DNA from: an uncultured Bacteroidaceae bacterium
GTDB lineage: Bacteria > Bacteroidota > Bacteroidia > Bacteroidales > Bacteroidaceae
Length of the DNA: 64,000 nucleotides
Direction of reading: 5' to 3'
Assembly (NCBI GenBank): GCA_905235565.1
Contig: CAJOLR010000003.1
Coordinates: 1-64,000, forward strand
Both the position numbers and the translations under genes were made by a program. Positions 1 through 64,000 of the stretch are shown piece by piece; within the stretch, counting starts at the first letter, position 1; the number at the start of each line of letters is the position of its first letter. The notes below the pieces were generated by a model that had not been told where the DNA came from, searched no databases, and worked only from the letters and a program-made list of their open reading frames with translations.

Positions 1-162
1 GGTGGTTTTTCAACCGGTCTCAGCAGTATATCATGGCCGCAAATGGCCGCATAGGCGAGCCTCCAAAATGAAGCAGGTTATTTTTTAACATTTACTTAAT
101 ATTATTGAGAGACGCATTTTGCGTAAATTGCCGTCCTATTACAGGAAAGGCAAAATAGTGTG

Positions 163-738
163 ATGAGGAGAACCTTTCTTTCGGAGAAAGAGCTTGTGCA
201 GGGGTGCATCCGCAGGGACCGTGATGCGCAACAGGAGCTGTATGCCCGTTATGCAGCCCGGCTCTACACGCTCTGTCTCAGATACGTTGGTGACAGTGAA
301 GAGTCCCGTGACCTTATGCATGACTCCATGATAAAGGCAATGGACAGCATCAAGTCTTTCCGTAATGAAGCCGATGGTTCACTCTATTCATGGCTCCGTA
401 GAATTACCATCAACGTGGTATTTGACCGCTTCAGGCAGAACAGCAGGTTCATGGAGATACCTCTTGAACAGGTGAGCGATGATGAGATACTGGAAGCATC
501 GGATTCCGACGCCGGTCCGGAGCGGGAGATACCGGATGACGTGCTGAAACAGATAATGGCCACACTTTCACCCGTAAGGCGTGCGGTGTTCAATATGTAC
601 TACATAGACGGGTTCAGCCACAAGGAGATAGCACGGGCATTGAACATAACGGAAGGCGGCTCAACATCCATTCTTGCCAAAGCCCGCGCCAGCGTGAGGA
701 AAGCCATTACAGATTATCTTAAAGCAACAGGACAATGA
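163..738 (+). CDS. ECF-type RNA polymerase sigma factor
   Basis: ORF 160..738; sigma-70 region 2 (LYTLCLRYVGDSEESRDLMHDSMIKAM) and region 4 (LSPVRRAVFNMYYIDGFSHKEIARALNITEGGSTSILAKARASVRK). ATG at 163 preferred over GTG at 160. Confidence 0.93.
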   Translation: MRRTFLSEKELVQGCIRRDRDAQQELYARYAARLYTLCLRYVGDSEESRDLMHDSMIKAMDSIKSFRNEADGSLYSWLRRITINVVFDRFRQNSRFMEIPLEQVSDDEILEASDSDAGPEREIPDDVLKQIMATLSPVRRAVFNMYYIDGFSHKEIARALNITEGGSTSILAKARASVRKAITDYLKATGQ

Positions 739-1988
739 AGGACTGGAGAGACAAAAGAATGATTGACTATCTGAAGGGCTTTAATGCAGAGCTTCCGCAG
801 TCAGACTGGGATGACTTCCTTTCCGGAAAGGCCGCACATGATGTTGCCGCAAAGCGCCGCCGTCGGTTCCTGACCGCAGCCATATCCATTCCTGCCGCAG
901 CTGCAGTCCTGCTGTTGCTGTTCCTGCTGCCAATAAAAAGGACTCCCGCAGGCCAGACCGCACAAAACAATTCGGAGCCTCCACAAGAGGAACCGCAAGC
1001 ACTCACAGACAGTATATCCAACCCCGCTGACAGCGTGATTCCCGGAGGTATTCCAGCTGAACCGGAACTCGTTGAAAATAAAGTTGCAATGACGTCCGTA
1101 GCAACTCCTGTACGTATGTCCAATGATACCGTTTCTTTTAATCATGACACTTACAGGCACCAGGTTGACACAATGTTAGCCCGGAATAACAAGACCAAAG
1201 AAGAACTGGATAGTATCACGGCCGATATGATGGAGAGAGTCACGGCCTATGAACAGAAAACAGAACCTGCCAATCCTAATATGACATATGGGTCATTAGA
1301 AAAAACAACGGGTGCTACAGGCGAAAAGCCACTTTCTCAATCCCATCTTAGTTTTGGAGGTTCGGGCAGCTTCGGAGGATTCGGTGGTTTTGGTGGTTCC
1401 GGTGGTTTCGGTAGTTCCGGCGGGGTTTTATCAGAATCTCCTCTTAAATTAAGTATTCCGGCTGAACATGAATATGATGGAATAACCTATTGTGAAAGGG
1501 TTGGAACTAAGGTTACAGATTATGAAATTGCTAGAGTAATAGCCAGGGCACATAGGCCTGATGTTGATTTGGATAATCTGGAGAACAATAGGGTTTACAG
1601 GGTTAAGAATTATCCTGATCTGGACAATGTATGGGATGTGTTCCAGGTGGATTTTGATAAAAGGGACAGTACTCTTAAGTCAATTCAGATGGCTTTGTTC
1701 ATTCCCCACAATTTTGATTTTGTACCCTCAAAAGAGGACAGCATAAATATTGTCATGGCCAATCTGAATAAGGTGTTGGTAAAGAACTATGGTGAGTCTA
1801 TAGGAGGTTCAGTATGGCGTACAGCAACTGGTGTAGATATTATTTTATCAGCCGGAGCGGTAAATGTCAATACCCGTGACCGTTATCCCGACTATCTGCT
1901 TGAAGGTCACGGGTCATCAGACGGATATATCATAACCATTCAGTGCATCAAGGCCGATTGCAACGGAATTGCAACGCCTGATCCTTGA
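735..1988 (+). CDS. Single-TM protein, putative anti-sigma factor partner of the upstream ECF sigma
   Basis: Start overlaps the sigma factor stop (ATGA); short cytosolic N-terminus, one TM (AAISIPAAAAVLLLLFLLPI), long periplasmic region with a Gly/Phe-rich tract. Confidence 0.6.
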   Translation: MKDWRDKRMIDYLKGFNAELPQSDWDDFLSGKAAHDVAAKRRRRFLTAAISIPAAAAVLLLLFLLPIKRTPAGQTAQNNSEPPQEEPQALTDSISNPADSVIPGGIPAEPELVENKVAMTSVATPVRMSNDTVSFNHDTYRHQVDTMLARNNKTKEELDSITADMMERVTAYEQKTEPANPNMTYGSLEKTTGATGEKPLSQSHLSFGGSGSFGGFGGFGGSGGFGSSGGVLSESPLKLSIPAEHEYDGITYCERVGTKVTDYEIARVIARAHRPDVDLDNLENNRVYRVKNYPDLDNVWDVFQVDFDKRDSTLKSIQMALFIPHNFDFVPSKEDSINIVMANLNKVLVKNYGESIGGSVWRTATGVDIILSAGAVNVNTRDRYPDYLLEGHGSSDGYIITIQCIKADCNGIATPDP

Positions 1989-2038
1989 CAATTGTATATT
2001 TGGTAATTATCTTTGCCAACAACCAAGTAGTTTGAGTT

Positions 2039-2329
2039 ATGGTAATAAGAAGGATTAGGATTTGTATCTCCCGCGTCTGGTACCGCGTAGTATATGGCGT
2101 ATCGTTTCTGGTGCTGTCTTTGATTTGCTCCTGTTCTTCATCAAAAGCCGTATCAAAGGGTAAGACTGAAGGCAGCAAAGGGGTGGAGGAATCAAAAGAC
2201 AAGGAACCGGCAGACTCCACAAAAGCCGGTGTGTCAGTAATCAATATGGAGGATTTCCAGGGTCTGGGTATAGAAACACCAGATATCCGTCTTATGTACG
2301 GAGTCCAGACACCTGTTTTAAAGGAATGA
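2039..2329 (+). CDS. Small putative lipoprotein
   Basis: 96 aa with lipobox-like LSLICSCSSSK; ends ...LMYGVQTPVLKE. Confidence 0.65.
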   Translation: MVIRRIRICISRVWYRVVYGVSFLVLSLICSCSSSKAVSKGKTEGSKGVEESKDKEPADSTKAGVSVINMEDFQGLGIETPDIRLMYGVQTPVLKE

Positions 2330-2348
2330 ATAGAAAAGTGACGCATTG

Positions 2349-2384
2349 AAAAGTGACGCATTATTAAACGACCCCTTTGCGTCA
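2349..2384. repeat. Short inverted intergenic repeat AAAAGTGACGCATTATTAAACGACCCCTTTGCGTCA
   Basis: TGACGCA...TGCGTCA inverted arms; near-copy at 5973-6003 and split variant at 4077-4187. Confidence 0.6.
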
Positions 2385-2439
2385 CCATGTACGGAGTCCA
2401 GACACCCCTGTTGAAGGAATGATAAAAAATGATATGATT

Positions 2440-4068
2440 ATGAAAGGTATTATTAGAAGGAACTATCTGAACAGACTGATTATTCTGTCTGCTGGTGTAA
2501 TGGCATTGTTCTGCCTCACGCAGTGTGGTTCAAGCAAACAGGCACAGAACAAGATGGAGGCCAGCTCTGTAAACGGCTATCCTGAGTTTGAGGACGGCAT
2601 GACCTGGATCTTTGAGGACGGGCAAGCCAAAGTAAAGACATTTGACGGTGTGGAGGCCAGTATGAAAGCAAGTGAGGTTCCGGGCTATCTTAAAAAGTAC
2701 AAGAACTTCAAGACCACCCGTATGTCGGTCCGCTACATGTATCCCATCACCCTTGATGATGTCCTGCCGTTTGCCGAAAAGCTTGATGCTGTAGGCATTA
2801 AGACAGAAATTGCCACTAATGATGAGATGCTCAAGACCATGACCATGCCGGAGTACCGCCGCGCCCATATCTATGATGAGGGTAACGGCCAGTATCGTTT
2901 TGAACTCAACTGCAATCCTCAGGATGACAACCTTATGGCTTCCCTGATAAGTGAATATGAACTCCGTTACAAGAACCTGTCCGCCACAGGTAATCTGGAC
3001 CTGATGAAACGCTGGATTACCGTGTTTGACGGTCACGGTATTGCCATCCACCCAGAAACAATGTCTGTAGGTGATGTTGACCAGATGGCCCAGACAGCCC
3101 GTAAACGCGGTATCAACCAGATAGCGCTTATAGTTGAAAATAATATAGTGCCAATACCGGATAATACACGTCTTACGGCCAAATATCCAGGCCTTGATGC
3201 CAAGACTGCAACAGAAAAGATGATTGCCGCCATATCATCGGACTATTTTGATAAAGGGCTGCATATCCATAACCCCCAGAACTTCTATAATCGCAACTCC
3301 AGCTTCTTTTATGTGACTGATGTTATCCGCACCCCCGATGAACTTATCCTGGTGTTCCGTTCGCATCAGTATGCAGACCTTTGGCTCACGCGCATCTATA
3401 ATGATAAGATTGTGGCCGATGGCAAGGAGTATCGTTACACCTATGCCGAAGGTCTTGAAGGCTTTGAGGAACTATATTATTGGAGTCCCGCCAACGGCTA
3501 CTACACTATGACGGAGCATTTTCCTGCCATCCCTGATGATGTCAAGACCGTTGATCTGATAAGCCTTGAGGATAACCAGCCTGTAATCAAAGGCCTTCAG
3601 GTGTCTAATGAGATATCGGACAACGATGTACGCAGCGTACGTATCATCGGCGCCGATAGGCTCAAGACTGTCCATATCCATGATGATATGCCGGATATTA
3701 TAAGCGTGACCCGCGCCGATTTTACCGATAAGGAGACTACGTTCTATTTTGAGATGTCCATCATGGAGCCGCACTCATTCTTGGGTCATGTGGGCAGTGA
3801 CTTCACTCTCACGCTCCCCGGTGGTCAGGTGCTGAAGCCCATCCGCGTAGATGGTGTTCCGCTTGATGAGGATTTTGACCGTCACGGAGACCACGTAGTG
3901 ACCTATTTCCAGATGGTATTTCCTGCCATCAGCAAGGAGGACTGGGATGCCCAGGGTACCCACACAATCAAAGGCACTATTTGCCACGAGCCTCTCACGT
4001 TTGAACTATTCACGCTTAGGGGCAGTCAAGCCCAGTTTCTGGATGAAATCCAGCAAAGATTAGAATAA
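2440..4068 (+). CDS. Putative lipoprotein of unknown function
   Basis: Track ORF begins at a TTG (2377), but ATG 2440 gives a normal lipoprotein signal MKGIIRRNYLNRLIILSAGVMALFCLTQCGSS. Confidence 0.75.
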   Translation: MKGIIRRNYLNRLIILSAGVMALFCLTQCGSSKQAQNKMEASSVNGYPEFEDGMTWIFEDGQAKVKTFDGVEASMKASEVPGYLKKYKNFKTTRMSVRYMYPITLDDVLPFAEKLDAVGIKTEIATNDEMLKTMTMPEYRRAHIYDEGNGQYRFELNCNPQDDNLMASLISEYELRYKNLSATGNLDLMKRWITVFDGHGIAIHPETMSVGDVDQMAQTARKRGINQIALIVENNIVPIPDNTRLTAKYPGLDAKTATEKMIAAISSDYFDKGLHIHNPQNFYNRNSSFFYVTDVIRTPDELILVFRSHQYADLWLTRIYNDKIVADGKEYRYTYAEGLEGFEELYYWSPANGYYTMTEHFPAIPDDVKTVDLISLEDNQPVIKGLQVSNEISDNDVRSVRIIGADRLKTVHIHDDMPDIISVTRADFTDKETTFYFEMSIMEPHSFLGHVGSDFTLTLPGGQVLKPIRVDGVPLDEDFDRHGDHVVTYFQMVFPAISKEDWDAQGTHTIKGTICHEPLTFELFTLRGSQAQFLDEIQQRLE

Positions 4069-4076
4069 TCAAAGAG

Positions 4077-4193
4077 AAAAGTGCGCATTATTCGCTCGGC
4101 CCTTAGGGACGCTTTGACTTTCCCCCCTCTGGGGCCGTCGAGCTAAACCTTCACCAAGCGAAGCGACTAAAGGAAACGCCCCTTTGCTTCTCG
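4077..4193. repeat. Intergenic repeat variant: short repeat apparently split by about 81 bp of GC-rich sequence
   Basis: aaaagtgcgcattatt (4077-4092) and aaacgcccctttgc (4174-4187) match halves of the 2349-2384 repeat. Confidence 0.45.
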
Positions 4194-4206
4194 AATAAAA
4201 GTATAT

Positions 4207-5190
4207 ATGGTGATAAAGACTCAGTCCGGTAATACGGTTGCCCGTACGGGATTGGCGGCGGCGCTTCATTTCTGTGTTGACGGGTTGTGTCTTTGCTGCC
4301 TGTATCTGGCAACTGCAGGGGTATCGGAGCTGCTTAGATACTTTGTTGTCTATAACGTGCTGGCTTTTCTAACCCAACCGCTTACGGGTATGCTGGCCGA
4401 TAGAGCCAAGCGGCGTCACTGGATATTGCTGGCCTCAATTGTAATGTTGATTCTGGCGGTTCTGGAAACCATAGGTGTTGTTTCCTGCAATTCTGAGGCA
4501 TCTGTGTTTCTGCTTGTTGTGCTATCGGTGCTGTTGGGCATAGGCAACTCCCTGTTTCACGTGTGGGGTGGGAAAGAGACTGCCGTCAGGACCGGTAATG
4601 ACATAAGGGCTCTTGGTGTGTTTGTATCTACCGGAGCGTTCGGGCTTGCCGTTGGGTCTGTGTTCCTGTCACGGGCGCTGATGCTCTGCCTGCTGATTGG
4701 TATTTGCATTCTGGCTCTGGCTTATCTGCAGATTGATGCTGCAAAGCCTATTGATACAACAGAGATTGACGGCGAAAGTAAAGCGTATCCCAAATTGCTG
4801 GTCTGGGCGGTCCTGATCCTGATTATGCTTATTGTGGCCGGACGTTCATTCCTGGGCGAGTCCTTTACAGGAGTGATTGACAAGACTCCAATGGTGGTTC
4901 TCCTGGTTGGAGCATTGACCATGATGGGTAAGATGGCTGGCGGATGGCTGGTAAAATGGATGGGGATGGTTACGTCCGTCATTCTTCTGGTTGCTGGTGT
5001 TATAGTCTGCCTTGTGGCCAGAGGTAACCACATAGGCATTGCCCTTGCGGGTCTTTTTATGGTGAACTGTACAATGCCTATCACTCTCTACTGGGCAAAT
5101 GTGATGCTTAAGGGGCGTGAGGGACTTGCTTTCGGGCTGCTGGCGGCATCACTTATACCCGGTTACCTGATAGCAACATTACTTAATTGA
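4207..5190 (+). CDS. MFS-like multi-TM transporter
   Basis: 327 aa, about 10-12 hydrophobic segments, MFS-like loop GMLADRAKRRHW after an early helix. Confidence 0.65.
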   Translation: MVIKTQSGNTVARTGLAAALHFCVDGLCLCCLYLATAGVSELLRYFVVYNVLAFLTQPLTGMLADRAKRRHWILLASIVMLILAVLETIGVVSCNSEASVFLLVVLSVLLGIGNSLFHVWGGKETAVRTGNDIRALGVFVSTGAFGLAVGSVFLSRALMLCLLIGICILALAYLQIDAAKPIDTTEIDGESKAYPKLLVWAVLILIMLIVAGRSFLGESFTGVIDKTPMVVLLVGALTMMGKMAGGWLVKWMGMVTSVILLVAGVIVCLVARGNHIGIALAGLFMVNCTMPITLYWANVMLKGREGLAFGLLAASLIPGYLIATLLN

Positions 5191-5197
5191 TAAGGTT

Positions 5198-5536
5198 ATG
5201 ACAGGACAGTTGCTTATAGCTCTAACACTTACGGTTCTGATTGAACTGGGCGTGCTGTGGCTGCTTATGGAGCGCAGGGGTAAGGTGCTTGCCCTGTCAG
5301 TCGTGATAAACGTGCTTACCAATGTGCCGCTGAACCTGTATGTCATGCACGTGGGTTACAGCACAAAGGTTATTCTGACTGGTGAACTGCTGGTGTTCAT
5401 TGTGGAGGCTCTGTGGTATCTCATTTTCATAAGGGATATAAAGAAAGCGGTGGTTTACAGCTTTCTATGTAATGCGGTGAGTTTCCTTTCAGGTTTACTT
5501 GGAACTACGGTCTGTTCCTATTTGTTGATGAATTAA
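5198..5536 (+). CDS. Small multi-TM membrane protein
   Basis: 112 aa, about 4 hydrophobic helices, 7 bp downstream of the MFS-like gene. Confidence 0.65.
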   Translation: MTGQLLIALTLTVLIELGVLWLLMERRGKVLALSVVINVLTNVPLNLYVMHVGYSTKVILTGELLVFIVEALWYLIFIRDIKKAVVYSFLCNAVSFLSGLLGTTVCSYLLMN

Positions 5537-5558
5537 ACTGATTATAATATAATACATT

Positions 5559-5954
5559 ATGCTACATTTCTTGGATATAATAATGACTCCCAGAGGAGAG
5601 GGATGGAATAATACAAGACGGCCACGCCGTCCATTTCCGGACATGAGTACTCAAGGACTTTTTAATAAAACAGATACTGTTGACTCTGCAAAACACATTA
5701 TTCAGACAGCTCCTGATTCGGCATCGGTCGATACATTGATGAATAATGGGGTTGCCGATACCATATCAAACCGGAACGGCGTAATTGACACTTTGCATGC
5801 ATCGGGCAATTTCCTGAACGGACCGGCTGCAGGCGATGATCAGACAACACTGATCTGGACCGCACTTGCTGTCATTGCAGCGCTAGCGTTATGTTTCAGC
5901 CTTATAAGGCTATACCGCAAGCGTTGCTGTGCCATAGAATCATCAAACGTTTGA
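5559..5954 (+). CDS. Hypothetical protein with one C-terminal TM
   Basis: 131 aa ORF with TM TTLIWTALAVIAALALCFSLIRLY; same strand, 22 bp gap. Confidence 0.5.
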   Translation: MLHFLDIIMTPRGEGWNNTRRPRRPFPDMSTQGLFNKTDTVDSAKHIIQTAPDSASVDTLMNNGVADTISNRNGVIDTLHASGNFLNGPAAGDDQTTLIWTALAVIAALALCFSLIRLYRKRCCAIESSNV

Positions 5955-5972
5955 ATTATTTGAGAGTGTATA

Positions 5973-6003
5973 GAGCGCATTGAGAAACGACCCCTTTGCG
6001 TCA
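5973..6003. repeat. Short inverted intergenic repeat GAGCGCATTGAGAAACGACCCCTTTGCGTCA
   Basis: Shares AAACGACCCCTTTGCGTCA with 2366-2384. Confidence 0.6.
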
Positions 6004-6034
6004 TAATTTTTGTTAAAGTGTAAATTTTGCTTGG

Positions 6035-6083
6035 ATAATTGTAAAGCGCGCTTTACTTTTGTTGCGTTAAACTTTACAATTAT
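6035..6083. promoter_or_regulatory. Candidate operator/promoter: 16-bp perfect palindrome inside a larger inverted repeat
   Basis: GTAAAGCGCGCTTTAC (6041-6056) self-complementary; ATAATTGTAAAG (6035-6046) is the inverse of CTTTACAATTAT (6072-6083); Bacteroides-type -7 TACTTTTG at 6054-6061 overlaps it. Confidence 0.65.
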
Positions 6084-7068
6084 GAGAGATTATAGGAAAC
6101 ATCTTACGCTCTTGCCGCACAAGTGGCAGATTATAGGGTTCATAATGCTGGCCGTTCTGGCAGTCTGTTTTGTGCCGTTCTATTTCCTGCAGCAAAAATA
6201 CAGTAATGAATTGTGGCCTATATATATTTACGTGTCAGGAGATTTCCTGCTGAGTATCACTCTCATCATAATCTGTCTCTCGCAGGAGAAGGTGGAGGAC
6301 GAATACATTGTATCGGTCCGGTATCGCGTATTGACATTGGCAGCCATCATATTCTTTATTGCTAATGTGTTCTCTGAAATGGTATATGGACGTTTGCTGC
6401 AGTTCATGATAAACGGCCGTTTTGAATACCATTGGTCGGATATATACTTTAAAGGCGGGGAAATAGGCAAATGGACAGTATTGGGCTATATCAGCAGATT
6501 CATTAATTATTTCCTGTCGATAAACCTGATACAGTTTATTTATATTCTGCTTCTCAAAGTTATGATACGCCTTGGGAAAGGAGGTGTATTGAAATCATTC
6601 CTGCTTCCGCACAAATACAAGAAGGCCGGGTGGAATCTGCTGATTATTGCAGTATTGCTTATTCCCATATCACTTTTTGTAATGAACAGGATACTGGATT
6701 GGGGTAACGGTAATCCCGATGCACAGTGGAAATATATAGCTGTCTGTCGGTTTGTTGTTATGCTTCTATGCATAGGGGTGTTTCTGGTGTGTATGAGTAA
6801 AGAGAAATATGAAGACGAGTATATACGCAGTATCAGGGTGAGCGTCCTGGCATATTTTGTTATAGGTTATGTGTTTTTGTCCTTTATAGTCCGACATTAT
6901 GGTAACATCACTATTTTTGCTCTTGATTTATCGGAGGTAAAGGCAATCCAATTGTTGTACCAGGCAGGACGGTATCTGGTGTGCGTTCCTTTGGCTGCTA
7001 TTATATATGCGCTGGTGTTGAGAAAGGTGTTGTCAAACAACTTAAAGGAGAGCGGCAATGAAGAATAA
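6082..7068 (+). CDS. Multi-TM membrane protein with internal duplication
   Basis: Start MRDYRKHLTLLPHKWQ at 6082; two halves each with LLPHK and S(Q/K)EK(V/Y)EDEYI motifs. Confidence 0.75.
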   Translation: MRDYRKHLTLLPHKWQIIGFIMLAVLAVCFVPFYFLQQKYSNELWPIYIYVSGDFLLSITLIIICLSQEKVEDEYIVSVRYRVLTLAAIIFFIANVFSEMVYGRLLQFMINGRFEYHWSDIYFKGGEIGKWTVLGYISRFINYFLSINLIQFIYILLLKVMIRLGKGGVLKSFLLPHKYKKAGWNLLIIAVLLIPISLFVMNRILDWGNGNPDAQWKYIAVCRFVVMLLCIGVFLVCMSKEKYEDEYIRSIRVSVLAYFVIGYVFLSFIVRHYGNITIFALDLSEVKAIQLLYQAGRYLVCVPLAAIIYALVLRKVLSNNLKESGNEE

Positions 7069-7249
7069 TATACGTGTGGAGAGGGCAATCCTCCGGATTT
7101 CGCAGCAGGATCTGGCAAATGCCATTGGTGTGTCACGCCAGACGATATTCGCCATTGAGAACGGCAAGTTCATCCCATCCACAGAACTCGCCCTCAAGCT
7201 TTCAGCCTACTTCGGCAAGAGCGTGAACGATCTCTTCCAGCTGGATTGA
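7058..7249 (+). CDS. XRE/Cro-family helix-turn-helix regulator (63 aa)
   Basis: RISQQDLANAIGVSRQTIFAIENGKFIPSTELALKLSAYF HTH_3-type; overlaps the upstream stop. Confidence 0.92.
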   Translation: MKNNIRVERAILRISQQDLANAIGVSRQTIFAIENGKFIPSTELALKLSAYFGKSVNDLFQLD

Positions 7250-7288
7250 CAGCAAGGTATCCTTTAGTGCTAAACTTCCAAGGTGCAC

Positions 7289-7554
7289 AGAACTTTTTGG
7301 GGTATCAGTATCTTTCCATTTGCAGTAGCAGAACTATCAGTTTGGAGAGCATTACCGGAAGGCGTTTAGCGGAGAACCCACGGAAGATCCCGTTAAGAAC
7401 GGCACTTGTCCGCGCCCCGTTAGACACCTTTAGGTGGCTAAAAGGGGTAAGTTTGCCGTTTAGGGTCTGGAGGGGTTCGGAGTAGCCTGGAGGTGTTGTC
7501 TCTCCAAACTGATAGTTCTGCGGTGTTTCAGATACTGATATCCCAAAAAGTTCT
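7289..7554. repeat. Long nested inverted-repeat intergenic element (about 266 bp)
   Basis: Outer arms 7289-7313/7530-7554 pair 24/25; inner arms 7328-7348/7501-7521 pair 21/21. Confidence 0.85.
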
Positions 7555-7576
7555 CCCTAATAATGTAAGAATATTT

Positions 7577-9025
7577 TTATTGAGAGTTGCGCTTGAGCGT
7601 CAGAGTGTGGTCGATGGTGGAGGGGAGTTCCTCGGGGTAATGGGTTACTATGATGAGGGTCTTCTGCGGGTTGTCGCAGAAGGCCTTTATTATTTGCATT
7701 ACCAGGGTGCGGCGCCGGCGGTCCAGTCCGTGGAGCGGTTCGTCAAGGATGAGTAGGGATGGGTTCTTTACGAAGGCGCGGGCCAGCAGGATCATTCGCT
7801 GCTCTCCGCTTGAGAGTTCCAGGAAGTCACGCTCCTCCAGATCCGATATCTGGAAAATGTTCATCCAGATGCGGCAGCGTTCACGTTCATCGGCGGTAAT
7901 TTTTTTATACAAACCGATGGTGTCGTGCAGGCCCGATGCCACTATGTCTATGGCGGGGTAGCGGCGGCAGTAGGAGCGGTGCATCTCGGGCGATACATAC
8001 CCGATATGTTTCTTGATTTCCCAGATGCTCTCGCCTGTGCCGCGCGGACGGCCAAAGAGGGCGATATCGCAGGCGTAGGATTGAGGGTTATCGGCATAGA
8101 CCATGCTAAGAAGGGCCGATTTGCCGCTTCCGTTGGGGCCCAGGAGTGCCCAATGCTCACCTTTGCGCACAGTCCAGTCCAGCTCATTCAGGATGCGGCG
8201 GCTTTCATACTGGAGTATAACTTTATTGCAGCGTACTATCTCATCAGAGTCCATGCCGTTCTCGGGTAGGTTGTGCATCATATCAATCATATCCGGCGCC
8301 AGAACGGGCTGGGGGAGCGGTTCAAGCGGCTGTGCCATATATTCAGCAACAGGCATGGCATCGGTACACTTACGGTCATGCACCTCTATTACATGCGTTA
8401 TGAACTGCGGGATATCCTCGCGGCGTGATACCACAAGTATAATCTGCATCTTCCATTCCGTTACAAGGCTCTGGAGCAGGCTGCACAGCATATCGCGGGT
8501 CTGTACGTCAAGGCCTATGAACGGGCTGTCAATGATGACCATGCGGGGCCGTACGGCCAACGAACGGGCCAGCTGGTACTTGCGCATCTCACCGCTGGAG
8601 AGTGTTACAAGCTGCTTGTCCCAGATGAACGGTATGTCAAACAGGGTAAACAGACGCTCCTTCCAGACGGGATCCTTAACCTCAGGGAAAGCGTCATGGA
8701 CTATGGCCGATTCGCCCATCTCGGTCATATTCCAGCGTTGCTGGTAGAAATAGGTGCTGTCGGCGCTGCCGTAGCTGTCGCGGAATGTGATGTTGCGGAT
8801 GTCGGCTCCGCTTATGCCGTTGCCGTACTCAACCTCACGGTGGTCCAATAGCGGATACTGACGCAATAATGTGTTAACCAGCAGGGTCTTACCTGAACCG
8901 TTAGGGCCTACAACGGCAATCTGCTGACCAGTGCCGATACACAGGTTAATGGGGGCAGCGAGCCTGTAACGGGAATCGCAGGCAATACCATCGGTTATCC
9001 TTATCGCAAAATCGTTATTATCCAC
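7577..9025 (-). CDS. ABC transporter ATP-binding protein with two tandem NBDs (ModF/PhrA-like)
   Basis: Two Walker A motifs (GPNGSGKTLL and GPNGSGKSAL), two signature regions (LSSGEMRK, LSSGEQRM), Walker B (VIIDSPFIGLD, LILDEPLHGLD). Confidence 0.9.
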   Translation of the reverse strand: MDNNDFAIRITDGIACDSRYRLAAPINLCIGTGQQIAVVGPNGSGKTLLVNTLLRQYPLLDHREVEYGNGISGADIRNITFRDSYGSADSTYFYQQRWNMTEMGESAIVHDAFPEVKDPVWKERLFTLFDIPFIWDKQLVTLSSGEMRKYQLARSLAVRPRMVIIDSPFIGLDVQTRDMLCSLLQSLVTEWKMQIILVVSRREDIPQFITHVIEVHDRKCTDAMPVAEYMAQPLEPLPQPVLAPDMIDMMHNLPENGMDSDEIVRCNKVILQYESRRILNELDWTVRKGEHWALLGPNGSGKSALLSMVYADNPQSYACDIALFGRPRGTGESIWEIKKHIGYVSPEMHRSYCRRYPAIDIVASGLHDTIGLYKKITADERERCRIWMNIFQISDLEERDFLELSSGEQRMILLARAFVKNPSLLILDEPLHGLDRRRRTLVMQIIKAFCDNPQKTLIIVTHYPEELPSTIDHTLTLKRNSQ

Positions 9026-9077
9026 TTTATACAGTTTATGCCTGCAAAGTTAGTGTAAAAAGCACTACCTTCGCATC

Positions 9078-9782
9078 ATGAATCCCGCATTATATCTTAT
9101 TCCCAACCTGCTGGGCGATACTCCCGTAGATCAGGTGCTGCCGCCCTACAACCGCGACATTATCCTGGGCATACGCCATTTCATTGTGGAGGACGTACGC
9201 ACCGCCCGCCGTTTCCTGAAACTTGTGGACCGCCGCATAGACATAGACCAACTCACATTCTACACACTTAACAAACACACCAACCCAGATGAGGTGGCAA
9301 GCATGCTGAAACCCTTGGAGGAGGGTAGTCCCATGGGAGTTATCTCCGAGGCCGGTTGCCCAGCCGTAGCCGATCCAGGTGCCGATGTGGTAGCGATAGC
9401 CCAGCGCAAAGGCCTGCAGGTAATCCCCCTGGTAGGCCCCTCCAGCATAATCCTGGCAGTGATGGGCTCCGGATTCAACGGCCAGAGCTTCGCCTTCAAC
9501 GGCTACCTGCCCATAGAGCCCGATGAGCGCATCAAAACCCTAAAGAAGCTGGAGCAGCGCGCCTACACCGAGAATCAGACGCAACTCTTTATAGAGACCC
9601 CCTACAGAAACTCCAAAATGATGGCTGATATCCTGAAAGCCTGCCGTCCCCAGACTCACCTATGCATAGCAGCAGGCCTAACCACCAGCGACGAATACAT
9701 CAAAACACGCACGGTAAAGGAGTGGAACGGCCACCTTCCCCAACTTAAAAAGATACCATGTATCTTTTTAATTTACAGATGA
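9078..9782 (+). CDS. SAM-dependent methyltransferase, tetrapyrrole methylase/RsmI-like family
   Basis: YLIPNLLGD, GVISEAGCPAVADPG, VGPSSIILAVMGSGFNGQSFAFNGYLP, LFIETPYRN motifs. Confidence 0.87.
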   Translation: MNPALYLIPNLLGDTPVDQVLPPYNRDIILGIRHFIVEDVRTARRFLKLVDRRIDIDQLTFYTLNKHTNPDEVASMLKPLEEGSPMGVISEAGCPAVADPGADVVAIAQRKGLQVIPLVGPSSIILAVMGSGFNGQSFAFNGYLPIEPDERIKTLKKLEQRAYTENQTQLFIETPYRNSKMMADILKACRPQTHLCIAAGLTTSDEYIKTRTVKEWNGHLPQLKKIPCIFLIYR

Positions 9783-9824
9783 TTATAGAATGTTTTATTT
9801 GGCTGAAATCTTTCTAATTGAGCG

Positions 9825-9958
9825 GAACTTTTTGGGGTATCTGTATCAGAAACCATCGACACCCATGTCGCTGTGAATGGGAGGGGCCCGCTCCGAAGGA
9901 GTGGGAGGGATAGGGCCGTTAGGCCCGTAGTTTCAGATACTGATACCCCAAAAAGTTC
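9825..9958. repeat. Palindromic intergenic element with conserved GC-rich core (copy 1)
   Basis: Arms GAACTTTTTGGGGTATCTGTATCAGAAAC / GTTTCAGATACTGATACCCCAAAAAGTTC pair 27/29; core GGGAGGGGCCCG...TGGGAGGGATA...CGTAGTTT. Confidence 0.85.
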
Positions 9959-9975
9959 TCTTGGAAGAATCTGTA

Positions 9976-12177
9976 TTATTTCAGGTTGTCGTCAAAGAAG
10001 CGGAGTATGCGGGTAAAGAGGTGCTTGCGGTGGGAGAAGCCGGTTATGCTGTGCTCCTTGCCGGGATAGACCTGCATATCAAAATCCACTCCTGCGTTTA
10101 TCAGAGCCTCGATGTATGATGCGGTATTGCTGAAGAATACGTTGTCATCATCCAGTCCGTGAACTATGAGCAGACGGCCGTGCAAGCGGTTGATGCGGTC
10201 AATGGCCGATGCATCGTGGTAGCCGTCGGCATTCTGCTTGGGCTCCTGCATGAAACGCTCGGTATAGGGAGCGTCATAGTAGCGCCAATCGGTAACAGGG
10301 GCTACCGCAACGCCGCATTTGAATACCGGAGTGCCCTCACTCATGGACATCAGCGTGTTGTAGCCGCCGTAGCTCCAGCCCCAGATGGCTATACGCTCTG
10401 CATCGATGTAGGGAAGTGAGCCTAAATACTTGGCTGCAGCAACCTGGTCCTGGCTTTCCATCACGCCCAGATGCTTGTATGTCTGTTTCTTGAAGTCCGA
10501 TCCGCGACGTCCGGTGCCGCGTCCGTCAACAACAGCTACGGCATATCCCTGATAGGTAAGAAGAGCCTCAAATGCTGCTCCGGGATAGAAGCCGGCGCCC
10601 CATTCATTGAGCACCTCGTTTGATCCGGGACCGCTGTACTGGTAAAGGATGACAGGGCAGGGGTGGGACTCATCGGCGCGAGCCGGTTTTACCATCCAGC
10701 CGTAGAGAGTGGTGCCATCGACAGTCTTGAATGAGAACTGCTCCTTGGCGGGAAAACCGTATTCAAGGGTGGCTTGATATATGTCGGCATTACTTTCAAT
10801 GGTTCTCAATATAGTGCCTTTGGCGTCATTGCATGTTACAACATACGGCGTGGACATATCGGACCACGTGTTGATGAAATATTTGTATCCGGTACTGAAA
10901 CGTGCGTGGCTGGTGCCTTTTTCCTGAGTCAGCCTTGTTTTCTTGCCCTTGCCGTCAATCTTCCATACGGCGCAGTCATAAATGCCTGATTCATTGCTCT
11001 CATAATAGACGGTGCCCGATTTCGGGTCATATCCATGGAGGGCAAGAACATCAAAATCACCTTTGGTTATCTGGCGCTTAAGTTGGCCGTTCAACTCATA
11101 GAGATACAGGTGACGGTGGCCGTCACGCTCACTCTGCATGATGAACTGAGTGCCGTAGAATCTGGTGTCCATGTAGCAGAATTCGTCAAAGTAACGATCA
11201 TCCTGCTCACGTAGGGTAAGCTTGCATACGGTGGAGCGGGGATTGGCAGAGTAGATCTCCAGCTTGTTCTGAAGGCGGTTCAGAGTAAAAATGAAAAGGG
11301 TATTATCCTCATTCTCAATGAACTTGATGCGAGGAATGTATGTGGTGCTGTCCAACTTGAGGTCCATGTCGCGGATGACAGAACTCTTGATGTCGAATGA
11401 GTGGACCGATACTTTTGAGTTGGTGTCGCCTGCTGTGGGATACTGCTGGGGGCGATATGATACCAGTTCCTGGGAATAAGCGTTGCGGTCAGGACTTGAC
11501 AGGAAGAACGGAAGTTCATAGCTGCCCACCTGTGACTCGTCAAAACGGATCCAGGCCAGCATGCGGCTGTCGGCGCTGAACTCATATGCACGAACAAGTC
11601 CGAACTCCTCCTCGTATGCCCAGTCGGGGATGCCGTTACGTATCTTTCCCAACTCTCCATCCTTGGTTACCTGTACTTCAGCATTATCGAATAACATCTT
11701 GACTAAGAATATGTTATTATCACGGACAAATGCTATGTTATGACCATCAGGTGAGAATGAAGGAACCTGTACGGGACCTCCGTTGGTAAGCTTTTCGGCC
11801 CTGTTGTTACGTATGGTGAATATGAAATAGTTTGCTGTATATGACCTGCGGAAAATCTTGCTGACATACTCTTCAAGCAGGATTACATCCTCGGTGGGAG
11901 ACAGTATGAAACGGCCTAATGCAAAAGGCTTGTCCCCCTTGACGGTTCTAAGGTTGAGTATGGTATCCGTCACAGCTCCTGTCTTGAAAGAGTACTTCAA
12001 AATGCAGTCTCCGTCGGCTGCCAGATAACTCTCTCCGTCAGCCATAGGCGTTATGCTTGGAGCACTGTTTCCGTAGAATGAACCTCCGATCACGTCATCC
12101 AGGGTAAGCTTCCTGTTCTGGGCGGCTACCGGAATAATAGCTGCAAATGCTGCAACAAGTATGATAATTCTCTTCAT
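9976..12177 (-). CDS. Prolyl oligopeptidase family S9 peptidase (DPP IV-like)
   Basis: N-terminal signal peptide, beta-propeller region and catalytic GWSYGG, with downstream Asp and PGKEHSI His region. Confidence 0.92.
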   Translation of the reverse strand: MKRIIILVAAFAAIIPVAAQNRKLTLDDVIGGSFYGNSAPSITPMADGESYLAADGDCILKYSFKTGAVTDTILNLRTVKGDKPFALGRFILSPTEDVILLEEYVSKIFRRSYTANYFIFTIRNNRAEKLTNGGPVQVPSFSPDGHNIAFVRDNNIFLVKMLFDNAEVQVTKDGELGKIRNGIPDWAYEEEFGLVRAYEFSADSRMLAWIRFDESQVGSYELPFFLSSPDRNAYSQELVSYRPQQYPTAGDTNSKVSVHSFDIKSSVIRDMDLKLDSTTYIPRIKFIENEDNTLFIFTLNRLQNKLEIYSANPRSTVCKLTLREQDDRYFDEFCYMDTRFYGTQFIMQSERDGHRHLYLYELNGQLKRQITKGDFDVLALHGYDPKSGTVYYESNESGIYDCAVWKIDGKGKKTRLTQEKGTSHARFSTGYKYFINTWSDMSTPYVVTCNDAKGTILRTIESNADIYQATLEYGFPAKEQFSFKTVDGTTLYGWMVKPARADESHPCPVILYQYSGPGSNEVLNEWGAGFYPGAAFEALLTYQGYAVAVVDGRGTGRRGSDFKKQTYKHLGVMESQDQVAAAKYLGSLPYIDAERIAIWGWSYGGYNTLMSMSEGTPVFKCGVAVAPVTDWRYYDAPYTERFMQEPKQNADGYHDASAIDRINRLHGRLLIVHGLDDDNVFFSNTASYIEALINAGVDFDMQVYPGKEHSITGFSHRKHLFTRILRFFDDNLK

Positions 12178-12209
12178 ATCTCAATACTTAATTAATTATC
12201 CTAAAAATA

Positions 12210-12821
12210 TCAATTGTCAATTACCCCCTTCCCCTGACGTATTATCTCCTGATCCCCGTCAACGCAATAAACAACTGTGGAGTATTCAAAACCGCCCGCG
12301 CCGCCATTGATTACCAGGTCCACATCATCACCAAGACGCTCATCGATAAGTTCGGGATCGGTCAGGAAACCGATGTCATCGGATTCATCATATGGAACGG
12401 TGGTTGAGAGCAGTGGAGCACCCAACTGGCGGCATATCTCACGTGTGATGTCATTGTCAGGGACGCGAATGCCCACCTCCTTGCGGTTGCTGAATATCTT
12501 GGGCAATCGGCTTCCGGCACGCAGCACGAATGTGAACGGGCCAGGAAGATTGCGTTTCATTGTCTTGAACGTGGTGTTGTCTATCTGCACGTACTGGCTT
12601 ATGTCGCTCAGGTCATAGCAGACTATAGAGAATCGGTGTTTGCGCGGATCCATGCCCTTGATCTTGCAGATACGCTCAATTGGGCGCTCCTTGAGTGCAT
12701 GGCATCCCAGGGCATAAGCAGTATCTGTGGGGAAGACAATCACTCCTCCACCGTTCAGAATATCCAGGACGCGGTCTATGTCGCGCTGGCTGGGGTTTTT
12801 CTCATAAAGCCTAATCAGCAT
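12210..12821 (-). CDS. YrdC/Sua5-family protein (threonylcarbamoyl-AMP synthase-like)
   Basis: [48 protein letters not shown] motifs. Confidence 0.88.
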
Positions 12822-13735
12822 GCCTTCAACTTTATATAATCTATTATAGAATCAACATCGTCGGGGTTAAACCAACGTGTATTCTCATCGCGTTTGAACC
12901 AGGTCATCTGCTTGCGGGAGTAGATGCGGGTATTCTGCTTTATCTTCTCTATCGCAAAATCCAGCGTCCAAGGCTTGCCGTCAGGTGTGAGCGCTCCGTC
13001 CATCCAACTGAACAGTTCTTTCATGCCCACCGTATTGAGTGAGTTGAGTCCGCAGTGAGGATACATACGGCGGGCCTCGTCAATAAGACCGTTCTCTATC
13101 ATCTTGTCAACGCGCCGGTTGATGCGGTCATACAGTTCCTCGCGCGGACGGGTAAGACCGATGCGGATGATGTTGAACGTACGCTTGGCTTTTTGTCCCT
13201 TGCGGAGGTCGGAGTAGGGGTGCCCGGTCATGTAGCAGACCTCAAGAGCGTGCAATACACGCTTGGGATTCTTGCGGTCAACCTGTTTATAGTACTCCGG
13301 ATCCAACAGTTTGAGTTCCTGTACCAGATTGTCCAGTCCCTCTTTCTGATAACGCTCCAAAAGGGGTAGGCGGATGTCGTCCGGAATGGTGGGAATCTGG
13401 TCAATACCATAGCACAGGGCATCTATGTACATCATTGAGCCTCCAGTAACGAGTAATATGTCATGTTCTGCGAATAGTCTGTTTGTTAGTCTCAAAACAT
13501 CCTCTTCGTATTTGGCGGCACTGTAATAATCCTCAAGTCCGAGGTTACCTACCAGATAGTGTTCGGCACGTGCTCTTTCATCCGGGGTAGGTGCAGCTGT
13601 GCATATCGGGATGTCCGCATACATCTGTCTGGAATCGGCCGATATGACAGGCGTATGAAACAAATCGGCGAGGGTCAGGCATAATTCCGTCTTTCCCACG
13701 CCGGTAGGTCCTAATATCACAACCAGGTTCTTCAC
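12815..13735 (-). CDS. miaA: tRNA dimethylallyltransferase
   Basis: [65 protein letters not shown]. Confidence 0.95.
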
Positions 13736-14305
13736 TCAATAAAGGTCGTCAATGGAATCAAGGCTGACATTGCCTGCACCTTCACCGCCTTCCATGCCGA
13801 ATCCTTCCTCATCAAGCTCATCGGAATCAAATCCTTCATCTCCGTAGAAGTTCTCATCAACGTCCAGAATGGGGTTGGTCTTGGCAAACTCATCAAAGTC
13901 AACGGTCTGTTTGGGCGGATTGCCCTGACTTGCCGTGCAGACTGCTTCGGAAAGTGTCTTACCAGTGATAATCTCCTTTAACTCAATGAAAAAACATCTT
14001 TCTGTTAAAGGATCGAAGATGTAGATCAGACGCTGCTTTTCATCTTCAATCAGTTCATCCAGCGGGGTGTCAGCCATCACCCAGTTGTCAACTTCTGAAC
14101 TGGTGTTCATCTCCTCGCGGGTTATCTCCTCACGTTTTTCCCAATTGTCCTCACAGATGAAGAAAGAAGTCATCTGGTCATCGGGATAACCTACGGATTT
14201 CAGGATTGCATTGCTGAAGTCCAGGAATGAAGCTGATGAATTGATCTGAATCTCCCTGTAAAAGTCATTGACTTCGTCAGAAATAAAAATGAATCTGAAA
14301 ATCAT
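13736..14305 (-). CDS. Hypothetical protein, pRiA4b ORF-3/IS1096 TnpR-like fold family
   Basis: FRFIFISDEVNDFYREIQINSSASFLDFSNAILKSVGY with acidic C-terminal tail; sits between miaA and lpxA. Confidence 0.6.
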   Translation of the reverse strand: MIFRFIFISDEVNDFYREIQINSSASFLDFSNAILKSVGYPDDQMTSFFICEDNWEKREEITREEMNTSSEVDNWVMADTPLDELIEDEKQRLIYIFDPLTERCFFIELKEIITGKTLSEAVCTASQGNPPKQTVDFDEFAKTNPILDVDENFYGDEGFDSDELDEEGFGMEGGEGAGNVSLDSIDDLY

Positions 14306-14317
14306 ATTGTGATGTTT

Positions 14318-15094
14318 TTATCTGTCACGGATAATACCTCTCTCGGAACGTGAGATGAAGTCTATTATGTATTTGACTTGAGGATCTTTTGATATCTCAT
14401 TCTCCTTGATTGCCGCTATGGCCTGAGATACGTTCAGTCCCTGCTGATAAATGATGCGGTATGCGTTGTGGATGGCCTCGATGGTCTCGGCGCTGAATTT
14501 CTCGCGGCGCAGACGCACCAGATTTATACCCATATAAGTGAGTGGGTTGCGACCGGACATGGTGAATGGTGGTACATCCTGGCTTACACCACTTCCGCCC
14601 TGTATCATTACATACCCTCCTATATGTGTAAACTGGTGGATAAGCACACCGGCACTGATGGTGGCGTGGTCCTCGACTTCCACCTCACCGCCCAGTTTCG
14701 TGCTGTTGCCGATTATGCAGTAGCTGCCAACGATGCAGTCATGAGCTATATGCATGCTTTCCATAAGCAGGTTATTGCTGCCAACCACGGTCTTGCCCCT
14801 TGAGGCGGTACCACGGTTGATGGTTACGTTCTCACGTATGCGGTTATTGTCACCTATTTCGGCTGTAGTCTCCTCGCCGATAAACTTGAGGTCCTGCGGA
14901 ATACCTCCGATGACTGCGCCCGGATGTATGGTATTTCCGTTTCCGATACGTGAGCCGTACATGATGCTTACATGCGGCATCAGTATATTGTTATCGCCTA
15001 TCACAACGTTCTTGTCGATGAAACAGAACGGACCTATCTCAACGTTCTTGCCTATCTGGGCAGAAGGGTCGACGTATGCCAGGGGACTAATCAT
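14318..15094 (-). CDS. lpxA: Acyl-ACP--UDP-N-acetylglucosamine O-acyltransferase
   Basis: Left-handed beta-helix hexapeptide repeats; SPLAYVDPSAQIGKNVEIGPFCFID; next to lpxC/lpxD. Confidence 0.95.
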   Translation of the reverse strand: MISPLAYVDPSAQIGKNVEIGPFCFIDKNVVIGDNNILMPHVSIMYGSRIGNGNTIHPGAVIGGIPQDLKFIGEETTAEIGDNNRIRENVTINRGTASRGKTVVGSNNLLMESMHIAHDCIVGSYCIIGNSTKLGGEVEVEDHATISAGVLIHQFTHIGGYVMIQGGSGVSQDVPPFTMSGRNPLTYMGINLVRLRREKFSAETIEAIHNAYRIIYQQGLNVSQAIAAIKENEISKDPQVKYIIDFISRSERGIIRDR

Positions 15095-16482
15095 CTGTTT
15101 TCTCTTTTTACTATTTGAACCATAAATTCAGACTCTGCAACCAATTTGTCGGCCACAAAAGCATATCCCTTGATTGATAATATATTATGACGAATTGGGG
15201 CAGTCCTTACAACACGCATCAGAAGGGTGTCGCCAGGTACTACGGCCTGACGGAAACGGGTGTTGTCAATCTTGATGAACATTGCCTCAAAATCCTTCGG
15301 CTCGCCAGTGGTCTGAAGAGCCAGAGTGCCTCCCAACTGTGCCATTGCCTCGATTATGAGCACACCAGGCATGATGGGATGCTCGGGGAAGTGCCCGGTA
15401 AAATAGAACTCGTTGTTGGTGACGTTCTTTACTCCCTCGGCATATAGGTCAGTCAGCGTGATTACCTTATCCAACAGTTGCATAGGGAAGCGGTGCGGCA
15501 TAACGGCCTGGATCTGCTGCAGGTTCATTACCGGCGGTACAGACGGATCATATGCGGGAGCCTGGACGTCGTTAAGGATTATGTTCTTGCGCAATATGCG
15601 TGCGAACTTGTTGTTAATGGTGTGGCCGGGGCGGGTTGCGATGATGCGTCCCTTGATGGGCTTTCCTACAAGTGCCAGGTCACCTATGATATCCAGCAGC
15701 TTATGGCGTGCCGGCTCATTGTCCCACTGTAGCTGTTTATGCATGATATAGCCCAGTTTTGTGGCATCCATCTTTGGTACACCCATAACCTCACATATCT
15801 TGTCATAGCGTTCCTGAGGCATTTCCCTCTCATAAATCACTATGGCATTATCCAGGTCACCTCCCTTGATGAGACCGGCACCGAGCAGGGGCTCAATCTC
15901 ACGAACGAATACGAAAGTGCGGCTGCGGGCTATCTCAAAGGGGAAATCCCGCATATCATCCAATGATGCGTACTGGTTGTACAGTATCTTGGAGTCATAT
16001 GATATGAGTACGTTTACACTGAACTCATTGTCTGGCAGAAGTATTATGGACGAGCCAGTAGTCTCATCCTTGACCTCTATCTTGTTCTTGACCACATAGT
16101 AGTCTTTCAGTGCGTCCAGCTCCTTTATTCCCACCTTCTGGATGTTCTCAACATACTCAATGGCACTGCCGTCCAGGATGGGGAATTCAGGCCCGTTAAC
16201 CTCTATGTGGCAATTGTCTATTCCGGCTGCGTAGAGTGCTGCCAGGGCATGCTCAACGGTACTTACCTTTACGTTGCCCTTGAAAAGTACGGTACCACGC
16301 TGGGTCTCACGGACGTTTTCTGCAAAAGCCTCGATTACCGGCTGGCTCTCCAGGTCGATTCGCTGTATCTTGTAACCGTAGTCAGCGGGGGCCGGATTAA
16401 ATGTGACGGTCAGTTCAAGACCGGTGTGGAGGCCCTTTCCGCTAAGAGAGAAACTACTCTTTAAAGTCTTCTGTTTGTACAT
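15091..16482 (-). CDS. lpxC/fabZ: Bifunctional UDP-3-O-acyl-GlcNAc deacetylase / 3-hydroxyacyl-ACP dehydratase (LpxC-FabZ)
   Basis: LpxC N-terminal part (VSTVEHALAALYAAGIDN, HKLLDIIGDLAL) fused to FabZ (HFPEHPIMPGVLIIEAMAQ). Confidence 0.95.
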   Translation of the reverse strand: MYKQKTLKSSFSLSGKGLHTGLELTVTFNPAPADYGYKIQRIDLESQPVIEAFAENVRETQRGTVLFKGNVKVSTVEHALAALYAAGIDNCHIEVNGPEFPILDGSAIEYVENIQKVGIKELDALKDYYVVKNKIEVKDETTGSSIILLPDNEFSVNVLISYDSKILYNQYASLDDMRDFPFEIARSRTFVFVREIEPLLGAGLIKGGDLDNAIVIYEREMPQERYDKICEVMGVPKMDATKLGYIMHKQLQWDNEPARHKLLDIIGDLALVGKPIKGRIIATRPGHTINNKFARILRKNIILNDVQAPAYDPSVPPVMNLQQIQAVMPHRFPMQLLDKVITLTDLYAEGVKNVTNNEFYFTGHFPEHPIMPGVLIIEAMAQLGGTLALQTTGEPKDFEAMFIKIDNTRFRQAVVPGDTLLMRVVRTAPIRHNILSIKGYAFVADKLVAESEFMVQIVKRENR

Positions 16483-16488
16483 GTTAAG

Positions 16489-17532
16489 TTACTTATCTTC
16501 AAGTTTAGATTTCAGTTCTTCTATCTCTTTCTGAAGCTTTTGGATAGTTTTATTCATCTCAGGAAGATCCCTGAAAATGAGTGATGAACGCAGGAAGTTC
16601 CGGTAACTGATGGATGGATATCCCATTATTGTATCCCCGTCATTGATGCAGCTTAATACACCTGTCTTGGCTGCTATGTTTACTTTGTTGCCCACTGTGA
16701 TGTGTCCAGAGATTCCGCTTTGGCCTCCTATCATACACCAGGAGCCTATCTTGCTTGATCCGGCTATTCCTGTCTGGGCCGATATGACAGTGTGCTCACC
16801 GACTTCTACATTATGTGCCACCTGAACCAGATTGTCCAGCTTGACACCTTTATGGACAACGGTGCGGCCCATGGTGGACCGGTCGATGCAGGTGTTGGCA
16901 CCTATCTCGACATCATCCTCAAGTTCCACTATACCTATCTGGGGAATCTTGTCGTAACCGTTGGGGGTTGGCGCGAATCCGAATCCGTCTGCACCTACAA
17001 CGCTGCCTGCATGCAGTATGCACCGGTTGCCGACCTTACAGCCGTAATAGACCGTAACTTGCGGATAGATTATGCAATCTGAACCTACCGAAGCACCTTC
17101 GCCTATGGTTACATGAGGATAGATCCTGGTATTGTCGCCTATTACAGCACCTTCTTCGATAACAGCAAATGGACCGATATAGACGTTGTTGCCGATACTG
17201 GCTTTCTCTGATACTGATGCCAATGAGCTGATTCCGGTCCTGGCCGGTTTCATTGATGCATAGAGCGACATGAGTCTGGCCAGGCTCTCATATGCATTGT
17301 CAACTCTGACAAGTGTGGCGCTTACCGGCTGTTCAGGCTTGAAATCCCTGTTGACCAGAACGACGCTTGATTGGGTTGAATAAAGATAATGGGTGTATTT
17401 TACGTTCGAAAGAAAAGAGAGTGCACCCGGAACTCCCTCTTCTATCTTGGCGAAAGTATGGACTGTAGCATCTGCGTTCCCGTCAACGGTGCCGCCAAGA
17501 AATTCGGCTATCTGTTTAGCTGTAAATTCCAT
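16489..17532 (-). CDS. lpxD: UDP-3-O-(3-hydroxymyristoyl)glucosamine N-acyltransferase
   Basis: LpxD N-domain plus hexapeptide repeats ([43 protein letters not shown]). Confidence 0.95.
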
Positions 17533-17566
17533 TTGATCTTATGTAAGTCTGCAAATATAAGATTTT

Positions 17567-18385
17567 TTATTTAATAAATAGCGCCATTTCTTCCTGCACC
17601 TCTTTGGCTTTCATACGGGCCACTTGTGCAAACTGCTCTGTATTGTCTGCGTAAATGATTGCACGGCTACTGTTTACAATAAGGCCGCATTTGCTGTTCA
17701 TGCCGTATTTGCATACATCTGTCAACGAACCGCCTTGTGCTCCTATACCCGGAACAAGCAGGAAACTGTCGGGGACGGTCTTGCGGATATCGGTAAGCAT
17801 CTCTGCCCTGGTGGCACCAGCAACGTACATCATGTTGTCGGCATTGCCGCCCCACTCAAGTGACTTGCGCAGAACGTTCTGATACAGTGGAGTGCCATCG
17901 GGATCATTGATGTACTGGAAATCATCGGCACCCTTGTTGCTGGTAAGGGCAAGGAGTATCACCCAGCGACCTTCATGTCCCAGGAACGGGGTTACGCTGT
18001 CCTGTCCCATATACGGTGCAACAGTTACTGAATCAACTTTCATCTCTTCAAAGAAACTCTCGGCATACATCTTCGAGGTGTTTCCGATGTCGCCGCGTTT
18101 GGCGTCGGCAATGATGAACTGGTCCGGATAGTTGGTGCGGATGTAGTCAATGGTCTTGTAGAGGGACTGCATTCCCTTCAGACCGGTGCTCTCATAGAAT
18201 GCCAGATTGGGCTTGTATGCTATGCAGTAGTCTGCTGTCGCGTCTATGATGGCTTTGTTGAAAGCAAATATGGGATCCTCGTCAGACAACAGATGCTGAG
18301 GGATCTTTTTGATGTCAGTGTCAAGACCTACGCACAGAAACGACTTCTTGCGCATTATGTTCTGGAACAACTCTTCTCTTGTCAT
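17567..18385 (-). CDS. pyrF: Orotidine 5'-phosphate decarboxylase (type 2)
   Basis: [42 protein letters not shown]. Confidence 0.93.
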
Positions 18386-18409
18386 ATCTGTTAATTGTTA
18401 GAAATTCCC

Positions 18410-19522
18410 TTACATTTCGGCTTCTTTCATCCGCTCTGCGTTTTCGGCTATTGTCAGTTGGTCTATGCACTCCTGGATCTCACCGTTCATGAATGCGGGT
18501 AGATTGTAAATGGTGTAGTTTATCCGATGGTCGGTTATTCGGCCTTGCGGATAATTGTAAGTGCGTATCTTGGCGGATCGGTCACCTGTGGATACCATAG
18601 TCTTGCGGCGGGCAGCTATGTCATCCATGTATTTCTGATGCTCGCGGTCATAAATCATTGTGCGGAGACGTGACAGGGCACGTTCCTTGTTTTTGGGCTG
18701 GTCACGGGTCTCGGTGCATTCTATGAGAATCTCCTCTATCACTCCGGTGTTGGGATTTTTCCAATTGTAACGGAGCCTTACGCCAGACTCGACCTTGTTC
18801 ACGTTCTGGCCGCCGGCGCCTCCGCTGCGGAATGTATCCCATTTGATCTCACCCTCATTGATCTCCACTTCAAAGGCATCGGCCTCCGGAAGGACAGCTA
18901 CGGTGGCAGCCGATGTGTGTATACGGCCCTGGGTCTCGGTTACAGGAACGCGCTGTACACGATGTACACCGGATTCATATTTTAGGGTTCCGTAGACCTT
19001 CTGTCCGGTAACCGTGAATATAATCTCCTTGAATCCGCCCGACGCACCTTCTGAACATGAAGATACGGCATACTTCCAGCCTTTGGTCTCAAAGTATTTG
19101 CAATACATGCGGAAGAGGTCTCCTGCAAATATGGCTGCCTCATCACCTCCTGTTCCGCCGCGAATCTCCATTATGACATCCTTGTCATCCTGAGGGTCTG
19201 CAGGTATGAGCATCTGTTTTATCTCATCTTCCAGCAGTGGCAGCCGTTCATTTGCCGCATCAAGTTCCTCGCGTGCCATCTGGCGCATCTCAGGGTCACT
19301 CTCGGTTGCCATCAGTTCCCGGGCCCCGGATATGTTATCCTGAAGCCTTATGTATTCCTTGCGTGCGGCAACTACAGGCTCAAGGTCCCGGTATTCACGG
19401 TTCAGTTTGACGAACCGTTTCATATCGGCTATTACCGAAGGGTCGGTTATGAGCAGGCTGACCTCCTGGAATCTCGCCTCCAGACCGTCAAGTTTGTCGA
19501 GCAGACTCTCTGTTGAAGCCAT
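18410..19522 (-). CDS. prfA: Peptide chain release factor 1
   Basis: RGGTGGDEAAIFAGDL and FRSGGAGGQNVNKVESGVRL GGQ motif; NYPQGRITDHRI. Confidence 0.96.
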   Translation of the reverse strand: MASTESLLDKLDGLEARFQEVSLLITDPSVIADMKRFVKLNREYRDLEPVVAARKEYIRLQDNISGARELMATESDPEMRQMAREELDAANERLPLLEDEIKQMLIPADPQDDKDVIMEIRGGTGGDEAAIFAGDLFRMYCKYFETKGWKYAVSSCSEGASGGFKEIIFTVTGQKVYGTLKYESGVHRVQRVPVTETQGRIHTSAATVAVLPEADAFEVEINEGEIKWDTFRSGGAGGQNVNKVESGVRLRYNWKNPNTGVIEEILIECTETRDQPKNKERALSRLRTMIYDREHQKYMDDIAARRKTMVSTGDRSAKIRTYNYPQGRITDHRINYTIYNLPAFMNGEIQECIDQLTIAENAERMKEAEM

Positions 19523-20499
19523 TATTTTCTTGTTACATTATTTACGAATGCAACCGGACCACCTTCAAAGAAGTTGATGATGTTGCGTGATACGAATTCC
19601 GCCATCTCGTTACGTACATCATAGGTCTGAGTGCCTATGTGAGGGGTGATGACCGCATTCTCACAAGCCAGGATTTCCGGACTGACCTTGTCTCCGAACT
19701 CGAATACGTCAAGTCCGGCACCCCAGATCCGCCTGTTCTTGAGAGCCTCGGCCAATGCAAGCTCATCGACTATCGGACCGCGGGCGGTATTGACAAGTAT
19801 GGCGGTCGGTTTCATGAGTTCAATCTGTTCCTTGCCAATCAGGTGCCAGGTCTCCTTTGAGTAAGGAACGTTGACCGATATGAAATCTGAAGTGCGGAGC
19901 AGTTCGTCAAACTCAACGTATGTGGCATCATACTCCTTTTCGGTTTCAGGACTTACACGATGACGGTTGTAATAGATCACTTTCATGCAACTGGCTTTGG
20001 CACGTCTGGCAAGAGCCTGTCCGATCCGCCCCATGCCCAATATTCCGAGAGTCTTGCCGCCAAGGGAGTAACCAAGGTTGGCCAGAAGTGTCCACTCCAA
20101 AGCTCCGGGTATGCGCAAACGACGGTCAACGTCGGTTATCCGGCGTGCTGTGGCCAGCATAAGCCCGAATGCCAGGTCGGCGGTAGGTTCTGTTACCGGT
20201 CCGGGAGTATTGGTTACGGCAATTCCAAGTTCTGTAGCCGTAGGGATATCTATGTTGTCAAATCCGACTGCATAGTTGCTAACCAGTTCCAGACGGGGCA
20301 GGCCGCGTTCCATGAGCTTGCGGTCGACGGGGAAGTTGAACATTGACTGTAGGACGTCATATTCAGGGAGCATATCGTATACTTCATCGTATGTGAAAGA
20401 CTCTCGTCCTTCAGAAGGAAATGTAACATCGTACTTTCTGATCAGTTCCGCATACCCTGTGCGGAACATGTTGTATGTCACTAGAACACGTTTTTTCAT
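19522..20499 (-). CDS. D-isomer-specific 2-hydroxyacid dehydrogenase (glyoxylate/hydroxypyruvate reductase-like)
   Basis: LGILGMGRIGQALARRA Rossmann motif, NTARGPIVDELAL, ITPHIGTQT. Confidence 0.9.
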   Translation of the reverse strand: MKKRVLVTYNMFRTGYAELIRKYDVTFPSEGRESFTYDEVYDMLPEYDVLQSMFNFPVDRKLMERGLPRLELVSNYAVGFDNIDIPTATELGIAVTNTPGPVTEPTADLAFGLMLATARRITDVDRRLRIPGALEWTLLANLGYSLGGKTLGILGMGRIGQALARRAKASCMKVIYYNRHRVSPETEKEYDATYVEFDELLRTSDFISVNVPYSKETWHLIGKEQIELMKPTAILVNTARGPIVDELALAEALKNRRIWGAGLDVFEFGDKVSPEILACENAVITPHIGTQTYDVRNEMAEFVSRNIINFFEGGPVAFVNNVTRK

Positions 20500-20639
20500 G
20501 TCGCTTTATTTTGAGTGCAAAGATAAGCATTACGTAATGTGTATATCTCATAGCAAAGCTTAAATATACTCAAAAAAAGTCCCCAAAGGGTTTTTTATAA
20601 AAACCATTTGCTACTTTTGTAAATCAGCATTGAAAACTT

Positions 20640-23276
20640 ATGAAAAAATTACTGCCAATTGTTGCCGCATTGATTTGTGGATTCATTTCCTGTGCTACAG
20701 ACAATAAGGATGCGGGAAAGTTAGTGATCAACGAAAGGGGTTATTTCGAGACCCGTGGTGTAAATGTGTTGGTTTACTCCAACAACTATCAGGGAGTATT
20801 CTGTGACGAAAAGACTGCAGGCGTGGAAATCGTGCAGCGCGGAGTACGTATCGCGACAGGCGGCGCAGTACGTCTGATGAACACTCCGGAGCAGTGGGAT
20901 ATCTATGCAAGTCTCACGGAACGCACCATCGATACCTTGGGCGGCGTGATAAGCTGCAGGTTCAACTACCCTGACTACAATTTCCGTTACGGGATAACCG
21001 TAAAGCAGGAGGGCAAGGGACTCCGGATGTCGGTTGAACTGGATGATCCGCTTCCTGCCGAGCTGGCAGGTAAGGCAGGACTCAATATGGAGTTCTTCCC
21101 GGCAACCTATTACGGAAAGACCTATCTTGTTGACGGGCAGTCCGAGATATTCCCGCGGTATCCGTCAAGTGACACCGAGATGCGGCCCAAATCAGAGAAG
21201 ATCAATCAGTTCTGGGGACTTTCCACATTCGATGACCGCGGACGCGACGAATTCATCGTACCCAAACCGATCTCCAAAGGACACACCATTGTAATGGCTC
21301 CAGAGGATGAGTCATTGCGTGTACTCTTCCAGTCTGATACTGAGTTGAACCTGTTTGACGGACGCAATCTGTCACAGAACGGAACCTTCGTGGTACGTTC
21401 CATGCTTCCTTCCGGTAAGAAAGGTACCGTGCTTGAGTGGTACGTGGAGCCTACGCCCGATGCCGGCTGGATACGTGAGCCTAACATAGGATTCTCTCAG
21501 ATAGGTTATACTCCCGCCCAGAAAAAGATGGCTGTGATAGAACTGGACCGCAATGACAAGGTGCTGTCCAAAGCCAAGGTGTTCCGTGTGAATGCCGACG
21601 GCAGCCATACCCTTGTCCTGGAGCCGGCAGTAAAGGAGTGGGGGGTATTCTATAACCGCTACAATTATGCCCAGTGCGATTTCAGCGCAGTAACCGATCC
21701 GGGTACTTATTATATAGAATACGGTGGTTTCAAGACAAATCCGTTCCCTATCAACAAGAACGTGTACGATGGCAAGTGGCATAATACGATGGATGTATGG
21801 CTTCCGGTTCAGATGGACCACATGCTTGTGAACGAGGCTTACCGTGTATGGCATGGCCGCTCACACATGGATGATGCTGTTCAGGCTCCAACCAACTATC
21901 AGCAGCATGACGGTTACCGTATGGGCAACAGCACCAACACCAAGTACAAGCCTTACGAGCATATTCCGGGTCTGGCAGTCGGTGCATGGTATGACGCGGG
22001 TGACTTTGATATCCAGTCCGGTACCGTAATCGGTATGACCAATCAGCTGGCCGAGGTCTGGGATGTGTTGCGTCCTGAGCGTGACGAGACATTCATAGAC
22101 CAGAAGACCCAGTTTGTCGACATACATCGTCCTGACGGTCTGCCCGATATGATCCAGCAGGTGGAGCATGGCGCCCTTAACCTTTGCGCCCAGATAGAGA
22201 ACATCGGCTTTATAGCAGGCGGTATTGTACAGGGTAATATGCATCAGTATCATCATCTGGGCGATGCAGTAACCATTACCGACGGTTACATATATGATCC
22301 CAGCCTTAAGCCCTATGAGGTACGCGGCAACCGTTCAGGTACGCTTGATGACCGTTTCGTATTTACCAACAACGCAGGCAATCCTATGAGTAACGTGAAC
22401 GTTTGCGCTGCTTTGGCACATGCGGCTCGTGTTCTTGCCCCGTATATACCGGAAACAGCAGAGCGCTGCAAGAAGAATGCTCTGAAGCTTTGGAAGGAAA
22501 TGGATGACTATCAGGCCAGAATGGCCAACCTGCCTCAGCAGCAACAGGGTAACGGACAGCGTGGCAACCGCGGTCTCGGCGGTGACCGCTCAAGTGCTGC
22601 CATCCAGTTGTGGCTCCTGACAGGCGAGCAGAAGTACAAGGACATGTTCCTGCCTGGCGTTATGCGTCAGATTGAGGCAGCCCGTACTGCACCGCAGGGG
22701 GCCGAGGATAACCGCACCGGTGGCGGAAGCGCCATGCGTGCCCCGCGTGTAAACATCACCACAGCTCTCTCGCTTCTGCCTTACATGGACGATGATTTCA
22801 AGGCTCAACTCCGTGAGGTCATTCCGGTATTCGTTGAGGATGCCAAGCGTACTGCGGAGTCAACTCCTTACGGCGTTCCCGTGGCAGGAGGATCTTGGGG
22901 TGGCAGCGAGCGGGTTATCAGTTGGGCCCAGAACAACTATATGGTATGGCGTTATTATCCTGATTTGATTGATCCTGAGCTGGTTCTTTCAGGACTTAAT
23001 TTCATATACGGCAATCATCCCTATTCGAATGTATCGTTCGTGACAGCTGTCGGTGTCAATACCAAAAAAGTGGCTTACGGCAACAACCGTGCGGACTATA
23101 CCTTCATTCCTGGCGGAATAGCTCCCGGTCTGGTATTGCTGCAGCCCGATCTCCTGGAACACAAGGATGACTATCCGTTCCTGTGGGGCGAGAATGAGTG
23201 CTGCACCAGGACTGTTCCTTCGTACGTGACATTGTCTATAGGTGCCGAGGAGATAGCTGCCGCAATTAACAAATGA
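20640..23276 (+). CDS. Glycoside hydrolase family 9-like (cellulase-type) lipoprotein
   Basis: Lipobox GFISCATD; cellulase N-terminal Ig-like region; GAWYDAGDFD catalytic motif; GNHPYSNVSFVTAVG; GENE near C-terminus. Confidence 0.82.
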   Translation: MKKLLPIVAALICGFISCATDNKDAGKLVINERGYFETRGVNVLVYSNNYQGVFCDEKTAGVEIVQRGVRIATGGAVRLMNTPEQWDIYASLTERTIDTLGGVISCRFNYPDYNFRYGITVKQEGKGLRMSVELDDPLPAELAGKAGLNMEFFPATYYGKTYLVDGQSEIFPRYPSSDTEMRPKSEKINQFWGLSTFDDRGRDEFIVPKPISKGHTIVMAPEDESLRVLFQSDTELNLFDGRNLSQNGTFVVRSMLPSGKKGTVLEWYVEPTPDAGWIREPNIGFSQIGYTPAQKKMAVIELDRNDKVLSKAKVFRVNADGSHTLVLEPAVKEWGVFYNRYNYAQCDFSAVTDPGTYYIEYGGFKTNPFPINKNVYDGKWHNTMDVWLPVQMDHMLVNEAYRVWHGRSHMDDAVQAPTNYQQHDGYRMGNSTNTKYKPYEHIPGLAVGAWYDAGDFDIQSGTVIGMTNQLAEVWDVLRPERDETFIDQKTQFVDIHRPDGLPDMIQQVEHGALNLCAQIENIGFIAGGIVQGNMHQYHHLGDAVTITDGYIYDPSLKPYEVRGNRSGTLDDRFVFTNNAGNPMSNVNVCAALAHAARVLAPYIPETAERCKKNALKLWKEMDDYQARMANLPQQQQGNGQRGNRGLGGDRSSAAIQLWLLTGEQKYKDMFLPGVMRQIEAARTAPQGAEDNRTGGGSAMRAPRVNITTALSLLPYMDDDFKAQLREVIPVFVEDAKRTAESTPYGVPVAGGSWGGSERVISWAQNNYMVWRYYPDLIDPELVLSGLNFIYGNHPYSNVSFVTAVGVNTKKVAYGNNRADYTFIPGGIAPGLVLLQPDLLEHKDDYPFLWGENECCTRTVPSYVTLSIGAEEIAAAINK

Positions 23277-23299
23277 TGTATTAACGTACTTATAGTGAC

Positions 23300-24178
23300 G
23301 TGTCGATAACAATAAAAGGCTTAAGCCATTATTACCCAAACGGTAAGAGAGCTCTTACCGATATAAACCTGGAGATACCTTCCGGAATGTTCGGACTTTT
23401 AGGGCCTAACGGCGCCGGCAAGTCCACCCTTATGCGAATACTTGTAACCCTGATGGAACCTACAGAAGGGCAGATAGATGTGTGCGGTTATGATATACGT
23501 ACACAGCGCAAGGAAGTAAGGCGCATTTTGGGTTATCTGCCGCAGGATTTCAGGTTTTTCGCCAAGTATAAGGTCCGTGAATTCCTGGAGTACGCAGCGG
23601 CGCTGACAGGTATGACCAACTCAGCGGAGCGCGGCAAGGCTGTTGACGCCATGCTGGAGCAGGTGGGCCTGTACGAAGCGCGTGACCGTTATGCGCAGAA
23701 TCTTTCGGGTGGTATGAAACGCCGTCTCGGTATTGCCCAGGCTCTGATTCATAAGCCTTTGGTCCTGGTGGTTGACGAACCTACCACCGGACTTGACCCC
23801 GAGGAACGCATCAGGTTCCGTAACCTGCTTAGTGAGGCCAGTTCAAAGGACACCACAATTATACTTTCAACCCATATTGTCGGCGACATATCAAGTTCAT
23901 GTACTGAAATGGCTATGCTCAACCAGGGCCAGGTCATGTTCAGGGGATCGCCTGCAGGAATGCTCAGGGAGACCGAAGGCAAGGTCTGGCGTATGCAGGT
24001 TACCAATGAGCAGTACGCTGAGATAAATCAGAAATACGCAGTGATATCCACTATACCACACGGTCTGGGATGGGATTTGCAGGTTGTGGCAAAGGAGTGT
24101 CCCGGATATGGAGCCGTGAGTTATCCTCCAAACCTGGAGCATGCATACGTTTATTTTACTGAGATTAAGGATAAGTAG
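23300..24178 (+). CDS. ABC transporter ATP-binding protein
   Basis: GPNGAGKST, LSGGMKRRLGIAQAL, LVVDEPTTGLDP, STHI; GTG start. Confidence 0.92.
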   Translation: MSITIKGLSHYYPNGKRALTDINLEIPSGMFGLLGPNGAGKSTLMRILVTLMEPTEGQIDVCGYDIRTQRKEVRRILGYLPQDFRFFAKYKVREFLEYAAALTGMTNSAERGKAVDAMLEQVGLYEARDRYAQNLSGGMKRRLGIAQALIHKPLVLVVDEPTTGLDPEERIRFRNLLSEASSKDTTIILSTHIVGDISSSCTEMAMLNQGQVMFRGSPAGMLRETEGKVWRMQVTNEQYAEINQKYAVISTIPHGLGWDLQVVAKECPGYGAVSYPPNLEHAYVYFTEIKDK

Positions 24179-27100
24179 TGATGATGCTTGGATTGTATAA
24201 CATACGCATAGTATCCAAATACGAGACAAAACTGCTTGTCCGTGGCTGGTTCTTCAAGATATTTGCATTTCTGGCGCTGTCTGCCTCAGTGATTATAGGA
24301 TCCATCTATATACTGTCACCCAACCAGCAGCCACAGATGGTCAACAGGTCAGTCATTCCCTATCTGTTCATGCTGGTCATGAACCTGGGGCAGGCTGTAG
24401 TGTCGGTATTCCTGGCATCGGAGTACCTTAAGCGCGACAAGCAGCTGGACACGTCGGAGGTGTTCTACACCCGGCCGCTCAGCAACGCCGAGTATCTGAT
24501 AGGCAAGATGTGGGCTACGCTCAAGGTGTTCTTCATTCTTGATGTGCTGGTGGCTCTGATAGCATTGGTCATGAGCCTTATCAAATACGGCTTTGCCCTG
24601 GATTATCTGAGCTATATATGGTATTTCCTGCTGCTGTGCGTTCCCACGCTGGTGTTCATAGTGGGTCTGTCAACCACCCTTATGCTGATACTGAACAACC
24701 AGGCTATCACCATGGTGATACTGCTGGCTTACATAGGCGTGACTCTATTTTATATTGACAGCCTTTATTATTACCTGTTTGACTATATCGGGTTCAATCT
24801 GCCTATGCTCAAGTCGGTGGTTACCGGTTTCAGCGGATTGCCCAGGCTGATAAACCACAGGATGTGCTATCTGCTGCTTGGCATAGGGCTTATCCTTACG
24901 GACGTGTCGCTGTTCCATCGTCTTGCCAACTCCAGATACAGCCTGCTTCCGTGGCGTATTGCCGCGGCGCTGTTCATAGCCGCTGGCCTTTTTGCCGGTT
25001 ACAGGCACGTGCATCTATATAAGGTGGACGAGAGATACAGGGCCGATATGGTGAAACTGGACAACGATTATGTCCATATTGGCGGTGCCGTGGCCCAGTC
25101 CTGCGAACTTACCGTTACACAGACGGCCGATTCACTCAGCGTGAGAGCCGATATGACGGTAAGCCCCAGGGAGAGCTCCGCTAAACTGGTATTCACGCTC
25201 AATCCGGGATTCCGGGTTAACGGCATAAGTGTCCCTGGCCACCGTATTGAATATGAGCGTCTGAAGCACCTTGTAGTGCTGTCATTTGACCGGACGTTGC
25301 CCGAAGACCAGCCTGTCAACATAATAATGGATTACAGCGGTAAGGCCGATGACCGTATCTGCTATCTGGATATTACGTCCGAAAAGATGCTTGCGAACGT
25401 CAAGGTCCTCTCCATGCTCAATGTGGGCAAGCGTTATCTTTTTCAGGACAAGGACTATACGATGCTTACCCCCGAGAGCTACTGGTATCCGCGTCCCGGT
25501 GTTGCGTACAGTGACCAGAGTCCAGAGTGGCAGATGTCATATTTCACGGATTTTGTTGTCAACGTAACTCCCAATCCGGGACTTACACCCATATCACAGG
25601 GCTTGTGCACCGCAAATGATGACTCAACCATGTTCACTTTCAGGCCGGAGTCATCACTTCCGTCGGTATCACTTATGATTGGCGACTACTCTCCCAAGTC
25701 TATAACCGTTGACTCAACCGAATATACGGTGTGGAAACTGGGCCGTTGGGACGATCAGTTTGAGGTATTTGACTCAATTCGTGATACAGTCCCGTATATA
25801 ATCAGGACCAGACGCAGGAATATGGAGTATCAGGCCGATATGGCCTATCCGTTCAAACGCTTCCAGATAGTGGAGGTTCCGGCGCAGTTCGCGTCATACA
25901 AGCGTGTATGGACATCGGCATACGAACAGCTGCAGCCCGAGATGGCGCTGGTTCACGAGAGGGGCTTTGACATGAACGTATTCCAGTTCCGCAATATGAA
26001 ACGGATGTGGAGCGGCAGCAGGAACCGCCGCAATAACAACATGACCGAAAAGGAGATACTTGTGAATATCCTGAACAATTCAGTCTCTTTCATGATGCAG
26101 TCAGGAAATATGAGCGGCAGCAACAGGAACGGTCAGTGGACTATGACCCAGGTGGACAATCCATACTTTTACCGTCCTCTGTTCTATAATTTCAGGTACA
26201 ATGTCTATTCATCTGACTGGCCTATGGCAAACAGGATGGTGGAGACCATGACTGCCACAAGCCAGAATAACGGAAATGCATGGATGAGGCGGATGAACGG
26301 CCTGTCCGAGGATGAGAAGGCACTTATCCTGATGGGAAAATACAGTTTTGACCGTATCATGTCAGATCCGGAATGGGAGGACCTGGCCGACAATGCCCTG
26401 GCTTTGAAGACAAAGGACTTCTTTGCTCCCGTATCGGTGGCAGTGGGATATGAGTCATTGATAGACTCCATATCGGCCAAGACAAGGGAGAAAGAGTTTG
26501 CCAACGTATCATTCGATTCAATCCTTGACTGGATACAGAGTTATTCGGGAATAAGCCTGCAGGACAAGATAGAGGCCTGGAGTGAACAGGCGCAGCTGGC
26601 CTGCTACAAGGTGGGTACTCCGCAGGTTACTACGGTCACCACCGATACGGCCGACATTTACCAGGCCGAGGTTGCGTTTGAGAACATATCGGACAATCCC
26701 GGTTATGTGAATGTTGAATTCATATTCAATGAGATTGAGAATGCAGGTGATGAGGATAAGCCCAAGAGCATGGTGGTAAGCGTAGGTGCACATGAGACTC
26801 GTAGGATTGTTACGCATTGGTTCAATATCCCCAGCAGCATAAGGGTCAACACAATGCTTTCATCGAACCTTCCCCATGATGTCAATCTGAATAATTCGGA
26901 CTGGAGTACATACGAAGATACTGACCTGGAGCCAGAGGGAGTATATACATTGAACAGCGGTGTAGACAATACGCTTCCAGGGGAGATTATCGTGGATAAT
27001 GAGGATGCGGGATTGTTCACACTCTCAAGACCGCTCAGAACAGGTTATCTGTACAAATGGATAGACAAGGCGAAGGAGAACAACAACGAATTCATATATG

Positions 27101-27564
27101 AGGGATTCTCAGATTGGCGCACTTACAGCCAATGGACCCTTGTGACAGACCAGAACCTTTACGGTGATTACATACGTTCAGGTTATATAATTTCTCCGGG
27201 TGACGGTTCTCAGTATGCCCGCTGGAGCATACCATTGTCAGTTGCAGGTGTTTACGATGTCTATTTTTACGTATCACCAACCTTGTACAGCAACAATAAC
27301 CGTAACCGCAGATGGAACAACAATAACAACAATAATAACAATAATAACAACGGCCGGAGAGTTACCAGTGACTACAACTTTGAGATTGAGCAGTTCAATA
27401 TGAAGGACCACGTTTCAATGAACATGTGGCGTGCCGATGAAGGCTGGAATCTGCTTGGTTCGTTCAGATTTGAGGCTGACACCGTCAGGGTGACTCTGAA
27501 CAACCGGTCCAGCATAAGGGTGATAATAGCCGATGCTGTCAGGATGGTTAAAAGGGAAAGATAA
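24178..27564 (+). CDS. Large ABC permease: TM domain + M1-peptidase-like region without HExxH + poly-Asn linker + golvesin/xanthan-lyase CBD-like C-terminal domain
   Basis: About 6 N-terminal TMs; VPAQFASYKR...QPEMALVHERG resembles M1-fused permeases; N12 tract; C-terminal GVYDVYFYVSP...GWNLLGSFRFEADTVRVTLNNRSSIRVIIADAVRMV. Confidence 0.75.
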   Translation: MMMLGLYNIRIVSKYETKLLVRGWFFKIFAFLALSASVIIGSIYILSPNQQPQMVNRSVIPYLFMLVMNLGQAVVSVFLASEYLKRDKQLDTSEVFYTRPLSNAEYLIGKMWATLKVFFILDVLVALIALVMSLIKYGFALDYLSYIWYFLLLCVPTLVFIVGLSTTLMLILNNQAITMVILLAYIGVTLFYIDSLYYYLFDYIGFNLPMLKSVVTGFSGLPRLINHRMCYLLLGIGLILTDVSLFHRLANSRYSLLPWRIAAALFIAAGLFAGYRHVHLYKVDERYRADMVKLDNDYVHIGGAVAQSCELTVTQTADSLSVRADMTVSPRESSAKLVFTLNPGFRVNGISVPGHRIEYERLKHLVVLSFDRTLPEDQPVNIIMDYSGKADDRICYLDITSEKMLANVKVLSMLNVGKRYLFQDKDYTMLTPESYWYPRPGVAYSDQSPEWQMSYFTDFVVNVTPNPGLTPISQGLCTANDDSTMFTFRPESSLPSVSLMIGDYSPKSITVDSTEYTVWKLGRWDDQFEVFDSIRDTVPYIIRTRRRNMEYQADMAYPFKRFQIVEVPAQFASYKRVWTSAYEQLQPEMALVHERGFDMNVFQFRNMKRMWSGSRNRRNNNMTEKEILVNILNNSVSFMMQSGNMSGSNRNGQWTMTQVDNPYFYRPLFYNFRYNVYSSDWPMANRMVETMTATSQNNGNAWMRRMNGLSEDEKALILMGKYSFDRIMSDPEWEDLADNALALKTKDFFAPVSVAVGYESLIDSISAKTREKEFANVSFDSILDWIQSYSGISLQDKIEAWSEQAQLACYKVGTPQVTTVTTDTADIYQAEVAFENISDNPGYVNVEFIFNEIENAGDEDKPKSMVVSVGAHETRRIVTHWFNIPSSIRVNTMLSSNLPHDVNLNNSDWSTYEDTDLEPEGVYTLNSGVDNTLPGEIIVDNEDAGLFTLSRPLRTGYLYKWIDKAKENNNEFIYEGFSDWRTYSQWTLVTDQNLYGDYIRSGYIISPGDGSQYARWSIPLSVAGVYDVYFYVSPTLYSNNNRNRRWNNNNNNNNNNNNGRRVTSDYNFEIEQFNMKDHVSMNMWRADEGWNLLGSFRFEADTVRVTLNNRSSIRVIIADAVRMVKRER
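27316..27351 (+). repeat. AAC/AAT trinucleotide tract encoding 12 consecutive Asn
   Basis: aacaacaataacaacaataataacaataataacaac read directly. Confidence 0.95.
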
Positions 27565-27579
27565 AAACAACAACAGAAT

Positions 27580-29088
27580 ATGATAAAAAAACAATCTTTG
27601 ATTACTGCAATTGCTGTGTTTGGATTGGCCACGGCCTTCGGAACCGGAGCCAAGGCACAGATTGTACTTACCATGGAGCAGGCTCTGGAGTATAGTGCCG
27701 AGCATAATCCGGATCTTAAAAACTCCCGCATGAGCATGGAGCGTTACGAGCAGAACCTGATTGCCCAGAGGGCATCACTCAAGTCAAGGTTCTCACTTAA
27801 CCTGCAGCCACTATCATACTCCCAGTCGCGTCAGTTTGACAGCCGTTACTCGGACTGGTATACTAACCGTTCATTCTCATCTTCAGGCACATTCAGCATT
27901 TCACAGCCAATTATATGGACTGATGCCACGCTGTCACTGAACAACAGCCTGTCATGGCAGAACAACGAATCTACCGTAGGCGGTAAAACCAACACCAACC
28001 GCGCTTTCAGCAACAGTCTTTATCTGAGTCTGAACCAGCCCCTGTTTACTTATAACAGGACCAGGATGAACATGCGTCAGATAGAGATGGACTATGAGAA
28101 TGCCCGCATAAACTACGCACTGCAGAGACTTAACGTGGAGCGTAACATAACAAGCCAGTTCTACAGCCTGTTCATGTCACAGCAGAACCTTGCCATCAGC
28201 GAATCGGAACTTGAGAACGCCGAGAGGAACTTCAACATAATAAAGGACAAGGTTGAGGCCGACCTGACTACAAAGGATGAATACTATCAGGCAGAGCTTA
28301 ACCTCGCCCAGTCACGTTCCAGCCTGGAGAACCAGAGGGTGAGTCTGGAGAACGCCAAGGATAATTTCAAGCAGGTTCTGGGAATACCCCTGGAGGAGGA
28401 TATAATTGTGGTGTGCGACATTGAGGCCGAACCGGTATATGTGGATTTTGACAAGGCACTTGAGAGTGCAATGACAACAAGACTTGAGTTGAGACAGCGT
28501 CAGATTTCAAGGGAACAGCAGGAGATGTCTATGATTCAGGTCAAGGACAATGACAGTTTCAACGGCAGCATATCGCTTTCGCTCGGTATCATGGGCGATA
28601 ATCCGGAATTTAACCATGTGTATGACAATCCTACCAACAATCCCCGCGTGTCTGTTTCATTCAGCGTTCCGCTCTATGACTGGGGTGCACGCAAGGCACG
28701 CATCAAGGCCGCGGAGATAGGAAGGCAGATCTTTGAGCTGAGCGCCGAGGAGGAACTCAAGAGCATTGAGATGAACGTACGCAGTACCTGCCGCAGTCTG
28801 GATAATCTGGTAGGACAGATCTCGATAGCCGAGCAGAGCCAGCGTAACGCCCAGCTTACATACGACCTCAACGAGGAGCGTTACCGCAACGGTGAGCTGA
28901 CCGGACTGCAGATGAACCAGTTCCAGAATCAGCTGTCAAACAGCAAGATGTCATACACACAGGCCATCATAAACTATAAGGTCCAGCTTCTTAATATCAA
29001 GGTCCTGACCCTATTTGACTTTGAGAAGAATGAGCCGGTTGTACCTATTACGTATGAGCAGAGCACTGAAAAGAATAAGAAGAAATAA
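27580..29088 (+). CDS. TolC-family outer membrane efflux protein
   Basis: Signal peptide, long alpha-helical repeats, two TolC-like halves (TKDEYYQAELNLAQSRSSLENQRVSLENAKDNFKQVLG). Confidence 0.9.
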   Translation: MIKKQSLITAIAVFGLATAFGTGAKAQIVLTMEQALEYSAEHNPDLKNSRMSMERYEQNLIAQRASLKSRFSLNLQPLSYSQSRQFDSRYSDWYTNRSFSSSGTFSISQPIIWTDATLSLNNSLSWQNNESTVGGKTNTNRAFSNSLYLSLNQPLFTYNRTRMNMRQIEMDYENARINYALQRLNVERNITSQFYSLFMSQQNLAISESELENAERNFNIIKDKVEADLTTKDEYYQAELNLAQSRSSLENQRVSLENAKDNFKQVLGIPLEEDIIVVCDIEAEPVYVDFDKALESAMTTRLELRQRQISREQQEMSMIQVKDNDSFNGSISLSLGIMGDNPEFNHVYDNPTNNPRVSVSFSVPLYDWGARKARIKAAEIGRQIFELSAEEELKSIEMNVRSTCRSLDNLVGQISIAEQSQRNAQLTYDLNEERYRNGELTGLQMNQFQNQLSNSKMSYTQAIINYKVQLLNIKVLTLFDFEKNEPVVPITYEQSTEKNKKK

Positions 29089-29104
29089 TAAAAAAACAAC
29101 AGAT

Positions 29105-30166
29105 ATGAAATCAGGAATCATCGTACTTTCGCTAACAGCGCTTTCTGTCCTTCTGATGACAGGGTGCAGACAAGAGAACACTATGAATCGTAATGAGATA
29201 CCCACACCGGTATCCGTCTCTGACATTTCCTATGGCTCTGTGAGCAGGATATTCACCACAAACAATACCGCCATATCAAATGCTGAGGCCGAGCTGTCGA
29301 CAGAGATGGCCGGAAAGTATCATCTTCAGAAGAATCCGGCTACCGGCAAGCCTTATAAACTGGGTGACAGGGTTAAGAAAGGAGCTCTCATTGTCCGTAT
29401 TGAGGACAAATCTTATGAGAACGGTATCTCAATCGAGTCCAAGCGTCTTAACCTGGAGCTTGCCGAGCAGGAACAGGCCAAGACAAAGTCACTCTACGAG
29501 AAGGGCGGTGCCACATTGACTGAGGTAAAGAACTCCGATATCAAGATCATGAACTCCCGTCTGGACTATGAGAACGCCCAGATGAATCTGGAGAAGATGA
29601 ACATAAGGGCTCCGTTCGACGGTGTGATAGTCAATCTTCCGCATTTCTCGTCCGAGGCCAAGGTAAACAGCGGTACATCTGTGGTCACCATTATGGATTA
29701 CAGTTCGATGCTGCTTGAGATAAATCTGCCTGAGAGTGCGATCAATGAGGTAAAGGTAGGACAGAAGGCTTACATTACCCATTATACTTTGCCCAAGGAC
29801 ACCATTATCGGCGAAATTACAGAACTTTCTCCGGCCATCAGTTCCGAGACCCGTACATTCAAGGGCAAACTTGTGATTGACAACAAGGATTTGCTTATCA
29901 GGCCGGGTATGTTCGTAAAGGCCGATATCGTAACGGAGAGCCACAGCTCGACAATAGTTATACCTAAGAATATTGTCCGCAACGAGCGCAACAGACGTAT
30001 CGTGTTCGTGGTAGACCAGGGCATAGCCAGGGCAAAGCAGATCAGATTGGGGCTTGAGGAGAAGAACAGCGTTGAGGTACTGAGCGGTCTGGATAAGGAC
30101 GATCAGCTGATCATACGAGGTTTTGAGACCCTGAGAGACGGTTCAAAGGTTAAGATTCAGAGATAA
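29105..30166 (+). CDS. RND efflux membrane fusion protein (periplasmic adaptor)
   Basis: Lipobox LLMTGCRQ; lipoyl/barrel-sandwich (NIRAPFDGVIVNLPHFSSEAKVNSGTSVVTI). Start taken at MKSGIIV (29105), inside track ORF 29015. Confidence 0.9.
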   Translation: MKSGIIVLSLTALSVLLMTGCRQENTMNRNEIPTPVSVSDISYGSVSRIFTTNNTAISNAEAELSTEMAGKYHLQKNPATGKPYKLGDRVKKGALIVRIEDKSYENGISIESKRLNLELAEQEQAKTKSLYEKGGATLTEVKNSDIKIMNSRLDYENAQMNLEKMNIRAPFDGVIVNLPHFSSEAKVNSGTSVVTIMDYSSMLLEINLPESAINEVKVGQKAYITHYTLPKDTIIGEITELSPAISSETRTFKGKLVIDNKDLLIRPGMFVKADIVTESHSSTIVIPKNIVRNERNRRIVFVVDQGIARAKQIRLGLEEKNSVEVLSGLDKDDQLIIRGFETLRDGSKVKIQR

Positions 30167-30181
30167 ACTACACTTTAAGGG

Positions 30182-33100
30182 ATGAAAAGACTGGTAAGTT
30201 GGGCGGTCAGGAATCCGGTCACTGTCACCATGGCGGTGCTGGCCATACTGCTGCTCGGAAAGATATCATATGACAGGTTGAGCGTGGAGCTGTTACCAAG
30301 CATGAACAGCCCCCGCCTGTTTGTTGAGATAGACGCCGGTGAGCGTCCGCCCGAAGAGATAGAGAAACAGTTCGTGCGCAGCATGGAGTCTCAGATTGCC
30401 CGTCAGAGCGACGTGCGCAATGTCTCATCGGTTGTAAAGGTTGGTACCGCCAGGATAACGGTTGAGTACGCATGGAGAAAGAACATGGATGAGGCGTTCC
30501 TGGACCTGGAGAAGGCCATGAGCAGTTTCTCTCAGGACAGTCGTGTGACAGACCTCAGGATATCACAGAAGGACCCCACCACTGCACCTATAATGATAAT
30601 AGGATTCTCCAATCCGGATATAGCCGATATGGCCGAACTCCGTAAGGTGGCCGACTCCTATGTGTGCAACGAGCTGATGAGGGTTGAGGGTGTGGCCGAT
30701 GTGTCATTGGCCGGTGACGAGTTTACCAATCTGGTGATCGAGGCCGATCCGTACAAGCTGAAGGCTTTTGGCATCACAGTTGACAACATATCGTCACGTA
30801 TCCAGGAGAGCAACCAGAGAGTATCGGGCGGAAGGATCTCGGAGCAGGGATTCCAGTATCTGGTAACCGGATCCAACACTCTGACAGATGAGGTCGCGTT
30901 CGGCAATATCATAGTGGGATACAAGAACACTGAGGCCCAGCAGGGCCAGGTGGGCGAATTTGCATCGGCCAGCATGGCTCCCATTTACCTGCGCGATGTG
31001 GCTACCATCCACTTTGAGAACCGCGCCCCTGAGAATATCGTAAGGGTTAACGGCAACCGCAGCATAGGCATCTCCGTATTCAAGGAGATGGATTTCAACA
31101 CGGTCAAGGCTGTTGAAGGCATAAAGACCAGCATGAGCAAGATACGTAAGTCTCTGCCGGGTTATGAATTCATAGTAATCAGTGACCAGGCCACATTCAT
31201 CAACAACTCCATAGGAGAGGTCAAGAACAGTGCACTTCTGGGTATACTCCTGGCGGTAATTGTTTTGTTTGTATTCCTGCGCAGGGTAGGAACAACCCTT
31301 ATAGTGGCCATTTCAATACCGGTTTCCATAATAGCTACCTTCAACCTGATGTTCTTCAGCGGGCTGACCATAAACATACTGACGTTGGGAGGACTGGCAT
31401 TGGGTGCGGGTATGCTTGTGGATAATGCCATAGTGGTCATAGAGAGCATATTCAGGAATCAGGAACGTGGGCTTTCGGTGCGTGACGCATCCATTACCGG
31501 AACCTCCGAAGTGGCCGGTGCCGTATCGGCCTCAACCCTTACCACAATCGTGGTGTTCCTGCCTATTGTCTATCTGCATGGAGCTACAGGAGAGCTGTTC
31601 AAGGATGAGGCATGGACGGTAACATTCTCACTGCTTTCATCTCTGTTTGTGGCCATCCTGGTGATACCTACATTGTACGATAAGATATTCGGACGTAAGA
31701 AGGCTGTTCCTCTTAAGAACTTCAGTTCTGTAAACATCAAGGGTTACAGTTCTTTCCTGAAGAAGCTTGTCCAAAAACGCTGGTGGGTGATAACGGCATC
31801 CGTGATACTGGTGGCCGGGACAATATTCCTGCTGCCGTATGTTGGAACCGAATTCATGCCAAAGACTGAGGACAATACCATAAACGTTAAGGTCCGCATG
31901 GCCGAGGGTACCAGTCTTGAACGTACCTCATCTACATTGGAGAGTATCGAGAATCTGGTATTTGACCTGTCTCAGGACAGTGCTTGCATAATCTATACGC
32001 ATGTGGGTCCCGGTGCTTCATCACAGAATCTGGATTTTGAGGGTGAGAATACCGCCTCAATGAAGATACAGCTTTCAAAAGCATCGGCTGTTACACCGGA
32101 CCAGCTTGCCGCTATACTGTCGTCATATATAGAAGGCGTAGAGGGTATGGAACTGACATTCGCTCAGGATGACAACTCCCTTAGTTCCATGATGGGTTCC
32201 GAGGACGCTCCGCTGGTAGTGGAGATAAAGGGTGAGGACCTGGATTTGCTCTCGGTGCTTACCAATCAGGTTAAGGCAGCAGTTGATTCTATCGACTGTC
32301 TTTATAATGTAGAGAGTTCACTGGCCGGCGGTGCACCGGAGATCATCATTACTGTTGACCGCGCCCTGGCTGGTATGAACAATATAAACGTATCCACAAT
32401 AATCACTCAGATACAGCAGCATCTTGACGGCCGTTCCGCCGGACAGATGGATTACAAGGGTGATATGAGGGATATCAATATCAAGGTTCCGGGAGTATCG
32501 CTGGCTGACCTTAACAGCATGGTCATCTCATCGGGCCAGAAGGACTACCGCCTTGCCGAATTGGCCAGGATAAGTGAGAGTACTGCCCCCAAGGAGATAT
32601 ACCGACTCAATCAGAACCGTGTGACCCGCGTCACTGCCGATATTGATGAGTCCGTATCCCTTGACAAGGCTGCACAGCGTACTCGCGAGGCTGTGTCTGG
32701 AATAGAACTGCCGCAGAACTACTCCATAACCGTGACAGGTGAGGAGGAGCGCCGTGCAGAATCAATGAACAGCCTTATGCTGGCTCTGGTGTTGTCCATA
32801 GTACTTGTGTACATGGTAATGGCATCCCAGTTCGAATCACTTCTGCATCCGTTTACCATCCTGCTGACCATTCCATTGGCTTTGGTTGGTGCAGTGCTGA
32901 TGTTCCTGGCAACAGGTATTACGGTCAATATCATGGGTATCATAGGTATGGTGATGCTGGCCGGTATAGCGGTTAACAACTCCATCATTCTGGTGGACCG
33001 CATAGGACAGCTCAAGGATAGTGGCCTTAGCCTGACCGATGCAATAGCAGAGGCAGGACAACAGCGTATCCGACCCATTCTGATGACCAGTCTTACCACT

Positions 33101-33274
33101 ATCCTGGCACTTGTGCCTATGGCATTGGGATTGGGCGACGGAGCGTCCCTGAGTTCTCCCATGGCCATTGCCGTGATAGGCGGTCTGTTCACCTCGACTC
33201 TGCTGAGTCTTGTGGTGATACCTTGTGTGTATTATGTATTTGAGAGCGCCAAAATAAGGATTACCGGAAGATGA
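30182..33274 (+). CDS. RND efflux transporter permease (AcrB/MdtB-like)
   Basis: VRNPVTVTMAVLAILLLGKISYDRLSVELLPSMNSP; LGAGMLVDNAIVVIES; IAVNNSIILVDRIG; 1030 aa. Confidence 0.95.
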   Translation: MKRLVSWAVRNPVTVTMAVLAILLLGKISYDRLSVELLPSMNSPRLFVEIDAGERPPEEIEKQFVRSMESQIARQSDVRNVSSVVKVGTARITVEYAWRKNMDEAFLDLEKAMSSFSQDSRVTDLRISQKDPTTAPIMIIGFSNPDIADMAELRKVADSYVCNELMRVEGVADVSLAGDEFTNLVIEADPYKLKAFGITVDNISSRIQESNQRVSGGRISEQGFQYLVTGSNTLTDEVAFGNIIVGYKNTEAQQGQVGEFASASMAPIYLRDVATIHFENRAPENIVRVNGNRSIGISVFKEMDFNTVKAVEGIKTSMSKIRKSLPGYEFIVISDQATFINNSIGEVKNSALLGILLAVIVLFVFLRRVGTTLIVAISIPVSIIATFNLMFFSGLTINILTLGGLALGAGMLVDNAIVVIESIFRNQERGLSVRDASITGTSEVAGAVSASTLTTIVVFLPIVYLHGATGELFKDEAWTVTFSLLSSLFVAILVIPTLYDKIFGRKKAVPLKNFSSVNIKGYSSFLKKLVQKRWWVITASVILVAGTIFLLPYVGTEFMPKTEDNTINVKVRMAEGTSLERTSSTLESIENLVFDLSQDSACIIYTHVGPGASSQNLDFEGENTASMKIQLSKASAVTPDQLAAILSSYIEGVEGMELTFAQDDNSLSSMMGSEDAPLVVEIKGEDLDLLSVLTNQVKAAVDSIDCLYNVESSLAGGAPEIIITVDRALAGMNNINVSTIITQIQQHLDGRSAGQMDYKGDMRDINIKVPGVSLADLNSMVISSGQKDYRLAELARISESTAPKEIYRLNQNRVTRVTADIDESVSLDKAAQRTREAVSGIELPQNYSITVTGEEERRAESMNSLMLALVLSIVLVYMVMASQFESLLHPFTILLTIPLALVGAVLMFLATGITVNIMGIIGMVMLAGIAVNNSIILVDRIGQLKDSGLSLTDAIAEAGQQRIRPILMTSLTTILALVPMALGLGDGASLSSPMAIAVIGGLFTSTLLSLVVIPCVYYVFESAKIRITGR

Positions 33275-33338
33275 ACGTTTTAAAAAGCCAGACGAACAGA
33301 GGGAGTTTACTCACTCAGTCGTGGCGGGAAAAGGTCGT

Positions 33339-36300
33339 ATGAAATACAAGTCATTTATAGACAGAAGGGTAACTATCTGCATGCTTCTGGTAGCGATGAC
33401 GCTGCTGGGCTATTTCTCGTACAAGCAGTTGCCGGTTGAACTGCTGCCCAATACCGAGTTGCCCCAGCTCTATATTTCAGCATCATCGCGCAGCGACCTG
33501 AGTCCGGCATACATGGAGCAGCAGGTCATTATCCCGCTTGAGGGTGCCGTCAGTGCCGTTGGCGGTGTCGAGAATATGGAATCGACAGTATCTGGCAGGC
33601 AGGGCTCCATCAGGGTTGATTTTAAGAGAGGTACCAATCTTAAGATGACCACAGTAAAACTTCAGGAGAAGATCGCATCCATAAGGTCCGATTTTCCGTC
33701 CGATGTTTCGGTTAATGTCCAACAGGCCAATGTCAACGGCATAAGCAACCAGTTTATGTCAATTCAGGTGCGTGGGGCTGGAGGAGTGGACCGTTTGAGG
33801 GCCATTGTCGATAAGGATGTTGTACCCCGTCTGGAAAGCATAGACGGCATTGCAGGCGTGACGGTTTACGGAGGTAGGGTAAAATCCATTGAGATTCGCT
33901 CCAATCCTGAGGCCATGAGTGCATTGCACATATCCAACTCGCAGATAAGCCAGGCGCTAAGCCAGTATAACCAGGAACGTACATTCCTGGGGTATATCAG
34001 TGAGCCGGACAAGAAATACTATGTCCAGCTGGATGCCAACTATGACGACGTGTCGCAGGTTGAGAATCTGGTGGTGGCACAGGGCCCTGTATACCTAAAG
34101 AATGTAGCCACGGTATTCTTTGACTATAAGGAGGAGACTACCATAAGCAGAGTGAACGGAATGGATGCCATCTCCGTATCCCTGGTCAACGGAGCAGGTG
34201 AGAATCTGATGGACCTGTCCAAGAGGACGCTTAAGCGTATTGACGAGGTTAACCGTGAGGTGGCCGGTCAGGACCTTCAGCTTGTGGTTCAGTCCAACTC
34301 TGCCGACCAGATAAGCAACAATATATCCCAGATAGTAAAACTTGCTTTGATTGGCGGATTACTGGCAATTCTGGTTCTGTGGTTCTTCCTGCGCAACCTG
34401 AGCCTGGTGTTTTTCATAGCATTGTCAATTCCGGTTTCGGTATTGTCGGCATTCAACATATTCTATGCAGCCGGCATATCCATCAATACACTTACTCTGT
34501 TGGGTATCGCATTGGCCATAGGTATGTTGTTGGACAGCAGTATAGTGGTGCTGGAGAACATATACCGTCTGGCCTCCATGGGAATGCCGCCGCGACTGGC
34601 GGCATTGCAGGGAGTCAAGGAGGTACGTAAAGCCCTCATAGCGTCCACGCTGACTACAATAACGGTTTTCCTGCCGTTTGTGTTCTCCGATGAACCGATG
34701 ATTAAACTGCTGGGTCGGAATATAGGCTTTTCAATTATCTCTACGCTGATATTCTCACTTCTGGTGGCTGTTACTTTCATTCCAATGGCAACAGCTGCCA
34801 TGATGGAGCGCGGGGGTGGCGGAAACAGTGTCTTCTTCAAGAAGATGTCCATACACGACCGCCCGCTTCAGATGTATTCCACACTACTCAAGACATGTTT
34901 GCGTAAGCCAGGTCCTACAGTGGGTACAGCAGTGGCTATCCTGGTTATAGCATTCATATTCGCCCTGTCCCGCAATACCGGCCAGAACCGACAGGTGGAC
35001 AGTGACCGGATCAATGTAAGCATTACCATGCCCAGCGGAAGCACTCTGGATGACACAGACCAGGCGACTGCCATGCTTGAGGCACGTCTGGACAGCTTCC
35101 CTCAAAAGAAGGATGTAATGAGCCGTATCCAGGAGGAGCAGGCCTCTATCACAGTTACTCTAAAGGAGGGCTACAACAAGAAGGGTGGTATGACCATTAA
35201 CCAACTTGTTGAAGAGATGAGTGATGTGCTTGCCCTTGAGAATGAGATTGACGTCAGGGTTACTCCAGGTTATGCCAGAGGTAATCAGAATGCATCAGGA
35301 CTCAGTTCCATTACAAGGTTCATGAGCGTGCTTGGCGTGGGCGACAACACGGAGAGAATAGTGGTCAAAGGTTCCGATACCGAGACAATGCGTATCGTCT
35401 CGAATAACCTGAGATACTATCTGGAACAGTTGGAGTTTGTCCGTAATGTCAGAGTAGACAATCCCGGTGGCCGTCGTGAGGTCCAGCTTACGTTCGATCC
35501 TGTGGCAATGGCATCGTACAATATCACCAATCAGGCTGTCACATCTGCATTGGGTTCACTAAACCGTTCCACCAGTACCGGAGCCAGCTTCAAGGTTGGT
35601 ACCGACGAATATGACATAGTCATAATGGATGACCTCACCGAAGAAGAGGAGGAGGCCGGACGTTGGGAGAAGACCATGGATGACCTTCGTCGTGTCATAG
35701 TCACTGATGCAAATGGCGGCACCCATGAGTTGCAGCAGATTGCCAACATCCGTCTTAGCCGCGGACCGTCGGAGGTGCGTCGTGTCAACCGTGACCGCAG
35801 GGTAAATGTTACCTATTCAATATCCCAGAGCGAAGAACTTCCCAAGGATGTTCTGGACGGCTATCACGACCAGATAGATGACCTGATAGCAACTTACAAC
35901 CTACCGTCAGGTCTGGCACTTGAGGTTCAGCGCGGCGATGACTCCACAAGTGAGTTCAAGTTTCTGATACTGGCATCCATCATACTGATATTCATGATAC
36001 TGGCATCGGCATTCGAGTCACTTACCACACCTGTGGTACTGCTGTTCTCAATACCGCTGGCAGCCATCGGCTCACTCCTGGCCCTGTTGCTGTCGGGCAA
36101 CAACCTGATGAATGCCAATACCCTGACCGGATTCCTTATCCTGCTGGGTATTGTGGTCAATAACGGCATAATACTGATTGACTACTCATCAACCTTGCGC
36201 CGTAGGGGGTACAGCCGCATGAGAGCCATCATGACCAGCGGATACTCGCGCCTGAGACCTATCTGCATAACCACTATCACCACTATAGTCACGCTTATTC

Positions 36301-38042
36301 CGATGGCCATGGGTGACAATGAGTATGCTGGTGCGATAGGTGCTCCGTTTGCGCTGACTGTAATAGGAGGTCTTACATTCTCGGCTATACTTACCCTGCT
36401 GCTTATTCCTACGCTCTACATCTCATTCGAGAACATGAGAGCCTGGTATAAGGGATTGGGCCGGTACACCCATATTCTGCACATAATCATATTTGCAGTA
36501 GGTGTGCTTGCAATCATATCCGGTGTCAGGGGTATATTCAAGATACTGCTTTACATAATTCTGTTGGCCCTGCTAATTCCGGGTGTGACATATTTTGTAA
36601 AGAGCTCCGTAAGGATTGCCCGTAAGGATGTCGTCAAGCCCGATGAACCTATCGTGATAGAGGTGCGTAACCTGGTTAAGGTGTATGACTGGTACAGCCT
36701 GTTCCTGCGCCAGTGGCGTAGCGGACTCAACATACGCCGGCGTCTGGGACTGTCACGCAGTTTCCGTCACGCAAAGGATTTCGTGAGCCTGATATGGCAG
36801 GTTGTCGTGTTTGCATACACCGGCTATCTGGCAGGATGGTATTTTGAGAAACAGGGTTGGATACTGCTAATGACAATCATAACACTGGCAGGTCTGAACA
36901 ATATCATCAGGGCTATCCTGGAGTATATCGCTTTCAATTTCAGGAAAGGTGCCGTGGTGACTAAAGTAATCAGGAAGATACTCTACTGGGTATTACCTAT
37001 ATGTGCCATACTGTTCCTGAACACCCGTCTTGAGAGCAGGGGATTCGTAGTATTCATAGCTGCAGTCTGGTTGCTGGGGCTGCTCATCCGCAAGACATCG
37101 GATTATCTCTATGATAACAACATCAATGTAGAGCGTCTTGATGGTGAAACCGCCAGAATGCGGCGTGCCTGGTTCCTGTTCGTCAAGAGCATACCTATCA
37201 TCGGTAAACGCAAGAAACCGTTCAAGGCCCTGCGTGGAGTATCGTTTGAGATTCACAGCGGTATGTTCGGCCTGCTGGGTCCTAACGGAGCCGGTAAGTC
37301 AACATTCATGCGAATCGTAACGGGTATCCTTAAGCAGAGCTACGGAACGGTGTTCATCAACGGTATGGATACCCTCAAATACAGGGAGGAGCTCCAGAGC
37401 CTTATCGGATTCCTGCCTCAGGAATTCGGCATGTACGAGGCCATGAGCGCATGGGATTTCCTCAATTACCAGGCCATTCTCAAGGGTATAACTGATGAGA
37501 AGGTGCGTAATGAGAGACTGGAGTATGTGCTTACATCGGTACACATGTATGAGCAGAGGAATTCTGCCATCGGATCTTTCTCGGGCGGTATGAAACAGCG
37601 TATAGGTATTGCACTCATACTGCTCAACCTGCCGCGTATCCTTGTGGTCGATGAGCCTACTGCAGGTCTTGACCCCAGGGAGCGTATCCGTTTCCGTAAC
37701 CTGCTGGTTGAGCTGAGCCGTGACCGCATCGTGATATTCTCAACCCATATCATCGAGGATATAGCCAGTTCATGTAATCAGGTTGTGGTTATTGAGAAGG
37801 GTTCGCTCAAGTACTTTGGGGAGCCCAACGATATGGTCAAACTTGCCAAGGACAAGGTATGGCTGTTTGACATAGAGGCTTCCCGTCTGGGTGAACTTGA
37901 CGAGAAACTCATTGCCAACCATATCCAGGACGGCAGCATGATTAAGGTACGCTACATTTCGCCCACATGTCCGTGGCCGGGTGCCGGGCTGGCTGAACCC
38001 AACCTGGAGGATGCATACCTGTGCCTATTGAAAAACTTATAA
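33339..38042 (+). CDS. RND efflux permease fused to extra TM segments and a C-terminal ABC ATPase domain
   Basis: Full RND half-repeats (YKSFIDRRVTICMLLVAMTLLGYFSYKQLPVELLP, IALAIGMLLDSSIVVLEN, IVVNNGIILIDYS), then a complete NBD (GPNGAGKST, FSGGMKQRIGIAL, LVVDEPTAGLDP, STHI) in one uninterrupted frame. ATG 33339 preferred to GTG 33321. Confidence 0.93.
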   Translation: MKYKSFIDRRVTICMLLVAMTLLGYFSYKQLPVELLPNTELPQLYISASSRSDLSPAYMEQQVIIPLEGAVSAVGGVENMESTVSGRQGSIRVDFKRGTNLKMTTVKLQEKIASIRSDFPSDVSVNVQQANVNGISNQFMSIQVRGAGGVDRLRAIVDKDVVPRLESIDGIAGVTVYGGRVKSIEIRSNPEAMSALHISNSQISQALSQYNQERTFLGYISEPDKKYYVQLDANYDDVSQVENLVVAQGPVYLKNVATVFFDYKEETTISRVNGMDAISVSLVNGAGENLMDLSKRTLKRIDEVNREVAGQDLQLVVQSNSADQISNNISQIVKLALIGGLLAILVLWFFLRNLSLVFFIALSIPVSVLSAFNIFYAAGISINTLTLLGIALAIGMLLDSSIVVLENIYRLASMGMPPRLAALQGVKEVRKALIASTLTTITVFLPFVFSDEPMIKLLGRNIGFSIISTLIFSLLVAVTFIPMATAAMMERGGGGNSVFFKKMSIHDRPLQMYSTLLKTCLRKPGPTVGTAVAILVIAFIFALSRNTGQNRQVDSDRINVSITMPSGSTLDDTDQATAMLEARLDSFPQKKDVMSRIQEEQASITVTLKEGYNKKGGMTINQLVEEMSDVLALENEIDVRVTPGYARGNQNASGLSSITRFMSVLGVGDNTERIVVKGSDTETMRIVSNNLRYYLEQLEFVRNVRVDNPGGRREVQLTFDPVAMASYNITNQAVTSALGSLNRSTSTGASFKVGTDEYDIVIMDDLTEEEEEAGRWEKTMDDLRRVIVTDANGGTHELQQIANIRLSRGPSEVRRVNRDRRVNVTYSISQSEELPKDVLDGYHDQIDDLIATYNLPSGLALEVQRGDDSTSEFKFLILASIILIFMILASAFESLTTPVVLLFSIPLAAIGSLLALLLSGNNLMNANTLTGFLILLGIVVNNGIILIDYSSTLRRRGYSRMRAIMTSGYSRLRPICITTITTIVTLIPMAMGDNEYAGAIGAPFALTVIGGLTFSAILTLLLIPTLYISFENMRAWYKGLGRYTHILHIIIFAVGVLAIISGVRGIFKILLYIILLALLIPGVTYFVKSSVRIARKDVVKPDEPIVIEVRNLVKVYDWYSLFLRQWRSGLNIRRRLGLSRSFRHAKDFVSLIWQVVVFAYTGYLAGWYFEKQGWILLMTIITLAGLNNIIRAILEYIAFNFRKGAVVTKVIRKILYWVLPICAILFLNTRLESRGFVVFIAAVWLLGLLIRKTSDYLYDNNINVERLDGETARMRRAWFLFVKSIPIIGKRKKPFKALRGVSFEIHSGMFGLLGPNGAGKSTFMRIVTGILKQSYGTVFINGMDTLKYREELQSLIGFLPQEFGMYEAMSAWDFLNYQAILKGITDEKVRNERLEYVLTSVHMYEQRNSAIGSFSGGMKQRIGIALILLNLPRILVVDEPTAGLDPRERIRFRNLLVELSRDRIVIFSTHIIEDIASSCNQVVVIEKGSLKYFGEPNDMVKLAKDKVWLFDIEASRLGELDEKLIANHIQDGSMIKVRYISPTCPWPGAGLAEPNLEDAYLCLLKNL

Positions 38043-38054
38043 ACAGTTGACATT

Positions 38055-38771
38055 ATGTCAGTAGTCAATACAGTGAAATCTTACGCCCGTCTGTGCGTAT
38101 ACAATATGAGGATCATATTCTCAGGCAAGTTCATCTGGTTCATGCTGGTGGGTTTGGCTCTGTTTTTCTTCCTTATGTATACAGCTGCAGCCAGGGGAAC
38201 TACCTTGAGTCATGGTATGGTTTACAACCAATTGCTCATACCGGGATTGCTGTTGGTATTCTATCCGGCATGTTTCGGCATTCAGAACGATGCCGATCAC
38301 CGCATTCTGGAACTGCTTTTCGGTATTCCCAACTATATGTACAAGGTATGGCTGTTCCGCCTGTTCATGATATATGTAGAGGTATATCTGATTCTGGTGG
38401 TATATGCCTTCCTGGCCAGGATACTGCTCTATCCGGTGGCTCCGTTCACCATGGCGGCCCAGCTTATGCTGCCCGTTATGTTGTTCGGTAACCTGGCATT
38501 CCTGTACTCCACACTTATCCGTAACGGTAACGCAGCGGCAGTACTCTCTGTACTGACGGTGATACTTGCACTGGTACTGGGAAACGTTCAGCTTGTAGAG
38601 AACAAGGTCTGGGATGTAACCATCAACCCATATGATGAGCCGGAGAACATCAACGCCGCCATATGGAGCATGATCCTGCTCAAGAACCGCATCATGATGG
38701 CTGTGGCCGCCATAGTATTTTTGATGTCCGGGCTGCTTGGTTTGCAGAACCGCGGCAAGTTCCTGGGGTAA
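38055..38771 (+). CDS. ABC-2-type membrane permease
   Basis: 238 aa, about 6 TMs, 12 bp downstream of the RND-ABC fusion. Confidence 0.75.
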   Translation: MSVVNTVKSYARLCVYNMRIIFSGKFIWFMLVGLALFFFLMYTAAARGTTLSHGMVYNQLLIPGLLLVFYPACFGIQNDADHRILELLFGIPNYMYKVWLFRLFMIYVEVYLILVVYAFLARILLYPVAPFTMAAQLMLPVMLFGNLAFLYSTLIRNGNAAAVLSVLTVILALVLGNVQLVENKVWDVTINPYDEPENINAAIWSMILLKNRIMMAVAAIVFLMSGLLGLQNRGKFLG

Positions 38772-38779
38772 AATATTTA

Positions 38780-38841
38780 TTTGGATAATATTCCAGTAAA
38801 TATTAACTTTGGCATATCAGTCACAATTGTGGCTGATATGC
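38780..38841 (+). promoter_or_regulatory. Bacteroidales-type promoter followed immediately by a 30-nt hairpin
   Basis: TTTG (38780-38783)-N20-TAACTTTG (38804-38811), then GCATATCAGTCACAATTGTGGCTGATATGC (38812-38841; 14/15 pairing). Confidence 0.75.
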
Positions 38842-38875
38842 TTCTTACTGTATAACCAATTAAAGATTTGAGAAT

Positions 38876-40357
38876 ATGACAATCAAGGATTTACAGCCCA
38901 AGACCGTTTGGGACAACTTTTATGGTATAACACGTCAGCCTCGTCCTTCAAAGCACGAGGAGAAAATCCGTGCATGGCTTCTGGACTGGGCAAAACAGCG
39001 TAACATTGAGGCTTTTGCCGATGAGACCGGTAACGTAATCATGCGCAAGCCTGCCACTCCTGGTATGGATAACCTCAAGGGTGTAATCATGCAAGGGCAC
39101 ATGGATATGGTGCCCCAGAAGAATGCCGATGTCAAGCATGATTTCGAGAATGACCCCATTGAGACCTGGGTGGACGGTGAATGGCTCAAGGCAAAAGGTA
39201 CCACACTGGGTGCCGATAACGGTCTGGGAGTGGCTCTGGCTCTGTCTGTGCTGGAGTCAAATGATATCAAGCACGGTCCGCTGGAACTGCTGGTAACCTA
39301 TGATGAGGAGACCGGAATGACTGGTGCCCAGGCTCTCAAGCCCGGTGTACTCAAGGGAGAGATTCTGCTCAACCTGGACTCGGAGACCGAGGGTGAGATA
39401 TATGTAGGATGTGCAGGCGGTCTGGACGCATCAATCATGGGCACTTATGAGCGCAAGCAGGAGCCTAAGGACTGGCTCTGTTACAGTCTTGCCGTCAAGG
39501 GATTCCAGGGAGGTCACTCAGGTATGGATATCATACTGTGCCGTGCCAATGCCAACAAGATGGGAGCCAGAGTGCTCTATGCTCTGCTTACTAAGGCCGA
39601 TGTCAAGCTGATTGATATGGAGGGTGGCACATTGCGTAACGCCATCCCGCGTGAGTGCTTTGCAACAGTTTATGTAGCTCCCGATAAGGTGGAGACAGCC
39701 AAGAAGGTCGTAGCCGATGTATTTGCAGAAATCAAGGCCGAGTATGCCGCAACTGATCCCGGCTGCAACTATGTATTCGAACCTTATCAGTGTGCTCCGG
39801 GTGAGACCTGTGATCCCGATGAGTGCCTCTATGTGGAGGAGGGTACTGCACTGCGTTATATTCAGGCTATCCTGGCTTGCCCGGACGGCGTGGAGCGCAT
39901 GAGCGACCAGATGCCGGGCCTGGTTGAGACATCCAACAACATGGCTATGGTCAAGATATATAAAGGTGAGTTCTTTATCGGCAACCTGCTGCGCAGCTCG
40001 GTTGACTCGGCCAAGGAACAGCTGGCCCTGCGCGTCCGCAGCGTAGCTGAACTGGCCGGTTGCAGGATTGAGCTGACAGGAGGCTATTCAGGCTGGGCTC
40101 CAAACGCCGCATCACCCATACTGCATGTGATGAAGGAGGAGTATAAGAAGATGTTTGGCACCGAGCCCAAGGTAATGGCTATCCATGCCGGCCTGGAGTG
40201 CGGTATCCTGAGCGGTGCATACCCCAACTGGGATATGGTATCCTTCGGCCCCACACTCATGAGCCCCCATTCACCCGATGAGCGCTGCTACATCCCCTCA
40301 GTCCAGAAAGTCTGGGACTACCTGAAAGCAGTTCTCGCTGCCATACCTGCCAAATAA
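38876..40357 (+). CDS. pepD: Aminoacyl-histidine dipeptidase (PepD-like M20 peptidase)
   Basis: VIMQGHMDMVPQKN, TLGADNGLGVALAL, TYDEETGMTGA, HAGLECGI motifs. Confidence 0.93.
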   Translation: MTIKDLQPKTVWDNFYGITRQPRPSKHEEKIRAWLLDWAKQRNIEAFADETGNVIMRKPATPGMDNLKGVIMQGHMDMVPQKNADVKHDFENDPIETWVDGEWLKAKGTTLGADNGLGVALALSVLESNDIKHGPLELLVTYDEETGMTGAQALKPGVLKGEILLNLDSETEGEIYVGCAGGLDASIMGTYERKQEPKDWLCYSLAVKGFQGGHSGMDIILCRANANKMGARVLYALLTKADVKLIDMEGGTLRNAIPRECFATVYVAPDKVETAKKVVADVFAEIKAEYAATDPGCNYVFEPYQCAPGETCDPDECLYVEEGTALRYIQAILACPDGVERMSDQMPGLVETSNNMAMVKIYKGEFFIGNLLRSSVDSAKEQLALRVRSVAELAGCRIELTGGYSGWAPNAASPILHVMKEEYKKMFGTEPKVMAIHAGLECGILSGAYPNWDMVSFGPTLMSPHSPDERCYIPSVQKVWDYLKAVLAAIPAK

Positions 40358-40360
40358 AAA

Positions 40361-40390
40361 AACTCGGACCGAAAGGCCCGAGTTTTTTTT
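40361..40390 (+). terminator. Rho-independent terminator after pepD
   Basis: AACTCGGACCGAAAGGCCCGAGTTTTTTTT stem-loop plus T-tract. Confidence 0.88.
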
Positions 40391-40519
40391 CGGAAATTGG
40401 GGTTGTTGGCAGTAGAAACCGTCGCCACCCTCGGCGCGTTAGAGGGAGGGGCCCGCCGCGAAGCGGTGGGAGGGATATCGCGAAGCGCGTAGTTTTGACG
40501 TCAACAACCCAAATTTCCG
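40391..40519. repeat. Palindromic intergenic element with conserved GC-rich core (copy 2)
   Basis: Arms CGGAAATTGGGGTTGTTG / CAACAACCCAAATTTCCG pair 17/18; core GGGAGGGGCCCG CCGCGAAGCGG TGGGAGGGATA TCGCGAAGCGCG TAGTTTTGACG. Confidence 0.85.
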
Positions 40520-40524
40520 CTGAG

Positions 40525-41025
40525 TTAGATCGAGAGGCCGAAGGTTTTCTTGATGGGACTCATAACAAACATGGACTGGATGGAGCCTACGGTATCGGTG
40601 GTGCCCAGCACGTTCATGATGAACTCCTTGTAGGAGCGCATGTCGGGGCAGTAGACCTTGAGCAGATAATCGAACTCGCCGGATATGTTGTAGCATTCCG
40701 CCACCTCTTTCATATTACGCGCAGCCTCCTCAAAACTGTGGGCGGTCTCGCGGGTCATCTCACGCAGCTTTACGCAGCAGAACACCACAAAGCCTAAGTT
40801 GAGTTTCTCAGGATCCAGTACAGCTATATACTTCTTTATATAGCCCTCACGCTCCAGGCGTTTCTGACGCTCGAATACGGGGGTGGTGGAAAGGTGTACC
40901 TTTGCGGCCAGTTCCTTGGTGGTGAGGCGTGAATTGTCTTGCAGGCAGGTCAGGATTTTGATGTCTGTGGCATCCAGTTCACCGGCTTTTGGTTCAATCA
41001 GAGTTGAAATATTCTCCTTTTCCAT
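40525..41025 (-). CDS. Lrp/AsnC family transcriptional regulator
   Basis: ATDIKILTCLQDNSRLTTKELAAKVHLSTTPVFERQKRLEREGYIKKYIAVLD. Confidence 0.95.
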   Translation of the reverse strand: MEKENISTLIEPKAGELDATDIKILTCLQDNSRLTTKELAAKVHLSTTPVFERQKRLEREGYIKKYIAVLDPEKLNLGFVVFCCVKLREMTRETAHSFEEAARNMKEVAECYNISGEFDYLLKVYCPDMRSYKEFIMNVLGTTDTVGSIQSMFVMSPIKKTFGLSI

Positions 41026-41104
41026 AGTTTGTACGGTTTTTAATGTTGGTTCTTTCTGTGATTTTGTGCAAAGGTAGGGTGTTTTTCTTTAATAACATAA
41101 TGCG

Positions 41105-41136
41105 TTTGGTGGAATTTTCTATTGGCCGTAACTTTG
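41105..41136 (+). promoter_or_regulatory. Bacteroidales-type promoter upstream of metY
   Basis: TTTG (41105-41108)-N20-TAACTTTG (41129-41136). Confidence 0.75.
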
Positions 41137-41264
41137 CGTCAGAAATCGCGAAGAAAGGCTACGCTCGGTATAAACAAACAAGCTTGTTTCTACTCTCGCT
41201 TGCACTTTCTTTGCATCGCAAATCGAAAGATATTTTAAAATTTAAAATTTAAAAACATACAACT

Positions 41265-42551
41265 ATGGCAAACAACAAACTTCATCTTGAGACTCTGGCA
41301 CTTCATGTAGGCCAGGAGCAGCCCGATCCCGCGTCAGATTCACGCGCAGTACCTATTTATCAGACCACTTCTTATGTGTTCCGTAACTCACAGCATGCAG
41401 CTGACCGTTTTGGTCTGCGCGATGCAGGTAACATATACGGCCGTCTGACCAACTCTACGCAGGATGTACTGGAGAAGCGCGTTGCCGCTCTCGAGGGTGG
41501 CGTGGCCGGTCTGGCAGTTGCATCGGGTGCAGCAGCAGTAACATACGCCCTGCAGAACATTACCCAGGCTGGCGATCACATCGTGGCAGCCAATAATCTG
41601 TACGGCGGTTCATTCAACCTGATAACACACACACTTTCAACCCAGGGAATCAGCAACACCATTGTCAATGTGAATGACCTGAAAGCTCTTGAGGCAGCCA
41701 TCCGCCCCAATACCAAGGCAATCTATGCCGAGACATTCGGTAACCCCAACAGTGATGTTACCAACCTGGAGGCTGTAGCAGAGATTGCCCACAAGCACGG
41801 CATCGTATTCATCGTGGACAACACTTTTGCACCTATCCTTATCCGTCCGCTGGAGCACGGAGCAGACATCGTTGTGCACTCCGCAACTAAGTTTATCGGC
41901 GGACACGGTTCATCACTTGGTGGCGTTATTGTTGACGGCGGTACATTCAACTGGAAGGCCAACCCCGACAAGTATCCCACACTGGCCAAGCCCGATCCCT
42001 CATACCACGGTGCTGTATTTGCCGATGTGGCCGGTGCAGCCGCATTCGTAACCCGCATCCGCGCCGTCATCCTGCGTGACACCGGTGCTGCCATCAGCCC
42101 CTTCAACGCCTGGATCCTGCTGCAGGGTGTCGAGTCACTGCCTCTGCGCATAGAGCGTCACGTGGAGAACGCACTCAAGGTTGTTGACTATCTGGCCAAG
42201 AACCCCAAGGTGGCCAAGGTCAACCATCCTTCACTGCCCAACCATCCGGATCATGAGCTCTACAAGAAGTATTTCCCCAACGGTGGCGGATCGATCTTTA
42301 CATTCGAGATCAACGGCACTCAGGAGGATACCTGGAAGTTCATTGACAGTCTGCAGATTTTCTCACTGCTGGCCAACGTGGCCGATGTAAAGAGCCTTGT
42401 GATACATCCTTACACCACCACACACTCACAGATGACCTCAAAGGAGCTGGCCGAGCAGCACATCACTCCCACGACAGTACGTCTTTCAATAGGTGTTGAG
42501 CATGTTGACGACATTATTGCTGATCTTGATCAGGCTTTTGCCAAAATATGA
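41265..42551 (+). CDS. metY: O-acetylhomoserine aminocarboxypropyltransferase/cysteine synthase-type PLP enzyme
   Basis: [68 protein letters not shown]. Confidence 0.94.
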
Positions 42552-42654
42552 TAATAAATCCAAGTTGTTTTAAGTTTAACTAACTTTGCCGTTGTATTCA
42601 CAGTCCCTTTCGGGGGGCTGTGGATATTTCGGTTTTATTATAATCAGTCCGGTT

Positions 42655-43572
42655 ATGCCTCTTAAACTACCCGACAAACTGCCTGCCATAGAGATTCTCA
42701 AAGGGGAGAATATCTTTGTTATGGACACCAGCCGCGCCACCAGCCAGGATATACGTCCGCTGCGCATTGTGGTGCTCAACCTTATGCCCATCAAGATTAC
42801 AACAGAGACTGACCTGATCCGTCTGCTCTCCAACACGCCCCTTCAGATTGAACTCAAACTGATGAAGTTGCGCAGTCATACCTCCAAGAACACCCCTGTG
42901 GAGCACATGAAGGTTTTCTATGAGACTTTTGACAGTATGCGTGACCAGAAGTTTGACGGATTTATTGTTACCGGTGCCCCGCTGGAGCAGATGGAGTTTG
43001 AGGAGGTGTCCTATTGGAATGAGCTTACGGAGATATTTGACTGGGCCCGCACTCATGTGACATCGACCTTATATATTTGCTGGGCTGCACAGGCTGCTAT
43101 GTATCATTTCTACGGCGTTCCCAAGTATCCGCTGGCTGAAAAGATGTTCGGCATATTCAAGCATAACACTATTGATGAGCCGCTGCCTATTTTCCGCGGG
43201 TTTGACGATGAGTTCTATGCTCCTCACAGCCGTCACTCGGAGGTTCGCAGGGAGGATATACTTAAGCATCCCGAACTCAAACTGTTGTCGGAGTCCGATG
43301 AGGCGGGGGTGTTTATGGTTTCGGCCCGTGGCGGACGCGAGATTTTCATTACCGGACACATAGAGTACTCTCCGGATACTCTTGACAAGGAGTATAAGCG
43401 TGATTTAGCTAAGGGGTTGTCCATTGCTATGCCTAAACACTATTATCGCAATGATGATCCGGCCAGGAAGCCTTTGGACCGTTGGCGCGCTCACGCCAAC
43501 CTTTTCTATGCCAACTGGCTGAATTACTACGTCTATCAGGAGACTCCTTATAATCTGCAGGAGATCCGATAG
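42655..43572 (+). CDS. metA: Homoserine O-acyltransferase (MetA family)
   Basis: MPLKLPDKLPAIEILKGENIFVMD; NLMPIKITTETDLIRLLSNTPLQIEL; CWAAQAA; RHSEVRREDI; GHIEYSPDTL. Start placed at ATG 42655. Confidence 0.95.
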   Translation: MPLKLPDKLPAIEILKGENIFVMDTSRATSQDIRPLRIVVLNLMPIKITTETDLIRLLSNTPLQIELKLMKLRSHTSKNTPVEHMKVFYETFDSMRDQKFDGFIVTGAPLEQMEFEEVSYWNELTEIFDWARTHVTSTLYICWAAQAAMYHFYGVPKYPLAEKMFGIFKHNTIDEPLPIFRGFDDEFYAPHSRHSEVRREDILKHPELKLLSESDEAGVFMVSARGGREIFITGHIEYSPDTLDKEYKRDLAKGLSIAMPKHYYRNDDPARKPLDRWRAHANLFYANWLNYYVYQETPYNLQEIR

Positions 43573-43590
43573 TTCAGTGCATTTTGGAGG

Positions 43591-43776
43591 AGGAATTTTT
43601 AGGGTATTAGCGTCAAAACTACGCGCCTTCGGCGCTATCCCTCCCATCCCTAATAAGACGCTCTGAAAGACGTGAGTAAACTCCCATCTTCCAGAACATC
43701 TTCTTAGTGACGGGCCCCTCCCGTTCACAGACCAACGCGCGGCTATGGTTTGCCTGCTAATACCCTAAAAATTCCT
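43591..43776. repeat. Palindromic intergenic element with conserved GC-rich core (copy 3, inverted orientation, longer central stem)
   Basis: Arms AGGAATTTTTAGGGTATTAGC / GCTAATACCCTAAAAATTCCT pair 21/21; minus strand carries CGGGAGGGGCCCG...ATGGGAGGGATAGCGCCGAAGGCGCGTAGTTTTGACG. Confidence 0.87.
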
Positions 43777-43869
43777 TTCATAAAAAGGAAGTTTTGCAGT
43801 TATTTGTAACAATTTTGTTTGGGCTTCGTCTTTAGGGTGTTTATGATGAATCAATAATACTTTTTTAAT

Positions 43870-44673
43870 ATGAAGAGGTTTTCTTATTTGGCTTTATTTT
43901 TTTGTGCTTTGTTCAATTCTTGCGTATTTTCTGATGCTCAGGTTGTCTGGCTTTCTACCAGGAATATGGATTTTACTGACTGTGACCGCGAGGAGCGTCG
44001 GGTAGCAGGATTTGACGGCATCAGGAATACTTGTCCGTTTGATGTTATTTATGAGCAGTCCGATGAGCAGTACGTTGTTGTTGAGGGTGATGAGGAGTAC
44101 TTCGACCGTCTGCATACGGATGTTCGCAAAGGAGTTCTGGAGATTTCTGTCGAGAAGGGCCGTTACCGTAACGTACGCCTTAGAGTTAAGGTGGGTTGTC
44201 CCGAGATCAGTCAAATCAGTATGTCCGGGAGCGGCAGCATAATCTGCAAGACGGATATAGAGGCTGATGGTGAATTGACTCTTAAGGTTTCGGGCAGCGG
44301 TGATATCTATGCCAATAATATCGGCTGCGACATCCTTGAATCTTCGGTGTTAGGTTCCGGCGAGATAAAGGTGTCATATATTGATGCCGATAAAGTGAAT
44401 GTCAGTGTTACAGGAAGCGGTGATTGGGATGCCGACGAGATTGAATCGGAAAACCTTAATATAGTATTGTCCGGATCAGGAGATGTTGAGATAGCAAAAG
44501 TGGATATTGACGGTAGTCTGAATGCTACCGTGAAAGGTAGCGGTGACATAGATGTGAGCGGTTATGCAAGCAATGTGGTAGCAAGTGTTATCGGATCGGG
44601 CGATATATCAGGCCGCCTCAGATATGATAATATCTCCAGAACCCGCTCTGGAAGCGGTGATATAGATTGGTGA
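43870..44673 (+). CDS. DUF2807 / head-GIN domain-type putative adhesin
   Basis: Signal peptide; repeated SGSGD/GSGDI motifs about every 20-23 aa (beta-helix-like). Confidence 0.85.
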   Translation: MKRFSYLALFFCALFNSCVFSDAQVVWLSTRNMDFTDCDREERRVAGFDGIRNTCPFDVIYEQSDEQYVVVEGDEEYFDRLHTDVRKGVLEISVEKGRYRNVRLRVKVGCPEISQISMSGSGSIICKTDIEADGELTLKVSGSGDIYANNIGCDILESSVLGSGEIKVSYIDADKVNVSVTGSGDWDADEIESENLNIVLSGSGDVEIAKVDIDGSLNATVKGSGDIDVSGYASNVVASVIGSGDISGRLRYDNISRTRSGSGDIDW

Positions 44674-44690
44674 TGGTTTGACAATAAACA

Positions 44691-44723
44691 AAAACGGCTG
44701 GCGCATTTCCGTCAGCCGTTTTT
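44691..44723. terminator. Terminator hairpin between convergent DUF2807 gene and purM
   Basis: AAAACGGCTGGCGCATTTCCGTCAGCCGTTTTT. Confidence 0.85.
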
Positions 44724-44729
44724 GTCGTT

Positions 44730-45899
44730 TCAATACTCGAATGTGCCGTAGGGGCTGTGGATGGTAAGGTGTTTATGGTCGGAGGGTTCTATCCGGCCGA
44801 TGATCTGGGCATCTATTCCGAATGACTTGCTGATGTCTATTACCTGCCGGGCGAATTCCTGAGGCAGGTAGACTTCAAAGCGGTGACCGCAGTTGAATAC
44901 CTTGTACATCTCCTTCCACTCTGTCTTGCTCTGCTCCTGGATGGTGCGGAACAGGGGCGGGATAGGGAAGAGGTTGTCTTTAATTACATGAACTCCCTCT
45001 ACAAAGTGCAGTATCTTGGTCTGGGCACCACCTGAGCAGTGCACCATTCCGTGAATCTGCGGGCGCAGCGCATCCAGCAGTTTCTTTACTACGGGCGCAT
45101 AAGTACGGGTGGGAGAAAGTACCAGCTTGCCTGCATCCAGAGGTGAGTCCTGCACCTTATCAGTCAGACTCAGACCGCCTGAATAGACAAGTTCCTCAGG
45201 AACTGCGTGGTCGTATGTCTCGGGATATTTTTCGGCAACAGATTTGCCGAACACGTCGTGACGGGCGCTGGTAAGTCCGTTGCTGCCCATACCGCCGTTG
45301 TACTCCTTCTCATATGTAGCTTTGCCGAACGATGCCAGACCTACAATAACATCGCCCGGACGGATGTTGGCGTTGTTGATAACGTCACTGCGTTTCATGC
45401 GGCAGGTTACTGTGCTGTCCACGATGATGGTGCGCACCAGATCGCCTACATCGGCAGTCTCACCACCGGTGGCGTATGCTCCTACACCCATCTCGCGGAG
45501 TTCGGCAAGAAGCTCATCGGTACCGTTTATGATGGCGCTGATAACGTTGCCCGGAACCAGGTTCTTGTTACGGCCGATGGTTGAGCTGACCAGTATATTA
45601 TCCACAGCACCTACGCAGAGCAGGTCATCGATGTTCATGATAAGGGCATCCTGAGCGATGCCTTTCCATACAGAGAGGTCGCCGGTCTCCTTCCAGTAGG
45701 CGTAGGCCAGTGATGACTTGGTGCCGGCTCCGTCGGCATGCATGATGTTGCAGTAATCAGGGTCACCGCCCAGGATATCGGGGATGATCTTGCAGAATGC
45801 CTTGGGGTAAAGACCTTTGTCTATGTTCTTGATGGCGTTGTGCACATCCTCCTTGGATGCCGATACGCCACGCAGCATATAACGTTCGTTTGATTCCAT
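44730..45899 (-). CDS. purM: Phosphoribosylformylglycinamidine cyclo-ligase (AIR synthase) family
   Basis: HADGAGTKSSLAY, AQDALIMNIDDLLCVGA, ATGGETADVGD, GLASFGKATYEKEYNGGMGSNGLT. Confidence 0.9.
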   Translation of the reverse strand: MESNERYMLRGVSASKEDVHNAIKNIDKGLYPKAFCKIIPDILGGDPDYCNIMHADGAGTKSSLAYAYWKETGDLSVWKGIAQDALIMNIDDLLCVGAVDNILVSSTIGRNKNLVPGNVISAIINGTDELLAELREMGVGAYATGGETADVGDLVRTIIVDSTVTCRMKRSDVINNANIRPGDVIVGLASFGKATYEKEYNGGMGSNGLTSARHDVFGKSVAEKYPETYDHAVPEELVYSGGLSLTDKVQDSPLDAGKLVLSPTRTYAPVVKKLLDALRPQIHGMVHCSGGAQTKILHFVEGVHVIKDNLFPIPPLFRTIQEQSKTEWKEMYKVFNCGHRFEVYLPQEFARQVIDISKSFGIDAQIIGRIEPSDHKHLTIHSPYGTFEY

Positions 45900-46489
45900 C
45901 AGAATTCTACTTTGGGAGCCTTGTTTGCACCTTCCTCAGCCTCAAAATAGGGCTTTTTCTCAAAACCACGCAATCCTGCGATTATGCTCTGCGGGAATTT
46001 GCGGATATAAGTGTTGTAACCGTTGGCCGACTCGTTGAAGTTACGGCGCTCAACTGCTATGCGGTTCTCGGTGCCCTCAAGCTGTGCCTGCAGTTCCTTG
46101 AAGTTCTCATTGGCCTTGAGTTCGGGATAAGACTCGCTTATGGCAATCAGTCGGCCAAGAGCTCCGCCAACTTCGTTCTGGGCTTTCTGGAACTCCTTGA
46201 GCTGATCGGCTGTCATATCCTCGGGATTGAAAGTGATTGATGTGGCCTTGGCGCGTGCATTGACTACGGCCTCAAAGGTAGATGTCTCATGTGCAGCATA
46301 GCCCTTTACAGTGTTTACAAGGTTGGGGATAAGGTCGGCGCGGCGCTGGTAAACGTTCTCCACGTTGCCCCAAGCCTTACTTACGTTCTCCTCCATTGTC
46401 ACCATCTTGTTGTTGATGCCGATGGCCCAGATAACAATCAGAATGATTACTCCAATGATAATCCAAGTACTTTTCTTTTTCATCTTCAA
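45899..46489 (-). CDS. lemA: LemA family protein
   Basis: Single N-terminal TM; NVENVYQRRADLIPNLVNTVKGYAAHE; AVERRNFNESANGYNTYIRKFP. Confidence 0.95.
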   Translation of the reverse strand: MKMKKKSTWIIIGVIILIVIWAIGINNKMVTMEENVSKAWGNVENVYQRRADLIPNLVNTVKGYAAHETSTFEAVVNARAKATSITFNPEDMTADQLKEFQKAQNEVGGALGRLIAISESYPELKANENFKELQAQLEGTENRIAVERRNFNESANGYNTYIRKFPQSIIAGLRGFEKKPYFEAEEGANKAPKVEF

Positions 46490-46513
46490 ATATATTAATC
46501 AGTTTACTGTCAA

Positions 46514-47416
46514 TTAAAAACGAGAGCCTGCACCACCTCCACCGAAGTGCCCGCCTCCGTAGCTGCCGCCAAAACTGCCGCCACCTCCGAATCCGCCGCC
46601 GATGTGGCCTCCTCCGATATGAGGTCCACTACCTCCGTGATTCCCGGTAGAGTAGTATGTTGTGCGGTTCCGCGACATTATGTATCCGCAGTGAGAGCAC
46701 TTGAAGGTGATAAGTTCCTTCTTGACGCCATTATGCTTTGATATCGTTGATATGCCTACCTGCTTGAGAGCAATCTGTCCGCATCTGGGACACTTACGGC
46801 TCCTGCGGTCAAACAATATAATTAATCCTGCTATTACAATAAATAACCCGATTATTGTGATGAGTCCTGCTATTACAGCCTTCTTGTCCGTCTCATCATC
46901 ATCGTTCTCATACTCACCTTTGAGCAGGATCTCCTTAAGCGCCTCGGCGCCTGCAACCATACCTTCATCCCACCTGCCATCAGCAAAATGATCGTTCATA
47001 TATCTCACCTGAACGCGCTTGCATAAGGCGTCAGGAAGTATTCCCTCTATGCCGTAACCGGTTGCAAACTGTACGCAGCGCTCACCGGTACTGAGCAGAA
47101 TGACCAGACCGTTGTCAGAACTTGAGCGGCCTACACCTACGGTCTCACCAATCTGGTAGGCAAACTCAAAGCAGTCATCCGGGTCGATATCTGTAACTAC
47201 AGCTACAAGAGTCTGGATTCCGGTGCTGTCCTCAATGGTGCGGAATACTGCATCAATTCGGTCTACTGCCGATTGTGACAGTATACCGTCAGGATTGCAT
47301 ACGTAACGGTTCCTGTCCTCAAGATGGACAGGCCTGATATCGGACGGCTTATAGACCCTGGCTGTAGCCAATATGGGGCCCAGTATCAGAAGTAGTACGA
47401 ATGCTATTCTTTTCAT
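46514..47416 (-). CDS. TPM domain protein (YgcG-like) with zinc-ribbon and Gly-rich tail
   Basis: GIQTLVAVVTDIDPDDCFEFAYQIGETVGVG; CPRCGQ...CSHCGY; C-terminal GGGGSFGGSYGGGHFGGGGAGSRF. Confidence 0.9.
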   Translation of the reverse strand: MKRIAFVLLLILGPILATARVYKPSDIRPVHLEDRNRYVCNPDGILSQSAVDRIDAVFRTIEDSTGIQTLVAVVTDIDPDDCFEFAYQIGETVGVGRSSSDNGLVILLSTGERCVQFATGYGIEGILPDALCKRVQVRYMNDHFADGRWDEGMVAGAEALKEILLKGEYENDDDETDKKAVIAGLITIIGLFIVIAGLIILFDRRSRKCPRCGQIALKQVGISTISKHNGVKKELITFKCSHCGYIMSRNRTTYYSTGNHGGSGPHIGGGHIGGGFGGGGSFGGSYGGGHFGGGGAGSRF

Positions 47417-47422
47417 TTTATG

Positions 47423-48409
47423 TTATTCCCCAATCCTGTCCCAGATTTCCCAGGCGGCTACAGCCTGCTGTTCAAGCATATCCTTGCCGCCCTTGGCTGT
47501 GGCTCCATGTTCGCGTCCCTTCTTCATGAAGAGCGTTTCATCCGGATTGGCTATGACATCCAGAAGCAGATGCTTGTCTGAAAGGAATCCGTATGGTATG
47601 TCGGGACACTGACCTGTTTCCGGCCACATTCCCATGGGCGTGCAGTTTACTATCACGTCATACTCTTCCATTACCGAAGGTGAGAGTTCATAATAACCCA
47701 TAATCTCAAAGTTAGAGTTGCGTGATACGAACTTGTGCTCAATTCCCATCTTGTCAAGGGCAAACTTTACAGCCTTTGAGACGCCTCCTGTACCAAGAAT
47801 GAGCGCCTTGGAGTGACCTTCCAGCAGATTGCCGAATGATTTGGTGAATCCGGTCCAGTCTGTATTGTATCCCACCAGTTCAACTCCTCCGTCCCGGTGC
47901 AGTACCTTGACGGTGTTGACTGCGCCGATAGCCTTTGCCGTCTCGTCCAGACGGTTCAAGTAGGGGATAATATCCTGCTTGTAGGGTATTGTGACGTTGA
48001 ATCCACATAGGTTGGGGTACTTCGCCACCAGTTTGGTTACATCCTCAACACTCTCAAGTTCATAATTGTTGTAGTGGGCGTTTATATGCTGCTCACGGAA
48101 GAACTTGTTGAAGCGGACCATGGATGTGGAGTGGGCAAGAGGCTTGCCTATCAGTCCGAAAAGCCTGTCGTAAGACTTCTGGGGCTGTGATGGTGCCGGT
48201 TCAGCCGGTTCAGGCTGAGGCTCTGCGGTTTTTGTAAATACAGGTTCCGGCTGAGGTTCTGTTTCCGGTTCTTTATGTTCATCGACTGTCGGACTGGACG
48301 AGACGGTATCACTCCCGATTGAATCATCAGGATCATTGAGCTTGGAATTGACATTCTTGACCAGGATGACAAATATCATGGCAAGAACAAACAGGAAAGG
48401 AAGAGCCAT
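47423..48409 (-). CDS. aroE: Shikimate dehydrogenase with N-terminal TM anchor and Pro/Glu-rich linker
   Basis: LIGKPLAHSTSMVRFNKFF, FNVTIPYKQDIIPYL, AIGAVNTVKV, GYNTDWTGF, LGTGGVSKAV; preceded by MALPFLFVLAMIFVILVKNVNSK and an EPQPEP linker. Confidence 0.88.
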   Translation of the reverse strand: MALPFLFVLAMIFVILVKNVNSKLNDPDDSIGSDTVSSSPTVDEHKEPETEPQPEPVFTKTAEPQPEPAEPAPSQPQKSYDRLFGLIGKPLAHSTSMVRFNKFFREQHINAHYNNYELESVEDVTKLVAKYPNLCGFNVTIPYKQDIIPYLNRLDETAKAIGAVNTVKVLHRDGGVELVGYNTDWTGFTKSFGNLLEGHSKALILGTGGVSKAVKFALDKMGIEHKFVSRNSNFEIMGYYELSPSVMEEYDVIVNCTPMGMWPETGQCPDIPYGFLSDKHLLLDVIANPDETLFMKKGREHGATAKGGKDMLEQQAVAAWEIWDRIGE

Positions 48410-48413
48410 GTTA

Positions 48414-49361
48414 TTACTTGTTTGCTAACCAGTCGGTTACGTTTTTCTCAATTCGTGCAGCAAGGTCTGCTCCACTTTCCTTGACAAATTTTTCACCTAC
48501 TATGTTCTCGTACAGTTCAATGTAACGCTCCGACACCGTATCGGCATAAGCGTCTGTAATCTCGGGCATTACCTGGCCAGGCTGGTTCATGAAATTGTGC
48601 TCGATGAGCCACTGGCGTACAAACTCCTTGGACAGCTGTTTCTGGGGTTCACCCTTCTCAAACTTCTCCTGATAGCCGTCAGCGTAGAAATAGCGTGAAC
48701 TGTCGGGAGTATGTATCTCATCAATAAGATATACCTTGCCGTCACGTTTGCCGAACTCATACTTGGTATCTACCAGGATAAGACCCTTCTGAGCTGCAAT
48801 CTCCGTACCGCGCTTGAATAGGGCGCGTGTGTACTGCTCCATGATCTCATAATCCTCTTTGCTTACCAGACCCTGCCTGATGATCTCCTCCTTTGAGATG
48901 TTCTCATCGTGACCCTCCTCGGCCTTTGTGGTGGGGGTTATAAGAGGCTCGGCGAACTTCTGGTTCTCTTTCATTCCCTCAGGCAGGATATTTCCGCAAA
49001 GGTTACGGCATCCGGCCTTGTAGTCGCGCCATGCAGATCCTGTCAGGTAGCCGCGGATAATCATCTCAACGCGGAATCCCTCACACTTCAGGCCTACGGT
49101 AACCATAGGATCGGGAGTGGCCAGTTTCCAGTTGGGGCAGATATCGGCGGTGGCATCCAGGAACTTTGCGGCTATCTGGTTGAGCACTTGCCCTTTAAAC
49201 GGTATTCCCTTGGGCAGGATAACGTCAAAGGCCGATATACGGTCTGTAGCAACCATGACCATCAGGTCATCATCAATGTTATACACGTCACGTACCTTGC
49301 CGTGATATACACTCTTCTGTCCTTTGAACTGGAAATCAGTTCTTGTCAACGCTTTGCTCAT
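48414..49361 (-). CDS. purC: Phosphoribosylaminoimidazole-succinocarboxamide synthase
   Basis: [40 protein letters not shown]; start taken at [10 protein letters not shown]. Confidence 0.94.
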
Positions 49362-50334
49362 TGTTATCTTTTTTAGAAATTCTTTTGTCTGTCTTATGTG
49401 CCTGCTCGTATCGGTCATAGGCATCAACCACACGGGTTACCAGCTTATGACGTACTATGTCTTTTTTTGTCATACGGATGATGCTTAGGCCCTCAATCCC
49501 TTCCAGTACATCGAGCGCCTGGACAAGGCCTGATATCTGGGTGGGGGGCAGGTCTATCTGCGTCAGGTCTCCAGTCACTATCATCTTGGTGTTCCAGCCC
49601 ATGCGGGTAAGGAACATCTTGATCTGTTGCGGGGTAGTGTTCTGTGCCTCATCCAGTATGACTACGGCATCATTGAGAGTGCGTCCGCGCATGAATGCCA
49701 AAGGTGCAATCTGAATGATGTTGAGCTCCATGTACTCCTTGAGCTTGGCAGTGGGAATCATATCCTGAAGTGCATCATAGAGTGGCTGCAGGAAAGGATC
49801 AATCTTTTCGCGCATATCACCGGGCAGGAATCCCAGTTTCTCACCGGCCTCGACCGCAGGGCGACACAATACGATGCGCTTGACCTCCTTGTTCTTGAGT
49901 GCCCTGACAGCCAGTGCAATTGCCGTGTATGTCTTGCCCGAACCGGCTGGACCGATGGCAAAGAGCATATCATGGGTTCCGTAATCGGTAACAAGTTTCT
50001 TCTGGTTTATACTGCGGGGCAGGATAGGGCGTCCTGTAACTCCGAACAGTATTACGTCCGAACTCTTCTCTCCACCGGGATCCTGACCGTTCACTATGTC
50101 AACGATGACCTCCTCCTTGAGTGAATTGTACTTGGCGCAATACATCTCAAGCTGTCGCATGGCCTGTTCAAAACGGGCTGTCTCGTCCTCATCACCCATT
50201 ATGCGCATGACGTTGCCCCGGGCTACAATACGCAGCTTGGGAAACAGGGCTTTGATCAGTTGCAGATTGGTGTTGTTGACCCCGTAAAATACTGCAGGAT
50301 CAGCTTCGTTAAGGACAAGATGCTTCTCTATCAT
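49336..50334 (-). CDS. phoH: PhoH family ATPase
   Basis: [57 protein letters not shown]. Confidence 0.95.
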
Positions 50335-50367
50335 GCGGATTCCGTATAGTTCCGCAAAGTTACCAAA

Positions 50368-50952
50368 TTATCCTATAAGATGACCAATATTTGAGGTAAA
50401 GAGTTTGACTGCAATAGCAAGCAGGATTATTCCGAAGAACTTACGCAGAACATATATCAGACCAGGTCCGAGAATCTTCTCAATACGGTCTATCGACCTC
50501 AGTACCACGAATATGAAAACCATATTCAGGAATAGGGCAATCATGATGTTCATGGCGGCATATTCGGCCTTAAGTGAGAGCAGTGTAGTGAATGAACCGG
50601 CACCTACTATGAGCGGAAACACAAGAGGCACGAATGATGACACCTCTTTAGGCCCGGCATCATATTTGAAGATGGTAATGTCAAAAGTCATTTCAAAGCC
50701 GATGGCCAGGATTATTATTGAACCGGCAACGGCGAATGACTCGATATCCACGCCAAACAGGGAAAGCACTCCATCTCCAAGAAAATAGATAATAGTGAGC
50801 ATGATCCATGAAGTCAATGTAACCTTGAGCGCCGGAACCTTGCCGGTCTTGTGCTGCAGGTCAATTATGATAGGAATGGATCCTGTGATATCCAGAATAG
50901 CGAACAGGACAACGAACGCTCCGGCTATCTCCTTAATATCTATTGCCATCAT
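50368..50952 (-). CDS. MarC family integral membrane protein
   Basis: FVVLFAILDITGSIPIIIDL; six-TM MarC pattern. Confidence 0.88.
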   Translation of the reverse strand: MMAIDIKEIAGAFVVLFAILDITGSIPIIIDLQHKTGKVPALKVTLTSWIMLTIIYFLGDGVLSLFGVDIESFAVAGSIIILAIGFEMTFDITIFKYDAGPKEVSSFVPLVFPLIVGAGSFTTLLSLKAEYAAMNIMIALFLNMVFIFVVLRSIDRIEKILGPGLIYVLRKFFGIILLAIAVKLFTSNIGHLIG

Positions 50953-50971
50953 TCTCCTTTTAAAAAACTTG

Positions 50972-51766
50972 TTACGGTATGTATACAGGACGTATCGGCA
51001 GACCCAGATATCTGGTCCTTGAGTCTATTACGCGATTGTCGACATCCAGGTGCTCCAGACAGAGTGTGCTGGCTTCCAGGGTTACGACAGAGGTTACGAA
51101 TTCCTTCTTCTTGTCATCGTATTTCCTGTCTTCGAACAAAGAGTTGCACCAGTAATAGCTGCGTTCATCGGGAAAACGAAGGCGGTCAACGTCCTTATAT
51201 CCAACGATGGGAATGAATATGCTGCGCCCCTCATATCCTTCAACGACGCTGGTGAACAGGTAACCTCCGGTGCCGTTCAGCTTGCACCATTTGGATTGGC
51301 AGTACTGTGAGTTCATCAACTCCCTGAATTGACGGACTGTGGGCATATGCCAGCCCTGACCCATGATGACATTTGCGGCATCATCGGCCTGATCAAGTTC
51401 CTTCAGGTTATCGCGGAAATCACTATCGGCATCGACATTGTATTTGGTTATCATATGCATGATTCCGTCCTTGCACCACTTGTAGTTGTTAGTGGTGAAA
51501 ACATCCTTTGTCTGAGTCTCTCCCCATGCAAAGAAACTGCCCGGTTTTTCAGGACTGGTAGCCCCAATATTGCATTTCGCCCAGAGCGTTCCTGAAGGTA
51601 ACCCCAAGTCAATGACTTCATAATCAGTGCCTTCTATTATCTCCACTCCTTCGTTTACCTGACTCATGGAAATGGAATTCTTGTCATCGTCTTTATTACA
51701 CCCGGTAAGGAAAAAGACTGAAAAAGCTGCGCAGATGGCAGTTACAGGCAACAGATAATTCTTCAT
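50972..51766 (-). CDS. FISUMP-domain (Fibrobacter succinogenes major paralogous domain) lipoprotein
   Basis: Lipobox FFLTGCNKD; DLGLPSGTLWAKCNIGATSPEKPGSFFAWGET; RSYYWCNSLF; LGLPIRPVY. Confidence 0.85.
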   Translation of the reverse strand: MKNYLLPVTAICAAFSVFFLTGCNKDDDKNSISMSQVNEGVEIIEGTDYEVIDLGLPSGTLWAKCNIGATSPEKPGSFFAWGETQTKDVFTTNNYKWCKDGIMHMITKYNVDADSDFRDNLKELDQADDAANVIMGQGWHMPTVRQFRELMNSQYCQSKWCKLNGTGGYLFTSVVEGYEGRSIFIPIVGYKDVDRLRFPDERSYYWCNSLFEDRKYDDKKKEFVTSVVTLEASTLCLEHLDVDNRVIDSRTRYLGLPIRPVYIP

Positions 51767-51824
51767 ATTGGTTCTTGTTATTAAGGTTTTGGATGCGAAT
51801 TTAAGAAAAAATCACATTCGTTAT

Positions 51825-52514
51825 TCATTTGATTGCGCAATACATTCTGCAGACTCCGAACATGAACTGGCGTGCGTTGACCGTAGCGTAACCGGCCTCC
51901 TTGAGCATCGGTATGAATTTTTCGGGCAGCGGAAACTTGAGTATCGAATCAGGCAGATAGGTGAAAGCGCCTTTGTTGCCCGTCATGCTTGCGCCTATCT
52001 TGGGAAGTATTTTCAATGAATAGAACTTGTACAGGCTGAATATGAACCTGTTCTTGGGGTAGGACAGCTCCAGGATGACCAACTTGCCTCCAGGTTTAAG
52101 CACTCGCTGCATCTCCTCCAGTCCTTTCATGAGGTTTTCAAAATTCCTGACTCCGAAAGCAACGCACACGCGATCGAACGTTCCATCCTTATACGGCAGG
52201 TTCTCGGCATCTCCTGTCTCCAGTCTGATAGGAAGCCCCTGGCATTTGGCGCGTCCCACCTCCAGCATACCTTCGGAGAGGTCAATGCCTGTTATGTGTG
52301 ATCCTTTGGCGGCTTTTCGGCTGACGGCGATGGCAAAATCGGCTGTACCGGTTGCCACGTCAAGAACATTGATGGGCCGGTCTGTATCGGTGATAGCCCT
52401 TACTGCCTTTCTGCGCCACGAACGGTCGGCACCAAATGATGATATATGGTTGAAACGGTCATATTTGGCCGCGATGTCATCAAACAGATCACGTATTCCT
52501 TCTTTCTTTGGCAT
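51825..52514 (-). CDS. ubiE/menG: Demethylmenaquinone methyltransferase (UbiE/MenG)
   Basis: LFDDIAAKYDRFNHISSFGADRSWRRKAV; VLDVATGTADFAI; GIDLSEGMLEVGR; start at MPKKEG. Confidence 0.94.
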   Translation of the reverse strand: MPKKEGIRDLFDDIAAKYDRFNHISSFGADRSWRRKAVRAITDTDRPINVLDVATGTADFAIAVSRKAAKGSHITGIDLSEGMLEVGRAKCQGLPIRLETGDAENLPYKDGTFDRVCVAFGVRNFENLMKGLEEMQRVLKPGGKLVILELSYPKNRFIFSLYKFYSLKILPKIGASMTGNKGAFTYLPDSILKFPLPEKFIPMLKEAGYATVNARQFMFGVCRMYCAIK

Positions 52515-52515
52515 A

Positions 52516-53412
52516 TTACTGGAGTATATAGCCTGCTCCTGCAAGCAGGGAGAATATGAATGTGGATATTACAAGCATCGGGAGCATCGGGTCCAGACCA
52601 CGTCCGGATAAATTCCATACTCCTGACAGATGCTTTATGTAGAGTGGCAGGGTAATGATATACAGGTATGGCAGCCAACCCTGAGTGAAGATGACTGTGT
52701 ATAGCAGCATCAGTGTCCATCCGCCTGCAATAAGTACAGTATGATATATCTTTGCCTTGTGTTCACCCAGTTTGAGCGGAACGGTTATACGGGTACCGGC
52801 ATCCGATTTCATATCCCGAATGTTGTTCACGTTCAGCACTCCGACACTGAATAGTCCGATGGCCGCACCCGGAATCAGGGTTCTGAAATCAATAATGTGG
52901 GAACATACGAAATGCCCTCCGGCAACAGGTACAAGACCGAAGAAGATGAATACGGATATATCGCCCAGACCACGATATCCGTAAGGATTGTTTCCCAGCG
53001 TATAGTGCATTGCAGCCCAGATTGCAGCTGCTCCAAGCACAACCAGGATCTCGGATTCCATACGCAGTATGGTGCCGAAAGAACTCCTTATCATGGCGAG
53101 CCCCAGGATGCAGCATGCCAGTACCATTATCCTGATACATGAACGCATCTCATCCTCGGTAAGACCACCGCCCTCAATACCGTACTTGGGCCCTTCACGT
53201 CCCGTTCCGTCCACACCGCTCAGCCAGTCGCCCAACTCATTTGACATATTGGAGAGAATCTGCAGAGAAATTGTTGTCAGTATAGTCAGAAGAATTACCA
53301 GCCAGGAAACCTGATGTTCCTTACAAGCCAAAAGGATTCCAAGAACAATCCCCGCAGTGGAAAGGGGGAGAGTTCTAAGCCTCATTGAACGTATAACCGC
53401 TTTTAAAGTCAT
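52516..53412 (-). CDS. menA: 1,4-dihydroxy-2-naphthoate polyprenyltransferase
   Basis: LRTLPLSTAGIVLG; NMSNELGDWLSGVDGTGREGP; NNIRDMKSDAGTRITVPLKLG; 8-9 TMs; next to menG. Confidence 0.93.
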   Translation of the reverse strand: MTLKAVIRSMRLRTLPLSTAGIVLGILLACKEHQVSWLVILLTILTTISLQILSNMSNELGDWLSGVDGTGREGPKYGIEGGGLTEDEMRSCIRIMVLACCILGLAMIRSSFGTILRMESEILVVLGAAAIWAAMHYTLGNNPYGYRGLGDISVFIFFGLVPVAGGHFVCSHIIDFRTLIPGAAIGLFSVGVLNVNNIRDMKSDAGTRITVPLKLGEHKAKIYHTVLIAGGWTLMLLYTVIFTQGWLPYLYIITLPLYIKHLSGVWNLSGRGLDPMLPMLVISTFIFSLLAGAGYILQ

Positions 53413-53588
53413 AAAGTTATAATATGCAGCAAAGTTACAAAAAATACCTGCGCACTTGCGTAACGCAGGTTAGTTAGTATTGGGGCGAACCCGGAGGGTG
53501 AGAGCGGCCGGGTGGGCCGCCAAGCGAATGAAATGAGCGCGTTTGCTGTGGCAAACTGAAAAAAGGTCTAATAGGTGCCTCTAAAAGA

Positions 53589-53614
53589 AAAATCCGACCG
53601 ACGGTCGGATTTTC
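53589..53614. terminator. Rho-independent terminator hairpin near tRNA-Cys
   Basis: AAAATCCGACCGACGGTCGGATTTT perfect stem with T/A tracts. Confidence 0.85.
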
Positions 53615-53625
53615 ATCTTACTTAG

Positions 53626-53696
53626 AGGTACCTGGCGGACTCGAACCGCCGTACTCGGTTTTGCAGACCGATACCTAGCCGCTCGGTCAAGGTACC
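53626..53696 (-). tRNA. tRNA-Cys (anticodon GCA)
   Basis: Minus strand GGTACCTTGACCGAGCGGCTAGGTATCGGTCTGCAAAACCGAGTACGGCGGTTCGAGTCCGCCAGGTACCT folds as a cloverleaf; anticodon loop CTGCAAA. Confidence 0.95.
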
Positions 53697-53772
53697 ATTT
53701 GCCTTTGCGGTTGCAAAGGTAATGGATTTTTTGATACCTCCTTATAATAACGCTGTTTTTATTTCTAAAAAC

Positions 53773-55929
53773 TTAACTGAAAACAATCTCTCCGTTCCGT
53801 GCCGTGGCTATGACAGGCTTGTTGCGGTCAACATTTGCTGACAGTATCATGGTAGAGAGCCTGTTAAGCAGCAGAGTCTGCAATGCGCGCTTGACCGGAC
53901 GGGCACCGAACTCCGGATCATAACCGGCATCTGATATCAGGTCTATTGCAGAATCATCGATACTGAGGCTGATCCCGCTCTCGGAAAGCATGCGGCATAC
54001 GCCATGAGCCTGGAGCTTTACAATCTGGCGTATCTCTGATTCACGCAAAGGCATAAATACCACGGTCTCGTCAATACGGTTAAGGAACTCCGGACGTATG
54101 GTCTGCTTAAGCATGTCAAGCAGATGCTTTCTGGCCTCTTCAAGCCACTCCTGGCGTTGAGCGTCTGTTGATCCTATCTGAGAGGATTTTTCACGTATAT
54201 AATCACTGCCCAGATTGCTGGTCATTATTATAATGGTGTTCTTGAAGTTTACCGTACGTCCCTTGTTGTCGGTCAGTCGGCCGTCATCAAGTACCTGCAG
54301 CAATATGTTGAACACATCGGGGTGAGCCTTCTCGATCTCATCGAAAAGAATTACGGAGTAGGGCTTGCGGCGTACGGCCTCGGTAAGCTGACCGCCCTCA
54401 TCATAACCCACGTATCCGGGAGGCGCACCGATAAGACGTGTCACTGAGAACTTTTCCTGATACTCGCTCATGTCGATGCGGGTCATCAGTTTCTCATCGT
54501 TGAACAGATACTCGGCCAGAGCCTTGGCAAGCTCGGTCTTACCTACACCGGTGGTACCTAAGAAAATGAAACTGCCTATGGGGCGTTTGGGGTCCTGCAG
54601 GCCGGCACGGCTGCGGCGCACTGCATTGGCCACTGCACTTATAGCCTCCTCCTGGCCAACCACACGTTTGTGCAGTTCCTCCTCCAGGTGCAGCAGCTTT
54701 TCGCGCTCGCTCTCCAGCATACGGTTTACAGGTATGCCGGTCCAGCGGGAAACAACTTCGGCTATGTCATCGGCGGTAACCTCCTCCTTTACAAGGGCGC
54801 TGTCACCCTGTTTGGAGTGGAGTTCCTCCTGAATCCTGACAATATCGGCCTCCAGTTCCTTCAGCTTGCCGTAACGTATCTCGGCCACACGACCGTAGTT
54901 GCCGTCACGTTCGGCGTTGTCGGCCTCTATCTTGAGCTGCTCTATATGCTGCTTGTCCTGCTGGATACGTGAAACCAGGTTCTTCTCGGATTCCCATTTC
55001 TCGCGTATGGCCTTTTCCTGTTTCTGCAGGTCATCAATTTCGGCATTGAGCTGCTTGAGTTTTACAGTGTCATTCTCACGTTTTATGGCGGCACGCTCTA
55101 TCTCCAGCTGCTTCAGGCGGCGGGTTATCTCATCCAGTTCCTCAGGTACGGAGTTACGCTCCATACGCAGTTTGGCGGCCGCCTCATCCATCAGGTCAAT
55201 GGCCTTATCGGGCAGGAAACGCTCGGTAATGTAACGGTTGGAGAGCTCCACGGCAGCTATCACGGCCTCATCCATGATACGCACCTTGTGGTGGTTCTCA
55301 TAGCGCTCCTTCAAGCCACGCAGTATGGAGATGGAGCTCTGGACATCGGGCTCATCAACCATTACGGTCTGGAAACGGCGCTCCAGAGCCTTGTCCTTCT
55401 CAAAGTATTTCTGATACTCGTTCAGGGTGGTGGCACCTATGGCACGCAGGTCGCCACGGGCCAGGGCAGGCTTAAGGATATTTGCGGCATCCATTGCGCC
55501 CTCGCCGGCTCCGGCTCCAACCAGAGTGTGTATCTCATCTATAAAGAGGATGAAACTGCCATCGGACTGTATAACCTCGTTTATTACGCCTTTGAGACGC
55601 TCCTCAAATTCACCCTTGTACTTGGCACCTGCTACAAGTGCACCCATATCAAGTGAATATACGGTCTTGGATTTAAGGTTTTCGGGCACATCACCGCGCA
55701 CGATACGCTGTGCCAGCCCCTCAATTATAGCGGTCTTGCCGGTTCCGGGCTCACCTATCAGGATAGGGTTGTTCTTGGTGCGCCGGCTCAGTATCTGCAG
55801 GACACGCCTTATTTCCTCGTCACGGCCTATTACCGGATCGAGTTTACCCTGGCGTGCCCGCTCGTTAAGGTTGATGGCGAACTGCTCCAGGTTCTGCGGC
55901 CTGTTCTGATTATTCTGACTGTATTCCAT
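53773..55929 (-). CDS. clpB: ClpB-type AAA+ disaggregase lacking the Clp N-domain
   Basis: Two AAA+ modules ([38 protein letters not shown]) and full M-domain coiled coil; N-terminus only [37 protein letters not shown]. Confidence 0.9.
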
Positions 55930-56068
55930 AGTTTTTTGTTTCTTGTTTCTGTTTGTCGGTCCGCAAGAAATGCACCATATATCATTCCATGACAAGTTGT
56001 CATATAGAAATGGTTGTTAACAGACATATTGACAGCCAGGGATTTAAACATATTATAAGGAGTATTCT

Positions 56069-57682
56069 TCAATACTCATAAAGCCTGATGTGCAGGATTT
56101 TCCAGTCATCAGTGCCTATCCGTGCGTGCCGTCCCTGATGGCTCTGGTCACCGTTGTCGCGACGCAGATATACCAGCCGGCCATCCGGTGCTATCTCCAC
56201 CTCATCAACTGACAGCAGCCCCAGGCGCTTACCCATGAACTTCCCGGTATGTGCATCGGAATCAGTTCCGGATTGGGCAAATCCGTCCTCGCCCAGCGTC
56301 TTTTGCTGCTCTTGCTCTTTTTCTGTGCGGGTCTTGAAATCAACCACAACTCCGCAACCAGCCAGCAGATAGTCATATCGACCCAGTTTTATCAGCATGG
56401 CACCACCCTCAGGCCATTGCGTCCCGTCGGTGGCACGGGGGTCCCAGGGCAGAGTGTAATAGTGACGGCAGGTCATCACAGTGCCTTCATCATCGATAAT
56501 ACGCTCTGTATCCTCCTGGTCAAAAAGCAGTCCCCATGAGTTCTTCCTTTGGGCCGGATTAAGATTTGATATCTGCCTTAAGAGATTGTAGGCTTTTGTG
56601 AGGTTAACGGTCTCATCGGCAGATGACTGGTCTATGGCAAACGGTGAAAAACCAAGAGCATCATGTTCGCCAAAAGCATACATCGCCCTGACTCCGCAAT
56701 CCCTGCCGCATCGGGTCTCCGGTATAAACAGCCTGTTCCTTACATTACCGCCATCCTGCGGGCGGGCGGGAATTGCATATCTCCCGGCCCACATCCTGAA
56801 CCCGGTATCGTAAATATCGGGAGCCAGGAAATCTATGCTGGGAGCACCTGCGTTCCAGAAATCTATCAGATGTGCCAGAGGCCCGGCCGATGGATATTCA
56901 CCCGGTTTGCGGCCTCGGCTGTTCATGGCGGCATTCACATACAGCGGCATGTCATGGATGGAGCGCGCCGCAAGTGCCAGCTGTTCAACATAGCAGGCGT
57001 AATGGTAGGCCATGAATTTTTCATCGGCATACTCATCGGTTCCAAACACCTGTGCCCAGGTGCCACCTTTCTTTATGCCCAGTTTCTTGAGCAGCACCTC
57101 CGGGACCTGGCCAGTGTATGCCTTCTCAGCCGCTCTTGAGTGGTCACGGGCCGATTCAAGCATACCTATCTCATTCTCTATCTGCATCATGGTGACTACC
57201 TGGTGCTGCGCATCTTTAAGGCTGATGCGTTCCATCAGGGCGCTGAATGCCTTGAGATCAGCATTGAGTACGTTTTCACTGAAACAACTGGCAATCTCCA
57301 GCGGTTTCCCTGTGTCTGTCTGTGCCCTTGGAAAACGCTTTGTGTCCTGCTTGAACCATTCAGGAGCATAACAGGACATGGAGTTTTTCCATGCACCGAA
57401 CCAAAGGAACACTATCTTAAGGTCCTGGCTCCTTGCCACATCTATAGTGCGGTCAATAAGCGTGAAGTCAAATTTGCCCTCTATAGGTTCCATCAGCTCC
57501 CAATAAGCTGGCACCAGCACTGTATTCAGCCCTAGTGATTTCATGCGTGGCAGGACCTCATCAATATCATTGACCGATGTGACGGCAGAGTTGCTCAACT
57601 CACCACCAAGAATCATGTTCTGAGACACCGCACTTACAACCGGCCATATCAGCGCGACCAGTACAATCAAGACATTTTTCAT
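56069..57682 (-). CDS. Secreted GH35/GH42-like beta-galactosidase (DUF5597-type)
   Basis: Signal peptide; GLNTVLVPAYWELMEPIEGKFDF; MMQIENEIGM. Confidence 0.82.
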   Translation of the reverse strand: MKNVLIVLVALIWPVVSAVSQNMILGGELSNSAVTSVNDIDEVLPRMKSLGLNTVLVPAYWELMEPIEGKFDFTLIDRTIDVARSQDLKIVFLWFGAWKNSMSCYAPEWFKQDTKRFPRAQTDTGKPLEIASCFSENVLNADLKAFSALMERISLKDAQHQVVTMMQIENEIGMLESARDHSRAAEKAYTGQVPEVLLKKLGIKKGGTWAQVFGTDEYADEKFMAYHYACYVEQLALAARSIHDMPLYVNAAMNSRGRKPGEYPSAGPLAHLIDFWNAGAPSIDFLAPDIYDTGFRMWAGRYAIPARPQDGGNVRNRLFIPETRCGRDCGVRAMYAFGEHDALGFSPFAIDQSSADETVNLTKAYNLLRQISNLNPAQRKNSWGLLFDQEDTERIIDDEGTVMTCRHYYTLPWDPRATDGTQWPEGGAMLIKLGRYDYLLAGCGVVVDFKTRTEKEQEQQKTLGEDGFAQSGTDSDAHTGKFMGKRLGLLSVDEVEIAPDGRLVYLRRDNGDQSHQGRHARIGTDDWKILHIRLYEY

Positions 57683-57730
57683 ACACTAATGTAATTTGTT
57701 TCCTGCAAATTTTCTGGCGGACCAGCATCC

Positions 57731-58477
57731 CTAAGTCCCGCTGGGATGATTTCGTTGCTTAACAATCTCATACATAAGCACTCCGGCTGCTACCGATACG
57801 TTCAGGGACTCTATCTTACCTAAGATGGGGATGCGTGCCCATTCGTCACACAGGGCCAGATGTTCCTGGGGAATGCCTTTGTCCTCGGCCCCCATGATAA
57901 GGCATACGGGACCGGTATAATCTCCTTTGGTGTAATCCTTATCTCCTTTCTCGGTGGCTCCCACAATGCGGATGCCGCTGTTCTTAAGGAACCGGATGGT
58001 CTGGCTTATATTGTTCTCGCGGCACACTGGTAGGGTATGGAGTGCCCCTGCCGATGTCTTGATGGCATCGGCATTGACGCTTACGCTGTTACGGGAGGGA
58101 AGTATGATTGCATCTACTCCGGCACATTCGGCTGTACGTGCTATTGCGCCGAAATTGCGCACATCGGTCACGCCGTCCAGCAGCACAAAGAACGGATCCT
58201 TACCTTCTTCAAAGAGCATGGGAACGAGGTTCTCCACATGCTGGTATGTTATCTGGGTGGTGAAAGCTATCACTCCCTGGTGGTTCTTGCGGGTTATGCG
58301 GTTCAAACGCTCCAGGGGTACTCTCTGAACCGGGATGTCCAATCCCTTGATGGCGGCGAACAGCTCTCTCGAAAGGTCTCCCTGCATATCCTTCTTGATA
58401 AGCAGGCGATCTATTTCCTTTCCGGCCTCTATGGCCTCAATCACGGCACGAATGCCGAATATCATCTCATCTTCCAT
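57731..58477 (-). CDS. rlmB: SpoU/TrmH-family 23S rRNA (guanosine-2'-O-)-methyltransferase RlmB-like
   Basis: GIRAVIEAIEAGKEIDRLLIKKD; VLLDGVTDVRNFGAIARTAECAGVD; LIMGAEDKGIPQEHL; IESLNVSVAAGVLMYE. Confidence 0.93.
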   Translation of the reverse strand: MEDEMIFGIRAVIEAIEAGKEIDRLLIKKDMQGDLSRELFAAIKGLDIPVQRVPLERLNRITRKNHQGVIAFTTQITYQHVENLVPMLFEEGKDPFFVLLDGVTDVRNFGAIARTAECAGVDAIILPSRNSVSVNADAIKTSAGALHTLPVCRENNISQTIRFLKNSGIRIVGATEKGDKDYTKGDYTGPVCLIMGAEDKGIPQEHLALCDEWARIPILGKIESLNVSVAAGVLMYEIVKQRNHPSGT

Positions 58478-60137
58478 TGTTGTCAATCAGTGCTTTAGCG
58501 TTGTCAAGAGCTGCTTGGGTTAGGGTAGAGCCACTCATCATGCCTGCTATTTCGCGTATGCGGTCATCGCCTTCAAGCAAGGCAATGCGTGTGTGCGTAG
58601 CGTCCTGGTCATCAGTCTTGAATACTTTGTAATGGGTCTGGCCAAGAGCGGCTATCTGCGGCAGATGGGTGATGGCCAGTACCTGTCGGCCTCCAGCTGA
58701 CATCTGTTTCATGAGCATGGCCATACGCTCGGCTACAGCGCCCGACACTCCGGTGTCAATCTCATCGAATATGATTGTGGGCAGGGCGCATGCTCCGGCC
58801 ATCAGGGACTTGATACATAGCATAACGCGAGCAATCTCACCGCCCGATGCAACAGCCTGCAGTTCCTGCATGGGAACGGACTTGTTGGCCGAGAACATGA
58901 ACTTGAGGTCATCATGTCCCGTACGGTCAAAACCGGTGGCAGGCTGTATGTCAATTCCGAACTGGACATTGGGGATACCCAGTGGAACCAGCAGTTCCTT
59001 TATATCCTTTATTATGGCTTGGGATGCTTTCTTTCGGGTCTCAGTCAGTCGGTCAGCCATTTTATCCATCTCCTGGCGGGCTGTCTCTGTCTGCGCAGTC
59101 AGTTGCTCTATGTCAAACTCATATGATCCTGTGCGGTCAAGATGGGTGCGTATGCTTTCAGCCAGTTCCAGAAGTTGGGTGATATTCTCTTTCTTGTGCT
59201 TTTTGAGAAGCGAATAGATAAGGTCCAGACGTTCGTTAACCTGCTCCAGTCGGGCGGGGTCAAAATTTACGCTTTCCTGGGCGTCATCAGCTGTGGCTGC
59301 TATATCCTTGAGTTCAATCAGGCAACTGTCCAGACGCTCGGCCAGTTCCTGTGCCTGAGGATAGTTCTTCTGTGCCGAACGCAAAGACTGCAGCGCACTG
59401 CGCAGTTTAGGTATACAACCGTCCTCATCGCCAGACAGTATCTGGGCTGCGTTGAAAAGTTCCTGCTTTATCTCTTCGGCATGGTCCAGGATATCGGCTT
59501 CCTGTTCCAGTTCCTCCTGCTCACCGCTAACCAGTCTGGCATTGTCCAGGCCTTCAAACTGGAATTCCAGATATTCGCGGTCCGTGTTATCGGACTCAAA
59601 CTCGGCCTTGAGTCTGGCCAGACGCGTCTTAAGTTCGGACCAATGTTCAAAACTCTGCCCGTAGGCGCTCTTGGCTGCGCTGTTTGCGGCAATGGTATCC
59701 ACAACATCCAGTTGGAACGGTTGTGTGCCCAGAGCCAGGTTCTGATGCTGTGAATGGATGTCTATCAGGCGGCATCCAAGGTCTCGCAGCTGTGTAAGCG
59801 TAACGGGAGTATCATTTATGAATGCCCGGCTCTTGCCTGATGCTGAGAGCTCGCGGCGCATTATTGTCTCGTCGGGGTCAAAATCAAGTTCATTGTCAAC
59901 GAAAAACTGTTCCAGGCCGTAGCCTGAAATAGAGAATGTGCCCTCAATGGTACATTTGTCGGCGCCCTGGCGTATGGTCCTGGAATCGGCACGACCGCCA
60001 AGCAACAGGTTCATGGCACCCAGGATAATGGATTTACCGGCACCTGTCTCACCGGTCATAACAGAGAAACCCTCCCTTAACTGAATGTCCAGACGGTCTA
60101 TCAGGACATAATTACGGATGTGTACTTCCTTTAGCAT
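58467..60137 (-). CDS. recN: DNA repair protein RecN
   Basis: MLKEVHIRNYVLIDRLDIQLREGFSVMTGETGAGKSIILGAMNLLLGGRAD; FDEIDTGVSGAVAERMAMLM. Confidence 0.96.
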   Translation of the reverse strand: MLKEVHIRNYVLIDRLDIQLREGFSVMTGETGAGKSIILGAMNLLLGGRADSRTIRQGADKCTIEGTFSISGYGLEQFFVDNELDFDPDETIMRRELSASGKSRAFINDTPVTLTQLRDLGCRLIDIHSQHQNLALGTQPFQLDVVDTIAANSAAKSAYGQSFEHWSELKTRLARLKAEFESDNTDREYLEFQFEGLDNARLVSGEQEELEQEADILDHAEEIKQELFNAAQILSGDEDGCIPKLRSALQSLRSAQKNYPQAQELAERLDSCLIELKDIAATADDAQESVNFDPARLEQVNERLDLIYSLLKKHKKENITQLLELAESIRTHLDRTGSYEFDIEQLTAQTETARQEMDKMADRLTETRKKASQAIIKDIKELLVPLGIPNVQFGIDIQPATGFDRTGHDDLKFMFSANKSVPMQELQAVASGGEIARVMLCIKSLMAGACALPTIIFDEIDTGVSGAVAERMAMLMKQMSAGGRQVLAITHLPQIAALGQTHYKVFKTDDQDATHTRIALLEGDDRIREIAGMMSGSTLTQAALDNAKALIDNNGR

Positions 60138-60141
60138 TTCA

Positions 60142-62220
60142 TTATTGTGTCATTATGGTACTCCAGTCATTTGAGAGTGACGGGTTTATTCGGCTCAACA
60201 GTTCCACAACCTTGCTGCGCTCACTGCTGATACCGGAAGAGTAGATGTTGATCAGTTCGTCCTTCTTGATTTCAGTGAACAGGGTGGGCAGGGCCGATGT
60301 GCTCTTGGCCTGATAAGCCTCTGACAACAGATTGAGGCTCTCGGTTATGGTTGCCCGGCCTCGGTCTGCATTGGATGACATGTCATCCAGACCTTTACGG
60401 TGATAGTCATACTGCAACTGCCGGAATGATGAGAGCGTACCGTTCATATAGTCATTGATGATGGTGTAACGGTTGGCCTTGCTGTCAAAAGAACGCCATC
60501 CGCCACCAAGTGACTGTGAACTGGCTGCGATATTCTCGGCCTGCCTTAGTATGTCCGTACCCCCGTTTGGTGACATCGTATCAAAATCCAGTCCTATTAT
60601 AAGCAGACTGTAATAAGCCAGTATGGCTGTCAGGTTATTGTCTGGTGTAATGCCCGATGTATACTCGATACGGTCCTGCTCAGTATATGTAAAATCCACA
60701 GCGACATCACGGAAATTGAAAACGGTAGTGTTGTAGCCCGATCCGTAAACAGGACGGCTGCTCTGTACCGTAAGTTCACACTCCATCTTGCCGCTCTGTG
60801 CGTCATACTTGTTGACAATCAGGTTGAAATTGCACTGGATGCGTTCCTTTTCCGTAAAATGGTAGTCAGTCCAGGCCTGATTCATGAGCAGTTCCTTTAC
60901 GGCACTTTCAAGTGACGTGAAGACATCCTTGTCGGTTCCCTGGATCTTTGATGTGTTTATGGAAAGGGTGGGATTGAGTTCCTGGGCCTGTGTCTTTAAC
61001 GGCATGAACATGAAAGCAATGCAGAACAGCAGTCCTGACAGTTTGGTGATAATAGCTTTGGCTACATCTTTTTTGGACTGCAGAGGCAGTTCCTCACTGC
61101 CGTTACGGTCTATCAGCGTGACTTTGTTGGTGTCATATCCGAACCCTGCGCCCTCGTCACGCAGTGAGTTCAACACAATGAAGTCCAGATTCTTACGCTC
61201 CAGTTTATCCTGGGCATTGTTCTGCTCGTTGTCAGTCTCAAGCGCAAATCCTACCATCCGTTGGTCAGGGCGCTTGATGGCACCCAGCGATGCCGCAATG
61301 TCGGGATTGGGCTTAAGCGTCAGTGTCATCTCACCTTTGCGCTTTATCTTGGTGTCCGATGTCACCGCGGGAGTGAAATCGGCTACGGCCGCGCACAGTA
61401 TAGCGGCATCGGAGTGTGGAAAATGCTCCATTGCGGCATCATACATCTGTTGGGCGGATTTTACATCAATCCGGTTTATCCCGGGGTGTCTGGTCTGGAG
61501 ATTAACGGGACCTGCTATCAGTGTCACATCGGCACCGCGTAAGGCACACTCCTCGGCCAGGGCGAATCCCATCTTGCCGGTTGAGTAGTTGCCTATAAAA
61601 CGGACGGGGTCTATGGCCTCATAGGTGGGTCCCGCCGTTATCAGGACTTTTTTTTTTGAAAACTGGGCCTGACGCGAGAAATATTCCTCGAGTGCAGATA
61701 CGATGACCTCAGGCTCCTGCATGCGCCCTTTACCAATCAGTTGGCTGGCCAACTCGCCGCTGGCCGGCTCTATGATGATGTTGCCAATGGAGCGCAGAGT
61801 CTCCATGTTACGCTGTGTAACCGGGTGCTGATACATGTCCAGATCCATAGCCGGGGCTATGAATACCGGTGCTTTCATTGAATAATAGGTGGTAATGAGC
61901 ATATTGTCGGCAACGCCGCTGGCCATCTTGCCAAGCGTGGAGGCGGTGCAGGGTGCTATCAGCATGGCATCGGCCCATAGGCCAAGATCCACATGACTGT
62001 TCCAGGAACCGTCGCGGTTTGAAAAGAATTCGCTGATGACGGGATTGCGTGTCAGTGTGGAGAGGGTGAGCGGAGTTATGAATTCCTTTCCCGCGGGAGT
62101 TATTACAACCTGCACTTCGGCGCCTGACTTGATCAACAGACGCGCTATCATGGCTGACTTATAGGCAGCTATGCTTCCGGTTACACCCAGAACAATATGT
62201 TTACCTTTCAGTATGTCCAT
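60142..62220 (-). CDS. coaBC: CoaBC (PPC decarboxylase / PPCS) fused to a DUF4835 (PorD-like) domain
   Basis: CoaC (GVTGSIAAYKSAMIARLLIKSGAEVQVVITPAG; APAMDLDMYQHP) and CoaB (VLITAGPTYEAIDPVRFIGNYSTGKMG; RMVGFALETD), then SGLLFCIAFMFMPLKTQAQELNPTLSINTSKIQGTDKDVFTSLE... in the same frame. Confidence 0.9.
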   Translation of the reverse strand: MDILKGKHIVLGVTGSIAAYKSAMIARLLIKSGAEVQVVITPAGKEFITPLTLSTLTRNPVISEFFSNRDGSWNSHVDLGLWADAMLIAPCTASTLGKMASGVADNMLITTYYSMKAPVFIAPAMDLDMYQHPVTQRNMETLRSIGNIIIEPASGELASQLIGKGRMQEPEVIVSALEEYFSRQAQFSKKKVLITAGPTYEAIDPVRFIGNYSTGKMGFALAEECALRGADVTLIAGPVNLQTRHPGINRIDVKSAQQMYDAAMEHFPHSDAAILCAAVADFTPAVTSDTKIKRKGEMTLTLKPNPDIAASLGAIKRPDQRMVGFALETDNEQNNAQDKLERKNLDFIVLNSLRDEGAGFGYDTNKVTLIDRNGSEELPLQSKKDVAKAIITKLSGLLFCIAFMFMPLKTQAQELNPTLSINTSKIQGTDKDVFTSLESAVKELLMNQAWTDYHFTEKERIQCNFNLIVNKYDAQSGKMECELTVQSSRPVYGSGYNTTVFNFRDVAVDFTYTEQDRIEYTSGITPDNNLTAILAYYSLLIIGLDFDTMSPNGGTDILRQAENIAASSQSLGGGWRSFDSKANRYTIINDYMNGTLSSFRQLQYDYHRKGLDDMSSNADRGRATITESLNLLSEAYQAKSTSALPTLFTEIKKDELINIYSSGISSERSKVVELLSRINPSLSNDWSTIMTQ

Positions 62221-62984
62221 TATCGGGACTGTAATTTAATTCTTGTAAGTACCTGTTTGGTGTTGAGAGGGAAATCTCCCTGCAGGATCCATGAGTAGTA
62301 TCCCGGATCGCGGTGGAACACCTCTATTACAGGCATATCCTTGTATTTTCCGAAATTGAACACCTCCTGCCCCTGGTCATTCCTTACTATACGGCCTGCA
62401 AAATCGACGTTGCGGGTAAATGACGAGAACTCCGACAGGAACGCCATGTCATTCTTGAGGTCATCAGGGTAGCGGTCCAGCTGGGCCATCAGCACCTCAT
62501 AGGTGGCGCGTGTGTCGCCATCGGCACTGTGTGCATCGGTCAGGTCCTTGCCGCAGTAGAACTTATAGGCGGCTGTAAGGGTCCGCTGTTCCATTTTGTG
62601 GAATATTACCTGAACATCTATAAAACGGTGACGGCTCAGGTCTATGTCAACGCCAGAACGCAGGAATTCTTCGGCCAGCAGCGGAACATCAAAACGGTTT
62701 GAATTGAATCCGGCTATATCACTGCCTTCAAAGTCACGGGCTATCTCCTTGGCTACCTCCTTGAATGTAGGGCAGTCCTTTACGTCCTCATCGAATATTC
62801 CGTGTACGGCCGATGCCTGTTCGGGGATATGCATCTCCGGATTGATCCGACGGGTGTGCATATCCTCATTGCCGTTGGGAGAGACTTTCAGATAAGAAAT
62901 CTCCACAATACGGTCTTGTGCAGTGTTTGTACCTGTGGTTTCCAGGTCAAAGAACACTATCGGTTTGTCAAGCTTGAGCTTCAT
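62220..62984 (-). CDS. 3'-5' exonuclease (DNA polymerase III epsilon-like DEDDh)
   Basis: IVFFDLETTGTNTAQDRIVEIS; GFNSNRFDVPLLAEEF; AHSADGDTRATYEVL. Confidence 0.92.
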   Translation of the reverse strand: MKLKLDKPIVFFDLETTGTNTAQDRIVEISYLKVSPNGNEDMHTRRINPEMHIPEQASAVHGIFDEDVKDCPTFKEVAKEIARDFEGSDIAGFNSNRFDVPLLAEEFLRSGVDIDLSRHRFIDVQVIFHKMEQRTLTAAYKFYCGKDLTDAHSADGDTRATYEVLMAQLDRYPDDLKNDMAFLSEFSSFTRNVDFAGRIVRNDQGQEVFNFGKYKDMPVIEVFHRDPGYYSWILQGDFPLNTKQVLTRIKLQSR

Positions 62985-64000
62985 CAGTCATTCAGTACCA
63001 TTGGCATAAGCAACATGAGCAGATTCTCACCTTCTGCCTGCTCGGTGGGAACTATCACACCTGCGCGTGAAGGATCGGCCAGCTGTAGTGTTATCTCCTG
63101 GCTGGGAATATTGTTCAGGATGTCTATAAGGAAACCGGCCTTGAAACCGATGCTCATGAACGTTCCGTCATACTGGCATGCCAGACTCTCCTTGGCGGAT
63201 GTGGAAAAATCAATGTCCTGAGCTGAAATGTCAACCTTATCTTTCTCTATGCGCAGCTTTATAAGACCGCTGCTGGCAGGTGAGAACACGGATACACGGC
63301 GCAATGCAGTAACCAGAGTCTGACGGTCTATGATGAGGTGATGAGGGTTGTTCATCGGGATTACGGAAGCGTAGTTGGGATAGCGTCCGTCAATGAGGCG
63401 GCATACCATACGGAACTCCTCCGGCAATGAGAACCGTGCTATGCGGCTGTCAAACTCAATGGTGATGACCTCTGCCTCCTTGCTGATAAGTGAGCGGAAC
63501 AGTGAAGCCGGCTTCTTGGGAAGTATGAATGAAGACTTGCCGTCTGCATGGACATTGGTGTTGCGGTTGCATACCAACTTGTGTCCGTCGGACGCTACGA
63601 ACGTTGCGCCCTCCTCATTAATATCAAAGAATATACCGTTCATTACAGGACGGAGCTCGTCATCGGCAGTAGCGAAAATGGTGCGGGCCAGGCCGTCAGA
63701 AAGTATCTGGGCCGGAATCTGCAGACTGACAGCATCCTCATTCAGGACAGCCGGAGTCGGGTACTCATCGGGATTCTGGCCAACCATCTTGTACTCACCG
63801 TTCTGGTAGTTAACCACAACCTCATAGTTGCTGTCATTGACTTTGAACGTGATCGGCTGCTCCGGAATCTCCTTGAGGGCATCGAGGAGAGTCTTGGCCG
63901 GCAGGGCAATCTGGCCGTCGGCGCTGGATTCCACAATGTCAATTATCGTTTCCAGTGTTGTATCGTTATCGGCTGCAGTAACAGTCAGTTTGCCGTTTTC
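62984..64000 (-). CDS. dnaN: DNA polymerase III beta sliding clamp, 5' end beyond window (partial)
   Basis: LEDALKEIP..., GIFFDINEEGATFVASDGHKL, C-terminal LLMPMVLND; frame stays open to 64000 (ENGKLTVTAADNDTTLETIIDIVESS). Confidence 0.94.
   Translation of the reverse strand, partial: ENGKLTVTAADNDTTLETIIDIVESSADGQIALPAKTLLDALKEIPEQPITFKVNDSNYEVVVNYQNGEYKMVGQNPDEYPTPAVLNEDAVSLQIPAQILSDGLARTIFATADDELRPVMNGIFFDINEEGATFVASDGHKLVCNRNTNVHADGKSSFILPKKPASLFRSLISKEAEVITIEFDSRIARFSLPEEFRMVCRLIDGRYPNYASVIPMNNPHHLIIDRQTLVTALRRVSVFSPASSGLIKLRIEKDKVDISAQDIDFSTSAKESLACQYDGTFMSIGFKAGFLIDILNNIPSQEITLQLADPSRAGVIVPTEQAEGENLLMLLMPMVLND

Follow-up and report, generated by a model that had tools for sequence, protein, structure and literature searches.

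Proton-driven RND pumps and ATP-driven ABC exporters are regarded as distinct superfamilies that draw on different sources of energy. A requirement for both has been described in mycobacteria, where the RND protein MmpL7 and the ABC-2 exporter DrrABC are both needed for the same lipid cargo, PDIM (PMC11539658, PMC8427324), and where, according to PMC11539658, there is so far no direct evidence for RND/ABC-2 cooperation. MmpL7 and DrrABC are separate polypeptides; in the locus described here, the ATPase lies within the RND chain and is itself split by a transmembrane (TM) insert. No earlier description of such an RND::ABC fusion was found in the open-licence literature searched, and the passages returned from a Chem Rev 2021 review make no mention of one.

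One chain with an RND permease and an ABC ATPase

ORF analysis of the window, the whole 64,000-nt stretch of DNA, showed a single unbroken frame from the ATG of the fusion gene to its stop (Table 1), with an alternative GTG start at 33321 that would give 1573 aa. The host is a gut-type bacterium. An earlier note on this DNA had read one frame of ∼1570 aa carrying a complete RND permease and an ABC ATPase and had called for a Pfam scan; the frame is 1567 aa long, and both ACR_tran (PF00873, residues 4-1030, E 7.7e-165) and ABC_tran (PF00005, residues 1298-1442, E 5.3e-25) match the chain. The ACR_tran match is full length and exceeds the gathering score, with 550.7 bits against a cut-off of 28.

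Of 294 genomes of the order, 40, representing 29 of 184 genera, contain the linker of the fusion. It also occurs in a small number of genomes that belong to other orders and other classes in the phylum, and linker identity is 21-49%. Frames in the 40 genomes of the order are mostly ∼1500 to 1640 aa long, the shorter ones being found where a contig ends or is itself short, and a split version was never seen among the homologues. The earlier note had pointed to 36480-36650 as the place where a frameshift or missed stop in relatives would undo the fusion; none of the 40 genomes has a stop inside the linker match. Since the linker recurs this widely, within the order and in other orders and classes, with no stop in any match, the fusion is a real gene, and a frameshift, a missed stop or a chimeric assembly is ruled out by the frame being intact across homologues. 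A plasmid location was rejected, since 80% coverage of the linker and ATPase was not reached by any plasmid record, and so was identity as a defence system, the PADLOC matches reflecting generic ATPase similarity only.

In the RND half, the TM4 aspartate D399, N941 of TM10, and R973 and T978 of TM11 are invariant in the 31 homologues aligned, whereas the second TM4 Asp position is N, S, T or C and the TM10 Lys position is N. We take the first TM4 Asp, the second and the TM10 Lys to be the equivalents of AcrB D407, D408 and K940, respectively. The complete AcrB-type relay (two TM4 Asp, TM10 Lys, TM11 Arg/Thr) is thus not present in these 31 fusions, unlike a comparison RND permease from the same genome, which has DD and K. 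RND1, the neighbouring permease, has no ATPase and shows the same reduced relay, so the loss of relay residues does not depend on the presence of an ATPase. As judged from sequence, the RND half is likely to be driven by protons, because the D407 equivalent is kept even though those of D408 and K940 are replaced. The chain stayed below the NCBIfam cut-offs for the multidrug RND_permease_2 (484.5 against 1250 bits), RND_permease_1 (327.3 against 1250 bits) and CusA/CzcA (296 against 701.45 bits) subfamilies. Nor is it an MmpL-type RND protein without relay residues, its best match being ACR_tran and the TM4 Asp being present.

Table 1. Positions in the window of the cassette genes and of the parts of the fusion
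Feature	Position (nt)	Strand	Basis or remark
Stand-alone ABC ATPase (ABC1), 292 aa	23300..24178	+	42% identical to fused ATPase
Large permease protein, 1128 aa: N-terminal ABC-2-like permease, long periplasmic part, C-terminal Golvesin_C	24178..27564	+	
TolC-family outer-membrane channel (OEP)	27580..29088	+	Pfam
Periplasmic adaptor MFP (HlyD_D23)	29102..30166	+	Pfam; lipobox-like LLMTGC near N-terminus
Second RND permease (RND1), 1030 aa	30182..33274	+	Pfam
RND::ABC fusion gene, 1567 aa	33339..38042	+	ORF, Pfam, intact frame in homologues
RND permease domain, residues 4-1030 (PF00873)	33348..36428	+	Pfam; invariant residues in 31 homologues
Extra TM helices 13-14, residues 1040-1091	36456..36611	+	Hydropathy; AlphaFold2 helices
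First ABC ATPase β strand, residues 1107-1116, in IVIEVRNLVKVY	36657..36686	+	AlphaFold2 strand; sliding-join HMM test 39/39
Insert of ∼175 aa in ATPase: Arg-rich segment and four TM helices	36687..37211	+	Hydropathy, AlphaFold2; no Pfam match
Remaining ABC ATPase (residues 1292 to ∼1507) and C-terminal extension (∼1508-1567)	37212..38039	+	
Fused ATPase motifs	Walker A 37278, signature 37578, Walker B 37641, H-loop His 37746	+	
Small ABC-2 (type V) permease, 238 aa, putative fusion partner	38055..38771	+	Predicted fold, co-occurrence; no Pfam match

The ATPase and its membrane insert

The fused ATPase has a Walker A motif (GPNGAGKST, residue 1314), a Q-loop, a signature (FSGGMKQR, residue 1414), a Walker B with the catalytic Glu (1438/1439) and an H-loop (H1470), in line with the intact motifs reported in the earlier note. 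K1320, Q1361, S1415, G1416, D1438, E1439, D1445 and H1470 are invariant in 31/31 aligned fusions, and S1321 is either S or T.

Hydropathy shows the RND helices followed by two helices at residues 1040-1091 and four at 1148-1255, which are the two plus four extra helices noted before; their even number also agrees with the proposed topology that keeps the ATPase cytoplasmic. Four TM helices followed by a full ABC domain had been described, and the four helices and the motifs stand, but the first ATPase strand, with the motif I-x-I-x-N-L-V-K-I-Y, precedes the four helices and is separated by them from the rest of the domain. The correct order of the chain is therefore RND permease, TM helices 13-14, first ATPase strand, TM insert and remaining ATPase. 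Pairing of the strand across the insert was deduced from DSSP assignments of the AlphaFold2 model and from a sliding-join sequence test, in which the best ATPase-completing segment was this same strand in 39/39 homologues. By this model and test, the ATPase is a split one, with predicted TM helices inserted within its fold in all 39. For most homologues, the prediction gives an insert of four helices; in two, the insert is one hairpin shorter. The linker gave no Pfam domain at E values up to 10 and no match in a PDB sequence search.

ATPases of the DrrA, GldA and ABCA types, which pair with ABC-2 (type V) permeases, come closest to the fused ATPase; its scores stay below the NCBIfam cut-offs for DrrA (167.3 against 312.45 bits) and GldA (174.7 against 402.6 bits). 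To our knowledge, no type V ABC exporter with TM helices inserted in its ATPase is known, and TM helices within an ATPase fold are, next to the fusion itself, another and independent surprise in structure.

The cassette and its small permease

The fusion is the sixth gene of a cassette in the order ABC ATPase, large ABC-2 permease, TolC, lipoprotein MFP, RND, RND::ABC and small permease. This order is the same in 26 diverged loci, as far as the contig or fetched stretch reaches, and is also kept in loci from other orders and classes, while the flanking genes vary. Wherever the contig is long enough, the same six partners stand beside the fusion. Five genomes with the large permease but no fusion, candidates for operons lacking it, are all cut by contig ends. 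Pairwise distances are correlated across all proteins of the cassette (r 0.72-0.93). The RND, MFP and TolC genes of a tripartite efflux pump are found together, and the two RND genes are adjacent in every locus compared; within the genome, the RND half of the fusion matches RND1 best (29% identity). ABC1 and the fused ATPase both have complete catalytic sites. The large permease was considered as an active M1 peptidase and rejected as such, there being no HExxH at the aligned position in homologues.

Among the 294 genomes of the order, the small permease occurs in the 40 that have the linker and in no others. It had no Pfam match at E values up to 10, and a PDB sequence search returned one weak match, to a designed protein. 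Its predicted model (pLDDT 88.8) matched NosY, PmtD and ABCG2 in Foldseek with a probability of 1.00 and CcmB with 0.97-0.99; TM-scores were ∼0.5 and E values 0.02 or weaker, with none below 0.001, so that the likeness is at the level of the fold. At that level, the model has the ∼six helices and ABC-2 fold of a type V partner permease, and a coupling-helix-like segment, RILELLFGIPNYMYKVW, is conserved. Given this dedicated type V permease in an invariant cassette, the fused ATPase most likely pairs with and powers it, as gene order, co-occurrence and predicted fold suggest.

Coupling of the two modules

We favour, with a probability of about 0.6, a type V ABC exporter whose ATPase is covalently tethered to one RND subunit of an RND-MFP-TolC exporter, tethering being the most likely way in which the ABC module is coupled to the RND protein. 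The fusion would be one of two RND subunits in the tripartite pump, and the insert that splits the ATPase would anchor it to the membrane next to the RND bundle. Tethered ATPases would bind and hydrolyse ATP to drive the small permease, which may take up an amphiphilic substrate in the cytoplasm or the inner leaflet and deliver it on the periplasmic side, where the RND entrance lies; from there, the RND1/RND2 pump would use the proton-motive force to pass it on through MFP and TolC and out of the cell. Covalent fusion would fix stoichiometry and proximity for this hand-over, and the other ABC module encoded in the cassette (23300-27564) may act in the same pathway. A plain homotrimer of the fusion fits poorly, since three subunits make up an RND pump whereas an ABC exporter requires two ATPases. 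It is possible, rather than probable, that a mixed RND trimer (e.g., two fusion chains and one RND1) carries one ATPase pair and forms one machine that runs on ATP and the proton-motive force, loading substrate via the type V permease into the RND-MFP-TolC channel, with an ATPase of a new architectural type having TM helices between its first two strands.

The cassette holds exactly two related ATPases and two ABC-2-like permeases, and both ATPases and both permeases co-occur, which would also suit a single heterodimeric ABC exporter in which ABC1 would be the partner of the fused ATPase, the large permease and the small one would supply the membrane halves, and the whole would dock on the RND pump. 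Such exporters often have one degenerate site, however, whereas both ATPases here keep complete ones, and the colinear profile match between the permeases is so weak (hhalign probability 2.5) that they are too diverged for a common origin to be seen; we consider this arrangement unlikely. Slightly less likely still is direct drive, with the fused ATPase driving or gating the RND cycle through helices 13-14 and the TM insert and the small permease as an accessory. The chain is continuous from RND through TM13/14 and the first ATPase strand to the insert, both modules are conserved, and the reduced proton relay leaves room for another energy source, but RND1, which has no ATPase, shows the same reduced relay, and the adjacent permease, with its perfect co-occurrence, has the predicted fold that such ATPases usually drive. 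That permease also bears on the 'dual-energised or mechanically coupled exporter' of the earlier note, a plausible reading that had left the surrounding genes out of account: a single chain with both modules and their key residues stands, while the neighbouring permease favours tethering. Domain fusions can be neutral, and the two halves might merely be co-expressed or scaffolded while working independently on unrelated substrates; with a fusion never seen split over orders and classes at 21-49% linker identity, and always accompanied by the same partners where contigs allow, we regard this as very improbable.

That nature joins RND and ABC covalently in one chain, and that this chain is conserved across Bacteroidota together with an invariant cassette, constitutes strong genetic evidence for RND-ABC coupling. 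Its constant company of six genes in diverse relatives points to an export machine with two engines. The single gene allows ATPase and proton-relay residues to be mutated separately.

Among known systems, pumps of the MdtABC type (MdtB2C, PMC7015380) resemble the cassette in having two different RND permeases, one MFP and a TolC channel, but lack an ABC component, whereas here one RND protein carries an ATPase and two ABC modules are present. MacAB-TolC likewise joins an ABC ATPase with MFP and TolC in one envelope-spanning exporter; in MacB, the ATPase shares a chain with its own permease and no RND protein is involved, whereas in the present locus an RND permease carries the ATPase and the ABC permease has a predicted type V fold. 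NosFY, PmtCD and ABCG proteins, all type V, resemble the fusion module in predicted permease fold and in ATPase type, but their ATPase is a separate chain or joined to its own permease, not to an RND pump. MmpL7-DrrABC, like the cassette, combines an RND protein with an ABC-2 exporter that has a DrrA-type ATPase; the fusion retains the TM4 Asp, while MmpL7 is without the proton relay, and the cassette, unlike the mycobacterial system, includes an MFP and TolC. As a published precedent, MmpL7-DrrABC supports reading the cassette as a system for joint RND and ABC-2 export.

A conserved RND-ABC chain in a seven-gene cassette

The fusion gene is a frame of 1567 residues without a stop, and the ORF, Pfam matches and hydropathy all bear out the single chain proposed in the earlier note, in which an RND permease is followed by transmembrane (TM) helices and an ABC ATPase. 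The linker between the two domains gave no Pfam match, even at an E value of 10, and no relative by sequence in the PDB. The fusion sits in a tight, same-strand cassette whose gene order is identical in the homologous loci L070-L095 of other genomes, some of which end at a contig or region edge; linker identity among these falls as low as 25% (local alignment) and the flanking genes vary. Other families and classes also have loci that keep this order.

A search with only the linker gave matches in 40 of 294 genomes from the bacterium's order (29/184 genera), none containing a stop codon, which rules out an artefact and disposes of the missed stop that the earlier note had proposed looking for in relatives. 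Frames carrying the linker are mostly about 1500-1640 aa long; the shorter ones are located where a contig ends or on contigs that are themselves short. Across the phylum, the linker profile matched 8 of 396 genomes at E values up to 0.001; two of these matches are weak and non-fusion, and the true ones include two from another family of the same class and two from another class. The linker is also present in 5/165 genomes from the order of genome G410. By record label, the relatives are mostly gut and rumen Bacteroidales, with one labelled Rikenellaceae. The genomes matched by the small-permease profile are precisely the 40 that have the linker, and the large permease was seen without the fusion in five genomes, in operons cut at contig ends. 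Pairwise distances of nine parts correlate with r of 0.72-0.93 (30 loci, uncorrected for the species tree), as expected from co-inheritance. The fusion is a real, conserved and architecturally unusual protein.

Elsewhere in the window, LpxC and FabZ are seemingly fused in one 463-aa frame adjoining two genes for acyltransferase-like proteins of the LpxA and LpxD types. LpxC-FabZ fusions are ordinary in Bacteroidota.

Coordinates of the cassette, the fusion domains and related features
Feature	Location	Remark
ABC1 (stand-alone ATPase)	23300-24178	cassette gene 1
Large permease	24178-27564	cassette gene 2
TolC	27580-29088	cassette gene 3
MFP	29102-30166	cassette gene 4
RND1 (second RND permease)	30182-33274	cassette gene 5
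Fusion	33339-38042	cassette gene 6
Small permease	38055-38771	cassette gene 7
RND domain of fusion	residues 4-1030	Pfam ACR_tran
Two TM helices	residues 1040-1091	hydropathy; between domains
Four TM helices	residues 1148-1255	hydropathy; between domains
ABC domain of fusion	residues 1298-1442	Pfam ABC_tran
Short-insert fusion	L090:13966-14559	108-aa insert
Short-insert fusion	L093:13667-14260	108-aa insert
Enlarged-insert fusion	L092:13686-14627	224-aa insert
Asn codon run	27300-27400	large permease gene
Large-permease relative	L132:13870-17304	full length
Large-permease relative	L133:2601-5903	full length
Large-permease relative	L134:10634-13975	full length
Large-permease relative	L135:1332-4667	genome G087; two frames
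LpxC/FabZ frame	15091-16482	minus strand

A split ATPase with a transmembrane insert

In stand-alone ATPases of the fused type, the first strand (I-x-I-x-x-L) is followed at most 20 residues on by the second, as in ABC1 (ITIKGLSHYYPNGKRALTDINLEI); the fusion segment IVIEVRNLVKVY lies 175 residues upstream of the second ATPase strand. Each 22-residue linker window was joined to the remaining part of the ATPase and given a score by an HMM from 31 ABC1-family sequences; in 39/39 fusions the top-scoring window had its end at the homologous NLVK[IV]Y, or at a variant differing by one residue, with a gain of 9-14 bits versus a median of at most 1 bit. AlphaFold2 likewise places a strand at residues 1107-1116, then helices and then the ATPase (mean pLDDT 75.6). 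Sequence and model together indicate that the ATPase is split, its first strand being separated from the remainder by an insert.

Most homologues show four hydrophobic peaks in the insert (with a simple hydropathy threshold the count sometimes comes to three or five), and because the helix number is even, the ATPase would be cytoplasmic. The short inserts of L090 and L093 hold just one or two peaks, consistent with the apparent loss of one TM hairpin, and this natural deletion suggests that part of the insert is dispensable. The L092 insert is enlarged by a Gly/Ser/Asp/Arg-rich low-complexity stretch right after an Arg-rich segment.

The cassette permeases

The small permease has no Pfam match, and its AlphaFold2 model is confident (pLDDT 88.8). 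Foldseek matched it to the type V ABC permeases NosY, PmtD, ABCG2 and ABCG25 (probability about 1.00) and to CcmB (0.97-0.99), although TM-scores are near 0.5 and no E-value is better than 0.02. It carries a conserved segment, RILEILFGIPNYRYKVW, which we take to resemble the coupling-helix region of ABC-2 permeases. The closest ATPases to the fused one are DrrA, GldA and ABCA-type, which drive type V-like (ABC-2) permeases.

The large permease combines a weak, below-cut-off ABC2_membrane_4 match with a Golvesin_C domain and a long periplasmic part, and where it aligns with a possible M1 zinc site it lacks HExxH. Its gene contains a run of some twelve Asn codons, a low-complexity stretch in or near Golvesin_C. 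Outside the cassette, no RND gene was recognised beside its relatives at L132, L133 and L134 in the stretch fetched; the relative at L135 is split by an in-frame TAA and is either a pseudogene or a sequencing error.

Energy coupling and comparison with known systems

Across 31 aligned fusions, K1320, Q1361, S1415, G1416, D1438, E1439, D1445 and H1470 of the ATPase are invariant and S1321 is Ser or Thr, in agreement with the intact catalytic motifs described earlier. Also invariant are the TM4 Asp D399, TM10 N941, and TM11 R973 and T978 on the RND side. The canonical AcrB relay includes a second Asp and a Lys; both are substituted in the fusion and, in the same pattern, in RND1 (40 homologues), and another RND of the same genome retains the canonical DD and K. 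Since D399, R973 and T978 are kept and the second Asp and Lys replaced, proton coupling through a reduced relay is likely, judging from these residues.

On the simplest reading, which we infer, the fusion tethers the ATPase of a type V ABC exporter to a subunit of a tripartite pump that has two RND proteins: ATP would lift cargo to the periplasmic side, and the cargo would then be passed to the RND pump and TolC. Competing with this reading are direct driving of the RND by ATP, a single heterodimeric ABC exporter formed by both ABC modules, and a neutral fusion. If the RND trimer is mixed, like that of MdtB2C (PMC7015380), we speculate that two fusion chains with one RND1 would supply exactly one ATPase pair.

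In the open-licence literature, which is what the search covered, we found no published RND-ABC fusion, so we call the fusion undescribed only provisionally. MmpL7 is without a proton relay (PMC8427324). The fusion is composed of known modules.

Follow-up and report, generated by a model that had tools for sequence, protein, structure and literature searches.

An RND-ABC fusion of Bacteroidales with an ATPase domain predicted to be split by a four-helix membrane module

The ATPase domains of ABC transporters are normally uninterrupted and cytosolic, and contact the membrane part via coupling helices. An ATPase joined to a membrane protein is known from MacB of the tripartite pump MacAB-TolC (PMC8277102), and an insertion within an ATPase domain (NBD) is known from CFTR, whose NBD1 carries a disordered regulatory insertion at residues 405-436 (PMC3776845). 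Neither a fusion of an RND permease with an ABC ATPase nor an NBD split by TM helices was found in any solved structure, in any family model or in the literature searched (subscription papers and preprints lay outside this scope).

The window, i.e., the 64,000-nucleotide stretch from an uncultured Bacteroidaceae bacterium analysed here, encodes a protein with both properties in a single open frame with zero internal stops. The order within the protein is RND domain, TM13-TM14, IVIEVRNLVKVY, four hydrophobic segments over 174 residues, and KKPFKALRGVSFEIHSGMFGLLGPNGAGKST. An earlier note had proposed that the ABC domain is interrupted by a membrane module between the A-loop strand and beta2, and this proposal is borne out by conservation, a PSSM, an AF2 model and a sister clade lacking the insert. 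Its coordinates proved exact (IVIEVRNLVKVY at 36651-36686, and GPNGAGKST ending at 37304), and its estimate of about 175 residues with about four hydrophobic helices agrees with the residue count and with the four hydrophobic segments and four modelled helices. The features of the fusion gene are as follows.

33339..38042, + strand: entire RND-ABC fusion gene (start codon ATG at 33339; in-frame GTG upstream at 33321)
33348..36428, + strand: RND permease domain (PF00873), RND2 of the operon (Pfam, E 7.8e-165)
36456..36608 (about), + strand: two additional TM helices, TM13 and TM14, between RND and NBD (AF2 helices 2-24 and 28-52; alignment)
36651..36686, + strand: NBD strand beta1 with the A-loop Tyr, IVIEVRNLVKVY (PSSM, conservation, AF2, VIA-align)
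36699..36743, + strand: basic helix connecting the A-loop with the insert, model residues 37-51 (AF2; conserved R..W motif)
36771..36842, + strand: insert TM helix 1, model residues 61-84 (AF2, hydropathy, alignment)
36852..36938, + strand: insert TM helix 2, model residues 88-116 (AF2, hydropathy, alignment)
36948..37028, + strand: insert TM helix 3, model residues 120-146 (AF2, hydropathy, alignment)
37038..37115, + strand: insert TM helix 4, model residues 150-175 (AF2, hydropathy, alignment)
37152..37190, + strand: basic helix leading from the insert to the NBD, model residues 188-200 (AF2)
37221..37277, + strand: NBD strands beta2-beta3, KALRGVSFEIHSGMFGLL region (AF2 strands E211-221 and E224-229)
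37278..37304, + strand: Walker A GPNGAGKST (K invariant in 101 aligned members)
37413..37427, + strand: Q-loop LPQEF (Q invariant in 101)
37575..37592, + strand: ABC signature SFSGGM (SGGM invariant in 101)
37638..37655, + strand: Walker B ILVVDE with the catalytic Glu (DE invariant in 101)
37746..37748, + strand: H-loop His (invariant in 101)

The RND domain is full length, with protein residues 3-1029 covering positions 3-1020 of the 1021 in PF00873. The ABC ATPase domain (PF00005) was matched at residues 1297-1441 (E 5.3e-25), and Walker A, Q-loop, signature, Walker B Glu and H-loop are all present. By these catalytic motifs, the NBD of the fusion is a complete ABC ATPase, predicted to bind and hydrolyse ATP. 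TM13 and TM14 were placed with a first AF2 model built from 19 close sequences, which has low confidence overall (pLDDT 67.9; 69-87 in these blocks) and was set aside for the question of the strand.

The neighbours of the fusion in its operon are listed below.

23300..24178, + strand: NBD1, a stand-alone sister ATPase with an unsplit beta1/A-loop
24178..27564, + strand: large protein (1128 aa) with TM segments at its N-terminus, then a sizeable remainder that ends in a Golvesin_C domain; kept in the operon
27580..29088, + strand: outer membrane efflux channel (PF02321; Pfam)
29108..30166, + strand: membrane fusion (adaptor) protein
30182..33274, + strand: RND1 permease
38055..38771, + strand: 238-aa small membrane protein, a likely ABC-type permease partner by its position after the fusion

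The seven-gene order (NBD1, Golvesin_C TM protein, outer channel, adaptor, RND1, RND2-ABC and small membrane protein) is kept across families. As in tripartite RND efflux, an adaptor and an outer membrane channel are encoded with the RND genes; judged from its genes, the operon is a two-RND tripartite efflux system, with export predicted across both membranes. No HExxH motif was found in the 1128-aa Golvesin_C protein, and the 238-aa small membrane protein had no match in Pfam or NCBIfam. A glycoside hydrolase family 9 protein is encoded directly upstream of the operon on the same strand (20640-23276).

In about 120 of the 123 loci with room for it, the small permease directly follows the fusion. 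It is absent beside the fusion in some relatives (L091 and perhaps L156), and in a clade of fusions without the insert it is missing from the position behind the fusion; there, a protein of ~290 residues with weak relatedness to it is encoded after NBD1. This distribution suggests that the insert and the small permease may belong together. The L091 locus (11130-21121), from KSB1, has an insert-bearing fusion with no small permease behind it.

From the strand Tyr to KKPFKALRG, the insert has four hydrophobic segments above KD 1.4, and hydropathy agrees with four modelled helices in most rows. Both insert ends and the middle loop are rich in K/R. The positive charge at the ends fits a cytosolic location of both, and the even number of helices would keep both NBD halves in the cytosol. 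Insert length ranges from 107 to 223 aa across members. The shortest inserts, of ~107 residues (L077 at 6863-11470 and L154; also L155), hold about two helices as a reduced module, so that four helices are not strictly required. Further, in L152 and L153 a low-complexity extension of 30-50 residues, very Gly/Ser-rich in L153, separates the A-loop strand from insert helix 1. Searches with the insert gave scattered weak matches in Pfam, the best to DUF4271 (E 0.00036) in 2 of 32 rows, hence no known family, and no PDB match at E<=1; these absent matches do not establish a new fold. The insert has no detectable homology to the small permease encoded downstream (hhalign probability 0.4%), and a common origin of the two was rejected. 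Among 198 genomes of the order, an insert profile gave 22 strong matches and one with a shorter insert, all within fusion frames, while two more (E 1.5e-4 and 8e-4) lay in broken frames and were treated as noise.

One small phylum yielded RND-ABC fusions without the membrane insert (L107 at 6530-10831; L170-L177; L178-L184), which were present in 8 of 14 genomes. In L107 and its relatives, EEPLTIEIDHLTRIY is followed by a soluble loop of 40-55 residues and then by KALDMISMNIESGLFGLLGPNGAGK; the TM13-TM14 pair is likewise missing. This sister clade has the same fusion and the same strand with a soluble loop in place of the helices, which indicates that the helices occupy the beta1-beta2 loop. 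In the NBD tree, all insert-bearing forms make up one clade (98/96), and stand-alone ATPases are separated from both fusion types (95/90). In the RND tree, which is unrooted and has long branches, the RND1 partners from the two operon types cluster with each other (100/100) and stay separate from the RND2 proteins of either type. These trees would fit one ancestral two-RND operon and one RND2-ABC fusion, followed by gain of the insert; alternatively, the sister clade may have lost it.

On balance, and with moderate confidence, we favour an overall explanation in which a split NBD and a membrane dock are placed next to a partner permease in a two-RND export operon. By the model, conservation and the insert-less clade, the NBD chain very probably crosses the membrane four times and returns, after which the A-loop strand pairs with the remaining sheet and the NBD folds normally. 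The insert, perhaps with TM13-TM14, may act as a membrane dock that holds the NBD beside the 238-aa downstream permease. ATP hydrolysis would move a substrate, at a guess probably lipid-like or amphipathic, inside the inner membrane or out of it. The export machine encoded in the same operon (two RND permeases, adaptor and outer channel) might then take this substrate over. By its split arrangement, the NBD may link ATP use to the membrane directly. The functional part of this explanation, namely docking and ATP-driven substrate hand-over, is tentative, and we give it somewhat less than an even chance.

The insert and TM13-TM14 might instead merely anchor the NBD or help the fusion assemble, with no coupling of ATP use to movement. 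A passive role of this kind would suit the sequence of the insert, which is far less conserved than the NBD (only W37, P104, P170 and G173 are invariant in 32 rows), its variable length and the retention of the fusion in the insert-less sister clade. We nevertheless consider it rather unlikely, given that most members retain the four-helix pattern, that the connector helices hold conserved R..W and IPxIGK motifs and that the insert is present across several phyla.

Another possibility is that the RND trimer itself is powered or gated by the NBD, either in place of a separate ABC permease or in addition to one, and that RND1 and RND2 assemble into an MdtBC-like heterotrimer in which two RND2 copies pair two NBDs. 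The covalent fusion to RND2 is conserved in more than 100 members and two different RND permeases are adjacent in every operon seen whole, both of which point this way; furthermore, the nearest solved RND chain by sequence is MdtB, and MdtBC is a known heterotrimer (PMC8277102). However, a dedicated small permease is nearly always found behind the fusion, and the first TM4 Asp is kept in the RND domain, with whose motifs proton drive would be compatible. We therefore regard this reading as unlikely. An export machine driven or gated by ATP, in which an NBD threaded through the membrane at its ATP-gripping loop would couple nucleotide binding to helices beside the RND trimer, appears improbable to a similar degree. 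The proton relay of AcrB (two TM4 Asp and a TM10 Lys) is absent from the RND domain of the fusion, which has D-S in TM4 (D-N/T in relatives) and VVNNG in TM10. As RND1 shows a similar pattern (both permeases have D-S/D-N in TM4 and VNN in TM10 versus D-D and Lys in AcrB), the altered motifs were rejected as proof of ATP drive.

With beta2 lying 174 residues away, IVIEVRNLVKVY could also be a chance look-alike or a relic, beside an NBD without beta1 or with a substitute for it. Conservation argues against this. In 101 split proteins with 37-91% identity to that of the window, the I, K and Y of IxVRNLVKxY (I23, K30 and Y32) are invariant, and L28 and V29 are conserved at ~95%. The loci had been collected by NBD patterns, independently of the strand; the alignment rows were cut by a loose pattern requiring an aromatic at the Tyr site, and none was discarded for a missing aromatic. 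L093, which the Walker A pattern used had overlooked, likewise carries the A-loop Tyr. Furthermore, with a PSSM built from 27 beta1/A-loop strands of stand-alone ATPases, the IVIEVRNLVKVY strand outscored every other site of the ~1570-residue protein in 110 of 112 split proteins, and in the remaining two it ranked second. The earlier note had named a second A-loop strand directly before KKPFKALRG as a finding against its proposal; none is present.

The same note had set beforehand, as a point on which its proposal would stand or fall, whether IVIEVRNLVKVY joins the NBD sheet in a confident structure. In an AF2 model computed from 101 split-type sequences only, with no templates and no stand-alone NBD rows (pLDDT 85.3, pTM 0.72), it does so, as strand E23-32 at pLDDT about 92. 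AF2 may draw on learned knowledge of the ABC fold, and the placement of the strand is thus a prediction and not proof. When the model was compared with solved chains by VIA-align, nearly all of the best 50 rows paired residues 1-5 of single-domain chains with model residues 17-23 and ended near 410-483; for example, FtsE (8hd0_A) aligned over 212 of its 218 residues at 2.0 Å rmsd. Solved NBDs therefore align from their first residues onto the strand and skip the insert, which makes the strand NBD strand 1. In L083 a natural fission has its break before the strand, and strand, insert and NBD are kept in one chain. The two frames of this MAG locus lie at 2094-5504 and 5717-7171, the second beginning just before the A-loop strand. 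Taken with the occurrence of the same strand in insert-less sister fusions, these results make a look-alike or relic very improbable. We conclude from the model that IVIEVRNLVKVY almost certainly pairs into the NBD sheet, and that the beta1-beta2 loop is expanded by a four-helix membrane module.

The same architecture was found in more than 100 distinct sequences, mostly from Bacteroidales, the other carriers being Marivirga and MAGs of Krumholzibacteria, Zixibacteria, KSB1 and Latescibacterota, plus a single Alteromonadaceae MAG. The split fusion was present in 26 of the 37 same-genus genomes examined (incomplete MAGs, in which absences are weak) and in four further families. Sampling across the order detected it in 40 of 295 genomes (2 of 42 matching genomes matched at the NBD level only), and a phylum-wide sample of 296 added 3 further genomes. 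About 50 loci came from named genomes, including the isolates Bacteroides faecis, Parabacteroides massiliensis, Butyricimonas synergistica, Prolixibacter bellariivorans and Marivirga sericea. A plasmid search returned ordinary ABC ATPases only, among the matches listed; one record beyond these spans at least 80% of the query. The long frame is intact in every complete case but L083. Although the window comes from a draft genome of 91 contigs, the chance that the fusion is an assembly or frameshift artefact is negligible, because an intact frame of 1515-1640 aa recurs across species in dozens of independent assemblies, isolates included, which excludes an assembly artefact.

A membrane module inside an ATPase domain, right after the adenine-stacking residue, in a protein joined to a proton-type RND pump offers a natural test case for the link from ATP binding to membrane motion, and for whether or not a single machine draws on both RND and ABC energy sources. 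Its occurrence in gut Bacteroidales, cultured ones included, makes these questions experimentally testable.

Among known systems, the fusion resembles the RND efflux permeases of the HAE/CusA type (PF00873; MdtB, ZneA, AcrB) in its full RND domain and in the adaptor and outer-channel genes of its operon; however, none of the listed PDB chains and NCBIfam models has an ABC NBD at its C-terminus or additional TM helices. With the ABC-2/GldA/DrrA ATPases (PF00005; TIGR03522, TIGR01188) it shares the A-loop and all catalytic motifs. The best NCBIfam ATPase matches of its NBD are GldA and DrrA, both below curated cut-offs (174.7 bits against 402.6 for the GldA equivalog TIGR03522), and the best fold match of the model NBD by VIA-align is the T. 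maritima ATPase 4yer. It differs from these ATPases in having a four-TM module between beta1 and beta2 and in being joined to an RND permease. MacB is likewise a fusion of an ATPase and a membrane protein within a tripartite pump, but its NBD is N-terminal and unsplit, its permease is of the FtsX type and it has no RND domain. Vibrio VarABCDEF, an ABC-only MacB-like pump, was rejected as a precedent. The regulatory insertion of CFTR, which follows the A-loop W401, lies at the same site as the insert of the fusion, with the A-loop strand on one side and the Walker A segment on the other, and indicates that the beta1-beta2 loop tolerates insertions. Nevertheless, the CFTR insertion is ~32 residues long, disordered and soluble, whereas that of the fusion has ~174 residues and is predicted to cross the membrane.
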